64,000 nt of DNA, taken from positions 23,462-87,461 of IMG/VR virus record IMGVR_UViG_3300025133_009669; one strand, 5' to 3'. The notes under the pieces were generated by a model. It was not told the origin of the DNA. It worked only from the letters and a program-made list of their open reading frames with translations, and did not search any database. Shown piece after piece: positions 1 to 64,000 of the stretch. Within the stretch, counting starts at the first letter, position 1, and each line of letters starts with the position of its first letter. The DNA comes from a virus. Made by a program: the position numbers and the translations under genes.

Positions 1-1
1 T

Positions 2-2191
2 CTGACGAAAGCCGGAAGATTTCCGATCGGGCTTCTGAGTATGGCTGAAGCTTTTTTTAAAGAGCATAAGATTGAGTATAAAGTCAAAGATTTAAGGTCA
101 AAGATAAAATATGGACCTGAGATCCCGTTGGTGGTTGGAGATAAATTTGAAGCCAGAGATTATCAGGATAAGGCGATTGTTAAGGCTTATAAAGCTGGAA
201 GCGGAATTATAAAAATGGCCACAGGCTGTCATGCAAAAGGAACTAAGGTTCTTATGTATGATGGGTCAACGAAGAAAGTAGAAGATATAGTCCCCGGAGA
301 TCAGGTTATGGGCCCTGATTCGAAGCCTAGGGCCGTGCTAGAGCTTTGTCGCGGTAGAGATAGGATGGTAAAAATAATACCCACAAAAGGGCAGCCCTTT
401 ACTATCAATCAAGAGCATATACTATCCTTAAAGCGAACTAAGAGAAAAGCTGGGGATAAGTTCGCCGGAAATATAGAGGATATAAGCTTCTCTGACTGGG
501 AGAAGCTAACTCCCTATGGAAAGCATATTAGAAAGCTATATAGAGTTGGCATAGAATTTCCTAAAAAAGATTTACCTATAGAGCCATATTTTCTGGGATT
601 ATCTCTGGAAAATGGAGATCTTGATTTATCTACAGGCACTACTCCTGGGAGTAAGTTTATACCGAATAAATACAAGACCTCAAATCGAGAAGATAGACTT
701 CAAGTATTGGCAGGCCTTATAGACGCAGGCGGCCATTATAATGGAAGGATTTATGATTATGCATCTAAATCTAAAGAATTAGTTAATGACATAGCATTTA
801 TATCAAGAAGCCTAGGTTTAGCTGCATACATAACAAAGCAGGACAAAATTTGTATGAGCAATGACGTTGCAGGGCGTTATAGGGTAACGATTTCTGGAGA
901 TCTAGACATTATTCCCTGCAGGTTGCCCAGAAAAATTGCAAATCCAAGAAGGCAGAAGAAAAATGTATTAGTTACTGGCTTCAAGTATGAGGAGGCTGGC
1001 GAGGATGACTACTTTGGATTCAAAGTAGATTCCGATAATAGGTATTTGCTGGAAGACTTTACCGTTACTCATAATTCTGGAAAAAGCTTTACAATTGCTT
1101 CGTTAGTCGCAAAATATAATATACCAACTGTAGTTTACGTTATTGGAATCGAACTTCTTTATCAAATGAAAGAAACAATTGAGGCCTCTTATGGAATAGA
1201 GTGCGGAATTGTTGGCGGTGGAGAATGTGACACATCAAAGGCGGTAACTATTATGACTATTTGGTCTGCTGCCGCTGCATTTAATAAGAAGATTAAGATA
1301 ACAGATAACGATACAACTGGAGACTCCAAAAAGCATACAGATAAGCTTAACAAAGAGATGGTTAGGAAGCGAGTTCAAGAAGCTCAGCTTTTCATCTTTG
1401 ATGAATGCCAATATGCAGCATCAGAAACTCTTCAGTTTCTTCATAAGGCTAGCGTGTCCGCAAGACATAGGTTCTTGTTCTCGGGAACGCCCTGGAGAGA
1501 TACTGGCGATGATATTCTGATCGAAGCAGTTTCAGGCCCCAGGATAGTTGACGTTAGCGCTACCTTTTTGATCGAAAAGGGATATCTCGTTCAGCCAAAG
1601 ATTTACTTTTTAGACGTACCAGTGATGAGAGGAGTAGGCAAGACTTACCATGATGTCTATAAGAATTACGTTGTAGAAAATGAAGATAGAAATGATCTAA
1701 TTATAAAAGCAGCAAAGCAGTTAGTGAGGCAGGGCAAGAAGGTGCTCATTCTTGTTGTTCGTGTAGGTCACGGAAATATTCTTTTAGAGAAGCTGCAAGA
1801 TGATTTCCGGATAAAGTTTTTAGATGGAACAAAGTCCTCAAAGCTAAGGATGGAGTCGATAGAGGAGATGAAGGCCGGCAAGCTCGACATAATGATAGCC
1901 TCCAAGATCTTCGATCAGGGGGTTGACATTCCAGATCTTGACGCCTTAATTCTTGCCGGCTCAGGAAAGTCCTCTGGTCGGGCCTTGCAGAGGATTGGTC
2001 GAGTAATTAGAAAAGCGGATGGAAAGAAAAAGGCCATTGTTGTTGAGTTTTTTGATAACTGTAAGTACTTAAGAGATCATTCTGAAGCAAGAATAAAAGT
2101 TTATAGAAGCGAATCAGGATTTGATATTAAGAGGCAGAAGAATAAGGCTCCAATGACCTATCCGAAACGTGCCCCAGTAAAATGGGTTTAG
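2..2191 (+). CDS. uvsW: UvsW-like SF2 DNA helicase, 5' partial, with an intein in Walker A
   Basis: ATP-dependent superfamily 2 helicase of the T4 UvsW type, which remodels forks and recombination intermediates. The reading frame is open to the left edge: an ATG lies at position 41, but the upstream codons read TKAGRFPIGLLS, which resembles the UvsW N-terminal domain, so the true start is probably outside the window. The Walker A motif is split (MATG, then SGKSFTIA) by an intein at 227-1075. After splicing the motifs continue with a Walker B-like FIFDECQYA, SGTPWR, and a C-terminal helicase domain with SKIFDQGVDIPDLD and QRIGRVIRK. The family is clear; the exact role is inferred from T4. Confidence 0.82.
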   Translation: MTKAGRFPIGLLSMAEAFFKEHKIEYKVKDLRSKIKYGPEIPLVVGDKFEARDYQDKAIVKAYKAGSGIIKMATGCHAKGTKVLMYDGSTKKVEDIVPGDQVMGPDSKPRAVLELCRGRDRMVKIIPTKGQPFTINQEHILSLKRTKRKAGDKFAGNIEDISFSDWEKLTPYGKHIRKLYRVGIEFPKKDLPIEPYFLGLSLENGDLDLSTGTTPGSKFIPNKYKTSNREDRLQVLAGLIDAGGHYNGRIYDYASKSKELVNDIAFISRSLGLAAYITKQDKICMSNDVAGRYRVTISGDLDIIPCRLPRKIANPRRQKKNVLVTGFKYEEAGEDDYFGFKVDSDNRYLLEDFTVTHNSGKSFTIASLVAKYNIPTVVYVIGIELLYQMKETIEASYGIECGIVGGGECDTSKAVTIMTIWSAAAAFNKKIKITDNDTTGDSKKHTDKLNKEMVRKRVQEAQLFIFDECQYAASETLQFLHKASVSARHRFLFSGTPWRDTGDDILIEAVSGPRIVDVSATFLIEKGYLVQPKIYFLDVPVMRGVGKTYHDVYKNYVVENEDRNDLIIKAAKQLVRQGKKVLILVVRVGHGNILLEKLQDDFRIKFLDGTKSSKLRMESIEEMKAGKLDIMIASKIFDQGVDIPDLDALILAGSGKSSGRALQRIGRVIRKADGKKKAIVVEFFDNCKYLRDHSEARIKVYRSESGFDIKRQKNKAPMTYPKRAPVKWV
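227..1075 (+). other. Intein in the helicase Walker A motif (283 aa)
   Basis: In-frame insertion starting with Cys (CHAKGTKVLMYDGS) and ending VTHN before a Ser +1 residue. Block B-like INQEHILSL is visible. A LAGLIDADG-type endonuclease region is present but looks worn: the first motif reads LGLSLENGD and the second LAGLIDAGG, where the usual catalytic Asp is Gly. Splicing should be intact, while homing activity may be lost. It interrupts the ATP-binding loop, so the helicase needs splicing to work. Confidence 0.9.
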
Positions 2192-2281
2192 CCCTACTGT
2201 CTTAGCTGCAAGACAAAATATCTGTAAATTTATAGGTCCTATCTGATTTTTCCCGTATGATATATCCATCGGGAGGGCCCT

Positions 2282-2881
2282 ATGGATCAAGACGAATTTT
2301 ATCAAAAAATTCCAGAATGGATTTCCAAGCCTAAGGATACGTGGAATCACATAACTCTTATGGCGTACTTTTGTCACAAGTATGAAAAAGTACACGGAGT
2401 TCGGTTTAGGCTGGTCAGATGGCAATCTGACCCAGGAAAAGGAAAAGAAAGTAGGGACTTCGCCAAGTTATTCAAAACATTGGCGCCAGAAGGCTATTCT
2501 GCACTTCCTGCGTTAAAGAAGAAAGAGATAAGAGCTCAAACAAACATCAAGATATATAACTATATAAATTGGATTTTTGATTATAAGTTTAGGCGTGGCG
2601 ATCGTTCTGTTACAGGAACAAAACTTTTTCTTTTGCCATCCATGATTAATGAATTTGAAAGAATGTACTCTACTTTCTTAAAGAAAAAGCAGTCAACAAA
2701 TAAATTCGAGATTCTTCTAAAATGGGCAAAGCTGGAGACTCCGACAATATTTGAGCATCATCAGGTTGAACATCCTGAGGATGTAGGTATGATAAAAACA
2801 TATGCGGAAAGCTATCATTTGGAAGACGGTTCTGTTGAGCTTATGTTTTTAGATAAGGCCAAAGGATTAGGTTTAATATGA
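2282..2881 (+). CDS. Hypothetical protein in the replication operon
   Basis: 199 residues, unrecognised. Soluble, basic and aromatic-rich, with no signal peptide or membrane segment. It lies between the UvsW-like helicase and the helicase-loader genes, preceded by a GGGAGG ribosome site, and its stop overlaps the next start (ATGA). A role as a replication or recombination accessory is suggested only by position. Confidence 0.75.
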   Translation: MDQDEFYQKIPEWISKPKDTWNHITLMAYFCHKYEKVHGVRFRLVRWQSDPGKGKESRDFAKLFKTLAPEGYSALPALKKKEIRAQTNIKIYNYINWIFDYKFRRGDRSVTGTKLFLLPSMINEFERMYSTFLKKKQSTNKFEILLKWAKLETPTIFEHHQVEHPEDVGMIKTYAESYHLEDGSVELMFLDKAKGLGLI

Positions 2882-3324
2882 AGGAAAAGAAAACTCTAGA
2901 AAATATGGAGGTGACCCTCTATATGGACGGAGGTTGGGAAGTCTCTGGAAAGGTGGAAAAGGTAGACCCCGATAAATTTATTATCGAAAGCAATGGCTCT
3001 CTCGTTATGGCCTTTAGAGATAAAATCTCATGCTTGGCAGTCTCTGAAGGACAGAGGGCAGCCAAGCCAGGGCCCGCTGTTCAATTCCAGCAAAAGAAGG
3101 ACGAGCAACCAGAGGACTTAGAAGGCCCCTTTCCGATGAATGGTCTAATGTATGATGAGACCTCTATGTCTATTCCTGCTACTCTTCTTGGCAAGTCTAG
3201 GGCTCAATTTGATTCTGATGATGACTTATCTGTCTTTTATCCAGGCGGAGCAGGGATCTCTGATTCAAAGGATGGCTCTAGCTCTAATATCTCTTTCGGA
3301 ATAGAAGATGATTCCGAAGAATAA
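2878..3324 (+). CDS. Small protein with an Hfq/LSm-like N-terminal domain
   Basis: 148 residues. Residues 8-57 resemble an Sm fold. A VTLYMDGGWEVSGKVEKVD stretch matches the Sm1 pattern (hydrophobic strands around a Gly, then G-x-V and D-x-F), and MAFRDKISCLAV sits where Hfq has its KHAI Sm2 motif. The rest is acidic and low in complexity, probably a disordered tail. It overlaps the upstream stop (ATGA) and the loader downstream by 17 bases. If the fold is right it may bind RNA or act as a ring-forming accessory factor. The similarity is by eye and should be tested by structure prediction. Confidence 0.6.
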   Translation: MKEKKTLENMEVTLYMDGGWEVSGKVEKVDPDKFIIESNGSLVMAFRDKISCLAVSEGQRAAKPGPAVQFQQKKDEQPEDLEGPFPMNGLMYDETSMSIPATLLGKSRAQFDSDDDLSVFYPGGAGISDSKDGSSSNISFGIEDDSEE

Positions 3325-3985
3325 GCTGGACAGAATAAAGGAAAAGGTATTGGCGGAATGCGATAGCTGCTCCAGAGAGGGGTGCCCTAGGTGCTTGTCT
3401 AAGGCGTCAAGGCTTGACCGATACTATATTGCGGATATTCCTGTGGAATATTGGTCGCTTTCTTTCAGGGATTTTGCCGGTGATCCGAACTTTAAAGCCT
3501 TAATAAAAGAAAAGATGAAGAATATAGACTCCCTATATGATTCGGGTAAATCTTTTATGTTCGCTGGAAATCTTGGAACCGGAAAAACGTATACCGCATG
3601 TTGCATCTTAAAAAGGGCTGTGAGCACAGGCTATTCTGGCCTTTATACTACAATGGCAGATGTTGTAGCAAATATGTTATCTCGCGAAATTGATACTTCA
3701 AGATATTATGCAGAATTAACTGGAAAGGACTTCTTGGTTATTGATGAATTTAGTTCACATTGGATCTTTCCATCAGAAAAAGCAGAGCAACTATTCGGGA
3801 CTTCAATAGAGTATGTCTTAAGAACTAGGTTTCAAAATCAGCTACCAACGATACTGTGTACAAACGATAGCGATGTAGACAAGATCTTTGGAGGCTTTAA
3901 CGCTAAGTCATTTAAATCACTACGCAGTCATCATGTAGAATTTTTCGTCGTAGGCGGAAAAGATCATAGGAGAAAGAATGCTTGA
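3308..3985 (+). CDS. DnaC-like helicase loader (AAA+ ATPase)
   Basis: 225 residues. Walker A GNLGTGKTY is near residues 86-94 and Walker B FLVIDEF near 145. Before them lies a Cys cluster (CDSCSREGCPRC) that could bind zinc. This layout is that of DnaC/DnaI-type loaders, which place the replicative helicase on DNA. The gene overlaps its upstream neighbour and the DnaB-like helicase gene downstream, consistent with a loader-helicase pair. An IstB-like ATPase is the alternative, but there is no transposase nearby. Confidence 0.82.
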   Translation: MIPKNKLDRIKEKVLAECDSCSREGCPRCLSKASRLDRYYIADIPVEYWSLSFRDFAGDPNFKALIKEKMKNIDSLYDSGKSFMFAGNLGTGKTYTACCILKRAVSTGYSGLYTTMADVVANMLSREIDTSRYYAELTGKDFLVIDEFSSHWIFPSEKAEQLFGTSIEYVLRTRFQNQLPTILCTNDSDVDKIFGGFNAKSFKSLRSHHVEFFVVGGKDHRRKNA

Positions 3986-5345
3986 TGCCAAAATTTTAAA
4001 TTGGATGATGCAAGGTTCCTCCAATTTGAATGACGTATATAGAGAAGTTCAGCCAGACCTCCTTAGGTCTATCTTTCTTTCGAAATATAAGGCTAGCTTT
4101 ATTAGTATTGACGATTATTATTCGAGACATAAAATTCCGCCTTCTTATACAGTTCTTAAGAAGATCCTTATTAATGAAGGTGAAGATCCGGACATTCTCG
4201 ATTTTGTCGAAGACAAGGAGTGTCAGGGAAATGAGGTAGGCTTTTATCTCGATGAGATTAAGCAAAGATATAATAAGTTTTTAATCGCAAAGCTTGCAGA
4301 GAAGGCCGAAGAAATAGAGGAGAATGACGAGGGCCTAGAGGACTTTAATGATGAGCTGAAAAAAACCATCTCTAAGACGGAAAGGCTTTATAAGAGCGAT
4401 GTTTTTACTCAAGGAGATATAACTGATTCTGTAGGCCAGAGGATTGACAACTATCTGTATACAAAAGAGAATCCTGATGAGATCAAAGGCTTTCTTTCTG
4501 GCTATCAAGAGATAGATGATTATACATGGGGAGTTAAAGACTCTGAAATGTTAGTGATAGCTGGAGCGAGCTCATCTGGCAAGTCTATGTTAATGCAGTG
4601 TATGGCTGTTAATGCGTGGCTTGGCAGCAACGTTCCATCCGAAGGAATTGTTGGTCATAATGACGGGAAAGACGTACTTATGATTACTCTTGAGATGAGT
4701 AAGAAGCAATATGAGGCGCGAGTAGACGCAAACGTCGCCAAGGTTAGGCATAGAGGAATTGTCCGAGCGCAATTATCTGCCGAAGAGAAGCTTCGATGGG
4801 ATAGCTGCCTTGAGTTCCAAAAGAATTATGATAAAAAATTCTATATATTGGATATGCCTCGCGGAACTACGATGGGTGAAATTGAAGCAAAATATGAAAC
4901 GTTGCTTGGCGAATTTACTCCTGATGCAGTATTTATAGATTACCTGCAGCTAATGAAACCGACGGTTGGGCAGAAGGGCCAAGACTGGCTGGACGTAGGC
5001 CATGTCTCGGAAGAATTGCATGAATTTTGCAGAAAGAAAAATAAGCCAGTCGTAACTGCTGCTCAGAGGAAGACTGCACAGAAGAAGTCTGGAGGAAAAA
5101 GAATTGATGACGTAAATCTTGAAGACTTAGGGCGAAGCAAGATGATTGGAGATAATGCGGCGATCGTAATGATCATTGCAAATCGAGAAGACGAGCATCT
5201 TAGAGAAGACATGGAAATTCATCTAGTAAAGAATAGAGATGGAGCAAAGGGAAAGGTTCTTCTGCGAAAAGATTTTGCAAGATCCCGCATAGAAGCACTT
5301 CCTGATAATTGGACAGAGAGCTTTGGCGAGGAAAATGAACTCTAA
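3978..5345 (+). CDS. dnaB: DnaB-like replicative DNA helicase
   Basis: 455 residues, the usual DnaB/T4 gp41 size. The RecA-type core has Walker A AGASSSGKSM near residue 195, Walker B AVFIDYLQLM, AAQRKT (motif H3-like), and a final HLVKNRDGAKG with the arginine-finger region. The short N-terminal part lacks a clear primase-like domain. It would unwind the phage fork with the loader encoded just upstream. No intein is present here, unlike many phage DnaB genes. Confidence 0.9.
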   Translation: MLDAKILNWMMQGSSNLNDVYREVQPDLLRSIFLSKYKASFISIDDYYSRHKIPPSYTVLKKILINEGEDPDILDFVEDKECQGNEVGFYLDEIKQRYNKFLIAKLAEKAEEIEENDEGLEDFNDELKKTISKTERLYKSDVFTQGDITDSVGQRIDNYLYTKENPDEIKGFLSGYQEIDDYTWGVKDSEMLVIAGASSSGKSMLMQCMAVNAWLGSNVPSEGIVGHNDGKDVLMITLEMSKKQYEARVDANVAKVRHRGIVRAQLSAEEKLRWDSCLEFQKNYDKKFYILDMPRGTTMGEIEAKYETLLGEFTPDAVFIDYLQLMKPTVGQKGQDWLDVGHVSEELHEFCRKKNKPVVTAAQRKTAQKKSGGKRIDDVNLEDLGRSKMIGDNAAIVMIIANREDEHLREDMEIHLVKNRDGAKGKVLLRKDFARSRIEALPDNWTESFGEENEL

Positions 5346-5646
5346 TAATAAGATCTTGAAAACATTAAGAAAAGATGACATCGTGGTGATTGAGACTAGC
5401 TTAGATATAAGCTATGGAGAGGCCGCAAGATACCTTATAAGGAAAGTCGATAAAAAGAGTCGATCATTATCGGTTTTATCTTTAGAGCCTTTTTTCTTTG
5501 GAAAAGAGCAAGTAGAGGCCCCGGTTCTAATGATGCCTTTTTCGATGATCAAGAAGATCAAGCACGGAAACAAAAATGATCTCTTGTTCCTGTTTGATCA
5601 GATTAAAAATCCGCACATTATGGAGGCAATCAGGGGTCTTAAATGA
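5335..5646 (+). CDS. Hypothetical protein
   Basis: 103 residues, unrecognised. The ATG at 5335 has GAGG just upstream. A longer reading from a TTG at 5323 is possible but less likely. It overlaps the end of the helicase gene and its own stop overlaps the next start. Strand-rich in the middle, no cysteines, no membrane segment. Operon context suggests expression with the replisome. Confidence 0.65.
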   Translation: MNSNNKILKTLRKDDIVVIETSLDISYGEAARYLIRKVDKKSRSLSVLSLEPFFFGKEQVEAPVLMMPFSMIKKIKHGNKNDLLFLFDQIKNPHIMEAIRGLK

Positions 5647-5828
5647 GAGAGGATAAAGTTGGGCATATAAAGAACATAATGTTTGATGATGAAACGAAAA
5701 ATATGGAAATAACCCTTATCATAACAGACAATAAGTTTAAGAAAAAAATTCTGAGAGACTTTTCTCTAGCAGGAAAGCTTAAGTTTGAGGAAGACAAAGT
5801 GATCTACATTACTAATATAACGGAATAA
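5643..5828 (+). CDS. Small hypothetical protein
   Basis: 61 residues, charged, unrecognised. The start overlaps the previous stop (ATGA), so it is probably translationally coupled. It alternates charged and hydrophobic residues like a small beta-rich domain. Confidence 0.6.
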   Translation: MREDKVGHIKNIMFDDETKNMEITLIITDNKFKKKILRDFSLAGKLKFEEDKVIYITNITE

Positions 5829-5832
5829 ACTA

Positions 5833-6120
5833 ATGGCTATCTATAAATATAGATGTAACCTCTGCTCCTCTGTAGAGGTATTTAATATTTCTATAAAAAA
5901 ATATGCGCAGTTAAGTCAGGAAGACGCTTTTGGCAAGATGATTTGCAAGAATTGTAACAAATTATCTGAGTTCACCAGAACCTTTGGGGTCTCTTCTAGT
6001 AAGATAGAAAAAGACAGAGAGGAGACGATGAGGCAGATAAAGGAAGACTCTAGAAGGATTGTTCAGAGTATTAAAAGCGGAAACACAAAAACCATCAGAA
6101 ATATTTACGGAGAAGAATAA
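5833..6120 (+). CDS. Zinc-ribbon protein (FmdB-like)
   Basis: 95 residues. The N-terminal half has two CxxC pairs (YRCNLCSS and ICKNCNKL) in the spacing of FmdB/CxxC zinc ribbons, starting with the typical MAIYKYRC. The C-terminal half is a charged helix. Such proteins are often small regulators. Its stop overlaps the start of prkA (TAATG), linking replication genes to the PrkA operon. Confidence 0.72.
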   Translation: MAIYKYRCNLCSSVEVFNISIKKYAQLSQEDAFGKMICKNCNKLSEFTRTFGVSSSKIEKDREETMRQIKEDSRRIVQSIKSGNTKTIRNIYGEE

Positions 6121-8039
6121 TGCCGCGGAAGAAAAAGAAGAGTCTTTTGGAGGCTCTGAGCAGCCACGTTAACGCAGAAAGCGCCTTGGAGTGGGAGGGT
6201 ACTTTGGCCGAGTATGTGGAGATGATTGTAGAGAGTCCCAGCCTGCATAGAAGCGCTCACCAGCGAGTTCTCGATATGATTGAGCTTGCTGGAACCGAAA
6301 GAAATGAGGATGGACTTATTACTAAGTATAAGTTTTTTGAGCAAGACTTATTTGGAATTGAAGAGTCTATTTCTGAGATAATGTCATATCTTCGGGCAGC
6401 GGCAGCCGGAAGTGAAGTCTCTAGGCGGATCCTTCTTATGTACGGCCCCACTTCATCCGGAAAGTCTCAGCTTGCAGTTCTCTTAAAGAAGGGTCTTGAG
6501 CATTACTCTAAGACAGACGCAGGAAGGACCTACTGCCTAACTGATTCTCCGATGTATGAGGATCCCCTGTGTGCGATTCCAATGGAGTTGCGCCCCAGGT
6601 TCAAAGAGGAGTATGGAATTAAGATAGACGGAGTTCTTAGTCCATACATGGATCTCGTTCTCAGGGAGACTTATGGCGGAGACTTCCTCAAGCTCCCCGT
6701 TAAGCGATTCTTTTTCTCAGAACAGTCCCGAGTTGGAATCGGAACCTTTGTTCCATCAGATAAGAAGAGCCAAGATATTTCAGAGCTAGTTGGCTCCATG
6801 GATCTTAGTAAGATTGGAGAATATGGCTCAGAATCAGACCCTAGAGCGTATCGATTCGACGGAGAGCTAAACGTAGCAAATCGAGGTGTTATGGAATTCG
6901 TTGAGATGCTCAAGGTAGATCAGAAGTTCCTATATGTGCTCTTAACTCTTGCGCAAGAAAAGAATATCAAGACTGGCCGCTTCCCATTTATATATGCCGA
7001 TGAGTTCTTGCTTGCACATAGTAATGAGACCGAGTACATGAGGTTCTTGGCAAAGGATGAAATGGAAGCGCTTCATGATAGGATTATTGTTGTCAAGGTT
7101 CCTTACAACCTAACTGTTTCAGAGGAAATAAGGATTTACGAGAAGCTAATTGGCCAAGCACGGTTTGACGGAGTTCATATTGCACCATATACACTACATT
7201 GCGCAGCAATGTTCGCAGTTCTGTCTCGTCTAAAGGATTCAAAGCATGAAGGTCTAACCAACTTGAGCAAGATGAAGCTTTACGATGGAGAAGATGTAGA
7301 GGGATTCTCCAAGGTTGATGTTCCTGTTCTTAAACGAGAGTTTGATGCGGAAGGTATGACTGGCGTTTCTCCGAGATATGTTATAAACAGAATTTCTTCG
7401 ATGCTAGCAGAAGAAGGATCTGATTGCGTCACTCCAATCGACGTGATTAGGGCAATTCGAGATGGCTTTAGCAGCAACCCCAAGCTAGATAGAAAAGAAA
7501 TCGACAGACTAGAGAACATTCTTACTACAGTTATTGAAGAATATAGCAAGATGGCTAGAAATGAGGTTCAAAAGGCATTCTTCGTCAACTTTGAAGAAGA
7601 AGTTCAGAGTCTGCTTTCAAATTACATGGATCATGTAGGAGCATATCTTGATAACACTAATCTTCTAGATGATTGGGGTGAGCCGAGCGAACCTAATGAA
7701 AGGCTTATGCGCTCAATTGAAGAGAAGGTTGGTATTTCCGAGACAGGAAAGAAGTCTTTCCGCCAAGAAGTCTACCGTAAGATGCTTCGCTCTGCCTCTG
7801 CAGGGGGCAAGGATTACAACTACAAGGATCACGTCAAGCTTCGTGAGGCTCTGGAGAAGCAGCTCTTCGATGAGAGGCAGGATGTAATTAGGCTAACTGT
7901 TAGCACAAGAAACCCCGATGAGGACGAGCTAAAGAAAATTAATGTTGTAATAAAGACTCTATGCGATAAGCATGGATACACCGCTAAGAGCGCGAATAAG
8001 CTGTTGAGGTACGTAAGCTCATTGATGGCCAGGAACTAA
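6120..8039 (+). CDS. prkA: PrkA-family serine protein kinase (AAA+)
   Basis: 639 residues, full length for PrkA. Walker A GPTSSGKS is at residues 109-116, followed by YCLTDSPMYEDPL, ADEFLLAHSNETEY and the Arg-rich PrkA regions (TGVSPRYVINRIS). The C-terminal PrkA domain is complete. In bacteria PrkA works with YeaH (DUF444) and SpoVR in sporulation, stationary phase or nitrogen stress, and both partners follow here. The gene is 1 base from yeaH. Finding the whole module on a phage-like contig is unusual. Confidence 0.9.
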   Translation: MPRKKKKSLLEALSSHVNAESALEWEGTLAEYVEMIVESPSLHRSAHQRVLDMIELAGTERNEDGLITKYKFFEQDLFGIEESISEIMSYLRAAAAGSEVSRRILLMYGPTSSGKSQLAVLLKKGLEHYSKTDAGRTYCLTDSPMYEDPLCAIPMELRPRFKEEYGIKIDGVLSPYMDLVLRETYGGDFLKLPVKRFFFSEQSRVGIGTFVPSDKKSQDISELVGSMDLSKIGEYGSESDPRAYRFDGELNVANRGVMEFVEMLKVDQKFLYVLLTLAQEKNIKTGRFPFIYADEFLLAHSNETEYMRFLAKDEMEALHDRIIVVKVPYNLTVSEEIRIYEKLIGQARFDGVHIAPYTLHCAAMFAVLSRLKDSKHEGLTNLSKMKLYDGEDVEGFSKVDVPVLKREFDAEGMTGVSPRYVINRISSMLAEEGSDCVTPIDVIRAIRDGFSSNPKLDRKEIDRLENILTTVIEEYSKMARNEVQKAFFVNFEEEVQSLLSNYMDHVGAYLDNTNLLDDWGEPSEPNERLMRSIEEKVGISETGKKSFRQEVYRKMLRSASAGGKDYNYKDHVKLREALEKQLFDERQDVIRLTVSTRNPDEDELKKINVVIKTLCDKHGYTAKSANKLLRYVSSLMARN

Positions 8040-8040
8040 C

Positions 8041-9228
8041 ATGTCCAAAAAGTCAGGTACAGGCGAAGGCCTGTCAGACATATGGAGGCTTAAGCAAAGA
8101 GGAAAGAGAGACTCCGATAGGCATAAAAAGCTTATCAACGATGCCATTAGGAAGAACGGAAAGGATCTGATTACAGAATATAATATTATTCAATCAGATG
8201 GCGATAAAAAGATTAAAGTTCCAATTCGTTTTTTGGATCGCTATAAGTTTAAATATGGAAAGCTTAAGGATAGATCTGGAACAGGTCAGGGGCTTGACGT
8301 AAATTCTGGGGATAAATACCGAATAAAAAAAGGCAAGAAAAAGGCCAAAGCAGGAAATAAGGCAGGAGACAAAGAGGGAGAGATTGCTTTTGAGGCAGAA
8401 GTTTCTATAGACGAGCTTGTAGATATTCTTTTGGATGAACTAAACCTTCCTTGGATGGAGCCGAATAAAAGTTCTGCAATAGAAGTAGAGACGGAAGAGC
8501 TAGCCTCTGTGGAAAGAAAGGGTATATATCCAGATTTAGATCTAAAGAAAACATTGATCGAAAATCTAAGGCGAAATGCGGCCAAGGGTGACGCCAAAAT
8601 TGGTGGGATTAATGAAAACGACTTAAGATATAGGTCGTGGGAGACTAACACAGAATATCATTCAAATGCTGCGGTATATCTTATGATGGATCGAAGCGGC
8701 TCTATGAGTGAAGAGAAGCGTTATATAGCCAAGAGCTTTTACTTTTGGATGGTCCAGTTTCTCAAAAGACGATATAAGAAGATAACCCTGGTTTTTATTG
8801 CTCACGACACCAAAGCTCATAAGGTAGAGGAGAAGGACTTCTTTAACGTTACAAGCGGAGGCGGCACCAAGTGTAGCTCTGCCTTTAAGATGGCGTACGA
8901 ACATATGGTCGCAAACCATCCTCCTGAGACATATAATAACTACGTTTTTGAATTTTCAGACGGAGATAATTTTGGCGTTGACAACCAATTGGTCTTAGAG
9001 TATGTAGAGAAGATGCTGCCACTTGTTCGGGCTATAGGCTATGGTGAAATTATTCCAGATGACGAATACACATGGAGCACTGAAGAGAATCGGCTATCAA
9101 CTCTTTTAGAAAAAGAGGTAAAGAGAACGAGGTTTGTTTCTATTCGAGTTACCTCTAGAGATCAGGTTTTTGATGCGCTTAAAATGTTCTTTAATATCGA
9201 TGGTAAGGCTGTAAAGGCAAAAACATAA
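8041..9228 (+). CDS. yeaH: YeaH/YhbH family protein (DUF444, VWA domain)
   Basis: 395 residues. The N-terminal part is basic and ends near an acidic linker. The C-terminal VWA domain carries the MIDAS motif DRSGS at residue 217 onward, then TSGGGTKCSSAF and FEFSDGDNF. This is the DUF444 pattern of YeaH and YhbH, which act as partners of the PrkA kinase. It directly follows prkA. Confidence 0.88.
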   Translation: MSKKSGTGEGLSDIWRLKQRGKRDSDRHKKLINDAIRKNGKDLITEYNIIQSDGDKKIKVPIRFLDRYKFKYGKLKDRSGTGQGLDVNSGDKYRIKKGKKKAKAGNKAGDKEGEIAFEAEVSIDELVDILLDELNLPWMEPNKSSAIEVETEELASVERKGIYPDLDLKKTLIENLRRNAAKGDAKIGGINENDLRYRSWETNTEYHSNAAVYLMMDRSGSMSEEKRYIAKSFYFWMVQFLKRRYKKITLVFIAHDTKAHKVEEKDFFNVTSGGGTKCSSAFKMAYEHMVANHPPETYNNYVFEFSDGDNFGVDNQLVLEYVEKMLPLVRAIGYGEIIPDDEYTWSTEENRLSTLLEKEVKRTRFVSIRVTSRDQVFDALKMFFNIDGKAVKAKT

Positions 9229-9269
9229 ATATATAGCGTTTAATTGTCACGGTTTAGCGGTCTGAATCA

Positions 9270-11033
9270 ATGAAGAAAAAAGAAATAAATCTTGACATTT
9301 TACGAAAGCTCTATGTCGATGAGCGACTGTCTTCTGTTAAAATCGCAAAGAAGATGGATGTATCTTCAACTACGATATTGAAGGCTCTTAAAGACAATGG
9401 AATAATTAGACCTCCACTGCTTTGCGACGACAAAGCGTGGCTTAAGCGTCAATATATAGAGCTCAATAAAAGCTGCAGAACGATATCAGAAGAAAATAAT
9501 ATAAAGAAGCATATTGTTTCTTCGCGCATCAAAAGGTTTAAGCTGACAAAGAGCAAAGAAGACATTACTGCAGAGGCGAAAAGGGTGCGATCAAAGACAA
9601 ACTTAGAAAAGTTTGGACATAAAAACCCATTTCAGAACCAAGGCGTAAAAGATGCTATCCGCGAATCCTTTATGAGCAAATATGGGGTTGACCATCCAAT
9701 GAAAGACCCTACATACAGAGAGCGGGTAGAGGCCTCAAATCTGAAGAGATATGGAGTAAAAACTACACTCTTAGACTCGCAGGTTAAAGTTAAATCTGCA
9801 GAGACTAATCTTAAAAAATATGGGACACCAATTCCACAGCAATCTGACACTGTAAAGAGCAGGACTCGAAAGACTAATTTAGAAGCCTATGGTGTTGAGC
9901 ACTTTTATCAGAGCGAAGAGTTTAAGGCGTCTGCAGCAGAAACAAACCTGAAGAGATATGGCGTCAAAAATCCAATGCTCAATGCGGAGGTCAAAAGCAG
10001 AGCTCTTGCGAGCAGAGTGAAAGGCAACTCGGCAGAGACATCAGAAGTCTCCGGAGAGAAAGGATCTCACAAACTAATCTTTGGAGTCCCGGCCTTTGTC
10101 GTAGCTGAAAAGAATAAAATTCCATATAATACATTTAATCAATGGTTGAATAGAAGAATCTTTCCGCTATCCAAAGAAGACCTAGAGGTTTATCTAGAGG
10201 GATATAGGAGCAATGATACTTCTATCGAGATGACTCTATCAAGGGCCCTAAACCTTCCTCGCCATAATAAAAAGTTTGATAAAAAAAGATATCCAGATTT
10301 AAATTATAAGCCGGATTTTAAACTGTCAGATAAAATTGCGGTCAATGTTGATGGTCTTTATTGGCATTCCGAAAAGTTTAAAGACAAAAGATATCATTTT
10401 AAAATGCGGAAAGATTTCGAGAGTCATGGGCTGCATATGCTGCAGTTCCGCGAAGATGAGATCGACAATAAACTAGAGATTGTAAAATCGATTATAATGG
10501 CAAAATCTGGAAAGATTAGCAAAAGGCATTTCGCAAGAAAACTTAACTTGGTAGAGGTCTCAAATAGTGACGCAAGAGTCTTTCTCGACAAGACTCATTT
10601 AAAGGGTCATCTCGACGCAAAGCATATTGGTCTTAAGTCCGGCAATGATCTTATTATGATCATGTCCTATAAGATTTACTCCTCCAGGCTTAAGATTGAG
10701 CGACTGTCTTGTAAACTAAATACCATTGTTACTGGAGGCTTTTCTAAGCTTCTAAAGTTTTTAGAGAAAAAATTTTCAGATAATATTCGGCATGTAGATT
10801 ACTGGGTAGATCTCAGATATGGCACAGGTAATTTTTTAAGTAAGTTAGGGTTTTCCGCTGAGCGAGAAACGCTGGGTTTTGAGTGGACTGATACATATCA
10901 TGTTCATAATAGACTTAGGTGCGTTGCTAATAATAACGGGAACGGCAAGACTGAGGCAGAGTCTGGGAAAGAGCTTGGCTGGGTAAAGATTTATGACGCA
11001 GGCCAAAGGCTATGGACAAAGGAGCTGAGATGA
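9270..11033 (+). CDS. Homing endonuclease of the Vsr-like (EDxHD) type
   Basis: 587 residues. An N-terminal helix-turn-helix (SSVKIAKKMDVSSTTILKAL) is followed by about five repeats of the type LEKFGHKNPFQ and LKRYGVKNPML, which are DNA-binding modules seen in phage homing enzymes. Next is a PD-(D/E)XK/Vsr-like core: YKPDFKLSDKIAVNVDG, YWHSEKF, and LQFREDE. A further C-terminal domain may be a GNAT-like fold. It sits between yeaH and spoVR, breaking what is usually a continuous module, and its stop overlaps the spoVR start (ATGA). Confidence 0.75.
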   Translation: MKKKEINLDILRKLYVDERLSSVKIAKKMDVSSTTILKALKDNGIIRPPLLCDDKAWLKRQYIELNKSCRTISEENNIKKHIVSSRIKRFKLTKSKEDITAEAKRVRSKTNLEKFGHKNPFQNQGVKDAIRESFMSKYGVDHPMKDPTYRERVEASNLKRYGVKTTLLDSQVKVKSAETNLKKYGTPIPQQSDTVKSRTRKTNLEAYGVEHFYQSEEFKASAAETNLKRYGVKNPMLNAEVKSRALASRVKGNSAETSEVSGEKGSHKLIFGVPAFVVAEKNKIPYNTFNQWLNRRIFPLSKEDLEVYLEGYRSNDTSIEMTLSRALNLPRHNKKFDKKRYPDLNYKPDFKLSDKIAVNVDGLYWHSEKFKDKRYHFKMRKDFESHGLHMLQFREDEIDNKLEIVKSIIMAKSGKISKRHFARKLNLVEVSNSDARVFLDKTHLKGHLDAKHIGLKSGNDLIMIMSYKIYSSRLKIERLSCKLNTIVTGGFSKLLKFLEKKFSDNIRHVDYWVDLRYGTGNFLSKLGFSAERETLGFEWTDTYHVHNRLRCVANNNGNGKTEAESGKELGWVKIYDAGQRLWTKELR

Positions 11034-13621
11034 ACAAGGTATTGAGCGAAAGAGTTAAGATTCTAGAAAAAGAAGGCCGAGAGCTTGGCCTAGATTTTTA
11101 TCCAATTATTTATGAGGTGGTGCCGCAGGAGACTATGCTTGAAATAATGAGCTATGGTCTGCCAACTAGGGCTAGGCATTGGTCCTATGGGCAGTCTTAT
11201 GAATACCAGAAGATGCAGGGGGAAATGGGGTTCTCCAAGGTTTATGAGGTCATTCTTAATAACGACCCCTCTTATGCCTTCCTCTTAGACACCAATTCTG
11301 ATGTAATAAACACTCTTGTGATAGCACACGTACTCGGCCACTCACATTTTTTTAAAAATAACTATTTATTCAAGCAAACCGATAATAAAATGGTTTATCA
11401 CGCTGCCGAGCGGGCGCAAAGGATAGAGGGATACATAGAAAGATTCGGAATTGATGCGGTCGAGAGAACTATGGATATAGGATTTGCCCTTGATAGGCAT
11501 ATTGACTGGCATAAGGGCGTTCACAGAAAGCTCTATGAGAAAGAATCGAAGTTCTATAAAGATAGGGAGGTTGATGAGTTTTCAGACTTATTAGATGAAA
11601 AAGGTTTTTCGAAAGTGGAGGTAAAACCTGAGAACAAATTCCCTCCAGCTCCCGAGTTCGATATATTATGGTTTTTGATTAATTACTCTAAGAGCCTTGA
11701 ACCGTGGCAGGTCGATGTGCTTGATATCATTAGGAAAGAGTCATACTATTTTTATCCTCAGTATCTCACAAAGACAATGAATGAAGGACTTGCCTGTGTT
11801 ACGGGAGATTCCCTAGTATTTACTGAGCAAGGAATTCTTCCAATGGAAGATCTTGTCAAGGGTGATGCAAAGTTTGTAAATGATAATGAGACTAATAGAC
11901 TTATTCTTGCCAGAAGTGCTATGGGGGAAAAGCGTTGCATAAAGATAACTACAAAGCGTGGTTACGAAATATGTGGTGCAGATAATCATAAAATCCTTTC
12001 CAATGGAGAGTGGGTAGAGCTTCAGGACTTGTCGCTAGGAGATCGTGCAGATCTTGCTGTTGGAGCCCAAATTTGGTCAGAAGAGTATAGAGAAATTATT
12101 TATAATAAGAAAAGAAGAGAAAAGACGATAGCTGACGTCGCGGCTCTTGCCGGAGTATCGTCTGGAACTATTTGCCGAAGACTAAGGGGAAAGAATGTTT
12201 TGAATTCAGATCATATAGATTCTTTTATTAAAATTTATAAGGAAGAAAAGGCAGATCCAGACTTCAGAAGTAATTTAGGAAATATGGGAGAGTTTTCTAT
12301 TCCAAAAATTGTGGACGAAAAACTAGGCCGCTTCTTAGGACTTCTGGTTGGAGATGGCCATATATCTAGGGCGAACAGAAGCTTTGGTCTGACCTCAGGC
12401 GATAAAGTCCAAGCTGAAGAGTTTAGAGATTTAGCAAAAAGCCTGTTCGGCGTAAAGACAAAGATCAAAAAAGATGAGGGAAGATATAGGGCGAACTGCT
12501 ACTCTGAAGGCGTTTCTAATTTTCTAGAAAATTACATAGGATGCACGACAGGCGTGTCTGCTAGAAGAAAGAATGTTCCGAAATCTATAATGGAATCTCC
12601 AAAGAGCGTAATGTCCGCCTTTATCAGTGGCTTATTCGACGCAGACGGATGTGCTCATAAAGGTGGAATAACATTTGTTTCATCCAGCAAATCTATGGTG
12701 AAGAATCTTCAAATAATCTTAACTAATTATAATATCATATCGAGTAGGAATCTAAGAAAGGACGAGACATATGCTTTGACTATAGGTGGGATTTCAGCAA
12801 AAAGATTTTATGACCAGATTGGGTTTGGCCTAACACGAAAGCAGGAGGTCCTTAAGACCTATATTTTTGATAGAAAGTGGTTTTGCAAAGAGAATTCCTT
12901 TGACTCCATATCTAAAATAGAAGAGCTTAAAGAAGTGGTTTATGATATCTCTGTAGAGAAGACTCATAGGTATTCTTCAAATGGCTTTATAAATCATAAC
13001 TCACTCACACATGCCGAATTGATGTTTTCAACAGACTGCATAAATCATTCTGAGCATCTAAACTTTTGCAAAGTTCACGAAAAAGTTGTTCAGCCTGGAG
13101 GGAACAAGCTTAATATCAATCCTTATTTCCTTGGGTTTTCAATATTTGGAGACATTATAAAGAGGTGGGATGCAAAGAAGGAGGCTGGCGAGTCCGAAAT
13201 AGGAGGCTGGGAAAAAGTTTTTCAGGTGGTCCAAGATGAAGACGACATTTCCTTCATCAGAAATTATCTGACAAAAGAGTTGGCGGAAGAGCTAAAATTG
13301 TTTACATATGTAGGGATGAAGATGGCCTCGGGTGACGAGGCGATTCACATCGTCGGAACAGAGCTGGATATAATAAAGGAATCTTTGGTTAAAGACCTTT
13401 ATCATTATCGGGCCCCCCTAATCTGCATTACGTCTATAGAAGATGGCGTCTTGCAGTTGCAACATAAGAGCGGAGATATTGGAACTTTAGATTACAAGCA
13501 CTTGGAAGCTACGCTAGAGTACATCTACGAGGCTTGGGGCGCTCCGGTAAATATTGAGACGGTAGATTCGAGAGGAAACCCAACCCACTTCACCTATGAC
13601 GAATTAGGTTTTGGTGGATAA
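11030..13621 (+). CDS. spoVR: SpoVR family protein with an intein
   Basis: The start at 11030 follows AAGGAGCTGAG; an upstream ATG at 11012 is weaker. Spliced length is about 461 residues, close to SpoVR/YcgB. Family signatures are LPTRARHWSYGQSYE near the N-terminus, the region with IAHVLGHSHFFKNN, and TMNEGLA, after which an intein (11795-13000) interrupts before SLTHAELMF. SpoVR proteins are co-encoded with PrkA and YeaH; their biochemical role is poorly known. The C-terminal part is conserved and intact. Confidence 0.9.
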   Translation: MNKVLSERVKILEKEGRELGLDFYPIIYEVVPQETMLEIMSYGLPTRARHWSYGQSYEYQKMQGEMGFSKVYEVILNNDPSYAFLLDTNSDVINTLVIAHVLGHSHFFKNNYLFKQTDNKMVYHAAERAQRIEGYIERFGIDAVERTMDIGFALDRHIDWHKGVHRKLYEKESKFYKDREVDEFSDLLDEKGFSKVEVKPENKFPPAPEFDILWFLINYSKSLEPWQVDVLDIIRKESYYFYPQYLTKTMNEGLACVTGDSLVFTEQGILPMEDLVKGDAKFVNDNETNRLILARSAMGEKRCIKITTKRGYEICGADNHKILSNGEWVELQDLSLGDRADLAVGAQIWSEEYREIIYNKKRREKTIADVAALAGVSSGTICRRLRGKNVLNSDHIDSFIKIYKEEKADPDFRSNLGNMGEFSIPKIVDEKLGRFLGLLVGDGHISRANRSFGLTSGDKVQAEEFRDLAKSLFGVKTKIKKDEGRYRANCYSEGVSNFLENYIGCTTGVSARRKNVPKSIMESPKSVMSAFISGLFDADGCAHKGGITFVSSSKSMVKNLQIILTNYNIISSRNLRKDETYALTIGGISAKRFYDQIGFGLTRKQEVLKTYIFDRKWFCKENSFDSISKIEELKEVVYDISVEKTHRYSSNGFINHNSLTHAELMFSTDCINHSEHLNFCKVHEKVVQPGGNKLNINPYFLGFSIFGDIIKRWDAKKEAGESEIGGWEKVFQVVQDEDDISFIRNYLTKELAEELKLFTYVGMKMASGDEAIHIVGTELDIIKESLVKDLYHYRAPLICITSIEDGVLQLQHKSGDIGTLDYKHLEATLEYIYEAWGAPVNIETVDSRGNPTHFTYDELGFGG
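11795..13000 (+). other. Intein in SpoVR with an intact LAGLIDADG endonuclease (402 aa)
   Basis: Starts with Cys (CVTGDSLVFTEQGI) and ends FINHN before Ser +1. Block B is ICGADNHKIL. Two LAGLIDADG motifs look complete (FLGLLVGDGH and ISGLFDADGC), so the homing enzyme may be active. It also contains a LacI-like helix-turn-helix (IADVAALAGVSSGTICRRL), probably a DNA-recognition part of the enzyme. The site is the conserved MNEG(W/L)A segment of SpoVR. Confidence 0.92.
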
Positions 13622-13642
13622 TGAAGTAGACAGGAAGGAATA

Positions 13643-14203
13643 ATGACGATAGACGAGCAAACCTCCATGCCACCTGAGCCGCAAAGAAAGTTTTCTTCTG
13701 CTGATTTCTCTTTCCAGTTTAATGCTGCGAAGGAATATCTGAAGGCCGAAAAGAAAATCTTTAAAGTATTATGCGATATCTCCAAGGAGAATAGGGCCAA
13801 GCCAAAGAGCTTGGGCATCCTTGTCGTTCTTGGAGTGTTTGATAGTGCAAATGAACATATAATTCCCGGCATGAGGCAGATAGGAATTAATCCTATTCAG
13901 AAATATATCAATATATGCGATGATTCCTTTAAAAAGGATATCGCTACAATATTTCGAGAAGGAGCAGACGGCGCTATTATTATCAATAGAGATGGGCAAG
14001 TTATCGGAACCAAAGTCTATCTGGTTGTAGATGATTCTTCTCTGGAGGTTCCGGATGGCTGCGGAACTAGGCACATTAGTGCTGCGTCATTCTCCACTAG
14101 GGAGGACGTGCTTGCCGCCTTTACGCTTTCCGAGGAGAGTTCAATCGTAAGAAATTGGAAGAAGGGTTCGTTCGTAGAGCAGTATAACCCTGCCGATGAA
14201 TAA
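13643..14203 (+). CDS. Probable diadenylate cyclase (DisA_N/DAC domain)
   Basis: 186 residues, ribosome site AAGGA. The domain spans about residues 45-178. It begins LGILVVLGVFD, then shows the DGA motif (ADGAIIINRDG), a strand ending KVYLVV, the GTRH motif (CGTRHISAAS) and SEESSIVRNWKKGSF. This follows the order and spacing of DisA_N enzymes that make c-di-AMP from two ATP (DGA, then RHR, then SEE plus G). The third residue of RHR is Ile; archaeal-type relatives also vary there. There are no membrane helices and no DisA C-terminal DNA-binding part. It is last in the prkA-yeaH-spoVR operon, 21 bases after spoVR. I am fairly sure of the fold, less sure of activity. Confidence 0.72.
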   Translation: MTIDEQTSMPPEPQRKFSSADFSFQFNAAKEYLKAEKKIFKVLCDISKENRAKPKSLGILVVLGVFDSANEHIIPGMRQIGINPIQKYINICDDSFKKDIATIFREGADGAIIINRDGQVIGTKVYLVVDDSSLEVPDGCGTRHISAASFSTREDVLAAFTLSEESSIVRNWKKGSFVEQYNPADE

Positions 14204-14491
14204 TAAAAAAAATTTACATTAATAATCAAAGAAAAATTTAAGGAAAGAATATTTTATTTATATTTTGAAGCAGAAATCTTCTATTTAAAATGCTTTTGTA
14301 TATATTTGGCCAAGTCCATTTCTGCATATAAAAATGATATCAAATACTCTTAATAACAAAATTTTTTACAAATTTAAATAATAGACGAATAGCCACCATA
14401 GTCGGTGGCTTATTTTTTATGCAATTAAAGAATCGTTAGGGCGGGCCACCTTTAACAATTATGGGCTAATGGCCTGCAAGTGGAGAGAAAA
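14204..14491 (+). promoter_or_regulatory. AT-rich intergenic region before the RNR gene
   Basis: A 288-base gap without a gene. The first half is very AT-rich, with long A and T runs that may include a promoter. A terminator-like hairpin lies at 14391-14419. The RNR ribosome site GGAG is at 14482-14485. This is the main break between the PrkA operon and the next transcription unit. Confidence 0.5.
14391..14419 (+). terminator. Intrinsic terminator after the PrkA-DAC operon
   Basis: Stem AGCCACC / GGTGGCT with a 6-base loop, followed by TATTTTTTAT. This has the form of a rho-independent terminator on the + strand. Confidence 0.8.
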
Positions 14492-16105
14492 ATGGAATTG
14501 GCGTCAAAAATTTTATCTGATATAACCGTGCATATGAAATACGCACGATATCTCGATTCTGAGAACAGGAGAGAGAACTGGGAAGAGCTTATTGCAAGAA
14601 GCGAGAATATGCATATTAAGAAGTTCCCCCATTTAAAGGATGAAATTAAAAAGGCGTATAAATTCGTATATGATAAGAAAGTTCTTCCGTCGATGCGCGT
14701 CCTCCAGTTTGGAGGTAAGCCAATTGAGATTGCGCCAAATAGAGCCTATAATTGCGGGTATTTGCCGATTGACGACATTCGGGCTTTCAGCGAAACAATG
14801 TTCCTTCTTCTTGGTGGAACAGGAATTGGATACTCTGTTCAAAAGCACCACGTTGAGCAGCTTCCTGAAATCAGGAAGCCTAATCCGAAAAGAACAAGGC
14901 GTTTTTTAATCGCAGACTCTATTGAGGGTTGGGCGGATGCCGTTAAGGCTTTAGTGAACTCTTATTTCAGAGAGACATCTAAGCTTCGATTTGATTTCTC
15001 CGATATTCGTCCTAAGGGCGCAAATCTGGTCACGTCTGGAGGCAAAGCTCCGGGCCCTCAGCCGCTAAAGGAGTGCTTAGTGAGGCTAGAGGGCATCCTC
15101 GATTCAAAAGAGACTGGAGACAGGCTCAGCCCCATAGAAGTCCATGATATGATGTGTTATATTGCGGATGCTGTTTTGGCTGGAGGCATTAGAAGGGCGG
15201 CATTGATTGCTCTGTTTTCTGCGGATGATGAAGAAATGATATCTTCAAAGTCAGGAAACTGGTCTGAGGCAAATCCTCAGCGGGGAAGAGCAAACAACTC
15301 CGTTGTCTTAATGAGGCATAGAATTAAGAAGGAATACTTCATGTCTCTCTGGGAGAAGATTAAGGCCTCTGGGGCGGGAGAGCCTGGTTTCTACTTTACA
15401 AATGACAAGGACTGGGGTTGTAATCCATGTTGCGAAATTGGCTTAAAGCCTTTTCAGTTTTGCAATCTTGTTGAAATAAACGCCTCTGATCTAGTCGACC
15501 AAGAGGACTTTAACTCTAGAGCCAAAGCTGCGTCATTCATCGGAACCCTCCAAGCCAGCTATACAGACTTTCATTATTTGAGGCCAATATGGCAAAGAAC
15601 AACCGAAAAGGATGCTCTCTTAGGAGTTAGTCTGACGGGCATTGCAAGCGGAAGAGTATTGGAGTTAGATGCGACATATGCCGCAGGAGTAGTTGGCGAA
15701 GAAAACATTCGAGTGGCTAACCTGCTAGGCATAAACCCCGCAGCAAGAACAACCTGTATCAAGCCTGCTGGCTGTCAAGTTCCATCCTCTGTGATTAGAA
15801 CTTCAGAGGGAGATATGAGTCTGCATGATATCTTCGCAAAGAACGGAATTGATTTAAGTGACCATCTAGATGAATATAGAGAGTGGTATGACGTTACTTC
15901 TGACATAAAAGTTCCGAATCAAAATGGTGAAATGAATTCCATAACAAGGTTGTTCGTAAATGGATTCGAAGAGTCTATCCGATTTACAATGGAGGATGGC
16001 TCCACTATAGAGTGTACGCCACATCACAAATTCATGATGGCCGATGGAGAATGGAAGCAGGCAATCGATATTACAGAGGAAGACGACTGGATGCATGTAG
16101 GGTAA
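14492..16105 (+). CDS. nrdJ: Class II (B12-dependent) ribonucleotide reductase, N-terminal part, fused to a split-intein N-half
   Basis: The start at 14492 is 6 bases after GGAG; a GTG at 14480 is weaker. The extein has the N-terminal redox Cys region AYNCGYLPI, FLLLGGTGIGYSVQ, the NPCCEIGL active-site loop with the presumed thiyl Cys, and CNLVEINASDL. It stops at TTCIKPAG. From 15773 the frame continues as the N-half of an intein and ends with a stop. Converts ribonucleotides to deoxyribonucleotides once joined in trans to the product of 16186-16869. No nrdB is seen, which fits class II. Confidence 0.87.
   Translation: MELASKILSDITVHMKYARYLDSENRRENWEELIARSENMHIKKFPHLKDEIKKAYKFVYDKKVLPSMRVLQFGGKPIEIAPNRAYNCGYLPIDDIRAFSETMFLLLGGTGIGYSVQKHHVEQLPEIRKPNPKRTRRFLIADSIEGWADAVKALVNSYFRETSKLRFDFSDIRPKGANLVTSGGKAPGPQPLKECLVRLEGILDSKETGDRLSPIEVHDMMCYIADAVLAGGIRRAALIALFSADDEEMISSKSGNWSEANPQRGRANNSVVLMRHRIKKEYFMSLWEKIKASGAGEPGFYFTNDKDWGCNPCCEIGLKPFQFCNLVEINASDLVDQEDFNSRAKAASFIGTLQASYTDFHYLRPIWQRTTEKDALLGVSLTGIASGRVLELDATYAAGVVGEENIRVANLLGINPAARTTCIKPAGCQVPSSVIRTSEGDMSLHDIFAKNGIDLSDHLDEYREWYDVTSDIKVPNQNGEMNSITRLFVNGFEESIRFTMEDGSTIECTPHHKFMMADGEWKQAIDITEEDDWMHVG
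15773..16105 (+). other. N-terminal half of a split intein (110 aa)
   Basis: Begins with Cys (CQVPSSVIRTSEG) directly after KPAG, carries block B (ECTPHHKFMM) and ends shortly after, at DDWMHVG and a stop. The length matches the N-halves of naturally split inteins such as NrdJ-1. No endonuclease remains between the halves. Confidence 0.85.
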
Positions 16106-16185
16106 TTTGCCATTATAAACATTTGGGATAGCGACTGGCAAACAAATAGGGATAATGTAAAGCAGATGCTTAAGGACATAATAAA

Positions 16186-16287
16186 ATGAAAATAGTAAAA
16201 AAAGAAGTAACACAATCATTTACAGTAGATATAGAAGTTGAGAATACGCCTGTTTACCAGATGGCAAACGGATGCGTTTCTCACAAT
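16186..16287 (+). other. C-terminal half of a split intein (34 aa)
   Basis: Begins at its own ATG and ends NGCVSHN before Thr +1 of the extein. Contains FTVDIEVENTPVYQMANG, which is block F, and HN, which is block G. The size fits known split-intein C-halves. The 80 bases before it hold an imperfect TTTGCCA / TGGCAAA inverted repeat. Confidence 0.85.
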
Positions 16288-16869
16288 ACTACTTCACTTA
16301 CACTGGGCACTTCCTCTGGAATTCATGCATGGCATAATGATTTTTACATAAGAAGGCTTCGCGTTGGAAAGAACGAGTCTATCTATTCTTATCTTGAGAA
16401 TAATCATCCAGAGCTTATCGAAGATGAATTCTTTAGACCGCATGATACTGCCGTGATTTCAGTGCCTCAGAAGGCACCCGCAGGAGCTATTACGCGAAGT
16501 GAAACGGCGACTGATCTGCTTGAAAGAGTGAAAAGAATGACAGTTGACTGGGTTAATCCCGGCTATCGAAAGGGTCAAAACACGCATAATGTTTCTGCCA
16601 CAATTACTGTGAAAAATGATGAATGGGATACCGTTGCAGATTGGATGTGGGAAAATAGGGACGTGTATAATGGCCTATCTATTCTTCCGCATTCAGAGCA
16701 TACGTATGTTCAGCCCCCATTCGAAGATTGTACGGAAGAAGTCTACAATGAGATGATGCACTCTCTAAAAGAAGTGAGAATAGAGAGCGTTTTGGAAGAG
16801 ACAGATAATACAGATCTTTCGGGAGAGCTGGCCTGCTCAGGGGGATCGTGTTCGATCTCTTACTTATAG
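16186..16869 (+). CDS. nrdJ: Class II ribonucleotide reductase, C-terminal part, preceded by a split-intein C-half
   Basis: Starts with a 34-residue intein C-half (16186-16287), then the extein TTSLTLGTSSGIHAWH, FYIRRLRVGK, and the C-terminal redox tail ACSGGSCSISYL (C-x4-C type). It is in a different frame from the upstream part and has an in-frame stop at 16171-16173, so it is translated separately; AAGGA lies at a fair distance before the ATG. Protein trans-splicing with the 14492 product would give a reductase of about 620 residues. Confidence 0.87.
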   Translation: MKIVKKEVTQSFTVDIEVENTPVYQMANGCVSHNTTSLTLGTSSGIHAWHNDFYIRRLRVGKNESIYSYLENNHPELIEDEFFRPHDTAVISVPQKAPAGAITRSETATDLLERVKRMTVDWVNPGYRKGQNTHNVSATITVKNDEWDTVADWMWENRDVYNGLSILPHSEHTYVQPPFEDCTEEVYNEMMHSLKEVRIESVLEETDNTDLSGELACSGGSCSISYL

Positions 16870-16893
16870 GGCATAAACCGTAGGGAGCTTGTT

Positions 16894-19596
16894 TTGAGAA
16901 AGTTAATTGCGCTAAATAAATGGCTAAAGACTAATGGCCTGAAGAGAGAATCTCTCTCTATTTCTAGTCTGAATAAGCTATATAAGTATGCTGTCTCAAG
17001 AGCAGAGATAGCAGACCTGAAAGACTGGCTAGATGACGATTATTCGCAACTAAGTTTCGATGAGCTTTTTAAAGGCAAACTTCGTTTGGTGATTCCGTTT
17101 AATACGAAAGAAGATAGGCAGCTCTTGAGCCTTGTCCCTTTTCTAAAGGAGACTGGATGGCTTCCGGCTGGTAGAGGAAGTTCGTTTAACACGAAGAAAG
17201 TTAAGCAGAAAATGCGCAGACCTGATACCGGAGAGGAGTATGAAGAAGAAGTTGAAGTTGCAGACCTGAAGATTTCTAAAGAAGAAAAAAGAGTAATTCC
17301 CGCTGGCCCAAGAAAGGGCGAAGAAATTACAAGAGAAAAGATTTTGTCTATTTCTAAGGTTTTATCTGATCCGAAAAATAATGCACCTGTTGGAATGGCG
17401 GATTGGTGGAAGGGTAAGCAAACAGAGTATACAAGGGACTATAATTGGAAGCAAATTGAGTCCGTCTTTAAAGACGGAGACCTTAAAGCAGAGCATTCGA
17501 TTATTATATCTAGAGATCCGATTGACGTACTTAGGATGAGTGACTATGAAAATATACGCTCCTGCCATAGTGAGCATGGATCTTACTTTAATTGTGCAAT
17601 CTCAGAGTCAAGAGGCAATGGCCTAGTTGCCTATCTGGTTAAGAGTTCTGATTTAGAAGAAGCCTTGAATCCCCCAAGTCACTGGAGTGAAGATGCGGCG
17701 GCGCAAGACGAGCAGCAGAGGGGCATCCAGATAGGAGATCTGGATGGACAAGAAATATTCGCAGATAGAGGAAGGGAGGTCTTAGGCGTAACTCCCAAGT
17801 CTAGGGTTAGGCTGCGAAAATATGTAGATACAGCTAGAGATTATGAGTTTGCCGCTCCAGAAAATAGAACATATGGACCACACCCTCCTGGTTTTATAGA
17901 TTTAGTTAGAAATTGGGCATGGCAGCAGCAGAAGCACCTGTTCGAAAATAACGGAGAAATATCCTTGCCCAATCAAGGTAATTTGCAAATGCACGGAGGA
18001 TCGTATAGAGATACGTATGATGGAGACATATTGAACTCATTCTTCGAAGAGGGATGCGATTATGCAGATTATCGTGGAAATGTAACAACTATATCTTCTA
18101 ACGAAGAAAGCACGTATGAAATGTGGGTTGCTGAAATTGAAGAAATATTGGAAGATGCCGAGGCTACTCTCGAACATGTCTCTTTTTCATCAGAGGTTGA
18201 TGATGATGGAGAAGGGAATCCATACTTATATGCACACGCTTATTTGAGCTATAGCCTTCCTCTTTACGGATGGGAAGAAATATCTATTGAGAATAGGTTT
18301 GCTAAAACAAATAATCCGCTTATAAGAGATATCCCGGTTAGTTACGATTATGATTTTGAAAAATTGTTTGACCATCCGGAAGGTGGGGAAGTTGTTTCAG
18401 TAGAGTTAAATGAGAAAACTAAGTCTATAGATATCTCCATTGAGTTTTCTTGTGATAGCTGTTATAATCCAGATGATGTAGAGGAGTATTTCGAATATAT
18501 AAGAGATAGTATTGATTCGAAGTATTTAGAATATGTTGAGTCAGTTAGAAGGAAACTAGTTGCGGCAGAATATATAGAGGGGCTTGAATTTGATCGAGCA
18601 ATAATCCGACTTGAAGATATGGAGTTTGAGAACTTTGTAATGCTTGATGTAGAAGAGGACGAGTCGGAAATAAAAGTAAATATGAAGCCGAAAGCGACGC
18701 TTTTTAAGTTACAAATTCCATATGCCATTAAGAATAGTCCAGTACCCTTTGAGCCTAAAGACTTTGCAAAAATATTTGATGCAGAAGTTATTTCTACTTG
18801 GGTAAAAAGTTTTCGACTGAATAATGTTTCCAAGATTATTGGAAGCACGCTAGATAAGCTTGCGGCCCAAGAGAATCAGGACAAATTGCAGCTTCGTTTC
18901 GACTTTCTCCCTGAACCTGAAGCCTCTCCTAGTTTGGGGGCGCTTTTGGATGTAGACAGAATTCTTACGGCTAATCTTTTCTTAGCAGATACGGCCGTCT
19001 ATGTAGAGCTTTCATTTTCCCTACAAACTTCTCATACGAATGATGAAATTTTACTTATAGAAAAGTTCATTAAGGTCTTTGACGAAAACTTTCATTTAAT
19101 AGGAAGAGCCTTTGAGGACTATTTGGCACAGAGGCTTGCGAAAGCTGGAGTTGAAGCCAAAGGCATATCAAAGAATTTTTTCTCAGGAGAGCTGGCAAAG
19201 CCAATCATAGAGCGTCTAAAAAAATCTTCTACGAATGACGTTAGAAGATTAGCCACTTGGATTGAGGCAAATTGGAACGTCTTTAGCAACGCAGAGAAGG
19301 ATCTTGCTTATAATAAATATCTTCTTCCGACCGAAAGATATGGAGACTATATACACGATCATAACTTGGATTGGCCAAATTCTTGGAACTCAGAAATGCA
19401 GAAAAGAAAAGATACTGATATAGGATATAGATGGAATGGTCTTTCGATGAAAGATGTTTCTTTGCAATCTAATCAGATTATGCCAGAAGAAGAGAGAGAA
19501 GGGGGTCTTTCGGAAGATTCACATGTAGATACGCTCGAAGAAAATTCCGAAGCAGAACAAGACGCAGAGCAGGAAGGCGCCTCAACTATAGTCTAA
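16894..19596 (+). CDS. Large hypothetical protein (900 aa)
   Basis: Probable TTG start at 16894 behind AGGGAG. Not assigned to a named family. Residues around 210-250 hold an ordered block, IRSCHSEHGSYFNCAI then GLVAYLVKS, followed by acidic, strand-rich sequence and an acidic Glu-rich C-terminus. No signal peptide or membrane helix. It follows the reductase by 24 bases. Proteins with the same SCHS...C core seem to occur in other large phages, but I give no function. Confidence 0.75.
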   Translation: MRKLIALNKWLKTNGLKRESLSISSLNKLYKYAVSRAEIADLKDWLDDDYSQLSFDELFKGKLRLVIPFNTKEDRQLLSLVPFLKETGWLPAGRGSSFNTKKVKQKMRRPDTGEEYEEEVEVADLKISKEEKRVIPAGPRKGEEITREKILSISKVLSDPKNNAPVGMADWWKGKQTEYTRDYNWKQIESVFKDGDLKAEHSIIISRDPIDVLRMSDYENIRSCHSEHGSYFNCAISESRGNGLVAYLVKSSDLEEALNPPSHWSEDAAAQDEQQRGIQIGDLDGQEIFADRGREVLGVTPKSRVRLRKYVDTARDYEFAAPENRTYGPHPPGFIDLVRNWAWQQQKHLFENNGEISLPNQGNLQMHGGSYRDTYDGDILNSFFEEGCDYADYRGNVTTISSNEESTYEMWVAEIEEILEDAEATLEHVSFSSEVDDDGEGNPYLYAHAYLSYSLPLYGWEEISIENRFAKTNNPLIRDIPVSYDYDFEKLFDHPEGGEVVSVELNEKTKSIDISIEFSCDSCYNPDDVEEYFEYIRDSIDSKYLEYVESVRRKLVAAEYIEGLEFDRAIIRLEDMEFENFVMLDVEEDESEIKVNMKPKATLFKLQIPYAIKNSPVPFEPKDFAKIFDAEVISTWVKSFRLNNVSKIIGSTLDKLAAQENQDKLQLRFDFLPEPEASPSLGALLDVDRILTANLFLADTAVYVELSFSLQTSHTNDEILLIEKFIKVFDENFHLIGRAFEDYLAQRLAKAGVEAKGISKNFFSGELAKPIIERLKKSSTNDVRRLATWIEANWNVFSNAEKDLAYNKYLLPTERYGDYIHDHNLDWPNSWNSEMQKRKDTDIGYRWNGLSMKDVSLQSNQIMPEEEREGGLSEDSHVDTLEENSEAEQDAEQEGASTIV

Positions 19597-19601
19597 TATA
19601 G

Positions 19602-19958
19602 ATGATTACAAAAATCCTAACCGACCGTGTAAATTTCTCAAATGACGTAAAAGAAGTACGACAGCAATGGTTGTGCGATCTCTTCTTATATATAGGCCTA
19701 GATGGATATGAGATGCTTAAAATGCCGAGAGATCAGGCAATTGATTATATGTTGGAGAATAACGTCGAGCTTATAGAGTATAAAGGAATAGAGGCCTTGG
19801 AGGTTAGATATGAAGGAGAGACGATAGGGGAGTGGGCAGGGCCCGAATACAGAATAAAAGAAGATCCAAGTGATCAATCTCTTTATTTTGAGGCAACAAT
19901 AGAGCATTGGTCAATTAAAGAAGATGATATGGACATTAGTTCAGCGGAGATACCTTGA
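19602..19958 (+). CDS. Hypothetical protein
   Basis: 118 residues, acidic, unrecognised. It sits 5 bases after the 900-residue gene and its stop overlaps the TTG start of the PhoH gene, so the three are probably one operon. Contains WAGPEYRIKEDPSDQSLYFE, which suggests a small beta domain. Confidence 0.65.
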   Translation: MITKILTDRVNFSNDVKEVRQQWLCDLFLYIGLDGYEMLKMPRDQAIDYMLENNVELIEYKGIEALEVRYEGETIGEWAGPEYRIKEDPSDQSLYFEATIEHWSIKEDDMDISSAEIP

Positions 19959-21244
19959 AGCACAATAAGAAAAATTTCATATTAGATACGTCAGTTTTAG
20001 TTTATCATGAAGATTCGATTCATGGATTTCCCAATCAAAATGTGATTATTCCCATGGAAGTCTTGGAGGAGATAGACAATCTAAAGTCAAGACATGATGC
20101 CGTTGGAAACGCAGCTCGTTATATAAATAGATTTTTGGATGGCCTTAGAGGGCTTGGCTCACTAAAGGACGGGGTGACGCTAGAAAATGGAGAGACTATT
20201 TTCGTACATGTTGAGTCTGAATATACAAAGCTCCCATCCTCAATGTCCGAATCTAATGATAATAAGATTATAGCAGTCGCGCTAAGTTTGTCTAAGAAGC
20301 TTGAGGATGTTACTCTTATCTCTAGAGATATCAACGTAAGGGTGAAGTGCGATTCCCTTGGGATTTCCTCTGAAAATTACGAAAAGGAAAAGGCAGTCGT
20401 AAACAGAAAAGGTGCATATACTGGCGTAGCGGTAAAGCATTTTAGCCCAGAGGAGATTCAAGGCTTTTATGACAAAAAAGAGCTTGAGTATGTGGAAGAA
20501 GACTTATATCCTAATGAATTTGTAGTATTGAAAGGAGGGGCTCAAAGCGCACTTGGTCTACATAAAGACGGCCTAATTAAGCCCCTAGCGCATTCGAAAG
20601 GTACTCCATCTGTAAACGGTATTCGCCCAAGAAACAAAGAGCAGACTTTTGCACTAGAATCTTTGCTTAACCCTAACATACATATGGTCACTCTAACAGG
20701 AATTAGTGGCTCTGGAAAGACTATCCTCTCTTCTGCTGCAGCAGCCCATATGCTTACAAGTGGGATTTATGATAAAATCATAATCTCACGACCAGTTCAA
20801 TCTCTTAGTTCTGAGATGGGGTTTCTGCCAGGAGACAAAGAGGAGAAGCTGGCTCCATGGATTCAGCCTATTATTGATAATTTCAAAATTATTTTTAAAA
20901 ATGGACAAGTATATTTCGATATGCTGCTAGAGACAGGCCAGCTAGAGATAGAGGCTCTCGCTTATATTCGAGGAAGAAGTCTTCCGAACACTATTTTTAT
21001 TCTTGATGAGTCTCAAAATATAAGCTATGCTGAAGCCAAGGCAGTGATTACAAGGATGGGCGAAAATTCAAAACTAATCATGCTAGGAGATGTTGAGCAG
21101 ATAGACGCGCCGCATTTGGACGCGGCAACCTGCGGCCTAGGAGCTGTTGTCGAGAAGTTTAAAGACTTTCATCTATCTTCTCATATAACCTTGCTCAAGG
21201 GAGAACGAAGCCCGCTAGCTGCGCATGCTGCAAAAATCCTCTAA
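19955..21244 (+). CDS. phoH: PhoH-like ATPase with an N-terminal PIN domain
   Basis: 429 residues. TTG start with GGAG upstream. The PIN domain (about 1-140) shows FILDTSVLVYHED and a later SRDINVRVKC. The PhoH domain has Walker A GISGSGKT near residue 250 and Walker B IFILDESQN near 350, then GDVEQID. This is the PIN-PhoH (PhoH2/YlaK) architecture, thought to couple an RNA nuclease with an RNA helicase or ATPase. PhoH genes are common in large phages. Confidence 0.9.
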   Translation: MKHNKKNFILDTSVLVYHEDSIHGFPNQNVIIPMEVLEEIDNLKSRHDAVGNAARYINRFLDGLRGLGSLKDGVTLENGETIFVHVESEYTKLPSSMSESNDNKIIAVALSLSKKLEDVTLISRDINVRVKCDSLGISSENYEKEKAVVNRKGAYTGVAVKHFSPEEIQGFYDKKELEYVEEDLYPNEFVVLKGGAQSALGLHKDGLIKPLAHSKGTPSVNGIRPRNKEQTFALESLLNPNIHMVTLTGISGSGKTILSSAAAAHMLTSGIYDKIIISRPVQSLSSEMGFLPGDKEEKLAPWIQPIIDNFKIIFKNGQVYFDMLLETGQLEIEALAYIRGRSLPNTIFILDESQNISYAEAKAVITRMGENSKLIMLGDVEQIDAPHLDAATCGLGAVVEKFKDFHLSSHITLLKGERSPLAAHAAKIL

Positions 21245-21248
21245 TCTT

Positions 21249-21413
21249 ATGAAGGTCTATGACTTCATTTATGATAAGCTGAATAAGAAGAGAAAAAGAA
21301 AGAAAAAAAGACCACGCGTTCAGATTCCTCTTCCCAAATATAAGACTCCTAAGGAAGAGCTTAAAAAAGAAGAGAAGAAAAGTGATCGTGGAGTTATTAT
21401 TATTGACCTATAA
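21249..21413 (+). CDS. Short Lys-rich protein
   Basis: 54 residues from an ATG at 21249 (or 62 from 21225). Dominated by KKRKRKKKRP and KKEEKK stretches, ending GVIIIDL. Possibly nucleic-acid binding. No strong ribosome site, and it begins just after the phoH stop. Confidence 0.45.
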   Translation: MKVYDFIYDKLNKKRKRKKKRPRVQIPLPKYKTPKEELKKEEKKSDRGVIIIDL

Positions 21414-21427
21414 AGCGTGGAGGAATG

Positions 21428-22174
21428 ATGATTAAGCCATTGGTTTTACTTGCGAATAGTTTGGACAAAAGAGGTCTTTATAAAGAGGCAGACAGCATAG
21501 ATAGAGTTTTGTCTGATTTGAAAGGTCGACATTTGCGCTCTCACGTTGTTTCTTCGGGAGAGGTTCTAGGGGCAATAGCTGAAAAGTATAAGGTAACTGT
21601 AGAGGGAATTATTCAAGCAAATGATCTAGAGTCGGCTGACAAAATTGGCATTGGCCAAAAATTAATAATTCCTGATCAAGTTGGATTTTCAGAAGAAAAG
21701 CCTTCGCTTCAAGGCGCAGAATATGAAGTTTCTGATGACGAAATAGTCGCCGCAACTCTAATGGGAGAAGGGGGATCTATGTACAGCATAGATCTTATGA
21801 AGAGGGTTTATACTGTAATTGTCAACAGAAGTAATTACAGCGGAAAGTCTCATAGAGAGGTCGTTTTGAGTCCGAGACAATTTTCGTATTGGAACAAAGG
21901 TGTAGACTCAGAGCGCGTTGCAAAAGAGGTGAATAAGTGGAAGCTTGGAACCTTGCCAGCAACACAGGCTCGATGGGAAAAAGCTCTCGAAATAGTACGG
22001 GGAAACTTAATCGCTCCCGAGGTAGGAAGGTCTGCTTATTATCTGAACAAAGACCTAGCAGGAAGTGGCTTTATAGGGCCTAACTGGAAGCTTATTTACA
22101 AAGGAGATGCTGGCGATCCGCATTCCTATGGACTAAATGGACCTCCATGGGATAATCATAAAAAATCTGTTTAG
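21428..22174 (+). CDS. LysM plus SleB-type cell-wall hydrolase
   Basis: 248 residues. The second of two adjacent ATGs best fits GGAGG. Order: an N-terminal helix with the motif LDKRGLYKEADSID, a LysM domain (HVVSSGEVLGAIAEKYKVT, IGIGQKLIIPD), then a hydrolase_2/SleB catalytic domain (AATLMGEGGSMYS with the catalytic Glu, VIVNRSNY, FSYWNKG). Cuts peptidoglycan. The N-terminal motif recurs in the proteins at 46966 and 47408. Confidence 0.82.
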   Translation: MIKPLVLLANSLDKRGLYKEADSIDRVLSDLKGRHLRSHVVSSGEVLGAIAEKYKVTVEGIIQANDLESADKIGIGQKLIIPDQVGFSEEKPSLQGAEYEVSDDEIVAATLMGEGGSMYSIDLMKRVYTVIVNRSNYSGKSHREVVLSPRQFSYWNKGVDSERVAKEVNKWKLGTLPATQARWEKALEIVRGNLIAPEVGRSAYYLNKDLAGSGFIGPNWKLIYKGDAGDPHSYGLNGPPWDNHKKSV

Positions 22175-22176
22175 TT

Positions 22177-22719
22177 ATGAATAAGAAGTTACAGATTATT
22201 AATTGCAAAAGTACTTGCAAAATGTCAAGACAAATACAGGATAGCAATCACTGTAATAAAAAAGCGTCCATTGTAGACGGAGGAGTCTTTTTTGGCTGCA
22301 AAGAGAGCTTGAAGAAAGAGCCTAAAGAGGTAAGGCAGTTTTTTGCCTGTGATTTATGGAATATGGGCCTTACTGAGAGTTGCGATTCTTGTGAGTTAGA
22401 GTGTATAAACAACAAAAATGAAAAAATGAAAGCTGTCTTGGCTGAAAAGAAAAAATTAGATTTAGTAATTGATAAACTTAAGCCGAATATGATGCTCTAT
22501 GGAGTGTCTGCAAAGCAAGTAGAGGATATAAGCTCCAAATATACAAAGAAGGGAGCTAGCGGAAAGAAGGACAGAATGGGTTCTGAGGCAATTAGGGCTG
22601 CAGGATTTGCTAACGAGGCTTTAAAGATGATTCTTAATGGAAGGCCAATTGATGCTGCATTCTTTTCTTTATATGCAAAGAAAACTTCTGGTAGGCTAAA
22701 AAAGCTGAAGAAGAAATAG
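22177..22719 (+). CDS. Cys-containing hypothetical protein
   Basis: 180 residues. An N-terminal set of cysteines (CKSTC, CKES, CDSCELEC) could bind metal; the C-terminal half is helical and basic. No family recognised. It begins right after the LysM-SleB gene and converges with the protease gene on the other strand. Confidence 0.6.
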   Translation: MNKKLQIINCKSTCKMSRQIQDSNHCNKKASIVDGGVFFGCKESLKKEPKEVRQFFACDLWNMGLTESCDSCELECINNKNEKMKAVLAEKKKLDLVIDKLKPNMMLYGVSAKQVEDISSKYTKKGASGKKDRMGSEAIRAAGFANEALKMILNGRPIDAAFFSLYAKKTSGRLKKLKKK

Positions 22720-23478
22720 TTAGTTTTCTAAGAACAGCTTGATATCGTTAGCAGATGCGGCAAAGCCTCCGTATTGTGGCAGTGCTCCAAATAAAATTCC
22801 GATAACTTCACCATCTAAGGTGAAGATAGGACTTCCGCTGTGTCCGGGAAGAATCTCTTCTGAGATCATAATGAATTTATTTCCAGATGTTGAGAGCGAA
22901 GATAGACTTATTCTGTCTCTGTCGAGAAAAGACGATATATAGGTATCTAGTATAATGGGGAAGTCTCCTGCTGGAGCGCCAATTACATAAACTTTTTCAA
23001 ATAATTGTGGAAAATAAAGATCGTCTATCAGCTTTACAGGCTTGATGAATCCTCTTGCCTGGATGAGGCACAGATCTAATGCGGGGCTAGTTTTCATGAC
23101 TCTTAAATCGCTGTTCCCTTCAGACCAATCGATAAGTTTTTGGCTATAATCCTCAATATGAAGCGTAGAATCTGCAGTTATTTCGTTGCAAAAGTGATCA
23201 TTGGTCAAAACAAGAGACGAATCAGTAGTTACATCATAAGCTATAGAGAAGCCTGTGGCAGAAGTCGAAAAAGCTGACTCATCAAATTCTTCTTTTCCAA
23301 TATGTGTAACTTTTACTACAGAGAGGAGCATCGCTTTCATTCTTACGATTGCTGGCTCAGAGTGAGCTGGTTTTTCTTTAACTCTTATCTTAGTGATATT
23401 GAAAGTCAAAAGAAATATATTAACTGCTAAAAATAATAGAAATGAGAAAATAAATGTAGTTTTTAATATTTTTTTCAT
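22720..23478 (-). CDS. Membrane-anchored trypsin-like serine protease
   Basis: 252 residues from the ATG at 23478; the longer reading from 23544 is less likely because the hydrophobic anchor KTTFIFSFLLFLAVNIFLL begins just after this Met. The triad is visible: His in LTNDHFC, Asp in PALDLCLIQ and Ser in PGHSGSPIF. The domain probably lies outside the cytoplasmic membrane. It is on the opposite strand to its neighbours, so expressed separately. A second protease of this kind is at 46242. Confidence 0.8.
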   Translation of the reverse strand: MKKILKTTFIFSFLLFLAVNIFLLTFNITKIRVKEKPAHSEPAIVRMKAMLLSVVKVTHIGKEEFDESAFSTSATGFSIAYDVTTDSSLVLTNDHFCNEITADSTLHIEDYSQKLIDWSEGNSDLRVMKTSPALDLCLIQARGFIKPVKLIDDLYFPQLFEKVYVIGAPAGDFPIILDTYISSFLDRDRISLSSLSTSGNKFIMISEEILPGHSGSPIFTLDGEVIGILFGALPQYGGFAASANDIKLFLEN

Positions 23479-23558
23479 ATTGCACCCAATACATCCGGTA
23501 ATATTACTATGAATAAAGCACCCAAAGAAATGGGAGATAGACAATAGTAGGAGTAAAT

Positions 23559-23699
23559 ATGGGCTGTGGATGCGGAAAGAAGATTTCTAGAAGCAGAAAG
23601 TCTTCTGTGAAAAAAAAATCAAATAATAAAAAGAAAACAGTAATCAGAAAGAAAAAAGTTAATAAACTAATTTCAATTCCCGGAACTATAAAGAAGTAG
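23559..23699 (+). CDS. Short basic protein with a CGC N-terminus
   Basis: 46 residues, behind GTAGGAG. Starts MGCGCGKKIS, then Lys/Arg-rich. Small phage proteins with an MGCGCGKK start are common; function unknown. Confidence 0.5.
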   Translation: MGCGCGKKISRSRKSSVKKKSNNKKKTVIRKKKVNKLISIPGTIKK

Positions 23700-23704
23700 C
23701 AGCC

Positions 23705-23929
23705 TTAGCAGCCTTCGGCCCCTGTGTGCGGAGCAGAAACATAGGCCGCAAATAGATTCTCTTCAGATATGGAACTAATATTAGATGAGTAGTGAATGGT
23801 CTTTTGATCTTTTATTAACTCTTCTATAGTATTGTTTATCTTCTTTATAAGTTCCTCCTTGTCTTCTTGCGTTATCTCAATAACGCAGTCTAATTGAATT
23901 TCTACAAAATACTTATTGCCTGTTTCCAT
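23705..23929 (-). CDS. Small hypothetical protein
   Basis: 74 residues, acidic, helix-rich middle (TQEDKEELIKKINNTIEEL), unrecognised. Convergent with the small basic gene, 5 bases apart. Confidence 0.5.
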   Translation of the reverse strand: METGNKYFVEIQLDCVIEITQEDKEELIKKINNTIEELIKDQKTIHYSSNISSISEENLFAAYVSAPHTGAEGC

Positions 23930-24044
23930 AATGGCTCCACTAGGTTGTTCTTAAGGTAGCTGAAATATTCATAGAGAAAAAGGTGACAGGGCAAACGCGA
24001 GGCCTACCTTGTGCAGGAACCCGCAGAGAATCAGGAGAAGAAGA

Positions 24045-24560
24045 ATGGCGAACAGAAACGTAAAGATACAACTACTAGAAGACGGAGCAGAAGTTCCTTC
24101 GAGAGCGCACTCTACAGACACAGGTTATGACCTGAAGTTTACGGGGATTCATAAGATAGTTGGTGATGTTATCTTTTTTAAAACAGGAATTTCCCTACAG
24201 CCTCCAGGGGGCTACTACTTTGAGGTTGTGCCTCGTAGCAGTATAGCGAAGTTGCCGTTAGCTATGGCTAACTCAGTAGGAATTATTGATGAAACTTATA
24301 CTGGAGAAGTTATTGTGCCGGCTAGAGTAATGCACAAGCATCCCGATATAGATATGGCATTCTCTCGATTTCCAAATGGAATTGTTAAGATCTTTGGAAT
24401 TAGGCCCCAAACTATGGACTCTTTGGCGGGGCTTATTCTCAAGAATAAGCCGAAGCTTTTCCAAGCCATTTTAAGAAAGCGGAATAATTGCAAGTTTATC
24501 GTAGAAGAACTCGAAGAGACAGAACGATCAGATGGAGGCTTTGGCAGCACAGACTCTTAA
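24045..24560 (+). CDS. dut: dUTPase (dUTP diphosphatase)
   Basis: 171 residues from the ATG after AGGAGAAGAAGA. Trimeric dUTPase motifs in order: STDTGYDL (I), PRSSIAK (II), GIIDETYTGE (III), GIRPQT (IV, weak) and GGFGSTDS (V). There is an insertion between motifs III and IV compared with short bacterial enzymes. Hydrolyses dUTP to dUMP, keeps uracil out of phage DNA and feeds dTMP synthesis. Confidence 0.9.
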   Translation: MANRNVKIQLLEDGAEVPSRAHSTDTGYDLKFTGIHKIVGDVIFFKTGISLQPPGGYYFEVVPRSSIAKLPLAMANSVGIIDETYTGEVIVPARVMHKHPDIDMAFSRFPNGIVKIFGIRPQTMDSLAGLILKNKPKLFQAILRKRNNCKFIVEELEETERSDGGFGSTDS

Positions 24561-24619
24561 GTAGCTAATAAAGTCCATCTATATAGACGCAGCGCCCGAA
24601 TAGGGCAGGGAGGATTAAG

Positions 24620-24817
24620 ATGGACCCTACTTTTGGTGACATAATAGCTTTCTACAGCTATTCAAAGGATAACGAATCTAAATTGTTTATTGAATATATA
24701 TTGGCAAAATATTTTAATGACAAGTCTTTTTTCATGAAAATAAGAGAGGCTCTTCCGTACTTGGAAGAAAATGATAAAGAAATGCTTTTCTCCATCGCAG
24801 ATAAGGTAGAGCTTTAG
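24620..24817 (+). CDS. Small hypothetical protein
   Basis: 65 residues, acidic, helical, unrecognised. Good ribosome site (GGGAGGATTAAG). Followed by a strong hairpin before topA. Confidence 0.6.
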   Translation: MDPTFGDIIAFYSYSKDNESKLFIEYILAKYFNDKSFFMKIREALPYLEENDKEMLFSIADKVEL

Positions 24818-24843
24818 CCTCTCGAAAAAGAGCAAGCGGACCA

Positions 24844-24885
24844 ACAGAAGAGGATCTGAGTTTTTATTGACAGATCCTCTTCTGT
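24844..24885 (+). terminator. Strong stem-loop before topA
   Basis: Perfect 15-base stem (ACAGAAGAGGATCTG and its complement) around a T-rich 12-base loop. No clear T-tract follows, so it could be a processing or regulatory hairpin rather than a simple terminator. Confidence 0.6.
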
Positions 24886-24915
24886 TCGTACGTTGTTCTT
24901 AACGAAGGAGCGCGT

Positions 24916-27900
24916 ATGCCGTTAGTTTTGATCGAGTCCCCCAATAAAATTTCAAAGTTGAGGACAATTCTTGGGCCCAATTACACTGTGATGGCTTCTG
25001 TAGGCCATATCATGGATCTTTCGAAAAAGAACATGGGAGTTGACCTCGATACCTTTGAGGCGATTTACAAGGTAAATCTTGATAAGAAAGATATTGCAAA
25101 GAATATTAAGGCTGAAGCGAAAAAGCATGAGGTCATTTACATTGCTACTGACCCCGATAGAGAGGGTGAGGCTATTGCGTTTCACATAGCCTCCCTTCTG
25201 CCGAAAAGGGGCGTTAAGATTCATCGTGTTAGGTTCAACGCGATTACCAAAGAGGCCGTCAAAAAGGCCATGAAGAATCCTGAGAAGCTAGATCAGAACC
25301 TGTATGATGCTCAGCAAGCTAGACGAATCACGGACAGGCTGGTGGGCTTCAGGGTCAGCCCTGTCATGTGGAATAAGGGGTTGCGCGGAACGAGTGCCGG
25401 CAGAGTTCAGTCTGTTGCCTTAAAATTTGTTGCAGACAGGGAAAAGGAGATAAAGGCTTTCGTTCCAAAAGAATATTGGACAATAAACGCGGAAACTTCC
25501 TCAGGCTTTAGTGCAGATTTCTATGGAATAGATGGAAAGAACTTTGTTCCATCAAATAAGGTCGAGTCCGATGACGTTACAGATGAGATGAAGTCCAAGA
25601 AGACAGACCTTGTTGTAACAGAGTATGTCGCAAAGCAGAGAACCCGAAAGCCTTACCCCCCGTTCATAACATCTACTATGCAGCAGTCTGCAAGCAACAG
25701 CTTAGGCTGGGGGGCGAAGAAGACTATGAGCGTGGCTCAAAGCCTTTTTGGATACGGCCTGATTACTTACCATCGCTGCTTCCCTGGGCACGTCAGAATC
25801 TCAACCAGTGCCGGCATGGTTCCGATTAAAGATATAAAACTGGGAGAGATGGTCGACACGTTACGCGGGCCAAGGCCAGTAACGGATATTGTTAAAAATA
25901 AAAATAGAGAAATTTACTCGCTACAGACGAAGCATGGATATATGCTGGAGGGGAGTCACAACGAGCCGCTATTAGTAATGGGCGAAGACTTGTCAACATC
26001 GTGGGTAAAAATGGAAGACTTGAAGCCGGGAGATCACGTAGCTTTGGCTAAGAATTTCTCATGGAGTGACGAGCAGCTGTTTGATTATGAGTGCCCATTT
26101 GAACGAGAGAGGAGTCAGGTTAACACTCTTACTTGTGCTATCTGCGGCCGGGATGATCTAAAAAGCTTATCGCCACATTTAAAGCGTCATCATAAGCTAT
26201 CTGGCCCCGAATACTTGAAGCAATATGATAAAAAGCTTTTGGATGTAAGCCTAGTTAATAATTTTAAAATACCGAAAATTATGACAAATGAACTTGCCAG
26301 AGTTCTTGGGTATTTGTCATCAGAAGGTACATTTTCCAAGAATGGAAAAAATATTATTTTTTATAATTCCAATAAAAGCCTGCTTGATGACTTTGCAAAT
26401 TGCTTTAATAGTCTGTTTGGAACAAGTTATAAACCTTTTTATGCCTCAAATAAGTTCGAAGCTAATTCTCAAAGAATTTGGAACTTTTTAAACTGGCTGG
26501 GGCTGGAGCCAGTGGACGCAAAGAAGAAGCGTGTTCCCCAGATCATGAATACGGCTCCAAAGTCTTGTGCTATTCAGTTTTTGAAGAGCTATTGGGAGGG
26601 CGATGGCTCTTACGATAAGTTCATTACAGACTCACTTTTGATGGCTAGAGACTTAAAATTGTTACTTCTCAGAATTGGAATCCCAACCGGATTACATATT
26701 AGCTGTGACACAAACGGCTTTAGTGCTGGAAATCCGCAGTATTTGATTCAACTTACTGGATATGTTCGTCGTAACTTTTTTGCTCAAATTCAAATGCCAC
26801 ATTCGGAGGCGAAACGAGATCAGGCTGAGAAAATGCTGCTCGGGACTACGGATGGCAAATACGAATATCATTGGAGTGACAGGATTCCACATACGAAAGG
26901 ATTAATTGAGTCTATTTATAGTGAAAATTTTAAAAGCGGATGGAGTGGAAGCGATCTCGATAAATATAGGGTGAAAATAGGGATAGACTCCAGGTGGAAT
27001 AGAAAATATGGAAGCCTACACCGTAATCAAGTTAACGATTCAAGCTGGGGCTATATAAACTTCGGAAAGGAGAAAGAACATAACAAACCATCGGGGCTAA
27101 CTCCTATTCAGTTCATTAAACTTATAGACGAGAATCTCGGAGATGTAATCTCTAAAACATTAGAAGATGATATTATTTGGGACAAAATAACAAAAGTAAA
27201 AACCTCACATTACGAAGATACATGGGATCTGACGGTCGAAGGCCAACATCATTATGTGGCGGAAGGATTTTATGCACATAACACAGACAGCACGAGGAGT
27301 GATCCTCAGAAGATCACAGATCTGAGGGCCAAGATTACGAAAGATCATGGAAAGAAATATCTTTCGCCATCTGTTATTAAGTATGGGGCAAAATCTGGAG
27401 CACAAGACGCGCACGAAGCTATTCGACCTACTTATGACAAGGCTGTCTCGGCCCTCTCCACAGATGAGAAGAAACTGCTTAGGCTAATCGACAATAGATT
27501 TACTGCATCTCAAATGGCTAATGCAAAATTTGACCAAGTAGCTTTAAAGATGGAATTCAAAGGAAAGGGTCGAGCTTTTAACTTCAAGAAAAATGGTAGC
27601 GCGCTCAAGTTTGATGGATTTTTAAAAGTATATGGAGAGATCAAAGACGACGTAATTCTTCCATCTCTTGCGGTTGGAGACAAAGTGCCGTGGGATAAGG
27701 TTGTATCCGGCCAGCATTTTACCAAGCCGCCGCCGCGCTTTTCTGATGCATCTATCATCAAACTCCTAGAAAAGGAGGGAGTTGGAAGGCCTAGTACTTA
27801 CGCCTCTATTTTAGATACCATTCTTAATAGAAAATATGTCACGAGAAATAAGAAGGCCCTATGTGCAACAGAAACAGGAATCATGGTGTCAGATTATTTG

Positions 27901-28500
27901 ACGGCGAATTTCTCTAAAATAGTTGATGCTAAATTTACTTCAAAAATGGAATCAAATTTAGATACCATTGCAACAGGTGGGTTGTCGTATAAAGACTTGC
28001 TGAAAGACTTTAATGAGAAGTTAGATGAGCAATTAAAGACGGCAAATCAAGCTGGGCCTCCGAAGGCTTTCATTGTAGACGTGGGATGTCCAAAGTGTAA
28101 ATCAAAGATGACAAAGAAGATATCTAAGTCAGGACCTTTCCTTTCTTGTCTTACTTGGCCCAAGTGTGATGGAACTGCATCTATAGACGGAAAGCCTAAG
28201 GCTGTTGCCGTTGAGACAGGACATAAGTGTCCTGAGTGTTCAAATATCTTGGTTAAGAGAAAGAGCAAGGCAAAGGGGACGGAATTTTTAGGCTGCAAGA
28301 CCTTTCCCACATGTAGGTATGCTGCTTCTATCGATTCTGATGGAAATCCTGTAAAGAAGTCTGCAAAAGCTCCTCTCAAGAAGACTGGACAAAAGTGTCC
28401 TAAATGCAAACAGGGAGATGTAGTTGAGAGGAAGGGTAGGTACGGCCTCTTCGCCGGCTGCTCCAAATTTCCAAAATGCAAGCAAACTATGAAGATCTAG
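24916..28500 (+). CDS. topA: DNA topoisomerase I with an intein at the active site
   Basis: Type IA topoisomerase; about 692 residues after splicing. Toprim motifs IESPNKISKL and DPDREGEA are at the start. The active-site sequence GLITYHR-TDSTR, holding the catalytic Tyr, is cut between R and T by an intein (25777-27282). The C-terminus has three four-Cys zinc ribbons (CPKCKSKM, CPECSNIL and CPKCKQGD). Relaxes negative supercoils during phage replication and needs splicing to be active. Ribosome site AAGGAG. Confidence 0.95.
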   Translation: MPLVLIESPNKISKLRTILGPNYTVMASVGHIMDLSKKNMGVDLDTFEAIYKVNLDKKDIAKNIKAEAKKHEVIYIATDPDREGEAIAFHIASLLPKRGVKIHRVRFNAITKEAVKKAMKNPEKLDQNLYDAQQARRITDRLVGFRVSPVMWNKGLRGTSAGRVQSVALKFVADREKEIKAFVPKEYWTINAETSSGFSADFYGIDGKNFVPSNKVESDDVTDEMKSKKTDLVVTEYVAKQRTRKPYPPFITSTMQQSASNSLGWGAKKTMSVAQSLFGYGLITYHRCFPGHVRISTSAGMVPIKDIKLGEMVDTLRGPRPVTDIVKNKNREIYSLQTKHGYMLEGSHNEPLLVMGEDLSTSWVKMEDLKPGDHVALAKNFSWSDEQLFDYECPFERERSQVNTLTCAICGRDDLKSLSPHLKRHHKLSGPEYLKQYDKKLLDVSLVNNFKIPKIMTNELARVLGYLSSEGTFSKNGKNIIFYNSNKSLLDDFANCFNSLFGTSYKPFYASNKFEANSQRIWNFLNWLGLEPVDAKKKRVPQIMNTAPKSCAIQFLKSYWEGDGSYDKFITDSLLMARDLKLLLLRIGIPTGLHISCDTNGFSAGNPQYLIQLTGYVRRNFFAQIQMPHSEAKRDQAEKMLLGTTDGKYEYHWSDRIPHTKGLIESIYSENFKSGWSGSDLDKYRVKIGIDSRWNRKYGSLHRNQVNDSSWGYINFGKEKEHNKPSGLTPIQFIKLIDENLGDVISKTLEDDIIWDKITKVKTSHYEDTWDLTVEGQHHYVAEGFYAHNTDSTRSDPQKITDLRAKITKDHGKKYLSPSVIKYGAKSGAQDAHEAIRPTYDKAVSALSTDEKKLLRLIDNRFTASQMANAKFDQVALKMEFKGKGRAFNFKKNGSALKFDGFLKVYGEIKDDVILPSLAVGDKVPWDKVVSGQHFTKPPPRFSDASIIKLLEKEGVGRPSTYASILDTILNRKYVTRNKKALCATETGIMVSDYLTANFSKIVDAKFTSKMESNLDTIATGGLSYKDLLKDFNEKLDEQLKTANQAGPPKAFIVDVGCPKCKSKMTKKISKSGPFLSCLTWPKCDGTASIDGKPKAVAVETGHKCPECSNILVKRKSKAKGTEFLGCKTFPTCRYAASIDSDGNPVKKSAKAPLKKTGQKCPKCKQGDVVERKGRYGLFAGCSKFPKCKQTMKI
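25777..27282 (+). other. Intein in topoisomerase I (502 aa)
   Basis: Begins CFPGHVRISTSAGMVPI and ends GFYAHN before Thr +1. Block B-like region is LEGSHNEPLL. The endonuclease part has LAGLIDADG-like motifs (VLGYLSSEGT and YWEGDGSYD) and a C2H2-like zinc finger (CAICGRDDLKSLSPHLKRHH). Placed within six residues of the catalytic Tyr. Confidence 0.93.
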
Positions 28501-28506
28501 TAATAT

Positions 28507-28551
28507 TCGGGCTATATGGTGTGCAAGCATTCCATTGCACCATATAACCCG
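28507..28551 (+). promoter_or_regulatory. Long hairpin before the HNH-type gene
   Basis: Inverted repeat of CGGGCTATATGGTG and its near-complement around a short loop, ending just before the CGGAG ribosome site. It could hide or shape translation of the gene at 28560, or end topA transcription. No T-tract. Confidence 0.5.
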
Positions 28552-28559
28552 GAGATATT

Positions 28560-29351
28560 ATGACTAAAAAATGTAGCAAATGTAATATAGATAAGCCATT
28601 AACAGAGTTTTCTTTAAGAAAAGAAGTCGGAAAGAAGGGATCATATACAAGGCCTAGAGCTGATTGTAAAAAATGTGTGGCGAAGAGATCAAAAGAGTAT
28701 ATTAGGAAAAAGAAAGAAGCGATTATAGCGCGCGGCGGGCATGATTATAATATAATTTATCAAAATTATTTCAAATGCCCTAAGTGTAATTCAAATAAGT
28801 TGGGCAAGTTTTTTTATAAAACACAGGAGCATAAAACTGGGCTAAGCGTATATTGTAAGTCTTGTGATAAAAAATATGCTCAAGATAGAATGTTTGCAAG
28901 GAAGCACGAATACACAGAAGAGCAGTTGGCAATGATAATGAGAGAGTGCAAGATCTGCAAGAAGACTAGGCCGCTCGGAGAATACCATAGATCTCATAGT
29001 TCAAAATCAGGAAGACGGATCAATTGCAAATTTTGCATAAATAAAAAAAATCAGAAGAGGAGAAGTTCAAAAAAGGGCCGATTGGGCGTTTATAAAGAGG
29101 CGGCAAGAGGTAGGAAAATAGAGTGGAACCTTTCTGATGAAGAATTCTTTTCGTTTTGGCAGTCGGATTGCTCTTACTGCGGAGATAAGATAGCGACAAT
29201 AGGAGTTGATCGAGTTGATAACACAAAGGCATATTCTGTAGATAATGTACGCTCATGCTGTATTGTCTGTAACAGAATGAAAATGGCTATGGGCCTCGAT
29301 GAGTGGCTCTCTCATATGAGAAAAATAATTAAAAATTCGGATAAACAATAG
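28560..29351 (+). CDS. HNH-type endonuclease with Cys-pair repeats
   Basis: 263 residues. Three related zinc-binding modules (KKCSKCNIDKPLTEF...CKKC, FKCPKCNSNK...CKSC, ECKICKKTRPLGEY...CKFC) precede an HNH-like core, CSYCGDK, IGVDRVDNTKAYSVDNV, CCIVCNRMK. Such proteins are typical phage HNH enzymes, often mobile. Inserted between topA and the small-gene cluster. Confidence 0.78.
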   Translation: MTKKCSKCNIDKPLTEFSLRKEVGKKGSYTRPRADCKKCVAKRSKEYIRKKKEAIIARGGHDYNIIYQNYFKCPKCNSNKLGKFFYKTQEHKTGLSVYCKSCDKKYAQDRMFARKHEYTEEQLAMIMRECKICKKTRPLGEYHRSHSSKSGRRINCKFCINKKNQKRRSSKKGRLGVYKEAARGRKIEWNLSDEEFFSFWQSDCSYCGDKIATIGVDRVDNTKAYSVDNVRSCCIVCNRMKMAMGLDEWLSHMRKIIKNSDKQ

Positions 29352-29455
29352 GATAATCATGCTTAATAACGATGAGCCAAGTCTTTCCTCCCTGAATGAA
29401 GGCGGCTATTAAGTGCGGAGAATTAAAATATGCAAATGAATACTGAGGAGATAAG

Positions 29456-29533
29456 ATGACCTGGAATCATAGAGTAATTCGGCGCAAAGAGCAAGGGCTT
29501 GCTATTCAATTTAAGCTTAAAAATGAAAGCTAA
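29456..29533 (+). CDS. 25-residue ORF, possibly a truncated small phage protein
   Basis: Begins MTWNHRVIRR behind GAGGAG and stops after 25 codons. Small phage proteins with this type of start are usually longer, so this may be a truncated copy. Only the ribosome site and the start sequence support it. Confidence 0.4.
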   Translation: MTWNHRVIRRKEQGLAIQFKLKNES

Positions 29534-29558
29534 AGACAAGAAACACTAAGGAGCCAAT

Positions 29559-29894
29559 ATGTCAAAAGATAATAATGAAAATTCTACGCAGCAATCATGC
29601 CCTCCCGATCTCTTTAAAGAGCCTTTGCTTATAACGGAGAAGAAGCCTTTATCTACAGGTCTTGAGGACGCGCTGAGAGCAGTTAGGTCGGTCAGGCAGG
29701 GAAAGGCGATGGCCTCAAGACAGTGGTCCCTTCTGGTCTGGCTACTCTCTGATGACTCTAGAGAGATAAGCGATGATGCCTCTCCTTTATTGAGGCAGTT
29801 GGTCATAATGGCTAGATCTAAGAATTATCAGGAGATCACAGAGATGCTTATCTTTGCAAAAGAATCTGCGAGAAAGGAGCATAAGGAATCATAA
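29559..29894 (+). CDS. Hypothetical protein
   Basis: 111 residues, helical, unrecognised. Contains VRQGKAMASRQWSLLVW and ends with a Lys/Glu-rich helix. AAGGAG site; stop overlaps the next start (TAATG). First full gene of the accessory cluster. Confidence 0.65.
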   Translation: MSKDNNENSTQQSCPPDLFKEPLLITEKKPLSTGLEDALRAVRSVRQGKAMASRQWSLLVWLLSDDSREISDDASPLLRQLVIMARSKNYQEITEMLIFAKESARKEHKES

Positions 29895-30103
29895 TGCAGG
29901 ACGAGGGCGAGATAGTTTCAGAGAAGAAGAGCTGGTTTAATGCGGATACAGGCAGTCTAACTTTTATAGATTCGTGTCAGTCAGCTTACGATTTACCTCT
30001 TATATGGAAAGAGAACGTAATCTGCTATGTTGAGGATGAAGAAGTTATATATATTAGCGCCGGTCCAGCAGTTTGGAAGCGTGTAACAGAAACACCCTTT
30101 TAA
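29894..30103 (+). CDS. Small hypothetical protein
   Basis: 69 residues, acidic, with a strand-rich C-terminal half (NVICYVEDEEVIYISAG). Coupled to the gene before it. Unrecognised. Confidence 0.55.
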   Translation: MQDEGEIVSEKKSWFNADTGSLTFIDSCQSAYDLPLIWKENVICYVEDEEVIYISAGPAVWKRVTETPF

Positions 30104-30113
30104 AGGAGAATCA

Positions 30114-30533
30114 ATGAATAATTATAATCATGAGTGGTACGAGATGAGTAGTCATCCGGGATGGTTTGAGTGCGAATTTTGTCCGCTTCAAAAGCACGGA
30201 GAAGAAGTAAAGAAGGGAGAAGAAATAGTAGATTACTGTCCTTCGCGACTTCTTACTGCATTAAAATGTTCTGAGGAAAAATCTCGCATATTTGGACCAT
30301 TAAATAGCACTGCCGATGCCGCCAAGGCTTGGGAGAAGAAGATAAGAAGAGAGTTAGAAGAAGAAATTGGCATTTGGAAAGAAGCTGGTGAAGATTACCA
30401 GAATATGGCTCTTAAATGGCATAATGCTGTGACTCGTGCAGAAAGAGCCGAAGCCTTGAACGCTTCTCTGCAGCAAGAAATAGAGGCTAAGGTTCAGCAT
30501 GCCTACACAGCTATAAGGTCTGAGGAGAGCTAA
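30114..30533 (+). CDS. Hypothetical protein with N-terminal Cys/His residues and a coiled coil
   Basis: 139 residues, AAAGGAG site. The N-terminus (HPGWFECEFCPLQKHGEE...YCPSR) could bind zinc; the rest is a long charged helix likely to form a coiled coil. Function unknown. Confidence 0.6.
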   Translation: MNNYNHEWYEMSSHPGWFECEFCPLQKHGEEVKKGEEIVDYCPSRLLTALKCSEEKSRIFGPLNSTADAAKAWEKKIRRELEEEIGIWKEAGEDYQNMALKWHNAVTRAERAEALNASLQQEIEAKVQHAYTAIRSEES

Positions 30534-30542
30534 ATTTTTATT

Positions 30543-30941
30543 ATGCTAGAACTTACAGAAGAAGAAGTCTCTCTCTCAAAAAGGGCTTTGTCTTGCGCCA
30601 ATTGGCGTTGGAAAATAGGAATGAGAGGCGGAGTTCCTGGCGACTGGTACCGTGCGTGTGATCAATCAGAAAAGATATATTGGCATGGAGAGACCAATGG
30701 AGGATGGACCATTGAGGTTGGTAGTGATTGGATTCCAGACTTTAGGGATGCGGCAACGCTAGGCTGCCTATTGGAAATAGTTAGAGAAATTTCTGGAGAT
30801 CCGTGGCTTTATGTCTATGTTAGGTCTAGAGCAGATGGATCGGAGCACGAATGGACGGGCACCGTATGGGATGAGCGCTTTTCCGCCGATAGCGAAGAGG
30901 GCGTTCTTGTGAAAATGCTGGAGAGCTTAAATGAGTCGTAA
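30543..30941 (+). CDS. Hypothetical protein, paralogue of 31393-31743
   Basis: 132 residues. Shares a pattern with the protein at 31393: LSKRALSCANWRWKIGM at the start and DFRDAATLGCLLEIVR in the middle. This pattern is frequent in phage proteins of unknown function. Overlaps the next gene by 11 bases. Confidence 0.65.
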   Translation: MLELTEEEVSLSKRALSCANWRWKIGMRGGVPGDWYRACDQSEKIYWHGETNGGWTIEVGSDWIPDFRDAATLGCLLEIVREISGDPWLYVYVRSRADGSEHEWTGTVWDERFSADSEEGVLVKMLESLNES

Positions 30942-31389
30942 TCTATGTACATCATCTTGTGAAAGCTGTGGATATACTGTTCGATTGTCAGATATCCGAG
31001 GAAAGCCAATAGAGTTTCGGCAATATGGAAAGTATGCTCCGCAGCTTGGCTGCAGGTTTGATTGCCATTGCGGGGAAGTGTACTTCGCTATTTGGAGGGC
31101 CCAAGAACAATTTTGGGGCAGAAAGGCATTGTCTGACGGGTCTTGGAAGAAGCCAACTCTTGATATCAATGGATATGAATTTGACAATAATGAGCATGGA
31201 AAGTTTGCAATTGAGCATGCCAGTCATACGGAGGAGACAGGGGTTTTTACCATTGATCTTTCTCATTATGCAGCATACAATGATGAGAAGTGCGGCAATT
31301 CCTTCCTAGAAGAGCAGATTCTTAATGGAGAAAAGGATCCACGGCATTTGTGTGTAGATAACGCTCTTGATACACAGCTGGTGTGGTAG
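30931..31389 (+). CDS. Hypothetical protein with Cys-rich N-terminus
   Basis: 152 residues. Cysteines at CTSSCESCGY and CRFDCHCGE suggest a zinc ribbon. The rest is hydrophilic with no known domain. The start lies inside the end of the previous gene. Confidence 0.6.
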   Translation: MSRNLCTSSCESCGYTVRLSDIRGKPIEFRQYGKYAPQLGCRFDCHCGEVYFAIWRAQEQFWGRKALSDGSWKKPTLDINGYEFDNNEHGKFAIEHASHTEETGVFTIDLSHYAAYNDEKCGNSFLEEQILNGEKDPRHLCVDNALDTQLVW

Positions 31390-31392
31390 AAG

Positions 31393-31743
31393 GTGGCCAA
31401 CGAAGAGCTGTCAAAGCGTCTGCTTGCATGTTCACGATTTCAATGGATACCTGGAATGTTGGGACGAGATGGGCCCGTAACACAACGAATATTTGATTAT
31501 AAAATTCCTGATAAAGAAAGATGGCTGCCAGACTTAAACGATGCAGCTACGATCGGTTGTTTGATAGCCTTGGCCCGCATTATCTATAAGGATAATTCTC
31601 TTATAATTGCATCTATTGATTATGGGCCCGGAGGAATTATGTGGCAAGCAAGAAAGACTATTGGAGGGGTTTGGCTTAGTGAGCGTCATTATCCCTCAGA
31701 GGCAGAGGCTATAGTCGCAATTTTTGAAAATAAAATAAAATGA
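31393..31743 (+). CDS. Hypothetical protein, paralogue of 30543-30941
   Basis: 116 residues from a GTG start. LSKRLLACSRFQWIPGM and DLNDAATIGCLIALAR match the paralogue, including the spacing. The two copies flank a zinc-ribbon gene, so a local duplication is likely. Function unknown. Confidence 0.6.
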   Translation: MANEELSKRLLACSRFQWIPGMLGRDGPVTQRIFDYKIPDKERWLPDLNDAATIGCLIALARIIYKDNSLIIASIDYGPGGIMWQARKTIGGVWLSERHYPSEAEAIVAIFENKIK

Positions 31744-31750
31744 GGTTAAT

Positions 31751-32209
31751 ATGAAAAGAAACAAACCATTATCACCAACCATGAAGCGTAAATTTGAGCG
31801 ATCAGGATGTGTCTTCAAAGAGCATCCAGACGATGATGAGCATAGGCAAATCGGAGGAGGAAGCGGCCTCGGACTATGTGGATTCGGGCCGGATGGAGGC
31901 TTTATTGCTCCCGAAAGTGACGGCGATTATTTCAGGTGGCTAGCCAGATCTGGAATATATGCTCCCCTTAGGGCTGACTCTGCTCATAGCTCCGCATCAA
32001 TAGGCAAGATAGGAATAGGAGAATATGCTGGCAAATGGGCCGGATGGTCACATCGAGCAAGCTTAATGTTTGGAATAGGTGATCTTTTGTTTGAGGAGAA
32101 ATATGTTCTTACTGATGAAACTTTATTTCGAAATGCAGGAGAAGTTGTTATAAAAACGGAAGAGCAAGCAAGACAGGCTGCTTCTAATTTCTCAAAATAT
32201 GTCTCTTAG
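31751..32209 (+). CDS. Hypothetical protein
   Basis: 152 residues, Gly-rich centre (IGGGSGLGLCGFGPDGG), unrecognised, no signal or membrane helix. Good ribosome site (TGAGGT). Confidence 0.55.
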   Translation: MKRNKPLSPTMKRKFERSGCVFKEHPDDDEHRQIGGGSGLGLCGFGPDGGFIAPESDGDYFRWLARSGIYAPLRADSAHSSASIGKIGIGEYAGKWAGWSHRASLMFGIGDLLFEEKYVLTDETLFRNAGEVVIKTEEQARQAASNFSKYVS

Positions 32210-32219
32210 GAATGTCAAT

Positions 32220-32624
32220 ATGAAAAAGGAAACTTTGGAAGAATTTCGTCAGCGGTTACATAGCGGACATGTTAATACGGACTCTATAATTGAGTAGCTA
32301 TGGGAGGCTAACAACGTCATTAATACTCTTAGAGATGAGTCTGTTTTTCTAGAAAAACTAGCTGTGTTTGAGCACAAACAGTGGGCTCATTGGACTAAAT
32401 ATATGTTAAAAACACTAGACCCTCTCTTATCATATGGTCAAGGCGTTGTTCTTGAGGCAATAAAGCAAGGGCAGAAAGATGAGGACGCTATTTTTGCAAT
32501 AGATGCGGTAAGACGTTGGTGGAAGCAGATTGACACGCCTTATTTTAAGCTTTCTGAGAAAGAAAAAGAATCTGATAGAGAATGGGCTCGAAAAGTAATG
32601 AATATAGTTGTTCCAATAAATTAA
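32220..32624 (+). pseudogene. Small phage gene interrupted by an in-frame TAG
   Basis: From the ATG at 32220 the frame runs 25 codons to TAG at 32295-32297, then stays open and protein-like to 32624 (ESVFLEKLAVFEHKQWAHWT). The downstream part resembles a phage family marked by FEHKQWAHW. A GTG at 32364 could allow internal initiation. Either a nonsense mutation, a sequencing error, or readthrough (the stop is followed by CTA). Other genes here end in TAG, so general recoding is unlikely. Confidence 0.55.
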
Positions 32625-32633
32625 AAAAATTTT

Positions 32634-32972
32634 ATGAAAACATTAACAAAAGTACATGAGGAGCAGGCAGAAAAAGAGAGAATTAACCTCGAAGACAGAA
32701 TGATTGCAAGAAAAAGGCTTTTAGAAAGCTCTGCCTCTATACTTCCACTTGAAGGTAGAGTCTCGAATAGACTTATTTATAGAGAACTTTTAAAGAAAAA
32801 AATCCATGTTTCTTCTCGTAACATTATGTCCAATGTTGCTTGTGATAATTGCAAAACAGAACTAGTCTTCAAAAGCCCTGATTCTATCGTTATGAGCTAT
32901 CCTCCGCGACGATGTGTTGTATGCGTTGGTTGCGGATTTAGCGGCCATCTGAGGTTGAACGCAAATGTTTAA
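32634..32972 (+). CDS. Hypothetical protein with a C-terminal zinc ribbon
   Basis: 112 residues. The N-terminal half is a charged helix; the C-terminal half has CDNCKTELVF and CVVCVGCGFSG, a four-Cys zinc site. Stop overlaps the next start. Function unknown. Confidence 0.6.
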   Translation: MKTLTKVHEEQAEKERINLEDRMIARKRLLESSASILPLEGRVSNRLIYRELLKKKIHVSSRNIMSNVACDNCKTELVFKSPDSIVMSYPPRRCVVCVGCGFSGHLRLNANV

Positions 32973-33444
32973 CAAAATAGAGATGTGGAGAGATGAGGAC
33001 GAAACTGGAGTCTCTGGAATCGGAAAGGTTGCAGAAGGCGTAAGGTTTAGCGATGGGAAGATCGCATTAAGATGGCTAACTAGCACTAGCTCTACTTGCC
33101 TTTATGACTCTTATGGTGATGTTCTGGCAATTCATGGTCACGGAGGGAAAACAAGGTTCATAATATGCGGAACTCCGTGGAAACGCGGAAAGGAAGATGC
33201 GATACAAGATGCTGCAGAGAACGCTCCCTTCAACTGCATTAGGGGAGGTCGAAAGGCTCCGCCCCCTATTAAAAGAGTAGAGTGGACTCTTCCAGCGTGG
33301 ATAACAAAGGATGAAGAAGAAGCCTATCTCGCAGGCTATGAGGCCGGCTGCATAAGCCTTTACGGAGAAGAATGGGAGACTTGTTCGTGGGAATGGCACA
33401 GCACAGTTTCAATAGGAGGTATAACGAATGTCGGACAGAAATGA
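32965..33444 (+). CDS. Hypothetical protein
   Basis: 159 residues, Trp- and Gly-rich, unrecognised. Overlaps both neighbours, which supports that it is translated. Confidence 0.55.
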   Translation: MFNKIEMWRDEDETGVSGIGKVAEGVRFSDGKIALRWLTSTSSTCLYDSYGDVLAIHGHGGKTRFIICGTPWKRGKEDAIQDAAENAPFNCIRGGRKAPPPIKRVEWTLPAWITKDEEEAYLAGYEAGCISLYGEEWETCSWEWHSTVSIGGITNVGQK

Positions 33445-33802
33445 CGTAGTGGCTTTGTCTGGAACGATAATTAGCCTTAGAGATTCGCTACGCAAACTAG
33501 ACGCACATTTGCGCAAAGTTTACATGCTTGGAGCAGAAGGTTTGGATAAAAATCTGTTGGCCAAAGATCTAGTGAAGGCAGACGGCCTACTTTTGGGGAC
33601 AGAGACTTCTCTGGAAGGTCACTTAAAAAAAGTAAGAGCTGTTGAGCTAAGAAAGCAGGCCAAAAGCTTTTATGCTGAAGAAAAGTTTTTGATTGACAAA
33701 GGATGCTGTGCCGACCTTGAGTATTGCGATATTGCATCAACATGGTTTACGGCAGCTACAGCATTAGAGGTCGAAGCCGATAGACTAGAGGGTAATAAAT
33801 GA
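33428..33802 (+). CDS. Hypothetical helical protein
   Basis: 124 residues, mostly amphipathic helix with a possible four-helix layout, one Cys pair (GCCADLEYC). Overlaps the gene before and the gene after (ATGA). Unrecognised. Confidence 0.55.
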   Translation: MSDRNDVVALSGTIISLRDSLRKLDAHLRKVYMLGAEGLDKNLLAKDLVKADGLLLGTETSLEGHLKKVRAVELRKQAKSFYAEEKFLIDKGCCADLEYCDIASTWFTAATALEVEADRLEGNK

Positions 33803-34338
33803 ACAAGGAAATTACAAAGTTAATATTAAAACTAAGAAAGGCTGTAGAAGGAGAAGTCTCTGGCCAGCATCCAATGCTAAATCGTGTGGCTTGGAATAAA
33901 GTCGAAGACTCTTTTTCGGCTATGTTTTCTCAGAATCAGCAAAAATATGGAAGAGATCCTCGCTTAGATCCTATAGGGGCGAAAGTTAGGAAGACTTTGA
34001 ACGATCGTAATGAGAAAGAGATTATTCTTAACGCTCAGCGTTCCGAAATAGAAGATGCTCATTTAGCTCTTGATGCAGAAGGAGTTCCTCGCAAGCATCA
34101 AGATGACGAGGGAACTCCAATGGGATTCTCTCTTAAGCAGCGGATCAATCTTCTTCTGGATAGAAAAAGAGAGGAGCATGGGGACAACCTTAAGGAGTAA
34201 ACGGCAAGAGCCTGTGCAGAAGCGCTGAAAGAAATTGCCTCTAGATTCAAGACAGATCACTACCTATGGCCATCAGCGGAAGTAGCTGATTGGATATATA
34301 AGAAGTCTGAATTCCTCATAAAAAAGGAAGAGAGATGA
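33799..34338 (+). pseudogene. Helical phage gene interrupted by an in-frame TAA
   Basis: The first 133 codons end at TAA (34198-34200). The same frame then stays open for 45 codons that look coding (TARACAEALKEIASRF, YLWPSAEVADWIYKKS) and ends at a TGA that overlaps the next gene's ATG (34335), exactly as coupled genes do here. There is no start codon for the distal part. So the original gene probably ran to 34338 and is now broken, unless the stop is read through or is an error. Confidence 0.6.
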
Positions 34339-34694
34339 CATTCGGACAAAAGGAAATAGATGAAATTTATAATTTGCTATCGGAGCTGAACTCTAGTAAA
34401 TGGGAGCGGGTAGCGGAACGCCTTGCAGATGAAGGTCCTGATATAATTGCTGCTCTTTTAAATAAGGTTGAGTCTCTAAAAGAAGAGCGGGACGCATGGA
34501 TGGAGACTGCGAGGCAAGAGTCCAGAAATAGAGATTATTACAGAGGCCTTCTTGAGAAAACATCGTCTTATCTTGGCGTAGCTATTTTTACGCAAGATGA
34601 TAGAGGCATATCCGAGAGCCCTCCTCTCTCCAAAGTTCCAGAGCTAGTCAAAGATCTCAGTTTGCAGACTGGAGGATTATCAAATGAACGATAA
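34335..34694 (+). CDS. Hypothetical coiled-coil protein
   Basis: 119 residues, long charged helix in the middle (VESLKEERDAWMETARQE). GAGAG ribosome site; overlaps both neighbours. Unrecognised. Confidence 0.6.
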   Translation: MTFGQKEIDEIYNLLSELNSSKWERVAERLADEGPDIIAALLNKVESLKEERDAWMETARQESRNRDYYRGLLEKTSSYLGVAIFTQDDRGISESPPLSKVPELVKDLSLQTGGLSNER

Positions 34695-35112
34695 AGATCA
34701 ATATAGTCTTATGAAAGAATATCTGGAAAGCAATAGGCCGGAAGAAGAGTTTCCAACTGGAACTCTCATGGGAGGGCCAAGGCATGACTTTGAAAAAGAT
34801 GAGGTAAGGCGTTTGCGTCTTGAGTTAAAAGATCTTCGTGCTTCACATTCCTACCTGTGCGATCGCATTAACGAAATAGCAGAAGAGATAGGCCCAAAAG
34901 AGTCTGAAGGTATGTACGGGATCTGCAATCTTTTAAATGGCGCACTAGCGGCCTCTTCTTGGGCACCTTTTCTTGAGCGAAGTGAAAATGACATTAAGGC
35001 AGAAGCATTGATGGAAGCCGCTAAAGATGCCGAGCCCATGAAAGATGGAGCCGGGATAAATGCAATGATCGATTGGCTTCGCTCTAGGGCGGCAGTAATC
35101 AAAAAGGGCTAA
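34684..35112 (+). CDS. Hypothetical protein with a coiled coil
   Basis: 142 residues. A Leu/Glu-rich heptad region (DEVRRLRLELKDLRASHSY) is followed by a helical C-terminus. Starts inside the end of the previous gene. Function unknown. Confidence 0.6.
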   Translation: MNDKDQYSLMKEYLESNRPEEEFPTGTLMGGPRHDFEKDEVRRLRLELKDLRASHSYLCDRINEIAEEIGPKESEGMYGICNLLNGALAASSWAPFLERSENDIKAEALMEAAKDAEPMKDGAGINAMIDWLRSRAAVIKKG

Positions 35113-35128
35113 GCCCAGAGGAGAGGAT

Positions 35129-35836
35129 ATGAGTGATCTATATGGGGGAGAGAGAGTAATCGTTGATGCCTGCAACATATGCGGGGCGCCTATATATGAT
35201 TTCGCTATATGGTATGGAATTACTCCCCCACCACGTCAATATAGCTGCCTCTGCAGAGGCAACAAGTTGGATGTGCAGTTAATGGAATTTCTTCGAAATT
35301 CATATCCAAAGAAGGAAAAGCCTCCTATGGCCTGGGAGTGTTCTCGCTGCAATGCTATTAACGCTCCACATGTAAGCTCTTGCTCTTGCACCGCCTTGGA
35401 TGATTCCGACCTAGAAAATGGTGACGATGAGGGCTTAGATGTAGTTAGATTTAATCATGAATTTCATGATCAAGTTTGCATTCACTGTAATTTATCTGAC
35501 CTTTGCGAGGAAACAGAGTGCCCGGCGTTGCTAAGAGATGAGGTAGAGCGCTTGTTTGACTTCAATGAAAGCGGCTTAATGTGTTCTAAGCATTGGATTC
35601 ATCCGTCAAAATGTTGTTCTGGATCATACTCAACACGCCTTGTCAGCCAGGGCCTCTCTGGGAGGCTGGACAAGCTTCAAGGAAAGCTCAATATAGCCAA
35701 GCCTTTGCTAGAAGAGATTCAGAAGACACTGAGACTAATAGAATCTGGTGTCATCCCTTTTCATAGGGTTCCTCGAAAAACTGCCCCACTATTGCTAGGG
35801 CTAATTACTGTTGCCTTAGCGAAAATGGAAGAATAG
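35129..35836 (+). CDS. Cys-rich hypothetical protein
   Basis: 235 residues with several Cys pairs (CNICGAP, CSRCNAINAP...CSCT, CIHCNLSDLC) consistent with two or three zinc fingers, the middle one of RanBP2 type (WECSRCNAIN). The C-terminal part is helical. GAGGAT site. May bind RNA or protein; no specific family. Confidence 0.6.
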   Translation: MSDLYGGERVIVDACNICGAPIYDFAIWYGITPPPRQYSCLCRGNKLDVQLMEFLRNSYPKKEKPPMAWECSRCNAINAPHVSSCSCTALDDSDLENGDDEGLDVVRFNHEFHDQVCIHCNLSDLCEETECPALLRDEVERLFDFNESGLMCSKHWIHPSKCCSGSYSTRLVSQGLSGRLDKLQGKLNIAKPLLEEIQKTLRLIESGVIPFHRVPRKTAPLLLGLITVALAKMEE

Positions 35837-35840
35837 TAAA

Positions 35841-36149
35841 ATGGCCAGAATATCTGTCTGCAATCGCCATGCAGCCCTTGTCTGTCTGTCGCGCATTAGG
35901 CTCTCTTTTAATGGCACAAGCGGTTTTCTGAGGCCTAATCAGGTTAGGATTTTGAGCCCCTGTCAGCTTTGCAATAATTCTATTGCAACAGAATATGGTC
36001 CGCATGAAAAAGATCCGGACGCTTTGCCGGCGACCTTGATGATTTTTGAGCATGGCTTTTTTCAAGATGCTGGAGCTGTTAACAGCCAGATGGATATAAT
36101 GCAAGACGCAGCTGATTTGGCAAAATCAATTATTTTTAAAAGATATTAA
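35841..36149 (+). CDS. Hypothetical protein
   Basis: 102 residues, basic N-terminus with CNRHAALVCLSR and a later CQLCNN. Unrecognised. Last gene of the accessory cluster. Confidence 0.5.
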   Translation: MARISVCNRHAALVCLSRIRLSFNGTSGFLRPNQVRILSPCQLCNNSIATEYGPHEKDPDALPATLMIFEHGFFQDAGAVNSQMDIMQDAADLAKSIIFKRY

Positions 36150-36178
36150 TATTTTGTTATAAATCGCAAAGGAATATC

Positions 36179-38446
36179 ATGTTTAAAATTTCATCTGAAA
36201 ACTCAGAAGAGAGAAGAGCGTACGCTCTTCTTGGCTTTCTTTCAAAGCTGACGGAAGACTTCGGAAGCTTTGTTTCGCCAAGTGGCAAGAGCGTAAAGAT
36301 CGCGGATCATATTTATGTCGTCGGAGGAGCAGTTAGAAACTACTTAATCAATAAGCCTGTTAAGGATATAGATATAGTTATTGACGCAGTGAATTTGAGT
36401 GTTGACGGAAAAAGGCGAGATGCAAAGTGGCTTGCTGATTTAATCGTGAAAAATTCTCCAAAAGAAGGCTGTGTAGAGAGAAGTCCTCCGAATAACTTTG
36501 GAGTAGAACTTGTTCATGTTAAAGGCGATTGGTTTATAGACGGAGTAAATCTTAAAGGCGAGGATATCGAAATTGCTTATGCTAGAACGGAAACGTATAA
36601 GCCGGGAGGCTTTAAGCCTGATCATGTAGAGAAAGCTACAATAGAAGAAGATTCGCTAAGGCGAGAGTTTACTGTAAACACTTTGTTGTGGAAGTTTTCG
36701 GATCTAAAGGAAAAGGGCCCGAGCAAAGAAATCGTAATAGATCCTCTTGGAGTTGGACTCAGAGATCTAGAGAATAATGTTTTGGATACGCCATTGGATC
36801 CCAAGCAAACCTTTAAAGATGACTCTACTCGAATGATGCGAGTAATGAAGTTTCAGTTTAAATATGGATTCGATGTTGCACCTAGAGTAACAGAAGCTCT
36901 CCGATCTAATCCAGAATACATAAGAAACGCAGAACCTAACGTCTTGGCCGACTTGCTGAAGAATACCATCTTAAATCAAGACAGATATCTAGATGCCCTC
37001 GAAGAGATGAAGAGTAATCTAATCCTTGAGGAAATAGTTCAGCTCTTAGATGAAAATGAAGCGTTTAGAGCTTCGATTATGAGCTGGATCCATGATAAAA
37101 AAGATTTAAACTTCTTATTTGACCTCTTGGATTACGGTCTGCCCGTTGGTGATAAGATTTCTTTTTTACCGGAAGAAGAGCGGTTTATGTTTAGAACAAA
37201 TATCAAAGGCCTACCAAAATTTGATCAGTACGAATATTTGCGAGGACTGAAGAGCCCTGGAAACTTGATTAAAGATAAGTCATTTTTTATGACGCTTTAT
37301 AACTCCGCAAAAGAGTTAAGTCCAGACTTATCTAGAGCAGAATTTAATGCAAATTATTATCAACCGGAGGCAAAGAGGGTTCTTCTGAACAAACCAGAAG
37401 TAGCCTTCTCTCCGGAGGCCCTCAGAAAAGAGGTAGAGGACGCAGTTATGAAAAAGATAGATTTGAATCCGGCCATAAGAGGCGGCTTTGTAGATGTAAG
37501 GCTGGATAAGTTGGCAGGCTATCTATACAACATAAAGCAGGAACAATACGCAAATTCAACTCTTCTTTTAAAGACTTCGGGAACTAACTATGAAGAGGAG
37601 TTAAGTAGAATGATTCCGCAGGGCAGTGGAGATATTTATGTCTTTGATATGGACGACACCTTGTTCTGGACTCCTGATTGGGCAGACCATGTTGCTTTAA
37701 GCGAAGAGAATGTTGCAGTAAGTGTATCAGAAGAGTATCCAATGATATTCGGAAAGGCAATCAGCCTTATAAATAAGATTAATTCAACTCCAGAAAATTA
37801 CGTGCGAAAAAATAAAGATGGTACCATTAACGAGTCTTTGCTAGAAAGAGCAAGGGCATTTCTTCCATTTTCTTTGCGAAAGAAGATTGTCGACATCCCT
37901 GTATTAGGCAAAAAAAACCAAACAATATTTGTACTTACCGCAGGCAATGGAAGCGAGGTCTCTATTAATGATTATAAGGAACTATTTTCATCAAAAAACC
38001 AAAAACTTTTTGATATGCGAGCAAAGTATTATCCTAATGCAGTTGTAATTACTGGTGATCCGAATTTCTACAAAATACCAGAAACACTTGGAACGATTCC
38101 AAATGATGAGATTATCCCCATCTATAGAGAGCACGCTGCGAACTCTTATGTCCTAACTGCAAGAGAGGCCGCGCAGGGGATGTCAGAAGGAGTTATAAGC
38201 AGATTAGCCTCTCTGGGGCTTCCTGCTCCGCTAAAAGTTTTTACAAGACCTGCTGGCATGTCTGGTAGCGAATACAAAGGCTATGTAATAGGTGAGCTCG
38301 CAAAGCAGCCTAAAATCACAAGTATAACATTTTACGATGACAATAAAAGATATATAAATGGCATCCGCAAGATTTTGAGAGAAAACTATTTCGAATTTGA
38401 AGACAAAGTAACTCTAAATCTAGTAAGCATTGAGGCTAAACCGTAA
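36179..38446 (+). CDS. CCA-type nucleotidyltransferase fused to a HAD phosphatase
   Basis: 755 residues, AAGGA site. The N-terminal half is a class II polyA/CCA-adding head: VVGGAVRNYL, KDIDIVID (metal-binding DxD), RREFTVNTLLWKF and RMMRVMKFQFKYGF. From about residue 483 there is a HAD domain with the nucleophile motif YVFDMDDTLF and a late acidic motif TFYDDNKRYI. One plausible job is tRNA 3'-end repair, with the HAD part removing a phosphate, as in RNA-repair systems. The next gene encodes a 2H phosphoesterase, which supports this. Substrate is inferred. Confidence 0.8.
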   Translation: MFKISSENSEERRAYALLGFLSKLTEDFGSFVSPSGKSVKIADHIYVVGGAVRNYLINKPVKDIDIVIDAVNLSVDGKRRDAKWLADLIVKNSPKEGCVERSPPNNFGVELVHVKGDWFIDGVNLKGEDIEIAYARTETYKPGGFKPDHVEKATIEEDSLRREFTVNTLLWKFSDLKEKGPSKEIVIDPLGVGLRDLENNVLDTPLDPKQTFKDDSTRMMRVMKFQFKYGFDVAPRVTEALRSNPEYIRNAEPNVLADLLKNTILNQDRYLDALEEMKSNLILEEIVQLLDENEAFRASIMSWIHDKKDLNFLFDLLDYGLPVGDKISFLPEEERFMFRTNIKGLPKFDQYEYLRGLKSPGNLIKDKSFFMTLYNSAKELSPDLSRAEFNANYYQPEAKRVLLNKPEVAFSPEALRKEVEDAVMKKIDLNPAIRGGFVDVRLDKLAGYLYNIKQEQYANSTLLLKTSGTNYEEELSRMIPQGSGDIYVFDMDDTLFWTPDWADHVALSEENVAVSVSEEYPMIFGKAISLINKINSTPENYVRKNKDGTINESLLERARAFLPFSLRKKIVDIPVLGKKNQTIFVLTAGNGSEVSINDYKELFSSKNQKLFDMRAKYYPNAVVITGDPNFYKIPETLGTIPNDEIIPIYREHAANSYVLTAREAAQGMSEGVISRLASLGLPAPLKVFTRPAGMSGSEYKGYVIGELAKQPKITSITFYDDNKRYINGIRKILRENYFEFEDKVTLNLVSIEAKP

Positions 38447-38979
38447 TGATAAAATCACTTAATGAAGTAAAAGATTTCATGAGAAAAGAATCTGTTGAAG
38501 AAGAAATGGCCGAAAGAATCGAGCGTCTGATCGAGAAGGTTTCTTCGAAAAAGAACAGGAAGCCTATTTATATTGCTGCTTTTCTAACAAATGAAGGTCA
38601 AAATGATTTGAAAAATTGGTGGGAATCAAACGTAAGAAAACCTTTGCACTCAAAATCTTTTATGCACCATATGACAATTAAGCTTAAGCCTTCAATGGAA
38701 GAAGTTTTAGCCCTATCTATCGGAGAAGAAGTAGGCCTTTCGATTGTAGGGTTTGGAGAAGATGAGCAAGGTCAGGCCGTAGCAATATCTACGCATATTC
38801 CTGTCGCTGCAAACATTCCGCATATTACTGTCTCTACAGCAGAAGGTGTAAGTCCAGTTTATTCGAATAAGCTTTTGGAAAATAATTTCAAAGAAATTAG
38901 TGGACCAACGCTTATGGCGCGAATAGGATATTGGAATGGAAAAGAGGCTAAATTCGACTATCCAGAGGTCAACGAGTAG
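38446..38979 (+). CDS. 2H phosphoesterase-like protein
   Basis: 177 residues. Two HxT motifs, HHMTIKL near residue 68 and PHITVST near 125, are the hallmark of 2H enzymes that open 2',3'-cyclic phosphates. Coupled to the nucleotidyltransferase-HAD gene (TAATG). Together they look like an RNA-end healing unit. No ligase is adjacent, but an Rnl1-like ligase is at 57978. Confidence 0.75.
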   Translation: MIKSLNEVKDFMRKESVEEEMAERIERLIEKVSSKKNRKPIYIAAFLTNEGQNDLKNWWESNVRKPLHSKSFMHHMTIKLKPSMEEVLALSIGEEVGLSIVGFGEDEQGQAVAISTHIPVAANIPHITVSTAEGVSPVYSNKLLENNFKEISGPTLMARIGYWNGKEAKFDYPEVNE

Positions 38980-38991
38980 GGCTGTTGAGTT

Positions 38992-39534
38992 ATGAAGCTC
39001 TCTGTCGGCTCAAATCTAAAAGAATTTCTTTTCTTATCTCTAGAAAACTCCATTCAAGAACAAGAACTGTCTCTTCCTATTGAAATAAGGCATTATATCT
39101 TAGAGCTTCTGCTCTCAGTGAAGCTCTGTCTTCCTTTTGATGAACTGACTACTTTGTCAGAGACATATCTGGTTGCAAAAAGTAAAAAATATAATTTTCA
39201 AAAAATAAATTTTTACAAAAAACTAGGAGACGCAACCATAGTCAGAGCAGGACTATTCCCAGAAAGCCTTAATCGTAGCGTAGGGGCTGAATATTATAGA
39301 AATATGGGAATTTTAGGATATAAAGAGACATATATATATTCGAAAAATAAAATTTATGATAATTTATCAGCGAATTATGATATATGCATTGATGCGATAC
39401 ATGGGATTAATATCCTCTCAATAAAGAATGATGTTATAAAGCTTTATAACTTTTGGGAGAAAACAAATAGTAGAGCTGCAAAGAAAAGACTTGCAAAATT
39501 GGGGCTTGTGAATACGGGGGAGATAATAGAATGA
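38992..39534 (+). CDS. Hypothetical protein
   Basis: 180 residues, helical, unrecognised; no Cys clusters and no signal. Its stop overlaps a tiny 8-codon ORF (39531-39557) which in turn overlaps the next start, so translation may be chained. Confidence 0.6.
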   Translation: MKLSVGSNLKEFLFLSLENSIQEQELSLPIEIRHYILELLLSVKLCLPFDELTTLSETYLVAKSKKYNFQKINFYKKLGDATIVRAGLFPESLNRSVGAEYYRNMGILGYKETYIYSKNKIYDNLSANYDICIDAIHGINILSIKNDVIKLYNFWEKTNSRAAKKRLAKLGLVNTGEIIE

Positions 39535-39553
39535 AAAAAAACGAAAATTCTCA

Positions 39554-39760
39554 ATGAAATTCTTTAAGGAACATCTTGAAGATATTGACGAATCTTATTT
39601 TAAGCATATGGTGTATGCTATAAGCTATAGCTTAAACCTTTTCCTAGCAGGAGCCTGCTGCATGCTTCACGCCTTTTTTCCATTTTTATGTAAAGAAATA
39701 ACTTCTGACATCATTAGCAGTATAAATGAATCTATAAAATATAGGGGAGATGAACAGTAA
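39554..39760 (+). CDS. Small membrane protein (DUF6356-like)
   Basis: 68 residues with one or two hydrophobic helices (LNLFLAGACCMLHAFFPFL) after a short HL..Y..H segment. This resembles the DUF6356 family by pattern. The start is linked to the previous gene through a micro-ORF reading MKKNENSQ. Confidence 0.6.
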   Translation: MKFFKEHLEDIDESYFKHMVYAISYSLNLFLAGACCMLHAFFPFLCKEITSDIISSINESIKYRGDEQ

Positions 39761-39762
39761 AC

Positions 39763-40332
39763 ATGAATAAACCAAGTACAAATGTTGAGAGCAATGAACA
39801 GATATCGCCTCCTAAGTTATTAAACATTGTTTATGGACCGCATTCTACCTTGAAAACAAAAAGCGCCCCAGTAGAAGACCATGAATTTGGTGAGGCTTTG
39901 GATAATTTTACCAAACTTATGCAGATAACAATGGCCAGCTTAAGTGGCGCAGGGCTGGCCGCAGTTCAGGTTGGTCTTCTTAAAAGAATGTTTGTTGCAA
40001 ATATTAAAGGCAATGAAATTGTGATGGTCAACCCAGAGATTATCGATTCATCAGAAGAAATGGTTGCAACCCAAGAAGGTTGCCTCTCTCTTCCCTTGTA
40101 TCGTTTTGGAGCTACAAGGCATAAGACTATTACCGTTAAGTTTCAAGATACATTTGGAAATGAACTTGAAGAAGCCTATTCGGATGAAGAGGCTGTCGTT
40201 ATTCAGCATGAAATGGAGCATTTAGACGGAATAACCCTTTTGGATAAAGTAAGCAGGCTTAAGCAGGACATATATAAAAGAAAATTCAAAAAGCTTAAGA
40301 AGAGAATGAGCAGGAAGCCTTTGGGCGGGTAA
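39763..40332 (+). CDS. def: Peptide deformylase
   Basis: 189 residues. The three metal and active-site motifs are present: GAGLAAVQVG, EGCLSLP and QHEMEHLDG. Removes the formyl group from new proteins. Phages, including cyanophages, carry short deformylases; this one keeps a normal length with a basic C-terminal tail. Confidence 0.93.
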   Translation: MNKPSTNVESNEQISPPKLLNIVYGPHSTLKTKSAPVEDHEFGEALDNFTKLMQITMASLSGAGLAAVQVGLLKRMFVANIKGNEIVMVNPEIIDSSEEMVATQEGCLSLPLYRFGATRHKTITVKFQDTFGNELEEAYSDEEAVVIQHEMEHLDGITLLDKVSRLKQDIYKRKFKKLKKRMSRKPLGG

Positions 40333-40338
40333 GCAAAA

Positions 40339-41256
40339 ATGTCATTTGATAAATATTCAGACCAACATACCGTAAGAATTGGCGCTGCCACAGCAACATC
40401 TCCTGCTGCAGCAGGAGATTATCTTATAAACACGGAAAATGATTTAATCTTAGAAGCAAATAACAACCTAACAGTAAGATCTGATGATACAATTGTCATT
40501 CAATCTGGAAGCGGCAGCGCCAATCTTACTTCTAATTTAGCAAATGTTGTCATAACTGCAAATACAACCGCAACAATGCAGTCTTTGTCTGGAAATGTAA
40601 ATTTGTTATCTGTATCCGGAGATATTGGTTTTACGGCATCTTCTGGTGACATTCTGGCCTCTTCGACTAATCTGGAGATAACGACATCTCAGGTTACATC
40701 TAATGTTCCAATTGATTGTACAGATGGAGATATAACTATTGCTAACGGAGATATGGTTATAAATGGAGATTTCATATACTCTCCCCTTAAGACAAGGCAC
40801 ATAAACTTACTGGGAACCAAGCTTAAGTCTCAATTGAGCACAGTTGTAACAAGCGATAAGACTGATGGATCGGGTGACCCATATTTAGAAATACCATTCG
40901 CTTCTCAATCGAACTATTTTGTCCTAGACCTAGGCGAAGTGCTTCCTCATGGTGTAACGATATATAGAATTCGTTTAGATGTGGAATTTGAAGCGACGAC
41001 TGTTGGCACAAGAGATATAAGTGTAGATATATTTGAGTCAACTGGCTTTGGAGCCAGCTATAATAGTGTGGCGTCGGTTTCTAAAACGGGAATTTCAACT
41101 GGCCGAGGCACGCAATCATTTACTATACCGACCATTTCTCTCAACTCTGAGAGCAGCACAATGTATGCAAGATTTCTGCCTCAATGGGGCGTAACTGGAG
41201 CCTTGAATATTTACAAAATTGAAATAGGATATTTTGTTGATACGATTAACATCTAG
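40339..41256 (+). CDS. Tail-fibre or spike-like structural protein
   Basis: 305 residues. Residues 25-150 are short repeated strands rich in Asn, Thr and Ser (NDLILEANNNLTVRSDD, GNVNLLSVSGDIGFTASSGD), typical of beta-helical phage fibres. The C-terminal part is a globular beta domain. Likely a virion part, perhaps receptor binding. It converges with the YkuK-like gene, overlapping by 4 bases. Confidence 0.65.
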   Translation: MSFDKYSDQHTVRIGAATATSPAAAGDYLINTENDLILEANNNLTVRSDDTIVIQSGSGSANLTSNLANVVITANTTATMQSLSGNVNLLSVSGDIGFTASSGDILASSTNLEITTSQVTSNVPIDCTDGDITIANGDMVINGDFIYSPLKTRHINLLGTKLKSQLSTVVTSDKTDGSGDPYLEIPFASQSNYFVLDLGEVLPHGVTIYRIRLDVEFEATTVGTRDISVDIFESTGFGASYNSVASVSKTGISTGRGTQSFTIPTISLNSESSTMYARFLPQWGVTGALNIYKIEIGYFVDTINI

Positions 41257-41729
41257 CTTCTTGTATAGCGGTCTGCCACACAACTGCTAGCCCAGCTATT
41301 TGGCTTTAATTCACAGCCAAACCCTTGTGCCTCAAAGATTATCTTTAATTCTTTGCTAAATTTAGCAGTTTTATTATTACGAATATCAGTTCCTATATCT
41401 AGATGAACTGTTAGAACCTCATCAATCAAAGGATCTAATTCAAGGGCGGCCTCAAGGCTTGAGTGAGCTTCCAAGAGCATTCTGGATCTTAGCGTCGGAT
41501 ATCTTTTCGCCCCTAGTTTTCTTTTTATATAGAAGATCTGATTCTTTGTAATGCCGCGCTTGTAAAAACAAATAGAGGTTACTATAGAAATCTTTCCCTT
41601 GATAGCCTGAGAGTCTGTTCCTATATATACTCTCAATCCCTTGTCTTTTAATTCTCTCACTTTGTCCAAGAAATCTGCATATGAAATCTCTTCACCGCTA
41701 AAAATCCTAATAGAATTATCTTCTAGCAT
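41253..41729 (-). CDS. YkuK-like protein (DUF458, RNase H-like fold)
   Basis: 158 residues. RVYIGTDSQAIKGKISIVTSI and LTVHLDIGTDIRNNKT match the DUF458/YkuK pattern, an RNase H-like fold with acidic active-site residues. The cellular role of this family is unknown. On the minus strand, with a short AT-rich region separating it from the + genes. Confidence 0.75.
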   Translation of the reverse strand: MLEDNSIRIFSGEEISYADFLDKVRELKDKGLRVYIGTDSQAIKGKISIVTSICFYKRGITKNQIFYIKRKLGAKRYPTLRSRMLLEAHSSLEAALELDPLIDEVLTVHLDIGTDIRNNKTAKFSKELKIIFEAQGFGCELKPNSWASSCVADRYTRS

Positions 41730-41801
41730 ATTTAAAAAGAAACCTCCCTATTCTATATATAAAGTTATATTAATAACCTGAAATATTGTAGCATAGTAGA
41801 C

Positions 41802-42044
41802 ATGAAGAGCAAAGATCTGAAAACCGAAAGAGATCTCAAAATTTTCTTGGCCTCACTGGAGTCTGAGTGGAATAAGGTTTCAACGATGAAAAACAAGAAA
41901 ATTCAGGCTAGAACTCTAGCAAAGCTTCGGTTTGAAATAAAAGATTTGCTTGATAGTTATGAGAGAACGCAAGACCGAAATTACTATAGGCTTTATGGAA
42001 AAGTAAAGAGATGGGTCTATACAATGGAAGGAAGACTTAGATGA
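41802..42044 (+). CDS. Small basic helical protein
   Basis: 80 residues, helical, unrecognised. Stop overlaps the next start (ATGA). Confidence 0.6.
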   Translation: MKSKDLKTERDLKIFLASLESEWNKVSTMKNKKIQARTLAKLRFEIKDLLDSYERTQDRNYYRLYGKVKRWVYTMEGRLR

Positions 42045-43405
42045 GCAGGAAGAAGATTAAAAAAGAAATAAGTCAATCCGAAAGAAAGAAGTATCTAAGA
42101 ACTATGATGGCGGACCTCGGAGTCACGTCCCTAAGGGATCTTCCCTCTGAGAATGCTAGAAAAAGTCTTCTCAAGGCCACGGAGCCGCGCCCATATGTTA
42201 AAAAGAGATTAAAGGATATGGGGTATGACTTTTCTTCGAATAATAATAAGAAATCACTTGGTACTAATTATAAGTCTCTTACGATAAAGGTCGCAGCCGC
42301 CTCTATGGATTCCGCCATAGATAATGCGATTAGGATAAGAAAGATAATAGGCACTCCGAATTATAGAAGAATTTTGAAAGATATCTTTCCCCCAAAATGG
42401 AAACGAAGTAGTACAGAGCAGACCTATTCCCAAAATATTTTATCAAAAATAGATTCAAATATATATTCAGAAAATCAGCTAGCTATCGATAAGGCTCTTC
42501 AGGACGTCTACTCTTATCTGTCTGACTATCATCAGAAGCGCTCTTCTCCAGAAGAGCTCAATGATTATTTGTTGGACAATAAAAATGTAATTTCAAAGGG
42601 GCATAGTTTCTCTGGGGATGTAAAGCTTCTTCAGAGAAAACTAGAGGCGTTAGGGTTTCTTTCTGCTGGCTATGCGGCTGGTGTTTATGGAAGCGAGACA
42701 GAGGCTGCAGTAAAAAAGGCTCAAATCGCCGCAGGGCTGCCTGCAACTGGCAACGTTGATTACGCTCTTTATATGAAACTTAAGAAGTCAAGTCTAAAGG
42801 CCAGCAGGCAGCCTGAGGCGGGCTCCAAAGCAGGGCCTGAAGTAGAGCATCAGACTCCAACCCTTAAGTCTGTTGAAAAAGGCTTTGGAAAAGACCTATC
42901 CTTTTTAAACTTCAGAAACCCAGGCGGTCTCACTGGAGTAAAGGAAGAAACTATTAAGTTTCTGCATATTCTAAATAGTCTTGCAAAAGAAGAGGGTAAA
43001 AAGATTACAATAACGTCTCTTTACAGAAGCTCTTATGACCAAGCCAGAGTGATGCTAAAGAACTATAACGCTAGAGGGGCCGGAAGCCGTAGGGCAGCGA
43101 ATTATCTAAAGAAGCTATACAGAAGATATCCGAGTGTAAGTGAGATTATTGAAATTTTTGCTAGCAAAAAGGATCAAGAGTCAAAGAGGAAGCAGGCAGC
43201 TAGAGTTATAAAGAGAACTTGGCCAAAAGTAGGGCATCTTAGTGGAAAATCTGTCGATATTATTCCGCGAGATGAAAAGGTTAGAGAAATTCTTCGTAAG
43301 TCACAGAGCTTTGCTGAGGTAAACATACTTGATGAAGGCAATCACTTTCATGCAACAGTAAAATCTCTGAGGCCCGGAGGAACTACTGGAGTCCTTAATG
43401 CCTAG
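42041..43405 (+). CDS. Peptidoglycan-binding protein with an M15-type peptidase
   Basis: 454 residues. The N-terminal 150 residues have no clear domain. Then comes a PG-binding-1 domain (GDVKLLQRKLEALGFL, GVYGSETEAAVKKAQ) and a C-terminal peptidase region with ITSLYRSSYDQARVM, GHLSGKSVDI and GNHFHATV, which supply the M15 zinc ligands and base. Likely a virion-associated or lysis endopeptidase. Converges with 43402. Confidence 0.78.
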   Translation: MSRKKIKKEISQSERKKYLRTMMADLGVTSLRDLPSENARKSLLKATEPRPYVKKRLKDMGYDFSSNNNKKSLGTNYKSLTIKVAAASMDSAIDNAIRIRKIIGTPNYRRILKDIFPPKWKRSSTEQTYSQNILSKIDSNIYSENQLAIDKALQDVYSYLSDYHQKRSSPEELNDYLLDNKNVISKGHSFSGDVKLLQRKLEALGFLSAGYAAGVYGSETEAAVKKAQIAAGLPATGNVDYALYMKLKKSSLKASRQPEAGSKAGPEVEHQTPTLKSVEKGFGKDLSFLNFRNPGGLTGVKEETIKFLHILNSLAKEEGKKITITSLYRSSYDQARVMLKNYNARGAGSRRAANYLKKLYRRYPSVSEIIEIFASKKDQESKRKQAARVIKRTWPKVGHLSGKSVDIIPRDEKVREILRKSQSFAEVNILDEGNHFHATVKSLRPGGTTGVLNA

Positions 43406-43809
43406 ATGTGTGTGTTTATCTTTGCCATACTTTTAGGAAAGCCGGTAAGCTTTTCTAGATAAAGCCTTAGTGTAAAGGGAGTGTTTCCTGGAGCATCATA
43501 TCTTATTGTTCCTGTAAACCCAGAGGTTACTTCGCAATTTATCTCTACCGTGCTTACCCCGCGCCCAAGAGTCATAAATACATCTTCTGATCCGCTCCAA
43601 ATCAGATTTACACCTTCCTCTTCTCCAGACACAGACGCTATGATCTTGCTTATTCTAACATTGTGAACAGAGTCAGTATCAGATGAGCCTGAGAGAGTTG
43701 AGGTATCTAGGATGTCTCCAGACTCTCCTCCTATTGTTCCTGTGCTAACAAATTCTACAGTCGCAGTTTGTGCTCCATCTGCTAAAAGTCTGTTTATCGA
43801 TTCTGGCAT
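43402..43809 (-). CDS. Probable virion-like beta protein
   Basis: 135 residues on the minus strand. Beta-rich with many Gly, Ser and Thr; NLIWSGSEDVFMTLGRG and TGTIRYDAPG look like small phage decoration or tail proteins. No named family. Confidence 0.5.
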   Translation of the reverse strand: MPESINRLLADGAQTATVEFVSTGTIGGESGDILDTSTLSGSSDTDSVHNVRISKIIASVSGEEEGVNLIWSGSEDVFMTLGRGVSTVEINCEVTSGFTGTIRYDAPGNTPFTLRLYLEKLTGFPKSMAKINTHI

Positions 43810-44016
43810 ATCCTATTCTTCCTCTAGATATTTGCACAATATTAGTAAAAAATCTCTAATATCATTCTCTTGAATATTTAATATTAAAAATGATTCAAAA
43901 TTAATAGTTTGCAAGTGATTAAAAATTAAATCACTTAATAAATATATATTTATATGATATAAATCCCGTTGCAAAGGCAGAACTCGATTCAAAAATATTT
44001 ATATTTGAGAGGGAAT

Positions 44017-45588
44017 ATGCAAAAGATTATCTTCATAATGACAGCCATACTTGGCCTTTTGGGCTGCAGTGAAACCTTTATTTATCAAATTCCGGAAGTT
44101 CCAAAGCCCGAAATAGAAGTAACTCCACTAGAATACTTCTTTGACGAAATATCTGTCGGAGAGAATTCTATTGAGACATTTACGATATCCAATATAGGCG
44201 ATGCGCCACTCTCTGTTTTTGATATAAGGTTGTCCAATAGTAACGGAACATTTTTATTAGATTCAGAAATAGATATTATATATCCGGACGAAAGTGCTGA
44301 TTTTTATGTAATTTACAATCCTATTACATACGAAGAAAATAACAATGTTATAAATATCTTGTCGAATGATTTCGATGAAGCTTTAATCCAGATTCTAATA
44401 TCAGGCCGAGGAAACTCTCCCGTTATAGATATCAGTCCATGGGAATATCAATTTCCAGAAACAAGTGTAGGATGTGAAAGTGAAAAAGTCATTATGATAA
44501 GTAATGTTGGGAGTCTAGATTTAATTATAGACAACATCCTTTATACTTCGAATGTTCCTTCTGACTTTTATCCTGAAAGCTTTTATAATATAGGCGGAAA
44601 CTTTCCGTGGACTATAGCTCCCGGAGATCACATAGCAGTTCCAATATCTTATATCCCAGAGGATACTTTAAGCGATAATGGATTTCTCAAGGTGTACTCT
44701 AATGATCTGGCTAGGCCTGAAGCGATAGCCGGGCAGACAGGATCTGGAGTCTATGAGGAATTTGTAACGGAAACCTTTTCTCAAGACGGAACATCTGATG
44801 TTGATATTATGTTTGTAATTGATAATTCTTGCTCTATGCAATCAAATCAAATTAATTTTAAAGATAACTTTAATTCTTTTATCAACGCATTCTATGGAGC
44901 AGGAATTGACTACCAGATTGGTTTTATTACAACTGATAGCTCAACTCTATCTTTGAATTCTATAGTCTCAAACCTGTCTGCAGACCCAATTGCAGAGGTC
45001 AATGATATAATTGATATAATTTCAATATCTGGTTCGAGCCATGAACAGGGGATTTTGCAGACGTACTTAGCAACACAGCCAGGAGAGTGGGCGGGTGTAG
45101 GCGGTTCATTTTTGAGAGTAGACGCAAGGCTCGTTGTTATATACCTCTCAGACGAGCCTGATCACTCTGGATCGATAGTTACCACTTCTCAGGCTGCAAA
45201 TCATCTGTTATCTTTAAAGGGCTCTTTGTCGATGGTCACTGCACATGCTGTAGCTGGAGACTTTCCGAATGGATGTACAGCAAATGGCGGAGCAGAATTT
45301 GGTGATGGTTATTATGATCTAGTAAACAATTTAAGTGGCACATTTTTATCAATATGCACATCTGATTGGGGAATCCAAATGGATGCATTAGCAAGAAGCT
45401 CTATACTTTCGAATAGTTTCCCTCTATCCAATACGCCTGTAGAGGCTTCGATTGAAGCATACATTGATGGCGTTTTAGATTATAATTGGACCTTTGAAGA
45501 ATCTACGAATTCTGTCATATTCAGTACCCCTCCTTCCGAGGGCAGTCAGATCGAAATATCTTACTCAAGATACAACGAATGCAATTAG
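44017..45588 (+). CDS. Lipoprotein with ASH-like and VWA domains
   Basis: 523 residues from the ATG after GAGAGGG. Signal peptide IIFIMTAILGLLGC has a lipobox, so Cys17 would carry lipid. Two ASH/choice-of-anchor-D type repeats follow (YFFDEISVGENSIETFTISN and the next), then a VWA domain with the MIDAS motif DNSCS, and a last beta domain. Exported and anchored at the host envelope. Such architecture is common in deltaproteobacterial proteins and suggests gene gain from a host. May affect adsorption by other phages (inference). Confidence 0.8.
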   Translation: MQKIIFIMTAILGLLGCSETFIYQIPEVPKPEIEVTPLEYFFDEISVGENSIETFTISNIGDAPLSVFDIRLSNSNGTFLLDSEIDIIYPDESADFYVIYNPITYEENNNVINILSNDFDEALIQILISGRGNSPVIDISPWEYQFPETSVGCESEKVIMISNVGSLDLIIDNILYTSNVPSDFYPESFYNIGGNFPWTIAPGDHIAVPISYIPEDTLSDNGFLKVYSNDLARPEAIAGQTGSGVYEEFVTETFSQDGTSDVDIMFVIDNSCSMQSNQINFKDNFNSFINAFYGAGIDYQIGFITTDSSTLSLNSIVSNLSADPIAEVNDIIDIISISGSSHEQGILQTYLATQPGEWAGVGGSFLRVDARLVVIYLSDEPDHSGSIVTTSQAANHLLSLKGSLSMVTAHAVAGDFPNGCTANGGAEFGDGYYDLVNNLSGTFLSICTSDWGIQMDALARSSILSNSFPLSNTPVEASIEAYIDGVLDYNWTFEESTNSVIFSTPPSEGSQIEISYSRYNECN

Positions 45589-45642
45589 GTTCGTCAGTTA
45601 TAATGAACAATAATGTACACATAATTCATAAAGGAGTTTATA

Positions 45643-45885
45643 GTGGATAACAGTAGTTTGAAAAAAATAAAAGAACTTCACGAAATACTTGTAGCCGAAG
45701 ACGCCCTCATCAGAAAGAATGCAGATTCTTTGGCTCCAGTTGTAAGACAGGTTGCCAAAGCGATAAGATGCTTGTCAGCAGCGGATTCCTGCCCTAAAGA
45801 TTGTATCGAAAGTGCGCTGGATAGCCTTAAGCAAGTTTCTTCTATTATAGGCGATGAAAAAGTTTCTTCTATATTAAATGAATAG
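45643..45885 (+). CDS. Small hypothetical protein
   Basis: 80 residues, GTG start after AAAGGAG. Helical with a Cys pair. Unrecognised. Confidence 0.6.
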   Translation: MDNSSLKKIKELHEILVAEDALIRKNADSLAPVVRQVAKAIRCLSAADSCPKDCIESALDSLKQVSSIIGDEKVSSILNE

Positions 45886-45896
45886 GGAGGTTTATC

Positions 45897-46226
45897 ATGC
45901 CTGATGATAATCAAAATAATTGGAGTGAATACTCCAAGCTAGTTCTAAAAGAATTGGAAACACTAGGCAGCGGAATAGGAAGCCTGCAGAATGAGCTACA
46001 GGCTCTGAGAGATGGCGTTTCAAGGCTTCAGTCTAATGAGTCAAAGGTTGATGAGATAAAAGAGTGGAAAAATAAAGTCAATGAAGTAAGCTCCCCTACC
46101 CAAATGAAAGAGCTTGTAAAAAAAGTTGATGACCTAAATGCCTTTAGAATTAAGGCCACTGGAATCTTTATCGCAGTGCAATTTATAATGGCCATCATTG
46201 CATTCGCAATGAAACTTACGGGATAA
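45897..46226 (+). CDS. XhlA-like coiled-coil membrane protein
   Basis: 109 residues. A long coiled coil (ELQALRDGVSRLQSNE) precedes a single C-terminal membrane helix (IFIAVQFIMAIIAFAMKL). This is the layout of XhlA-type proteins that assist holins. It could also be a small anchor protein. Next to the protease gene. Confidence 0.6.
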   Translation: MPDDNQNNWSEYSKLVLKELETLGSGIGSLQNELQALRDGVSRLQSNESKVDEIKEWKNKVNEVSSPTQMKELVKKVDDLNAFRIKATGIFIAVQFIMAIIAFAMKLTG

Positions 46227-46241
46227 AAGAAGGAATATTAA

Positions 46242-46964
46242 ATGAGAAAAAATATAGTTATAGCTGTTATCTCTTTTGTGGTCGGGGCAGCTCTCGTCTT
46301 GGGCATAGGCAGGTGTAATAGGCCTTTTATTCCAGAGGATAATCCCGAATATACTTACAAGGCAGAAAAGGCATCCTTAAATATAGAAGAGGCTAATACG
46401 AGAAGGGCTACAATAAAAATATTTACCCCGTCTGGAGGGCATGGCTCAGGCTCCCTGTATTATTATAAAGATAAGTTTATTGTGCTTACTGCAGGCCATG
46501 TTGTAGAGGAAGAAGGCCTCTATGTTCTTGTGGACAAATGGGGCGAAGAAAGATTCGGAAGTCTAATCTATACAGATTCAAAGCATGATTTCGCCGTTAT
46601 CTCAACAACCGAATTTTCAAAAACTAGACCACTATGGCTGAAGCTTCCTCCTTATGATATTAGAAAAAATATTGATCGAGGCTTAATTTTTTCAGGATAT
46701 CCTTCCAGCCTTCCGCTATTAACAACTCGCGGAAAAGCCGCAGGCTTCCGAGGAGAAGTTCTGTATATGCACTCTGCAGCTTGGATGGGTTCGTCTGGAT
46801 CAAATGTTTTTGATCATTCTGGTAATTTTATAGGAATACTATATGGCGTTAGCATAGGGCAGTTTGCCGGACTTCCAGCTCTCATGGAGGATATGATATG
46901 GGTGACTCCACATTATGCATTAGACTGGAGAGCTATTAATAAAGCTATAAAAGAACGAGGATAA
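46242..46964 (+). CDS. Membrane-anchored trypsin-like serine protease
   Basis: 240 residues. N-terminal hydrophobic anchor (IVIAVISFVVGAALVLGIG). Triad: His in LTAGHVV, Asp in KHDFAVIS, Ser in GSSGSNVF. Second of two anchored proteases in the window; sequence outside the triad differs from the 22720 gene. Probably acts outside the inner membrane. Confidence 0.82.
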   Translation: MRKNIVIAVISFVVGAALVLGIGRCNRPFIPEDNPEYTYKAEKASLNIEEANTRRATIKIFTPSGGHGSGSLYYYKDKFIVLTAGHVVEEEGLYVLVDKWGEERFGSLIYTDSKHDFAVISTTEFSKTRPLWLKLPPYDIRKNIDRGLIFSGYPSSLPLLTTRGKAAGFRGEVLYMHSAAWMGSSGSNVFDHSGNFIGILYGVSIGQFAGLPALMEDMIWVTPHYALDWRAINKAIKERG

Positions 46965-46965
46965 C

Positions 46966-47151
46966 ATGGATTTAAAGAAAAGACTGATTCTACTATCTGA
47001 TAAGCTTGACAGGGCAGGCTTAACTGCCGAAGCAAACATAATCGACATGACTGTAAAGGTTGCTATGAACTCAGGGCTTGCAACGGTATTAGAGGAAACA
47101 TTCATTGATGATAATGATCATCAAATTGAAGAAACAGAAAATGGCTCTTGA
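46966..47151 (+). CDS. Small protein with the LDxxGLxxEADxID motif
   Basis: 61 residues: KLDRAGLTAEANIID near the start, acidic C-terminus. The motif also begins the proteins at 21428 and 47408. Function unknown; possibly a targeting or packaging tag. Confidence 0.55.
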   Translation: MDLKKRLILLSDKLDRAGLTAEANIIDMTVKVAMNSGLATVLEETFIDDNDHQIEETENGS

Positions 47152-47205
47152 GGATTTAAGTAGGATAAGTTTATCCTTAATCTTTGGCAGTTAACAGAAA
47201 TATAA

Positions 47206-47406
47206 ATGAAAGAGTTCTTCAAAAATTTATGGTTAATACTTGCGGGTCTTAATGTTGGCTTGTTTCTTTTTAGCATAGCTTTTCAGCAGTATGATATCGC
47301 AGTTATAAATATGCTTTCAGTCATATGCTTTTTGACAGGATATTCAATTGCAAGTGACAAAGAAGAGCTCTCAGAAAAATTAGAAAAATTAAAGGATAGA
47401 AAATAA
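47206..47406 (+). CDS. Small two-helix membrane protein
   Basis: 66 residues with two hydrophobic segments (LWLILAGLNVGLFLFSIAF and INMLSVICFLTGYSIA) and a charged C-terminal helix. A holin is possible but unproven. 1 base before the next gene. Confidence 0.55.
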   Translation: MKEFFKNLWLILAGLNVGLFLFSIAFQQYDIAVINMLSVICFLTGYSIASDKEELSEKLEKLKDRK

Positions 47407-47407
47407 A

Positions 47408-47755
47408 ATGTTAAAAGAATTAATTAGTGTTGCTACCTCCCTAGATGAAAAGGGATTTCAAAAAGAAGCAGATGCTCTGGATGTAATCATAACAAAAATG
47501 GCCGAAGACTTTGGGTCATTTGATACTGATCCACAGTCCGAAGAATACTTCGACTATGAAGACCAAGATCAAGTAGAACGCCTCATGGGCTCTGAGGCCG
47601 ACGCTGAGCTGCTTTCAGACCTTATTGTAGGTGGAGGTCCAGTTACGGGCAAAGGCGCCGCAGATCTCAAGCAGCGGCTTCTCAGCGTCCTATTAAAAGA
47701 TGAGTTCACCCCTTTAACAGAAAAAATCCTAAAAGTTCTGGACGGCCAAGAATAA
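47408..47755 (+). CDS. Acidic protein with the LDxxGLxxEADxID motif
   Basis: 115 residues. Starts MLKELISVATSLDEKGFQKE followed by ADALD, then acidic and helical. Last gene of the AT-rich part, followed by a strong terminator. Confidence 0.6.
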   Translation: MLKELISVATSLDEKGFQKEADALDVIITKMAEDFGSFDTDPQSEEYFDYEDQDQVERLMGSEADAELLSDLIVGGGPVTGKGAADLKQRLLSVLLKDEFTPLTEKILKVLDGQE

Positions 47756-47786
47756 ACAAGGAAATAAAATAAAATAAATCCAAAGC

Positions 47787-47816
47787 AAAAAGGCCCCTCA
47801 GGGGCCTTTTCTTTTT
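47787..47816 (+). terminator. Strong intrinsic terminator
   Basis: AAAAGGCCCC / GGGGCCTTTT palindrome followed by CTTTTT. Marks the end of the left part of the window. Confidence 0.9.
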
Positions 47817-48193
47817 GGGGCAAACCCACAACCCAAGGCATATAATTTATACGCAAAAAAGAAAAAGCCCAATTCCAAAAGAAAAAGCACCAATTCCCCC
47901 ACAAAAGTCAAAGAGAAATCTAACAAAAGTTTTCCAATTCCCCCGAAGCAGAAACAAAGATTTTTCTAAGAAGAGTCAAAGCAGATGAAAACCAAAGGAA
48001 AATCCCTCCCAAAATTTTTACGAAGAATACTCCGAAGATCTTCCCGACCCAAAGCAGGCAAAATCAAGCGAAAGAATCCTTTTGTTTTCGGGTGTGTTCT
48101 TTGATAAGATATATTTGAGTACTTGGTTTAGAAAAGACCCTCCAGAATAAGCTATACCTAAGGTTAAATAAAATAACCTACTAGATAAAGAAA

Positions 48194-48221
48194 CTGCTCT
48201 CTCCCTCTCTCTCTCTCTCTT
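48194..48221. repeat. CT-rich simple repeat
   Basis: Short run of CT dinucleotides broken by two CCC interruptions. Simple repeats this long are unusual in phage DNA. Confidence 0.8.
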
Positions 48222-48260
48222 AAGTTTACATACACATAGAAAACAAAAAGATATCTTCTT

Positions 48261-48437
48261 TAAGCCAGAAACTGCTTTCGCGGTAGCTCTGCATATAACC
48301 ACGGCAATCCGCAGCAATCCACAACCATTGTTTTTAAGCGAAAAACAGTTATCACGGTGGCTCTGTATATAACCGCAGCAATCCGCAGCAATCCGCAACC
48401 ATTGTTTTTAAGCTAAAAACTGCTTTCGCGGTGGCAC
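48261..48437. repeat. Tandem repeat, 74-base period, about 2.3 copies
   Basis: Aligned by CGGTAGCTCTGCATATAACC at 48281 and CGGTGGCTCTGTATATAACC at 48355, with the third copy breaking off after CGGTGG at 48429. Each unit contains GCAATCCGCAGCAATCC sub-repeats and a GTTTTTAAGC end. No ORF. Confidence 0.85.
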
Positions 48438-48532
48438 GCGGCGTGCCAACACGCAAGGCTCCCAGGGTAACATATAAATATATATTTCTGCGATTGCCCG
48501 ATACGTTGGCACGATTCTCCGGGTGCAAAAAA

Positions 48533-48567
48533 GTTACGATAAAACAGTCCTACTCTATATCTAAGTG
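48533..48567 (+). promoter_or_regulatory. Conserved promoter-like element, copy 1
   Basis: TTACGATAAAACAGTCC then TACTCTATATCTAAGTG, a slightly diverged copy of the family described at 49745. Drives the gene at 48616. Confidence 0.75.
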
Positions 48568-48615
48568 CAAGCGGGGCAAAAGAAACACTGACTCCCCGCA
48601 AGAAAGGCTGAGACA

Positions 48616-49239
48616 ATGGCGAAGAACGCATTTGAGACCGAGGCTTCCTGCATTGCTTTCGAGCAGACCAACGGCGCAGCCCTCGACCCGCGCGACGCCC
48701 ACGGGGCCATCCGGTTGTGGATGGGTGACAGCGCCGACCGCCTGCCGCCCGCGAAGGACGGCATCTGCAAGAAGGGTGGGGTCGACCGCTTGGGCCGGCC
48801 GCTCCAGAAGGGCCGCGGGCACGGCGTGTTCGACATGGTGCTGCCCTGGAAGTCCCCCTGCGGAACCATCGTGGAAATGGTGCCCGTGTCCCTCAAGGGC
48901 AGCAAGGGCAACGGCTACGGCAACCGCGACCTGACGATGTACGACGAGGTAGTTATCGACCACGCCGAGGCGGGCCGCGCCCTCTGGGTCTTCCTGCTCC
49001 GCGAGGAGGCCGGAACCCTCCTCATGCGGCGCGTGGACGCCTCGCGGGTCATCCGCGAGGGCACCGAGGGTCACCACTGGTTCGTCCGGCAGGACAACCG
49101 GAAGGTCGGGGAGCGGGTCTACGAGTACACCCGCCTCCGCATCGAATGGAGCCGGGTCGCGAAGGACGCGGGCCACCTGTTCGCGGACGCGGACTGGACC
49201 CCCTTCCGGGCCAGCCTGGACACCGATCGCCCCTGGTAA
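48616..49239 (+). CDS. Hypothetical protein, GC-rich gene
   Basis: 207 residues, unrecognised; strongly GC-rich with G or C in most third positions, unlike the AT-rich left part. Contains GAALDPRDAHGAIRLWMGD and VFLLREEAGTLLMRRVDASR. No signal or membrane helix. It stands alone with its own promoter-like element and terminator. Confidence 0.75.
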   Translation: MAKNAFETEASCIAFEQTNGAALDPRDAHGAIRLWMGDSADRLPPAKDGICKKGGVDRLGRPLQKGRGHGVFDMVLPWKSPCGTIVEMVPVSLKGSKGNGYGNRDLTMYDEVVIDHAEAGRALWVFLLREEAGTLLMRRVDASRVIREGTEGHHWFVRQDNRKVGERVYEYTRLRIEWSRVAKDAGHLFADADWTPFRASLDTDRPW

Positions 49240-49262
49240 GGGCAAGTCGGGCACCCCCGAGG

Positions 49263-49294
49263 AGCCCCGGAGCCTTTCGGCTCCGGGGCTTTTT
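49263..49294 (+). terminator. Intrinsic terminator
   Basis: AGCCCCGGAG stem with its complement and a short loop, followed by TTTTT. Confidence 0.9.
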
Positions 49295-49510
49295 CGTGTC
49301 AATTTTTTGCCCGGCTGCGTGCGAGTGTACGCAAGGAGTGTGCCAACTTTTCGCAGTAAAGTCTTCTCTTTCGTGCCAGGGCCTCTGGGCAAAAGATTTT
49401 CATGCCAATTTGGCATGATGTGTGCATACGCTCAAATTTCGCAGATTTGTTTTTTTTGTTCCCTAGGGAATAAATTAAACTTTCCGAAGCTCTTTTTTTT
49501 GCCTTGAAAT

Positions 49511-49552
49511 AAACTGGCACATTTCTTGCACATGCACGTATGGTGCCAGTTT
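49511..49552. promoter_or_regulatory. Inverted pair of sigma-54-like sites
   Basis: AAACTGGCAC at one end and GTGCCAGTTT at the other, each followed inward at the right distance by a TTGCA/GTGCA box. The + half reads TGGCACA-N4-TTGCA, close to the -24/-12 consensus. The pair also forms a dyad, so a dimeric regulator is an alternative. Confidence 0.6.
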
Positions 49553-49707
49553 ATGTACATGCTTTGGCACACTTTATGCAGACGATCCTACGGCTGGCAC
49601 ACTTGGGCAAAAGATTTGCATTTCTAGGCTGGCACGTATGGGCATGTAACTTGCATATGCACAGCGCGTGCCAAGGTGAAATAAAGTTTTCAAAAGAAAA
49701 AGAATAG

Positions 49708-49724
49708 GTGGCACGCTTCGTGCA
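49708..49724 (+). promoter_or_regulatory. Sigma-54-like site
   Basis: TGGCACG-N4-GTGCA, about 20 bases before the GGGCAAAA element of the next gene. Confidence 0.5.
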
Positions 49725-49744
49725 TCGGACGCACACACGCGCTT

Positions 49745-49804
49745 GGGCAAAAGCTGGACATAAATATCTCTGCGGAACAGTCTTCCACTATATCTAAGCG
49801 TAAG
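49745..49804 (+). promoter_or_regulatory. Conserved promoter-like element, copy 2 (reference copy)
   Basis: Layout: GGGCAAAAGCTGGACA, then about 15 variable bases, then GCGGAACAGTC-TTCCACTATATCTAAGCGTAAG. The block ACAGTCCTCCACTATATCTA is almost invariant among 15 copies and lies 20-60 bases before a gene. The TATATC part fits a -10 box, but no normal -35 is at the right distance, so an altered host polymerase or a phage polymerase may use it. Confidence 0.8.
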
Positions 49805-49844
49805 AGGGAATGACCCCGACTACCACAAAAGAGGTTTCTTGAAA

Positions 49845-50231
49845 ATGGACAATCCCTATGAGGCGCTGCGAAAGGCGCTTTACGTCGAATTCGCAAAGAA
49901 GCTGTTTCCGAAGGGCACCTACGAGGGTCAGCCGGAAGTCTCCAAGATTCAGCTGATCAAGGCTTACCGCGATGCGAAGCCCGAGACAACGCTGCGGGAA
50001 GCCAAGGATGCGGTTGACGCCATGCTGGCCCCGCCGCCCGCCGAGGAGTCGAGGGCGAAGTTCGCAACCTACAGGGTTGAGGCCGGATGGGGACACGAAT
50101 ACCTTGTGGCGTGGACGATGGATTCCGCCATAAAGATGGCGTGGGAAAACTACTGCAAGGCCGAAGACTCGCAGGTCTCCTTCCGGGATTTCCGCATCTT
50201 CGCGAAGGTGGAGCGGGTTCCCTCCCCCTAG
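49845..50231 (+). CDS. Hypothetical protein with an L7/L12 C-terminal-like segment
   Basis: 128 residues from the ATG; a TTG at 49839 is possible. Residues 28-54 read KIQLIKAYRDAKP then TLREAKDAVDAML, strikingly like the ribosomal L7/L12 C-terminal domain that contacts translation factors. The rest is unrecognised. Its 5' leader is nearly identical to that of the gene at 50663. Confidence 0.68.
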   Translation: MDNPYEALRKALYVEFAKKLFPKGTYEGQPEVSKIQLIKAYRDAKPETTLREAKDAVDAMLAPPPAEESRAKFATYRVEAGWGHEYLVAWTMDSAIKMAWENYCKAEDSQVSFRDFRIFAKVERVPSP

Positions 50232-50245
50232 GGAATCTCCCCTTG

Positions 50246-50277
50246 AAATCCCCCGGTCCGAAAGGACCGGGGGATTT
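50246..50277 (+). terminator. Intrinsic terminator
   Basis: AAATCCCCCGGTCC stem with its complement, loop GAAA. Followed by TTTTAAATGTCAAG, the next reverse 16-base repeat. Confidence 0.85.
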
Positions 50278-50562
50278 GCCGCTTTTAAATGTCAAGTTTT
50301 TGCCCGGGACCCGGGGGGCGGAAGCTGCAAGGCTCGTGCCAAGTCTGGATCCTGCGCAAATTTCTTGCATCCGCCTGGGCAAAAAATTTACAGAGTATAT
50401 GCGTGTGCGTTGGCACGAGACTTGCAAGTGCAAAGTCTGTGCCGGAAGTCTTTTCGCTTCTTGATAAGATATTTCTGGGCAAAAGATTTACACTTCCAAA
50501 TTTGTTTTCGGTTGCTTTGGACTGGCACAAATCGTGCATAAGTGCGTGAGGCTAGTGACTTC
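50278..50562. promoter_or_regulatory. Regulatory intergenic region
   Basis: No gene. Reverse 16-base repeat at about 50290; forward copies at about 50374 and 50477. Sigma-54-like sites: minus strand 50325-50342 (TTGGCACG-N4-TTGCA), dyad 50410-50443, and + strand 50522-50538. Confidence 0.6.
50410..50443. promoter_or_regulatory. Sigma-54-like dyad
   Basis: The + half TTGGCACG-AGAC-TTGCA matches the -24/-12 consensus fully. A minus copy, GGCACA-GACT-TTGCA, overlaps it head to head. Confidence 0.62.
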
Positions 50563-50623
50563 GGGCAAAAACTGCACAGAAAAAATTACGATAAAACAGT
50601 CCTCCACTATATCTAAGCGTAAG
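50563..50623 (+). promoter_or_regulatory. Conserved promoter-like element, copy 3
   Basis: GGGCAAAAACTGCACA then ATTACGATAAAACAGTCC and TCCACTATATCTAAGCG. Downstream leader to the start codon is shared with copy 2 (GACCCCGACTACCAC, AAAAGAGG). Confidence 0.82.
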
Positions 50624-50662
50624 AGGGAATGACCCCGACTACCACAAAAGAGGTTTCTTACC

Positions 50663-50929
50663 ATGTCCGACCGCATCAGCAACAACGTTTTCGCCTCCAA
50701 CGACTTCTCCTTCGGCCTCGCCTGCGAGCGGGCCGGCATCCCCACCACCGGACGGCAGGCGGGCAAGTACCGTCGCGGGATGGGGCAGGCGTGGGCCTCC
50801 CGCCCGACCGCCGTGGACCTGGGCAAGCTGACGGTGCCGAAGCTCCGCGAGGCGGCCCAGCGGTCGGGCATCGCGGTCCCCTCCCGCGCCCGGAAGGCGG
50901 ACGTCATCGCTGCCCTGCTGGGCGAGTAG
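50663..50929 (+). CDS. Small GC-rich protein with a SAP/Rho-N-like C-terminus
   Basis: 88 residues. The C-terminal 36 residues (LTVPKLREAAQRSGI, RARKADVIAALLGE) match the helix-loop-helix pattern of SAP or Rho N-terminal domains that touch nucleic acids. The N-terminus is short and basic. Single-gene unit. Confidence 0.7.
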   Translation: MSDRISNNVFASNDFSFGLACERAGIPTTGRQAGKYRRGMGQAWASRPTAVDLGKLTVPKLREAAQRSGIAVPSRARKADVIAALLGE

Positions 50930-50942
50930 CCCTCGCCCCCCT

Positions 50943-50972
50943 GCCCCCTTGGCTTCGGCCAAGGGGGCTTTG
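50943..50972 (+). terminator. Intrinsic terminator
   Basis: GCCCCCTTGGC stem with its complement, loop TTCG-like, followed by TTTG. Confidence 0.85.
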
Positions 50973-51025
50973 TGGGTGCAAGCTGAAGCTGAGACTTGCA
51001 ATACTTTTGCCCCAGGAGAAATGAA

Positions 51026-51397
51026 ATGCCGACGAGCCCTTACTCTGACTTCATCGGGACGACGATTCTTGACGTGAATCACGGAAAGAATGTTATCTCC
51101 TTCGTGACCGACCGTGGAACCTGGGTGATGCAGCACTGGCAGGATTGCTGCGAGGACGTGTACATCGAGGACGTGAACGGAGACCTCTCCAGCCTCATCG
51201 GCGGGCAAGTCGTCGTCGCGGAGGCACGCTCAAGCGGACTCAACCCGGACGACCCCGAGGCGGAAACCTATGAGGATTTCTTGTGCGTGTGGACCTTCTA
51301 CACGATTCGGACCACGCGCGGGGACGTGACCATTCGTTGGTACGGAGAAAGCAACGGCTATTACGCGGTCGATGTAGACTTCGACCGCGAAGAATAG
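51026..51397 (+). CDS. DUF7448-like phage protein
   Basis: 123 residues from the ATG after AGGAGAAATGAA. HWQDCCEDVYIEDVNGDL and TIRWYGESNGYYAVDVD match the pattern of a small phage family known as DUF7448. Function unknown. No CTATATCTA element precedes it, so it may be read through from 50663 or use another promoter. Confidence 0.72.
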   Translation: MPTSPYSDFIGTTILDVNHGKNVISFVTDRGTWVMQHWQDCCEDVYIEDVNGDLSSLIGGQVVVAEARSSGLNPDDPEAETYEDFLCVWTFYTIRTTRGDVTIRWYGESNGYYAVDVDFDREE

Positions 51398-51417
51398 CGG
51401 CCAACCGAAAGCCTTTT

Positions 51418-51443
51418 GCCCCGGGAAGCCCCCGGGGCATTTG
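51418..51443 (+). terminator. Intrinsic terminator
   Basis: TGCCCCGGG / CCCGGGGCA stem and a short T run. The reverse 16-base repeat follows within 15 bases. Confidence 0.8.
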
Positions 51444-51677
51444 GTCGCATGTAATGTCAAGTTTTTGCCCGGGGTGCAACTGCGCGCTTGTGCATGCTGG
51501 CACACTTTGTGCATATGGTCACATCTGCTACTGTTCGGGCAAAAGTTTAACATCTTTTTCGGCATAGTTTTTGCACTTGCATTTTTCATGCCAAAGCTTC
51601 GGGCTGATTAATATCCTTGAAAAATTGATTGGCATAGTTTTTGCAGCTCAACCATCGGGGCAAAAACTTGACACAAA
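51444..51677. promoter_or_regulatory. Regulatory intergenic region
   Basis: No gene. Reverse repeat near 51456, forward copies near 51538 and 51659 (GGGCAAAAACTTGACA, the best match to consensus). Sigma-54-like sites at 51497-51513, dyad 51560-51594 and 51629-51646. Confidence 0.6.
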
Positions 51678-51712
51678 AGAACAAAAGAGGCCGCCCCTTC
51701 CCGGGGCGGTTT
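51676..51712 (-). terminator. Intrinsic terminator (minus strand)
   Basis: CCGCCCC / GGGGCGG hairpin; read on the minus strand it is followed by CTCTTTTGTTCTTTT. Confidence 0.75.
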
Positions 51713-51938
51713 CTGCGTTAGCAGCGAATCTTTTGTTGCGTGCCAGAGTCCAGGCGCCTTGGCACGCTTTTTGTAATCCCTTTTGTCTCGCTCTTTCGTA
51801 GCCTTTGACTTGACAGCGCCGCTTTTTGAATGTGGAACAGGAGGAGTCTAACTCGTTGCAGACTGGCTTACTAGTATTGCCAGCCTATCGTGATAGCCCT
51901 TCGTCGTCCCTTTTGCTTTGCCGTTTGTCTCTTGCTCT
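51680..51938 (-). ncRNA. Candidate small RNA with its own promoter and terminator
   Basis: A minus-strand promoter element at 51939-51980 points left into about 260 bases with no convincing ORF or start codon. A GC-rich hairpin with a T-run on the minus strand ends the unit. Internal stems such as GGCTGGC...GCCAG are visible. Its place in the module series equals that of a gene. The RNA itself is inferred. Confidence 0.5.
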
Positions 51939-51980
51939 CGCCTAGATATAGTGGAGGACTGTTTTGCCGTAATTTTTTTT
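51939..51980 (-). promoter_or_regulatory. Conserved promoter-like element, copy 4 (minus strand)
   Basis: Reverse complement reads ATTACGGCAAAACAGTCC, TCCACTATATCTAGGCG. It faces left, away from the gene at 52222. Confidence 0.8.
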
Positions 51981-52132
51981 AGGTTCGGATGGGCAAAAGA
52001 TTTACCTTGCAAGATTTGCGCCAATTAGGGCAATCAAAGTAGATTTGTTTTTGTTAAGATTTTGCCCAGATTAGAAGATCTCCTACAAGGAGATGCTAAA
52101 AAGGATTGGCACGGAATTTGATTCGGGGCTTT

Positions 52133-52192
52133 GGGCAAAAACTGGACATAAAAATCACTGTGGAACAGTCCTCCACTATATCTAGGCGTAAG
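52133..52192 (+). promoter_or_regulatory. Conserved promoter-like element, copy 5
   Basis: GGGCAAAAACTGGACA, ATCACTGTGGAACAGTCC, TCCACTATATCTAGGCGTAAG. A TTGGCACG site lies just upstream near 52107. Confidence 0.82.
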
Positions 52193-52221
52193 AGGGAATG
52201 TCTCCCTCGGAGAAAATGAAA

Positions 52222-52635
52222 ATGTTTGATTCACTTTCGGATGCCCAGGTGGCGTGGCTCGCAAACAAGTTGGCGAAGGAGGCGAAGGAGCGCCGTGCCG
52301 ACCTCGCGCCCGGAGAGTACCAGACGGGGGAAATCTCCCTGACGGTTCCGGGCGGAACGGTCAAGGTCGGTGATGATGGAGACAAGACGCCCACGGTGTC
52401 GGTGCCTCTGCTGTCCGTCCTGACCATCGCCTTGCATCGGGCGGGATTCCAGCGCAAGGGGATTCTGGACCTCGTGGTGGAGGCTGCGACCACGGCAATC
52501 AACGACGGCAATCAGGTCGGGACCGAACTCGATACGACGGCGATGTACGTCGAAAACGAGATGAAGGCCCTCAAGGCTCGGTTTGCCGCCGACCTCCCGC
52601 GAACGTTCGTGCGCGGCAAGGTCACGGTCAAGTAG
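52222..52635 (+). CDS. Hypothetical protein
   Basis: 137 residues from the ATG 9 bases after GGAG; ATGs at 52198 and 52216 are alternatives, but the first lies in the shared promoter leader. Helical, with a strand-rich centre (GEISLTVPGGTVKVGDD). Unrecognised. First gene of a three-gene unit. Confidence 0.65.
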   Translation: MFDSLSDAQVAWLANKLAKEAKERRADLAPGEYQTGEISLTVPGGTVKVGDDGDKTPTVSVPLLSVLTIALHRAGFQRKGILDLVVEAATTAINDGNQVGTELDTTAMYVENEMKALKARFAADLPRTFVRGKVTVK

Positions 52636-52643
52636 GAGAGAAG

Positions 52644-52829
52644 ATGCAAAAAGACTGTTTCAATTGCAAGAATGACAAGCCTCTTCCGCGAGGAGGGTTT
52701 GCTTGCAGAGAGTCGTCCGATGGTGTGGTCGCTATGTGGCGTATTCGTCACGGGCGGCCCCCGGCTGGCAAGGATTCTCATCGAAAGATGGAGCACTGCC
52801 CCTCGTACAAGGGACACACGCACGGGTGA
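52644..52829 (+). CDS. Small Cys-containing protein
   Basis: 61 residues. CFNCKND, FACRESS and EHCPSYKGH could hold one zinc. Good ribosome site. A terminator follows. Confidence 0.6.
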   Translation: MQKDCFNCKNDKPLPRGGFACRESSDGVVAMWRIRHGRPPAGKDSHRKMEHCPSYKGHTHG

Positions 52830-52834
52830 GGGCT

Positions 52835-52868
52835 GAGGCGGCTGGAGTTTTTTCAGCCGCCTCTTTCC
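52835..52868 (+). terminator. Intrinsic terminator
   Basis: GAGGCGGCTG stem with its complement around a T-rich loop, then CTCTTTC. Confidence 0.8.
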
Positions 52869-52919
52869 CCGGGTGTACGTCACTGACTTACCTCAATATT
52901 GCTTTCTTCAAGGAAAAAA

Positions 52920-53177
52920 ATGAAGATTACCCTTTTTTCGTCAGAGCCCTTGCATTTCAGTGAGGAAGATGATGGGTGCGCGCACATCGCCGTGTGTGAT
53001 GGTCCCGTTACGACTGATGTAGATGTTCCTGCGCCCGCCTCCGACGACCTTGGACTGTTCGTAAAGATTCAGTCTTGGTCGGAGTATCTTCTCGGAGACC
53101 CCGACGATTACGGCCATGCGCTTACAGCCTTGCTCCAAGGAAAGAGGGTAAAGGTCACAATCGAAACGGTTGATTAA
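52920..53177 (+). CDS. Small acidic hypothetical protein
   Basis: 85 residues, AAGGA site. Acidic and strand-rich, unrecognised. It lies after a terminator without a CTATATCTA element of its own. Confidence 0.58.
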   Translation: MKITLFSSEPLHFSEEDDGCAHIAVCDGPVTTDVDVPAPASDDLGLFVKIQSWSEYLLGDPDDYGHALTALLQGKRVKVTIETVD

Positions 53178-53241
53178 CCTTTCGGGCAAAGGTCCGCCCT
53201 TCGGGGCAAAAGATTTACAGAGACAATCTTTTGCCCTGCGC

Positions 53242-53311
53242 CTGCAAGGACTGTGCCAAGTGTTCATGCACACATACGCCCTTGAAAAATAAGTTGGCAC
53301 GGTTCTTGTAG
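53242..53311. promoter_or_regulatory. Divergent pair of sigma-54-like sites
   Basis: Minus site TTGGCACA-GTCC-TTGCA and + site TTGGCACG-GTTC-TTGTA, with 34 bases between them. Only the + one points to a gene (53407). Confidence 0.6.
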
Positions 53312-53332
53312 GGGAGACTCACATAACTTCTT

Positions 53333-53392
53333 GGGCAAAAGCTGGACATAAATATCTCTGCGGATTAGTCCTCCACTATATCTAGGTGTAAG
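53333..53392 (+). promoter_or_regulatory. Conserved promoter-like element, copy 6
   Basis: GGGCAAAAGCTGGACA, ATCTCTGCGGATTAGTCC, TCCACTATATCTAGGTGTAAG. Confidence 0.82.
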
Positions 53393-53406
53393 AAGGAGAA
53401 AAGAAG

Positions 53407-54306
53407 ATGGCAAAGTCGATTCGTGAAACCGAAGTCGAAATCGCGGAAGCTCTCATCGAGGCAATCGAGAATGCCGAGGATGGTGGAAAGTGGGTCATGC
53501 CCTGGGATTCCTCCAATGGAATCCCCACGAACGCCACGACGAATCGCGCCTACAGCGGCGGATTCAATTACTTCGTCCTGATGATGGGCGGTCTGAGGTT
53601 CGGTGACAACCGCTGGGCGGGGGCCTCTCAATGGAAGAAGGCCAAGAACCTCGTCCGAAAGGACGAAAAGGGAACCGGGATTTATTTCCCGCGATTCAAG
53701 TGCGCGAAGTGTCAGGCCCCGGTGGGCTGGGGCAAGAAGTGCAAGAGGGGCCACCCGGTCGTCAAGGCTGCGGACAAGACGTTTTCCGGCTGGGGCTCCA
53801 GCTACGTTTTCAACAATCAGCAGACTCAGAACCCTCTGCCCTCCGCTGAGGCCCGGAACGTGGACCCGAGTGTGGGATTTGAGGCGGCGGCAGAAATCGT
53901 CGCAAAGATGGGCGCAGACATTCGGCACGGTGGAAGCCAAGCCTTCTACAGCGTGAAAAAGGATTACATTCAGCTTCCCGAAGCGGGGGCTTTCAAGGAG
54001 ACTGCGGACTACTGGGCGACGAACCTGCACGAGCACGCACATTGGACCGGAGCAAAGAGCCGTCTGAACCGCGATGGAATCGTGAACTTCACGTCCTTCG
54101 GAACTGCCGACTATGCCTATGAGGAACTGGTGGCGGAAATGGGAAGTGCGTTCGTGTGTAAGCACATCGGCGTCGAGCGAGAAGGCCTGTTCGATAACCA
54201 CGTTGCATACCTCTCCCATTGGAAGAAGAAGCTGCGGGAGGAGCCGGGAGTCGTGCGGAAGGCTGCGAACGAAGCTGGGGCAGTTATGAGGTTTTTGCTC
54301 AAGTAA
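53407..54306 (+). CDS. ardC: ArdC-like antirestriction protein
   Basis: 299 residues, AGGAG site. The N-terminal DUF1738-type domain has MPWDSSNGIPTNATTNRAYSG; the C-terminal zincin domain carries HEHAHWTG (HExxH) and YEELVAEMGSAF with the third ligand. ArdC proteins bind single-stranded DNA and protect incoming DNA from restriction enzymes. A small zinc-knuckle-like insertion (CAKCQAPVGWGKKC) sits in the first domain. Expected to act right after DNA entry. Confidence 0.87.
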   Translation: MAKSIRETEVEIAEALIEAIENAEDGGKWVMPWDSSNGIPTNATTNRAYSGGFNYFVLMMGGLRFGDNRWAGASQWKKAKNLVRKDEKGTGIYFPRFKCAKCQAPVGWGKKCKRGHPVVKAADKTFSGWGSSYVFNNQQTQNPLPSAEARNVDPSVGFEAAAEIVAKMGADIRHGGSQAFYSVKKDYIQLPEAGAFKETADYWATNLHEHAHWTGAKSRLNRDGIVNFTSFGTADYAYEELVAEMGSAFVCKHIGVEREGLFDNHVAYLSHWKKKLREEPGVVRKAANEAGAVMRFLLK

Positions 54307-54373
54307 GGGGCTTTGAATCTTTTGCCCGCGTCTCAATAACTTGCAATCACTGAAATTTACAAAGGAGGTATAT

Positions 54374-54583
54374 ATGACTATCTATCAGTACTGGCGTAAA
54401 GTAAGCGTCCTCCTGAAAAGCAACCCTGAACTCCGGCCCGGACAGGCGGCATACAACACGCTGTGCCGGTGCAGGCCGGAGCTTGCAAAGCGGGTTCAAG
54501 GCAGCCCGATGGACCCCTTCTATGAGGAGTTCAAGGGGCAGCGATACTACGCCTTCAAGAAGTACGTCGAAAGGCACTGGTAA
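54374..54583 (+). CDS. Small hypothetical protein
   Basis: 69 residues, excellent AAAGGAGG site. Basic, aromatic-rich (GQRYYAFKKYVERHW). Unrecognised. A reverse 16-base repeat lies between it and ardC. Confidence 0.65.
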   Translation: MTIYQYWRKVSVLLKSNPELRPGQAAYNTLCRCRPELAKRVQGSPMDPFYEEFKGQRYYAFKKYVERHW

Positions 54584-54704
54584 GGATATTTCGCGACCTC
54601 CTTATGGGAGAGGTACGCGCGTACACTTGGGAGCGGTCATGAAGTTTCTGCTCAAGCAAGGGATTTTAAAACTTTTGCCCGAGAAGGCAATGGAAGGGAA
54701 TGAA

Positions 54705-54968
54705 ATGAAAGAAACGACTTGCATGGTCATCGGTCAAACGATGAGGGTTTCCCCCTCTGCAAAGGGACCTGTGGTTGCCTTTACTCTGAATCGAGACAGG
54801 GGGTTCAAGCCTCAGGTCATTTTGGCTTCTGAATTTCAGGCCTACATCGACTCGTTGGACGCGCGTGCGACTGAGCTTGGAATTCCTGAGAATGAAAAGG
54901 AAGAGGTGGCCCGATTGCTTCAAAGCACTGTGGGGCGAATCAATCGGGCAGTTGCACGGCTGACCTGA
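54705..54968 (+). CDS. Small protein, single-domain paralogue of 56330
   Basis: 87 residues; best start is the ATG 5 bases after AAGGGA, with 54690 as an alternative. PVVAFTLNRDRGFKPQVI and ASEFQAYIDSLDARA align with each half of the 56330 protein. Function unknown. Confidence 0.65.
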   Translation: MKETTCMVIGQTMRVSPSAKGPVVAFTLNRDRGFKPQVILASEFQAYIDSLDARATELGIPENEKEEVARLLQSTVGRINRAVARLT

Positions 54969-54976
54969 GTAACCAA

Positions 54977-55006
54977 GAAAGGTGGGAGCCTCCCACCTTT
55001 CTTGTG
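54977..55006 (+). terminator. Intrinsic terminator
   Basis: GAAAGGTGGGA / TCCCACCTTTC stem, then TTGTGCTCTT. Confidence 0.8.
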
Positions 55007-55046
55007 CTCTTAAGTGTCAATTTTTTGCCCCGGAGATACGTGCGTA

Positions 55047-55096
55047 TGCAGAATTCGTGCCAATATCCAGAAAATAAGTTGGCATGATTTTTGCAG
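55047..55096. promoter_or_regulatory. Divergent pair of sigma-54-like sites
   Basis: Minus TTGGCACG-AATT-CTGCA and + TTGGCATG-ATTT-TTGCA, about 15 bases apart. Confidence 0.6.
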
Positions 55097-55117
55097 GAGA
55101 AATACGCACGCACACTC

Positions 55118-55175
55118 GGGCAAAAGTTAGACACAAATATCGCTGCGGAACAGTCTTTCACTATATCTAGGTGAA
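55118..55175 (+). promoter_or_regulatory. Conserved promoter-like element, copy 7
   Basis: GGGCAAAAGTTAGACA, ATCGCTGCGGAACAGTC, TTTCACTATATCTAGGTG. Confidence 0.8.
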
Positions 55176-55186
55176 GGAGAGAGAAA

Positions 55187-55351
55187 ATGTTTTCTGTAAT
55201 TTCCCTTTTCGATGGCGGCCCCGGTGGAGTCGGTTATTACGTCCTGACTCCCGAAGGTGCCTTGTCCAAGGTCTTCGACTGCCCGAAGGACGCGGAGATT
55301 TGCTGCGCCCTGTTGAACCTCTCTTTGAACGCCACTCCAATCGAGGAATAA
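55187..55351 (+). CDS. Small hypothetical protein (54 aa)
   Basis: Starts MFSVISLFDGGPGGVGYYVL; has a Cys pair (EICCALL). GGAGAGAG site, own promoter-like element and terminator. Function unknown. Confidence 0.68.
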   Translation: MFSVISLFDGGPGGVGYYVLTPEGALSKVFDCPKDAEICCALLNLSLNATPIEE

Positions 55352-55356
55352 CCTGG

Positions 55357-55380
55357 GGCCTGGGGTTCGCCCCAGCCTTT
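55357..55380 (+). terminator. Intrinsic terminator
   Basis: GGCCTGGGG / CCCCAGCC hairpin with loop TTCG, then TTT. Confidence 0.75.
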
Positions 55381-55393
55381 GGGCAAAAATTTT

Positions 55394-55430
55394 ACAAAAA
55401 TAAAGTTGCCAGCCGCAAGGGCTGGACTAT
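55394..55430 (-). terminator. Intrinsic terminator (minus strand)
   Basis: CCAGCC / GGCTGG hairpin, followed on the minus strand by AACTTTATTTTTG. Ends the 55783-55458 unit. Confidence 0.7.
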
Positions 55431-55457
55431 ATATTCTTAACAACCAAGGATTACGCT

Positions 55458-55574
55458 TTACTTCTTCCATCCAATTCGAACATGCCGGGCGAGGTATCGA
55501 AAGAACTCATAGGTTCCGATTGAAAATGCCGCGTAAAGAAAAAACTCCAAAGGAGTGCTGAGAACGACGTTCAT
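55458..55574 (-). CDS. Small membrane protein (38 aa)
   Basis: Starts in TAATG overlap with the stop of the gene before it on the minus strand. One hydrophobic helix (LEFFLYAAFSIGTYEFF) and a basic C-terminus. Clearly coupled to the basic protein; function unknown. Confidence 0.6.
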   Translation of the reverse strand: MNVVLSTPLEFFLYAAFSIGTYEFFRYLARHVRIGWKK

Positions 55575-55783
55575 TAATCTTCCCTTACCTTTTTCCTACA
55601 GGCCGTTTTGCTTCGACGCTTCTTTTCGTCGCCGTGGCTTCCGGCTCCATTTCGGAGAATCATGGCGAGAACAATTTTGTTCCGAGTCTTGACCGTGGGA
55701 CCCTTGCCTTGCATGGCGAGTTTTTCGGCCCGCTTTGCCTGGCGCGCTTTACGGCGACGGGCTGCGGATTTTGACTTCGCCAT
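55574..55783 (-). CDS. Small highly basic protein
   Basis: 69 residues, very rich in Lys, Arg and Ala at both ends (KSAARRRKARQAKRAEKLA). Likely nucleic-acid binding. Preceded on the minus strand by copy 8 of the promoter-like element and AAGGAG. Confidence 0.7.
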   Translation of the reverse strand: MAKSKSAARRRKARQAKRAEKLAMQGKGPTVKTRNKIVLAMILRNGAGSHGDEKKRRSKTACRKKVRED

Positions 55784-55796
55784 TTTCTCTTCTCCT

Positions 55797-55842
55797 TCTT
55801 ACGCCTAGATATAGTAGAAGACTGTTTAGCCGTGATTTTTTT
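55797..55842 (-). promoter_or_regulatory. Conserved promoter-like element, copy 8 (minus strand)
   Basis: Reverse complement ATCACGGCTAAACAGTC, TTCTACTATATCTAGGCGTAAG, facing the basic-protein gene. Its fixed orientation towards a gene supports a promoter role. Confidence 0.82.
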
Positions 55843-56091
55843 CCAACTCAGCGGGGCAAAAATCTAACAAATTCTGGGCAAAACCTTAACGGAACCAAAT
55901 TTGCTTCGGTTGCAAATCGAAAATCCAACTCAGCGTAATTTGCATGGTACTTCGGCCAAAAGATTCACATTGGAGCTTGGCATGAAAATTGTATTTGCAA
56001 GAATGATGCCAAGAAAAACCGTGCCAGCTTTCGGTGCGGGAAAAGGATTTCTGACTTGGCATGATTTTTGGCGGAAGATGATTGGCGTTTC
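55843..56091. promoter_or_regulatory. Divergent regulatory region
   Basis: No gene. Three 16-base repeats (near 55855, 55876 and 55955), a sigma-54-like dyad at 55976-56013, and a TTGGCATG site near 56056. It lies between units reading in opposite directions. Confidence 0.55.
55976..56013. promoter_or_regulatory. Sigma-54-like dyad
   Basis: CTTGGCATG at one end and GATGCCAAG at the other; inner boxes TTGTA and TTGCA. Confidence 0.6.
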
Positions 56092-56226
56092 GGGCAAAAG
56101 CTGGACATAAAAATCACTGCGGAACAGTCCTCCACTATATCTAAGCGTAGGAAAGAGCAGAGCGGGAAAAGCTGAGTTAGAAAAAAACTACGGCAAAACA
56201 GTCCTGCACTATATTTAGACGAGAGA
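56092..56226 (+). promoter_or_regulatory. Two conserved promoter-like elements in tandem, copies 9 and 10
   Basis: First copy 56092-56150 (GGGCAAAAGCTGGACA, CTCCACTATATCTAAGCG). Second copy 56181-56226 (CTACGGCAAAACAGTCC, CTGCACTATATTTAGACG). The only doubled case; a leader of about 100 bases follows before the gene. Confidence 0.8.
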
Positions 56227-56329
56227 AGAGACCGGGGCGAACAAGGCACGAAGTTTTTTCGGGCTACCTTGCTCCAAACCATGTCGGCGCGGCATCGACT
56301 TTCAAAAATTGCCGTTGGAGAGAATGACC

Positions 56330-56797
56330 ATGACGAACATCTTTGAGACCGAGCACACCGAGAGCCCCCTCCAGACCATCCGAGAGACCATGAGTGTTTC
56401 GACCGATGACAACGGCACCGCCCTGGTGTCCTTCGCGACCAACCGCGGGAAGGGTTCCGGCGCTCAGTCGATGCCCGTTTCGGAGTTCGGAGACTACGTT
56501 TCCGCCCTGGAGGAGATTGCCGCTTCGGGCATCCCCGAGGCTTCCGAGGCCCGTCTGTCGGCGGCTGAGTCGCTGCGCCAGACCGTGAAGCAGGAGGACG
56601 GCATCGTGTCCTTCCGGGTCCGTTCGGGCAAGGGTGCGAAGCCTGCGAAGGTTCCGGCCGGCGACCTGGGCGACGTGGCGAGCCTCCTGCGCTCGACCGT
56701 GGATGCCGTCGAGGCGGCGGGCTTGAAGCTGGCCCCGCCCGCTCCCGAGGCTGACGAGGCTGACGAGGACGAGGGTTCCAACGAGGACAACGAGTAA
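56330..56797 (+). CDS. Acidic GC-rich protein with two tandem domains
   Basis: 155 residues from the ATG 9 bases after GGAG (56324 possible). Two repeats: LVSFATNRGKGSGAQSMPVS and IVSFRVRSGKGAKPAKVPAG, each followed by a helix; the 54705 protein has one copy. The tail is strongly acidic. Probably expressed well, given two promoters; function unknown. Confidence 0.72.
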   Translation: MTNIFETEHTESPLQTIRETMSVSTDDNGTALVSFATNRGKGSGAQSMPVSEFGDYVSALEEIAASGIPEASEARLSAAESLRQTVKQEDGIVSFRVRSGKGAKPAKVPAGDLGDVASLLRSTVDAVEAAGLKLAPPAPEADEADEDEGSNEDNE

Positions 56798-56809
56798 TCC
56801 GAACAGGGA

Positions 56810-56835
56810 CGAGGGGGCGCGTGCGCGCCCCCTCG
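56810..56835 (+). terminator. Intrinsic terminator
   Basis: CGAGGGGGCGCG stem with its complement around a 2-base loop. Confidence 0.8.
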
Positions 56836-56880
56836 ATTCCCGCTGCTAAATGTAAAGTTTTTGCCCGCGGTGGGGCTTGC

Positions 56881-56954
56881 TCTGCGAAAATCATGCCAGA
56901 TAGCTTTCTGTGGTTAAACATATACGCGCGAGCGTCTGGCATGATTTTCGCAGA
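56881..56954. promoter_or_regulatory. Perfect 20-base inverted repeat of sigma-54-like sites
   Basis: TCTGCGAAAATCATGCCAGA at 56881-56900 is repeated exactly in reverse complement at 56935-56954, each containing CTGGCATG-ATTT-TCGCA. A 34-base spacer separates them. Confidence 0.72.
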
Positions 56955-56981
56955 GGTTAAGTTTTTGCCCCGCTGAGTTGA

Positions 56982-57026
56982 GAAAAAATTACGGTAAAAC
57001 GGTCCTCCACTATATCTAGACGTAAG
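56982..57026 (+). promoter_or_regulatory. Conserved promoter-like element, copy 11
   Basis: ATTACGGTAAAACGGTCC, TCCACTATATCTAGACGTAAG. The 16-base repeat before it is reversed in this copy. Confidence 0.8.
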
Positions 57027-57048
57027 AAGGGCCGGCTAAGGAGAAGTA

Positions 57049-57087
57049 ATGTTTAAGAAGGCTAACGTATGGAAAAGGCGGCGATGA
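57049..57087 (+). CDS. Possible 12-residue leader peptide
   Basis: MFKKANVWKRRR, preceded by AAGGAG, ending in a TGA that overlaps the ATG at 57084. Could couple translation of the next gene. Low support on its own. Confidence 0.35.
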   Translation: MFKKANVWKRRR

Positions 57088-57602
57088 CTGTCCGCTACGA
57101 TGGAAACCTCTGGGAGCATTCACGGGTGCGGATTGCCCTCAACCGACGAGCCGCCGCCCTTGCATGGGCGGCTTTAGGGGGCGACCTGCCACCCCTCCAG
57201 CCCTGCGTTGATGAAGTCATCCGATGGCTCTGCCGCGACCTCGACACCATCGCCCGCCTGCTCGCGCACCTACTAGAGTTAGGGCCGTTCGCGGAGACAC
57301 CGTGGCCGAAGGGTTGGTCGGCGCCGATGCTTGTCCTACACAGTGTGTTCCGAGGCGTCGTTCCACCTGACGCGACGTGGGAGCTGCGTACGGGGGCCAA
57401 GATGCGAACCGCAAACAGACTCTTTGCTGATGCGGCATTTGGGACTGGTTACCGCGGTCGCTGTGAACAGAGTCTCGCAGAGGGTGGCTGTCTGCTCGTC
57501 GCGGTACCCGCCAAGTTGCCCGATACCCAAGAGCAGGCGCTTGAGGCCGTGACCGAGGTAGTACGGTGGATGCTGGCGAGTGACAAGGAAAAATCACGGT
57601 AA
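57084..57602 (+). CDS. Hypothetical protein, GC-rich gene
   Basis: 172 residues from 57084, or 177 from 57069. Helical N-terminal half (VDEVIRWLCRDLDTIARLL); C-terminal half has ATWELRTGAKMRTANRLF. No family recognised. Its last codons lie inside promoter copy 12. Confidence 0.65.
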   Translation: MTVRYDGNLWEHSRVRIALNRRAAALAWAALGGDLPPLQPCVDEVIRWLCRDLDTIARLLAHLLELGPFAETPWPKGWSAPMLVLHSVFRGVVPPDATWELRTGAKMRTANRLFADAAFGTGYRGRCEQSLAEGGCLLVAVPAKLPDTQEQALEAVTEVVRWMLASDKEKSR

Positions 57603-57631
57603 AACGGTCCTCCACTATATCTAGGCGTAAG
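57588..57631 (+). promoter_or_regulatory. Conserved promoter-like element, copy 12
   Basis: AATCACGGTAAAACGGTCC, TCCACTATATCTAGGCGTAAG. Overlaps the end of the upstream gene; no terminator or 16-base repeat intervenes. Starts the ligase unit. Confidence 0.82.
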
Positions 57632-57642
57632 AAGGAGAGAGA

Positions 57643-57717
57643 ATGGAACTGACTTCGGGCCAGAGCCCCTTTCCGAGCTGGACTCTCTGCGGCGAGATTT
57701 GGAGGACGTGTGCATGA
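57643..57717 (+). CDS. 24-residue ORF
   Basis: MELTSGQSPFPSWTL start behind AAGGAGAGAG. TGA overlaps the next ATG. Either a real micro-protein or a coupling ORF. Confidence 0.4.
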   Translation: MELTSGQSPFPSWTLCGEIWRTCA

Positions 57718-57803
57718 GCGTCTTTGAAGTTTTTGTAAGATGTGACCACTGTGGACGCTTATACAATCAGTCGTGCGTGTGCTACCACTGTGGAAAGGGT
57801 TAA
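57714..57803 (+). CDS. 29-residue zinc-ribbon micro-protein
   Basis: CDHCGRLYNQSCVCYHCGKG gives two Cys pairs that could bind one zinc. GGAGG is 8 bases upstream of the ATG, which overlaps the previous stop. Confidence 0.5.
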   Translation: MSVFEVFVRCDHCGRLYNQSCVCYHCGKG

Positions 57804-57805
57804 AA

Positions 57806-57997
57806 ATGTTTTCTCCTGATGAAAAGGCCGCCGAAAAGGCGGGCAAAGACGCGCACACAAGCGGAATGAGCAGAGATAGGAATCCGCATCAGCCAAAGAC
57901 AATGCTTTGGATGTGTTGGAATCTTGGTTGGGACCTTTCTCGAAAAAGAGAAATTCAAGCTTTGGAAGGAATTTATCATGGATATTCAGGGCTTTAG
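57806..57997 (+). CDS. RMF-like small protein
   Basis: 63 residues. AGKDAHTSGMSRDRNPHQPK and WMCWNLGWDLSRK follow the G..A...G....NP.......W..GW pattern of ribosome modulation factor and related phage proteins. RMF drives ribosome dimerisation in bacteria; a phage version could change host translation. Similarity is short. Overlaps the RNA ligase start by 20 bases. Confidence 0.6.
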   Translation: MFSPDEKAAEKAGKDAHTSGMSRDRNPHQPKTMLWMCWNLGWDLSRKREIQALEGIYHGYSGL

Positions 57998-59096
57998 AGA
58001 AGCGGCAGAAGAAGGAATGCTCAAGAGGTCTATTAAGGGGCCTTTTGAGCTTTTCAATTACACTCAAAAGGCAACGGTTGCGGGCGCGTGGACGCCTGTA
58101 ACGATGGAGGCTCGCGGGGTTGTTTTTCAGGACGGTCAAATCGTTTGTCGTCCAATGAGAAAGTTTTTCAATCCGCATGAAACTGGGGCAGGTGAAGTTT
58201 TTGCCCCGAATCTGGCGCTCGTCAAGCTGGACGGAACCCTGATTAACGTCTGGTTCGACTTGAGCGGAAACATGCATGTTTCCACACGCGGAAGCCTTGA
58301 GAACGAATACATCGACGGAGCATGGAAGATTATTCGGGAAAGAAATCTTGAAGAAATGCTCTCTATGCACCATGATGTGACGTGGAGCTTTGAATATACT
58401 TACCCTCAGAGTCGCTTTTCAAATCCCAGCGTAATTCCGCATGACAAGGAGAGGCTTACTCTTTTGAATATGCGTATGCGTGATGGAGAGGAGATAGATG
58501 CCGCTATGATTCCCGAATACAATTCGGTAATCTATGCTGACTCAAGCCATTACTATGACCTAGCTGTGTCGGATAGTGGCGAAGGTTTGGCAGAACGAAT
58601 GGCTGGACTTGCCAAGGTTTTGCCCTGGCGGGATGAGGGATGGGTTTTGTCGGTTTTTGACGAAGGAAGGAATCACCGAATCAAGGTAAAAGGAAATCAG
58701 TATGTTGCAATGCACCGAGTCATTCATGGACTGAGGGGTCGAGCCGTTGCCGATGCTTGGTATGCAGAAATGCAGGAAGAATTGGCAGAAATGCTTTACG
58801 AGCCTCATTCGTCTATTCTCTTGGAGAATTTCTCTGAGTATGACCGTGAGTATGCCCGCGCGCAAGATGTGGTGCACGAATGGGTTTCTGGTTATGCAAA
58901 GATTGCGGACATTGAAAATCGAAAGGACTTTGTAATCCAGGCTCAAAAGGAAATCCCTGAGTATTGGCAGCTTGCTATTACTGAGCAGTTTTCAAATAAG
59001 GAGCCGGATTACAAGCTCTTTGTTGTAAAGAAGATTACGGGAAAGAATCCCAGGGCTTGGAGTCTGCCAACAACAGATGACGTTGCCCCTGAATGA
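57978..59096 (+). CDS. RNA ligase of the T4 Rnl1 type
   Basis: 372 residues from the ATG after GGAAGGA. Motif I is LVKLDGTLI (KxDG, Lys takes AMP). Before it are MEARGVVF and RPMRKFFNPHE. Motif IIIa region WSFEYTYPQSRF, motif IV DEGWVLSVFD and motif V RIKVKGNQYV follow. In T4, Rnl1 reseals tRNA cut by host anticodon nucleases. Grouped with an RMF-like gene, suggesting a translation-protection unit. Confidence 0.85.
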   Translation: MDIQGFREAAEEGMLKRSIKGPFELFNYTQKATVAGAWTPVTMEARGVVFQDGQIVCRPMRKFFNPHETGAGEVFAPNLALVKLDGTLINVWFDLSGNMHVSTRGSLENEYIDGAWKIIRERNLEEMLSMHHDVTWSFEYTYPQSRFSNPSVIPHDKERLTLLNMRMRDGEEIDAAMIPEYNSVIYADSSHYYDLAVSDSGEGLAERMAGLAKVLPWRDEGWVLSVFDEGRNHRIKVKGNQYVAMHRVIHGLRGRAVADAWYAEMQEELAEMLYEPHSSILLENFSEYDREYARAQDVVHEWVSGYAKIADIENRKDFVIQAQKEIPEYWQLAITEQFSNKEPDYKLFVVKKITGKNPRAWSLPTTDDVAPE

Positions 59097-59109
59097 TGGA
59101 GTATAATCT

Positions 59110-59140
59110 GATTCTATAATAAACGCTTTATTATAGAATC
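59110..59140. promoter_or_regulatory. Perfect AT-rich hairpin
   Basis: 14-base perfect stem GATTCTATAATAAA with a 3-base loop, directly after the ligase gene. No T-tract, so a regulator site or RNA-processing hairpin is possible. Confidence 0.7.
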
Positions 59141-59169
59141 TTAATTTAATTGGAACTGAAGATTGGGTG

Positions 59170-59325
59170 ATGGAAGCTTCGGGTCTATCCAAGGGTTCTG
59201 TTATTGATATGGTGAAAGAGTTTAGTGTAAGAAAGCCTAGTCAACTAGAGGCTCCGCTGCCGTTTGACCCTCCAAGGGATCTGTTTCCAAGTGTTCCGGT
59301 CTTCGGAACACTCTCCGAGGACTAA
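59170..59325 (+). CDS. Small hypothetical protein (51 aa)
   Basis: Begins MEASGLSKGSVIDM; Pro-rich second half (PLPFDPPRDLFPSVPVF). Weak ribosome site, but it is bounded by a hairpin and a strong terminator. Function unknown. Confidence 0.5.
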   Translation: MEASGLSKGSVIDMVKEFSVRKPSQLEAPLPFDPPRDLFPSVPVFGTLSED

Positions 59326-59327
59326 TG

Positions 59328-59363
59328 AAAAGGAAGGGCCGAGATATCTCGGCCCTTCCTTTT
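59328..59363 (+). terminator. Strong intrinsic terminator
   Basis: AAGGAAGGGCCGAGA palindrome, about 15-base stem, ending in TTTT. Confidence 0.92.
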
Positions 59364-59528
59364 GGGCAAAAACTTCACAGGATCTTCGGGCAAAAACTTA
59401 ACATTAAAGCTTGGCACGCGGCTTGCATTAGCAAGAAGGATGCCAGATAAAAAACCATGCCATGATGGCGGGCAATTTTAGTTACTTCAAGTTGGCACGG
59501 CGCTTGACTGGAGGGCGAGAGGCTTATT
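59364..59528. promoter_or_regulatory. Regulatory intergenic region
   Basis: Two forward 16-base repeats (near 59364 and 59388), a sigma-54-like dyad at 59410-59446 (TTGGCACG-CGGC-TTGCA on +), and a TTGGCACG site near 59491. No gene. Confidence 0.6.
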
Positions 59529-59570
59529 GCAATAAAACGTAATACAATCCAGCCCTGTACTATATTAAAG
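59529..59570 (+). promoter_or_regulatory. Diverged promoter-like element, copy 13
   Basis: ACGTAATACAATCCAGCCC, TGTACTATATTAAAGTG. Spacing is kept but only part of the block is conserved. Confidence 0.6.
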
Positions 59571-59611
59571 TGTCAGCTAGTAAAGAGAAGTCAGGGATGC
59601 CGGAGGTTCAA

Positions 59612-59872
59612 ATGGTTTCCATTGAATTTGAGAAGAATCGATATCAGCTTACTCCTAGCGGAGTTTGGATTGGAACTGGAGGCCCGAATGGTGGGCGTTA
59701 TCCCGGCTTGTATTGTGCCGCTCCGATGGTTATTTGGCCTGAACTGATTTCGGCAGCAATTACTCAGGGCTATGAAAAGTCTGACTTGGCTCGCGAAGTT
59801 CCGAAGAAGGCTGCAAAGTCTTCGGCAAAGAAGGCTTATAAGAAGCCTGCGAATTCAATCTCTATCTTTTAA
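59612..59872 (+). CDS. Small hypothetical protein
   Basis: 86 residues. The ATG 6 bases after GGAGG is preferred over 59597 and a GTG at 59570 that lies in the promoter. Gly-rich centre (GVWIGTGGPNGGRYPG), Lys/Ala-rich tail. Unrecognised. Confidence 0.65.
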   Translation: MVSIEFEKNRYQLTPSGVWIGTGGPNGGRYPGLYCAAPMVIWPELISAAITQGYEKSDLAREVPKKAAKSSAKKAYKKPANSISIF

Positions 59873-59901
59873 TTCTAGAATAATCTTCTCGGAGAAATAA
59901 A

Positions 59902-60129
59902 ATGGCAAAGCGTAATGTTGATGATGCGGTTGAGGCGTTTCTTAATGGCGGAGGAAAGGTGGTTCGCCTTCAGTATGCTTCGGAAAAGGAAGTGAGGAAG
60001 GCAAGTCGAGTGTCTTTTCACAAGGACCGAGCCACTACGGGTTCTGAGGCTTCTAAGCAGTTTCTCAAGAGGCGGGAAGACAAAGAGGCGTCTCTTATCT
60101 TTTCTCGCGAAGACCGTTGGAAGCGATAA
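59902..60129 (+). CDS. Small basic hypothetical protein
   Basis: 75 residues (MAKRNVDDAVEAFLNGGGKV start). Charged, helical, possibly DNA or RNA binding. GGAG site. Confidence 0.65.
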   Translation: MAKRNVDDAVEAFLNGGGKVVRLQYASEKEVRKASRVSFHKDRATTGSEASKQFLKRREDKEASLIFSREDRWKR

Positions 60130-60165
60130 CGTAAGCGTGCGCGTGTTTACATAAGGAGTCTCAAA

Positions 60166-60669
60166 ATGATTAAGTACGAAGTTCATGTTTATCCCAATGG
60201 AACTAAGCATTGGCATCTCAATGGAAAGCTTCACCGAGAAGATGGTCCCGCTATTGAGTATCCCGATGGAACCAAAGAGTGGCGTCTCAATGGAAAGCTT
60301 CACCGAGAAGATGGTCCCGCTTATGAGGGTTCCAATGGAACCAAAGAGTGGTATCTCAATGGAAAGCTTCACCGAGAAGATGGTCCCGCCATTGAGTATA
60401 CCAGCGGAACTAAGAAGTGGCTCCGGAATGGAAGACTTCACCGAGAAGATGGTCCTGCTATTGAGGATGCCAATGGAACCAAAGAGTGGTTCCTCAATGG
60501 AAAGTGTCACCGAGAAGATGGTCCCGCTATTGAGTATTCCAATGGACATAAGGAGTGGCATCTCAATGGAGAGGAATTGACCGAAGCAGAGTTTCGTGCA
60601 AAGCAGAATAGCTGCGAAGGCAAGGTCATTGAAGTCGATGGAAAGAAGTATCGCCTTTCGGCGGTTTAA
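60166..60669 (+). CDS. MORN-like repeat protein (22-residue repeats)
   Basis: 167 residues, AAGGAG site. About six repeats of the type NGTKEWYLNGKLHREDGPAI, nearly identical also at DNA level (66-base period). Such W-x-NG-x-HREDGPA repeats occur in phages, giant viruses and YwqK-like proteins. A second gene with the same start and repeats begins at 63751. Likely a binding scaffold; target unknown. Confidence 0.8.
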   Translation: MIKYEVHVYPNGTKHWHLNGKLHREDGPAIEYPDGTKEWRLNGKLHREDGPAYEGSNGTKEWYLNGKLHREDGPAIEYTSGTKKWLRNGRLHREDGPAIEDANGTKEWFLNGKCHREDGPAIEYSNGHKEWHLNGEELTEAEFRAKQNSCEGKVIEVDGKKYRLSAV

Positions 60670-60680
60670 GGAGAGAGAAG

Positions 60681-60863
60681 ATGAGTAAAATTGATATTAT
60701 TTCAGCGTGCTTGGTGCTTTTGATTGCCTTTTTCGCCTGGGCCATCTCTTTGAATGAGGTGAAAAACCTTCAGCTCAAGAAGATCGCAAGAGATTGCGAG
60801 TCCACACAGGCATTTCGAATCGGAGATTCCGTTTATGACTGCACTTTGCGAAAAGAAGACTAA
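60681..60863 (+). CDS. Small membrane protein
   Basis: 60 residues with an N-terminal hydrophobic helix (IISACLVLLIAFFAWAISL) and two later cysteines, which could form a disulphide outside. GGAGAGAG site. Overlaps the convergent gene by 4 bases. Confidence 0.65.
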   Translation: MSKIDIISACLVLLIAFFAWAISLNEVKNLQLKKIARDCESTQAFRIGDSVYDCTLRKED

Positions 60864-61090
60864 TCTTTAAGAAGAGACCTCCAGAGGCCCCGGGGCTTCT
60901 TTCCTATTTTCCGATAATATCTTCGCCAAATTTTCTTTTCTTGGACAATCATTGGCACGAAGATAATCATGTGAGCCAGAACTCCGTAAAGAAGAAATGC
61001 AGCTAAGGTTCTCTGGTGTAGAATTACAGAAACAATTTCGTTGTTAACCAAATAAAGGCCGACGAATGCTTCCAGCGAAACAAGCACCAT
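60860..61090 (-). CDS. Membrane protein on the minus strand
   Basis: 76 residues from the Met at 61090; the frame stays open further right, but a longer version would run into the divergent HAD gene. Two hydrophobic segments and a very basic C-terminus (RRYYRKIGKKPRG). A reversed GGGCAAACTCTTGACA near 61121-61136 might supply a -35 box 17 bases from TTTATT. Confidence 0.5.
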   Translation of the reverse strand: MVLVSLEAFVGLYLVNNEIVSVILHQRTLAAFLLYGVLAHMIIFVPMIVQEKKIWRRYYRKIGKKPRGLWRSLLKD

Positions 61091-61166
61091 AGAAATGAAT
61101 AAAGCTTGAAGAAAAGTTCTTGTCAAGAGTTTGCCCGATATTAATATCGTACTACGGAGGGTTCCG

Positions 61167-61712
61167 ATGAAAGTTATTTTTCTTGATAATGATGGAGTCA
61201 TCTGTTTGCGTAGCAATTGGGGTTCTCGATTTAAGAAGCAAAAGAAGTACAAGGGCGACCTATCGGGGAGAGAGCGTCCTTTTGAAGTCCGAGCTGATAA
61301 CTTTGACAGAAAGGCCGTCAGGGTTCTGAATGAAATCCTAGAAGAAACCGGAGCAGAGATTATTATCTCCTCGGATTGGAGGAGACTTGGATCTCTTGAG
61401 GAGTTGCAAGAATATTATTTGACCCAGGGGATTGTCAAGGCTCCGGTTGGCTTGACGAAGATCTTTTCTAAGGTAAAGATTCCGGATCATTTCCCGTGGA
61501 ATAGAGGGTACTCGTCCGAACAAGAGCGTAGTTTGGAAATTTTGGACTGGCTATCTGATCACCCGGAGATTACACAGTGGGTTGCCGTGGATGATCTTGA
61601 TATGTCTACAAGAAATGGCTGGGGACTGAGCAATTTTGTTCATACTCCAATCGATACAGAGGGAATTAAGCAGACAGGAGTCAAGAAAAAAATTCTTGAC
61701 TCCCTAATTTAG
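61167..61712 (+). CDS. HAD-family phosphatase (RNA-repair-type)
   Basis: 181 residues from the ATG after GGAGGG. KVIFLDNDGVI holds the DxDG nucleophile motif; IIISSDWRR and WVAVDDLDM supply the later motifs. The pattern resembles HAD domains found in Swiss Army Knife RNA-repair proteins. With the ligase at 57978 it may heal broken RNA ends (inference). Confidence 0.75.
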   Translation: MKVIFLDNDGVICLRSNWGSRFKKQKKYKGDLSGRERPFEVRADNFDRKAVRVLNEILEETGAEIIISSDWRRLGSLEELQEYYLTQGIVKAPVGLTKIFSKVKIPDHFPWNRGYSSEQERSLEILDWLSDHPEITQWVAVDDLDMSTRNGWGLSNFVHTPIDTEGIKQTGVKKKILDSLI

Positions 61713-61720
61713 GAGACGTG

Positions 61721-61798
61721 ATGAAAGAAGAAGATTATGCCCTCCCTGTTCTCATTGGATTGATTGCACTAATCGCCTTGTTGGCCTCGGCTTGCTAG
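61721..61798 (+). CDS. 25-residue hydrophobic peptide
   Basis: Starts MKEEDYALPVLIGLIALIAL and ends in Cys. AGGAG site. A single membrane helix; could act like a small membrane toxin or regulator. Confidence 0.5.
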   Translation: MKEEDYALPVLIGLIALIALLASAC

Positions 61799-61869
61799 GC
61801 GGGCAAAAAATTCACACTTATATTACAGAAAGAAAAGGTTGCTCAAAACCCCTTCTTTCAGATTACTGT

Positions 61870-62109
61870 TTAGCCAGGAAGCTCTAGGAAGGCATCTCCT
61901 GCAACTTGCAGGGCAAGACCAACGTGACAGGAGGTAGTGTGAGACTTGAAAACACCAGTTGAAGTATAATCATAGACTCGGCTCAAGCCATGCTTTCTTT
62001 CGGCAATCTTTAGCCTATATGAAAAGAGCCTTTCTCCATCGGTTGAAAGGCTCTTGTTTTCGGCGGAGATTCCGCTGAGCCATGCCTTAACTACTTCTTC
62101 ATTTCGCAT
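61870..62109 (-). CDS. Small hypothetical protein
   Basis: 79 residues, read left from promoter copy 14. Helical N-terminus (EEVVKAWLSGISAEN). A weak minus-strand hairpin lies at about 61829-61860. Unrecognised. Confidence 0.68.
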   Translation of the reverse strand: MRNEEVVKAWLSGISAENKSLSTDGERLFSYRLKIAERKHGLSRVYDYTSTGVFKSHTTSCHVGLALQVAGDAFLELPG

Positions 62110-62118
62110 TGAACGCTC

Positions 62119-62162
62119 CTTTGCCTAGATATAGTGGAGGACCGTTTTGCCGTGATTTTTTT
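62119..62162 (-). promoter_or_regulatory. Conserved promoter-like element, copy 14 (minus strand)
   Basis: Reverse complement ATCACGGCAAAACGGTCC, TCCACTATATCTAGGCAAAG. Divergent from copy 15, with only 13 bases between. Confidence 0.82.
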
Positions 62163-62175
62163 GAGCTTGGGCTGC

Positions 62176-62242
62176 GGGCAAAAAATTTACGATTATTAAG
62201 AAAAAAGGTAATCCACTTTAGCCCTCCACTATATCAAGGTGG
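62176..62242 (+). promoter_or_regulatory. Diverged promoter-like element, copy 15
   Basis: GGGCAAAAAATTTACG, then CCACTTTAGCCC and TCCACTATATCAAGGTG. Drives the 62279-63742 unit. Confidence 0.7.
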
Positions 62243-62278
62243 AGAAAGCAAACGGACACCAGAAGACCGGGAGAAGGC

Positions 62279-62566
62279 ATGGGCAAAGCCGCTACAGCCG
62301 AGCTGGAAAAAAGGGCTTATGCCCTCTTGGAAGAAGGCGTTGTAATGAAAGTGAGCTACCGCCCAACTGAACAAGAAGTTGCCCCACATCTGAGTGAAAT
62401 TATTGAGGTCCTTTCTGAGAAGATTCCCGAACTTAGTTCGGCAATTATCCAGAGGAATCTTTCTGGAGAATGGAGAGAGGAGCATATCTCTGAGTTGAAT
62501 AATATTCAGTGGGAGCTTATGCAAATACACGCGCGATTGAAGCGAATGGAAGAGGTTACTTGGTAA
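62279..62566 (+). CDS. Hypothetical helical protein
   Basis: 95 residues, charged, helical, ends with a Leu-rich coiled coil. Stop overlaps the next start (TAATG). Confidence 0.65.
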   Translation: MGKAATAELEKRAYALLEEGVVMKVSYRPTEQEVAPHLSEIIEVLSEKIPELSSAIIQRNLSGEWREEHISELNNIQWELMQIHARLKRMEEVTW

Positions 62567-62664
62567 TGTCTTGGGAATATTCTTATCTAAAAGATTTTGT
62601 TGACAAGGATGCTTTCTACTCGATGCCTGAAGAAACAACCCACATTATCTGGTTTAATAAGTGA
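62566..62664 (+). CDS. 32-residue ORF
   Basis: MSWEYSYLKDFVDKDAFYSM start, coupled by TAATG to the gene before it. Aromatic and acidic. Function unknown. Confidence 0.5.
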   Translation: MSWEYSYLKDFVDKDAFYSMPEETTHIIWFNK

Positions 62665-62675
62665 GTGGAGAGAAA

Positions 62676-62969
62676 ATGACTGATACGCCACGTTTTTTGA
62701 CCCCCAAGACCGCTTATCGCTTTCAGGACTTTTGGGTTGGAAGCGAAACCACTTACCGAGAGGTGAACCCAGAGGGAGGATATTTCTCTGAGGCGATCCA
62801 TACGGCTTACGTTGGCACTCCCGAAGACCAGGGGTTTGTGGACGTATACGCATCGAATCACCCTGTGGCTTTGAAGTGGTGCAAGGACGTTTTCAGGAAG
62901 AGGAAGGAATCTCTTCTTGAAGAGCTAAACGCCGTCGAAGACAAGCTTAGAGGTTACAATGGGGACTAG
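62676..62969 (+). CDS. Hypothetical protein
   Basis: 97 residues from the ATG after GGAGAGAAA (a GTG at 62661 is possible). Compact N-terminal domain and a C-terminal coiled-coil helix. Overlaps the next gene by 11 bases. Confidence 0.65.
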   Translation: MTDTPRFLTPKTAYRFQDFWVGSETTYREVNPEGGYFSEAIHTAYVGTPEDQGFVDVYASNHPVALKWCKDVFRKRKESLLEELNAVEDKLRGYNGD

Positions 62970-63339
62970 CAGCACAGGAGACTCCGAGGTTTCTTTTGAG
63001 TTTCTAAGCTCACTTATTCAGCTTTCAGACATTCCAGAAGATGAATGGATTGGAAAGACCGTATATCATCCTATGGGTGGGCAAATGGGCGATATTCCTA
63101 TTTGGCGTTTTAACGAAATGTCAGATGTCTGTAAGCAAATTGAAAGAGAATTTGAAGACCCGAATTTTCCGATTGAGCCTTACAAGGTAATTTATGATGT
63201 TGGAGTCGTTCATCGAGTTACAGATGGTGACCCACCTCCATATAATTTTGGAAAAGAAGTTTTCTTCGGAACAGACGGACCGGAAGGGTTTTGTCTTCAC
63301 TATAACCCGGATAACCTTTGGATTGAAATTGGGAATTAG
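62959..63339 (+). CDS. Hypothetical protein
   Basis: 126 residues, acidic, Pro- and Gly-rich, unrecognised. Its start (ATGGGGACTAGCAGCACAGG) overlaps the previous stop in the same way as the next gene's start does. Confidence 0.65.
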   Translation: MGTSSTGDSEVSFEFLSSLIQLSDIPEDEWIGKTVYHPMGGQMGDIPIWRFNEMSDVCKQIEREFEDPNFPIEPYKVIYDVGVVHRVTDGDPPPYNFGKEVFFGTDGPEGFCLHYNPDNLWIEIGN

Positions 63340-63742
63340 CAGCACAGGAATTCTCTATTGGGGGCTTGATTTCGGGGAAGATCGTCCTTGGATTAACGAA
63401 GAAACCCCATATGAGGAGGATGAATTTGATCCAGGTGATGCTGTTTGGATGGCGAATGGGGCAAGTCAATCTGACTCATATGAAATTCGGAGAGAAGCAG
63501 AGAAGGATATGGGGGTAGAATTTGTAATTCATTGCTCTTATGACTATTCTATGTGGGGGCTTGGCGTTTCTGAGTCAATTCTTCGAGCCTATCGAGGAAA
63601 TCCCATTTCAATCAAAGAGCTTGTCGTTAAGCCTGAATGGGAAGTGATGCTGTGGATTGCGAGGGAAAAGCTTGCGAAAACTTTTGACGACTCCTTTCTA
63701 AAAGGTGGGCCTACTTGGCATCTGACTAGTGTTTATGGATAG
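63329..63742 (+). CDS. Hypothetical protein, probable TTG start
   Basis: 137 residues. TTGGGAATTAGCAGCACAGG at the start copies the junction at 62959, and both overlap the previous stop by 11 bases, which favours TTG at 63329. Acidic, Trp-rich, unrecognised. Confidence 0.6.
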   Translation: MGISSTGILYWGLDFGEDRPWINEETPYEEDEFDPGDAVWMANGASQSDSYEIRREAEKDMGVEFVIHCSYDYSMWGLGVSESILRAYRGNPISIKELVVKPEWEVMLWIAREKLAKTFDDSFLKGGPTWHLTSVYG

Positions 63743-63750
63743 GATTCAAA

Positions 63751-64000
63751 ATGATTAAGTACGAAGTTCATGTTTATTCCAATGGAACCAAAGAGTGGCA
63801 CCTCAATGGAAAGCTTCACCGAGAAGATGGTCCTGCTATTGAGTGGGCCAATGGAACCAAGTATTGGTATCTTAATGGAAAGCGACACCGAGAAGATGGT
63901 CCTGCTATTGAGGATGCCAATGGAACTAAGTATTGGTATCTCAATGGAAAGTATCACCGAGAAGATGGCCCCGCTTATGAGGGTTCCAATGGAACCAAAG
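63751..64000 (+). CDS. MORN-like repeat protein, 3' partial
   Basis: Runs off the right edge. First codons are the same as at 60166 (MIKYEVHVY) and the repeats are the same type (WHLNGKLHREDGPAI). At least four repeats are visible. A tandem paralogue of 60166. Confidence 0.78.
   Translation, partial: MIKYEVHVYSNGTKEWHLNGKLHREDGPAIEWANGTKYWYLNGKRHREDGPAIEDANGTKYWYLNGKYHREDGPAYEGSNGTK

Follow-up and report, generated by a model that had tools for sequence, protein, structure and literature searches.

Large environmental phages of one clade carry the genes for the stress proteins PrkA, YeaH and SpoVR in a fixed order, followed directly by a gene for a protein of the diadenylate cyclase (DAC) family. 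This block is best explained, with a probability of about 0.5, as a conserved phage operon that sets the host cell's physiological state during infection, and its conservation suggests that phages reset host state via a second messenger. A wider reading falls slightly short of even odds. In it, a large-phage lineage would run its own c-di-AMP signalling, with a DacZ-like cyclase, a stress-remodelling machine and a co-translated sigma factor in one operon for reprogramming the host, and would be the first case of c-di-AMP synthesis by a virus. Two questions could be approached, as a natural experiment, through a DAC that is fixed behind PrkA-YeaH-SpoVR and, in relatives, beside a sigma factor gene: the biochemical role of the poorly understood PrkA, YeaH and SpoVR, and whether phages steer their hosts through second messengers. 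Both are testable with small soluble proteins.

Gene content of the block

The window analysed here is a stretch of 64,000 nucleotides, bases 23462-87461 of an IMG/VR virus record of 87,461 bp. All block genes lie on its plus strand, and their junctions are short or overlapping. The first ORF (5833..6120) encodes a 95-aa zinc-ribbon-like protein with a weak match to Zn_ribbon_8, below the cut-off; it precedes PrkA in nearly all related loci and overlaps the PrkA start by one base. PrkA (6120..8039) has the AAA+ domain (AAA_PrkA, E 6.5e-116) and the PrkA C-terminal domain (E 9.4e-72) in Pfam, with the Walker A motif GPTSSGKS at residue 109. YeaH/YhbH (DUF444; 8041..9228) matches its Pfam family at E 1.3e-83 and has a VWA domain with intact metal-site motifs (DRSGS...GGGT...DGD). 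The SpoVR gene (11012..13621, intein included) encodes the SpoVR domain (Pfam, E 5.9e-100) with its MNEGxA...H motif, which an intein interrupts in the window and which is uninterrupted in relatives. The initial annotation placed these three genes in consecutive order; the order stands, but strict adjacency does not, because a free-standing homing endonuclease gene (9270..11033) lies between YeaH and SpoVR and overlaps SpoVR by 22 bases. SpoVR and the DAC gene (13643..14203) are separated by a gap of 21 bases with a purine-rich, ribosome-binding-site-like stretch, AGGAAGGA, at 13632..13640 on the plus strand, 5' of the DAC start.

Stress roles have been described for PrkA/YeaG (PMC4664914, PMC13001217), and YeaG helps E. 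coli to adapt when it is starved of nitrogen (PMC4664914). PrkA of B. anthracis is described as an AAA+ ATPase with undetectable kinase and negligible protease activity (PMC13001217), and for this reason a kinase role should not be assumed for the phage PrkA.

The diadenylate cyclase protein

The DAC gene product is a soluble protein of 186 aa that matches PF02457 in Pfam at E 1.6e-11 and 44.2 bits, against a curated cut-off of 27 bits, and the scores of 14 relatives are 44-51 bits. The match covers residues 55-176, and the protein stops ~10 residues beyond it. Both motifs named in the initial annotation are present (DGA at 109-111, GTRH at 141-144), together with SEE at 163-165, and when a profile of 11 phage sequences was searched against the PDB, CdaA was matched at E 1e-4 with the DGA, GTRH and SEET columns aligned. 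An AlphaFold2 model built from the 11 sequences has moderate confidence (mean pLDDT 75, pTM 0.73), and its top 50 Foldseek matches in the PDB are all diadenylate cyclases (CdaA, CdaM, DacA, DacM and DisA), at E ~2e-7 with a TM score of 0.59 by query length and 0.69 by target. The predicted structure thus has the DAC fold that the initial annotation proposed to look for by comparison with DisA and CdaA.

The nearest annotated relatives by tblastn are haloarchaeal DacZ and stand-alone DACs of haloarchaeal plasmids (best E ~5e-6, 26-28% identity). The phage protein and DacZ have the signatures PxGxGTRHxxAA and LSExxxxVR in common, and a Haloplanus DAC of similar size is placed among TrkA/Trk and cation:proton antiporter genes. 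DacZ of H. volcanii makes c-di-AMP in vitro, is manganese-dependent and is tied to osmoregulation (PMC6741144). It resembles the phage protein in its DAC catalytic domain, solubility and aligned motifs, whereas the phage protein, with 186 aa, lacks the longer N-terminal domain of DacZ, is only ~26-28% identical, is phage-borne and adjoins SpoVR. CdaA/DacA and DisA have the same fold, and the DGA, GTRH and SE motifs are common to them (SE not in DisA), but sequence similarity to CdaA and DisA is low. The phage protein has two polar N-terminal helices and no transmembrane segment, and it lacks both the CdaR partner and the cdaR-glmM neighbourhood of CdaA, its neighbours being SpoVR and a ribonucleotide reductase or sigma factor. 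The long C-terminal part of DisA with its DNA-binding domain is absent, as is the long N-terminal domain of DacZ. Because it has no membrane segment, DisA-type C-terminal part or DacZ-type N-terminal domain, the protein is filed in the DAC family, with a DacZ-like catalytic domain, and no subfamily is assigned.

From its sequence, this protein is very probably an active c-di-AMP synthase. A divergent DAC-fold protein that has ceased to make c-di-AMP, or makes another product, and is kept for another role is a poor prospect by comparison with that assignment. Such divergence would agree with PF02457 scores of 44-51 bits, where most cellular CdaA and DisA reach about 90-160, with GTRHIS where GTRHRA is common, and with the DGS that replaces DGA in one relative. 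However, in an alignment of 11 phage DACs over their length, with identity down to 47% and synonymous sites saturated, D109, G110, G141-T142-R143-H144, S163 and E164 are invariant and A111 is nearly so; moreover, the aligned haloarchaeal DacZ also lacks the RHR arginine (GTRHHA), and DacZ of H. volcanii is active (PMC6741144).

Conservation among viral relatives

Synteny of PrkA-YeaH-SpoVR-DAC extends to 14 other records of about 12 lineages (L003, L007/L009, L008, L010, L011, L012/L017, L013/L014, L015, L016, L018 and L024), with identities of 69-88% for PrkA and 43-83% for the DAC. The conserved neighbourhood for which the initial annotation suggested a search therefore exists: block order is kept in all close relatives whose contigs extend this far, and the DAC always lies directly after SpoVR, so that the array is no product of chance. 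Together with the DAC fold of the model, this means that neither outcome named as refuting in the initial annotation came about; its reading of the block is supported in part. The sole close relative without a DAC is L019, whose contig ends inside PrkA. Exactly one DAC each was found with PF02457 in 14 of 26 PrkA-bearing viral records; none was found in the distant PrkA-YeaH-SpoVR contigs L020-L022, L025-L027 and L030, several of which are fragments, or in PrkA-bearing Thermus and huge phages. A PrkA tree of 103 sequences, made by a quick method, unites its 11 DAC-bearing phages in one clade (SH-aLRT 100) that neighbours Bacillota, Chloroflexota and Acidobacteriota sequences. Other phage PrkAs fall elsewhere in the tree and look like separate captures. 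The simplest reading of these sequences is that the DAC was gained once, on the stem of the DAC-bearing PrkA clade.

Distances between DACs track those of PrkA (r 0.88) and DnaB (r 0.86). The block is thus passed on together with the core of the phage genome, and synteny alone could therefore reflect vertical descent of the replication region. That the DAC linkage could in part have this origin is a point against an operon for host-state control. Gene order has nonetheless been kept despite turnover in the downstream ribonucleotide reductase slot, where class II NrdJ has been exchanged for class I NrdAB or other reductases, and despite entry of homing endonucleases at several places, which argues against pure inertia. 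Values of pN/pS between the window and L003 are 0.11 for the DAC, 0.09 for PrkA, 0.11 for YeaH and 0.39 for the intein (pN/pS is given instead of dN/dS because synonymous sites are saturated in this pair), and the sequences indicate that the DAC is under purifying selection.

Since all four families are otherwise cellular and IMG/VR contigs are predictions, the block could be imagined as bacterial DNA or part of a chimeric contig and not as a phage operon, but it almost certainly is neither. Its flanks hold phage DnaB, helicase loader, PhoH, endolysin, RNA ligase/tail-fibre attachment and homing endonuclease families; the same arrangement occurs in contigs of up to 395 kb, among them one of 317 kb (G019) with a GpA-type terminase; and the PrkAs of DAC-bearing phages form their own clade. 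Bacterial contamination is rejected in view of these flanking genes, recurrence in large contigs and the separate PrkA clade. In addition, when 84,980 species of bacteria and archaea were scanned by pattern, with a single genome for each, no relative of the phage DAC and no cellular donor of it came up.

Operon signals and the sigma factor

The zinc ribbon, PrkA, YeaH, SpoVR and DAC genes can be regarded with considerable confidence as a single functional operon, for which their arrangement in the sequence points to co-transcription. An intrinsic-terminator-like hairpin (AGCCACCATAGTCGGTGGCT TATTTTTTAT; 14391..14420, plus strand) lies 188 bases 3' of the DAC and is a probable transcript end on the evidence of a hairpin scan. 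It ranks first, by number of G-C pairs, among the terminator-like hairpins of the first 20 kb, and hairpins also occur 3' of the DAC in L003, L010, L012 and L018; the excess of terminator-like sites in the region is modest (20 versus 13.3 expected from shuffled sequence).

In six relatives (L007, L011, L014, L015, L016 and L024), the start of the gene after the DAC lies -8 to +3 bases from the stop codon of the DAC, and its product, 178-191 aa long, has sigma-70 regions 2 and 4; both regions exceed the Pfam cut-offs in four of the six, and one is over and one under in the other two. L018 has a sigma pseudogene after its DAC (39% identity over 95 residues, three stops), and no sigma trace was found 3' of the DAC in the window or in L003. 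Because the gene occurs in six relatives and as a pseudogene in L018, the ancestral operon would most simply have been PrkA-YeaH-SpoVR-DAC-sigma; in the lineage of the window the sigma gene was lost, and the terminator-like hairpin stands in its place. The presence of a sigma factor in the block argues for a bacterial host, and a sigma gene that overlaps or abuts the DAC fits the proposal of the initial annotation that the phage holds its host in a chosen state. Against a host-state operon, loss in the window lineage means that the phage can do without the sigma factor. The gene might also encode an ordinary sigma factor for late genes that has nothing to do with the DAC.

Sigma factors encoded by phages are able to change sporulation and dormancy of the host (PMC9429907). 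The candidate sigma factor of the relatives is likewise a phage gene that could in principle redirect developmental transcription of the host; it differs from those sporulation-like factors (PMC9429907) in adjoining a DAC and a stress triad.

The same junction bears on the possibility that c-di-AMP serves chiefly as a ligand or timer of the phage's own PrkA-YeaH-SpoVR or sigma factor, with host targets secondary. The DAC occurs in precisely that clade whose PrkA-YeaH-SpoVR genes precede it, always next to SpoVR, and the overlapping or abutting sigma genes of the six relatives would suit this arrangement too. We consider it unlikely nonetheless, given that the partner proteins of the block carry no recognised c-di-AMP-binding domain and that phage triads without a DAC exist in Thermus phages and in other contigs.

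Cellular and phage counterparts

Most of 80 bacterial PrkA loci carry YeaH and SpoVR beside PrkA, in the same order as the phage block and from the same three families as in known PrkA-YeaH(YhbH)-SpoVR clusters. In contrast to the phage block, these clusters showed no adjoining DAC and have no comparable load of homing endonuclease and intein. The search of the 80 loci, in which no DAC was found adjoining PrkA, used a phage-DAC profile that is weak for CdaA, and whole-genome PF02457 searches were added for that reason; they covered 36 of the genomes and found DACs in 24, mostly of CdaA and DisA types. None of the module genes was found around cellular DACs in 30 short loci that were fetched. 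The triad is thus a cluster of a kind usual in cells, and among the genomes searched it is linked to a DAC in this phage clade only. The bacterial PrkA loci examined lend no independent cellular support to a link between DAC and PrkA.

The triad or parts of it are already annotated in Thermus phages phiYS40, phiLo, MN1 and Lalka8, and Ralstonia phage RsoM2USA carries SpoVR and PrkA (PMC8504454). Like the window, these phages bear a stress triad or some of its genes, but the gene order differs in the Thermus phages, their PrkAs and that of RsoM2USA are of separate lineages, and no PF02457 DAC was found in the Thermus phage records searched. The initial annotation knew of no description of the combination; this does not hold for the triad in phages, given phiYS40, phiLo, MN1 and RsoM2USA, whereas the linkage to a DAC and a sigma factor does appear to be undescribed. 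No report of a phage diadenylate cyclase was found in the open literature (subscription papers and preprints lie outside this scope), and a jumbo-phage survey mentions none of SpoVR, PrkA, DisA and diadenylate (PMC7824862). A tblastn search of 50,697 phage records with the DACs of the window and L012 gave nothing.

Queries with CdaA, DisA and DacZ matched unannotated phage records only. Three of these were examined and look like host DNA in the chromosomal cdaA-cdaR-glmM arrangement, with genes for an FGTDGVRG protein and a membrane-anchored protein as neighbours. The yeaG-yeaH pair of Enterobacter phage LAU1 was also set aside, as it looks like the host flank of a prophage.

Proposed role in the infected cell

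Many bacteria depend on c-di-AMP as an essential second messenger and are harmed by its overproduction or loss; across bacteria and archaea it most commonly controls potassium, osmolytes and the envelope. A viral enzyme for its synthesis was not found described. The phage DAC would join two ATP molecules into c-di-AMP, which would most likely act on these same potassium, osmolyte and envelope controls in the host. PrkA (AAA+ ATPase), YeaH (VWA protein) and SpoVR may cooperate physically as a stress-adaptation remodelling machine, as would be the case in starving or sporulating bacteria, and the stressed cell would be kept intact and productive during infection. In relatives, the sigma factor would also redirect RNA polymerase. 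We infer both co-transcription and expression timing of the block. Gene order, conservation, DAC family, fold, motifs, selection, sigma adjacency and the terminator-like hairpin are established by the sequence, which does not decide among the proposed roles; that host-state control is the main purpose of the operon has about an even chance. Searches for the c-di-AMP receptor family PF06153 in 15 records and for riboswitches in the window were empty, which counts against a host-state operon; no other RNA family was found either.

Phage c-di-AMP, or a related dinucleotide, might instead serve counter-defence by flooding, competing with or mis-triggering CBASS-type immunity, or the protein might bind defence signals. 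Jumbo phages have been proposed to attack nucleotide signals (PMC7824862), the window encodes an ArdC-like anti-restriction protein, and four large relatives have a DHH-DHHA1 phosphoesterase, which may be a cognate c-di-AMP phosphodiesterase, beside a PurZ-like adenylosuccinate synthase. Against this, the phosphoesterase gene is away from and unlinked to the DAC, and in several records none was found. The DAC is placed in a stress-protein operon and not among anti-defence genes, its conserved catalytic motifs speak against a mere sponge, and c-di-AMP serves many bacteria as a housekeeping signal. A counter-defence role is accordingly a minority reading, and control of host state is preferred.

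Mobile elements within the block

The homing endonuclease gene and the SpoVR intein were overlooked in the initial annotation. The homing endonuclease (HTH and Vsr/DUF559-like nuclease) matches phrog_3339 at E 5e-58 and is a passenger, related ones occupying other sites in relatives. The SpoVR gene consists of an N-extein (11012..11794), a LAGLIDADG intein (11795..13000) and a C-extein (13001..13621), all on the plus strand. The predicted intein matches Intein_splicing and LAGLIDADG_3, starts with an N-terminal Cys (CVTGDS) and ends with HN followed by S; it sits exactly inside the conserved MNEGxA/SxxHA motif, and intein-free relatives read through the junction. Intein-like inserts also occur in PrkA of L018, after the ADEFLLAHS stretch, and in SpoVR of L012 and L018, at the AHxxGH region. 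Functionally constrained motifs are the usual intein sites, and placement in conserved motifs therefore suggests, indirectly, that the block genes matter to the phage.

Neighbouring genes and related genomes

Downstream of the DAC gene, a class II ribonucleotide reductase (NrdJ) is encoded by two ORFs (window 14480-16105 and 16186-16869) that are separated by an 80-bp gap. The break point between them is an intein-like junction, in which the N-terminal part ends with the residues WMHVG and the C-terminal part begins with MKIVKKEV and contains VSHN. Judged from these sequence features, the two-ORF arrangement is probably a naturally split intein. In the related viral record L003, which has the same PrkA-YeaH-SpoVR-DAC order, two inteins appear to lie within a single PhoH ORF (L003:14135-17896). 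In four large relatives (G019, G009, G004, and G007; loci L056-L059), a DHH-DHHA1 phosphoesterase adjoins a short PurZ-like adenylosuccinate synthase, a pairing that could reflect a DNA metabolism involving a modified base (2-aminoadenine).

Compositional and structural features of the contig

GC content rises from about 0.39 to 0.50-0.56 across window positions 48000-58000, where GC skew is approximately zero and both strands carry long, overlapping ORFs, including one for an ArdC-like anti-restriction protein (53407-54306). This stretch looks like a recent acquisition or a chimeric segment. Close to a T4-type RNA ligase (57924-59096), window positions 61131-61712 encode a HAD domain that belongs to the Swiss-army-knife RNA repair group. 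Read by eye, contig bases 1-24500 (loci L045 and L046) hold a long series of what appear to be genes for sugar-nucleotide metabolism, glycosyltransferases, and GlmS-like proteins, a surface-glycan cluster that is unusually large for a phage contig. An 800-aa ORF upstream of the window in this contig (L046:7916-10318) combines glycosyltransferase and tubulin/FtsZ GTPase domains in one frame, which is possibly a fusion or an assembly artefact.
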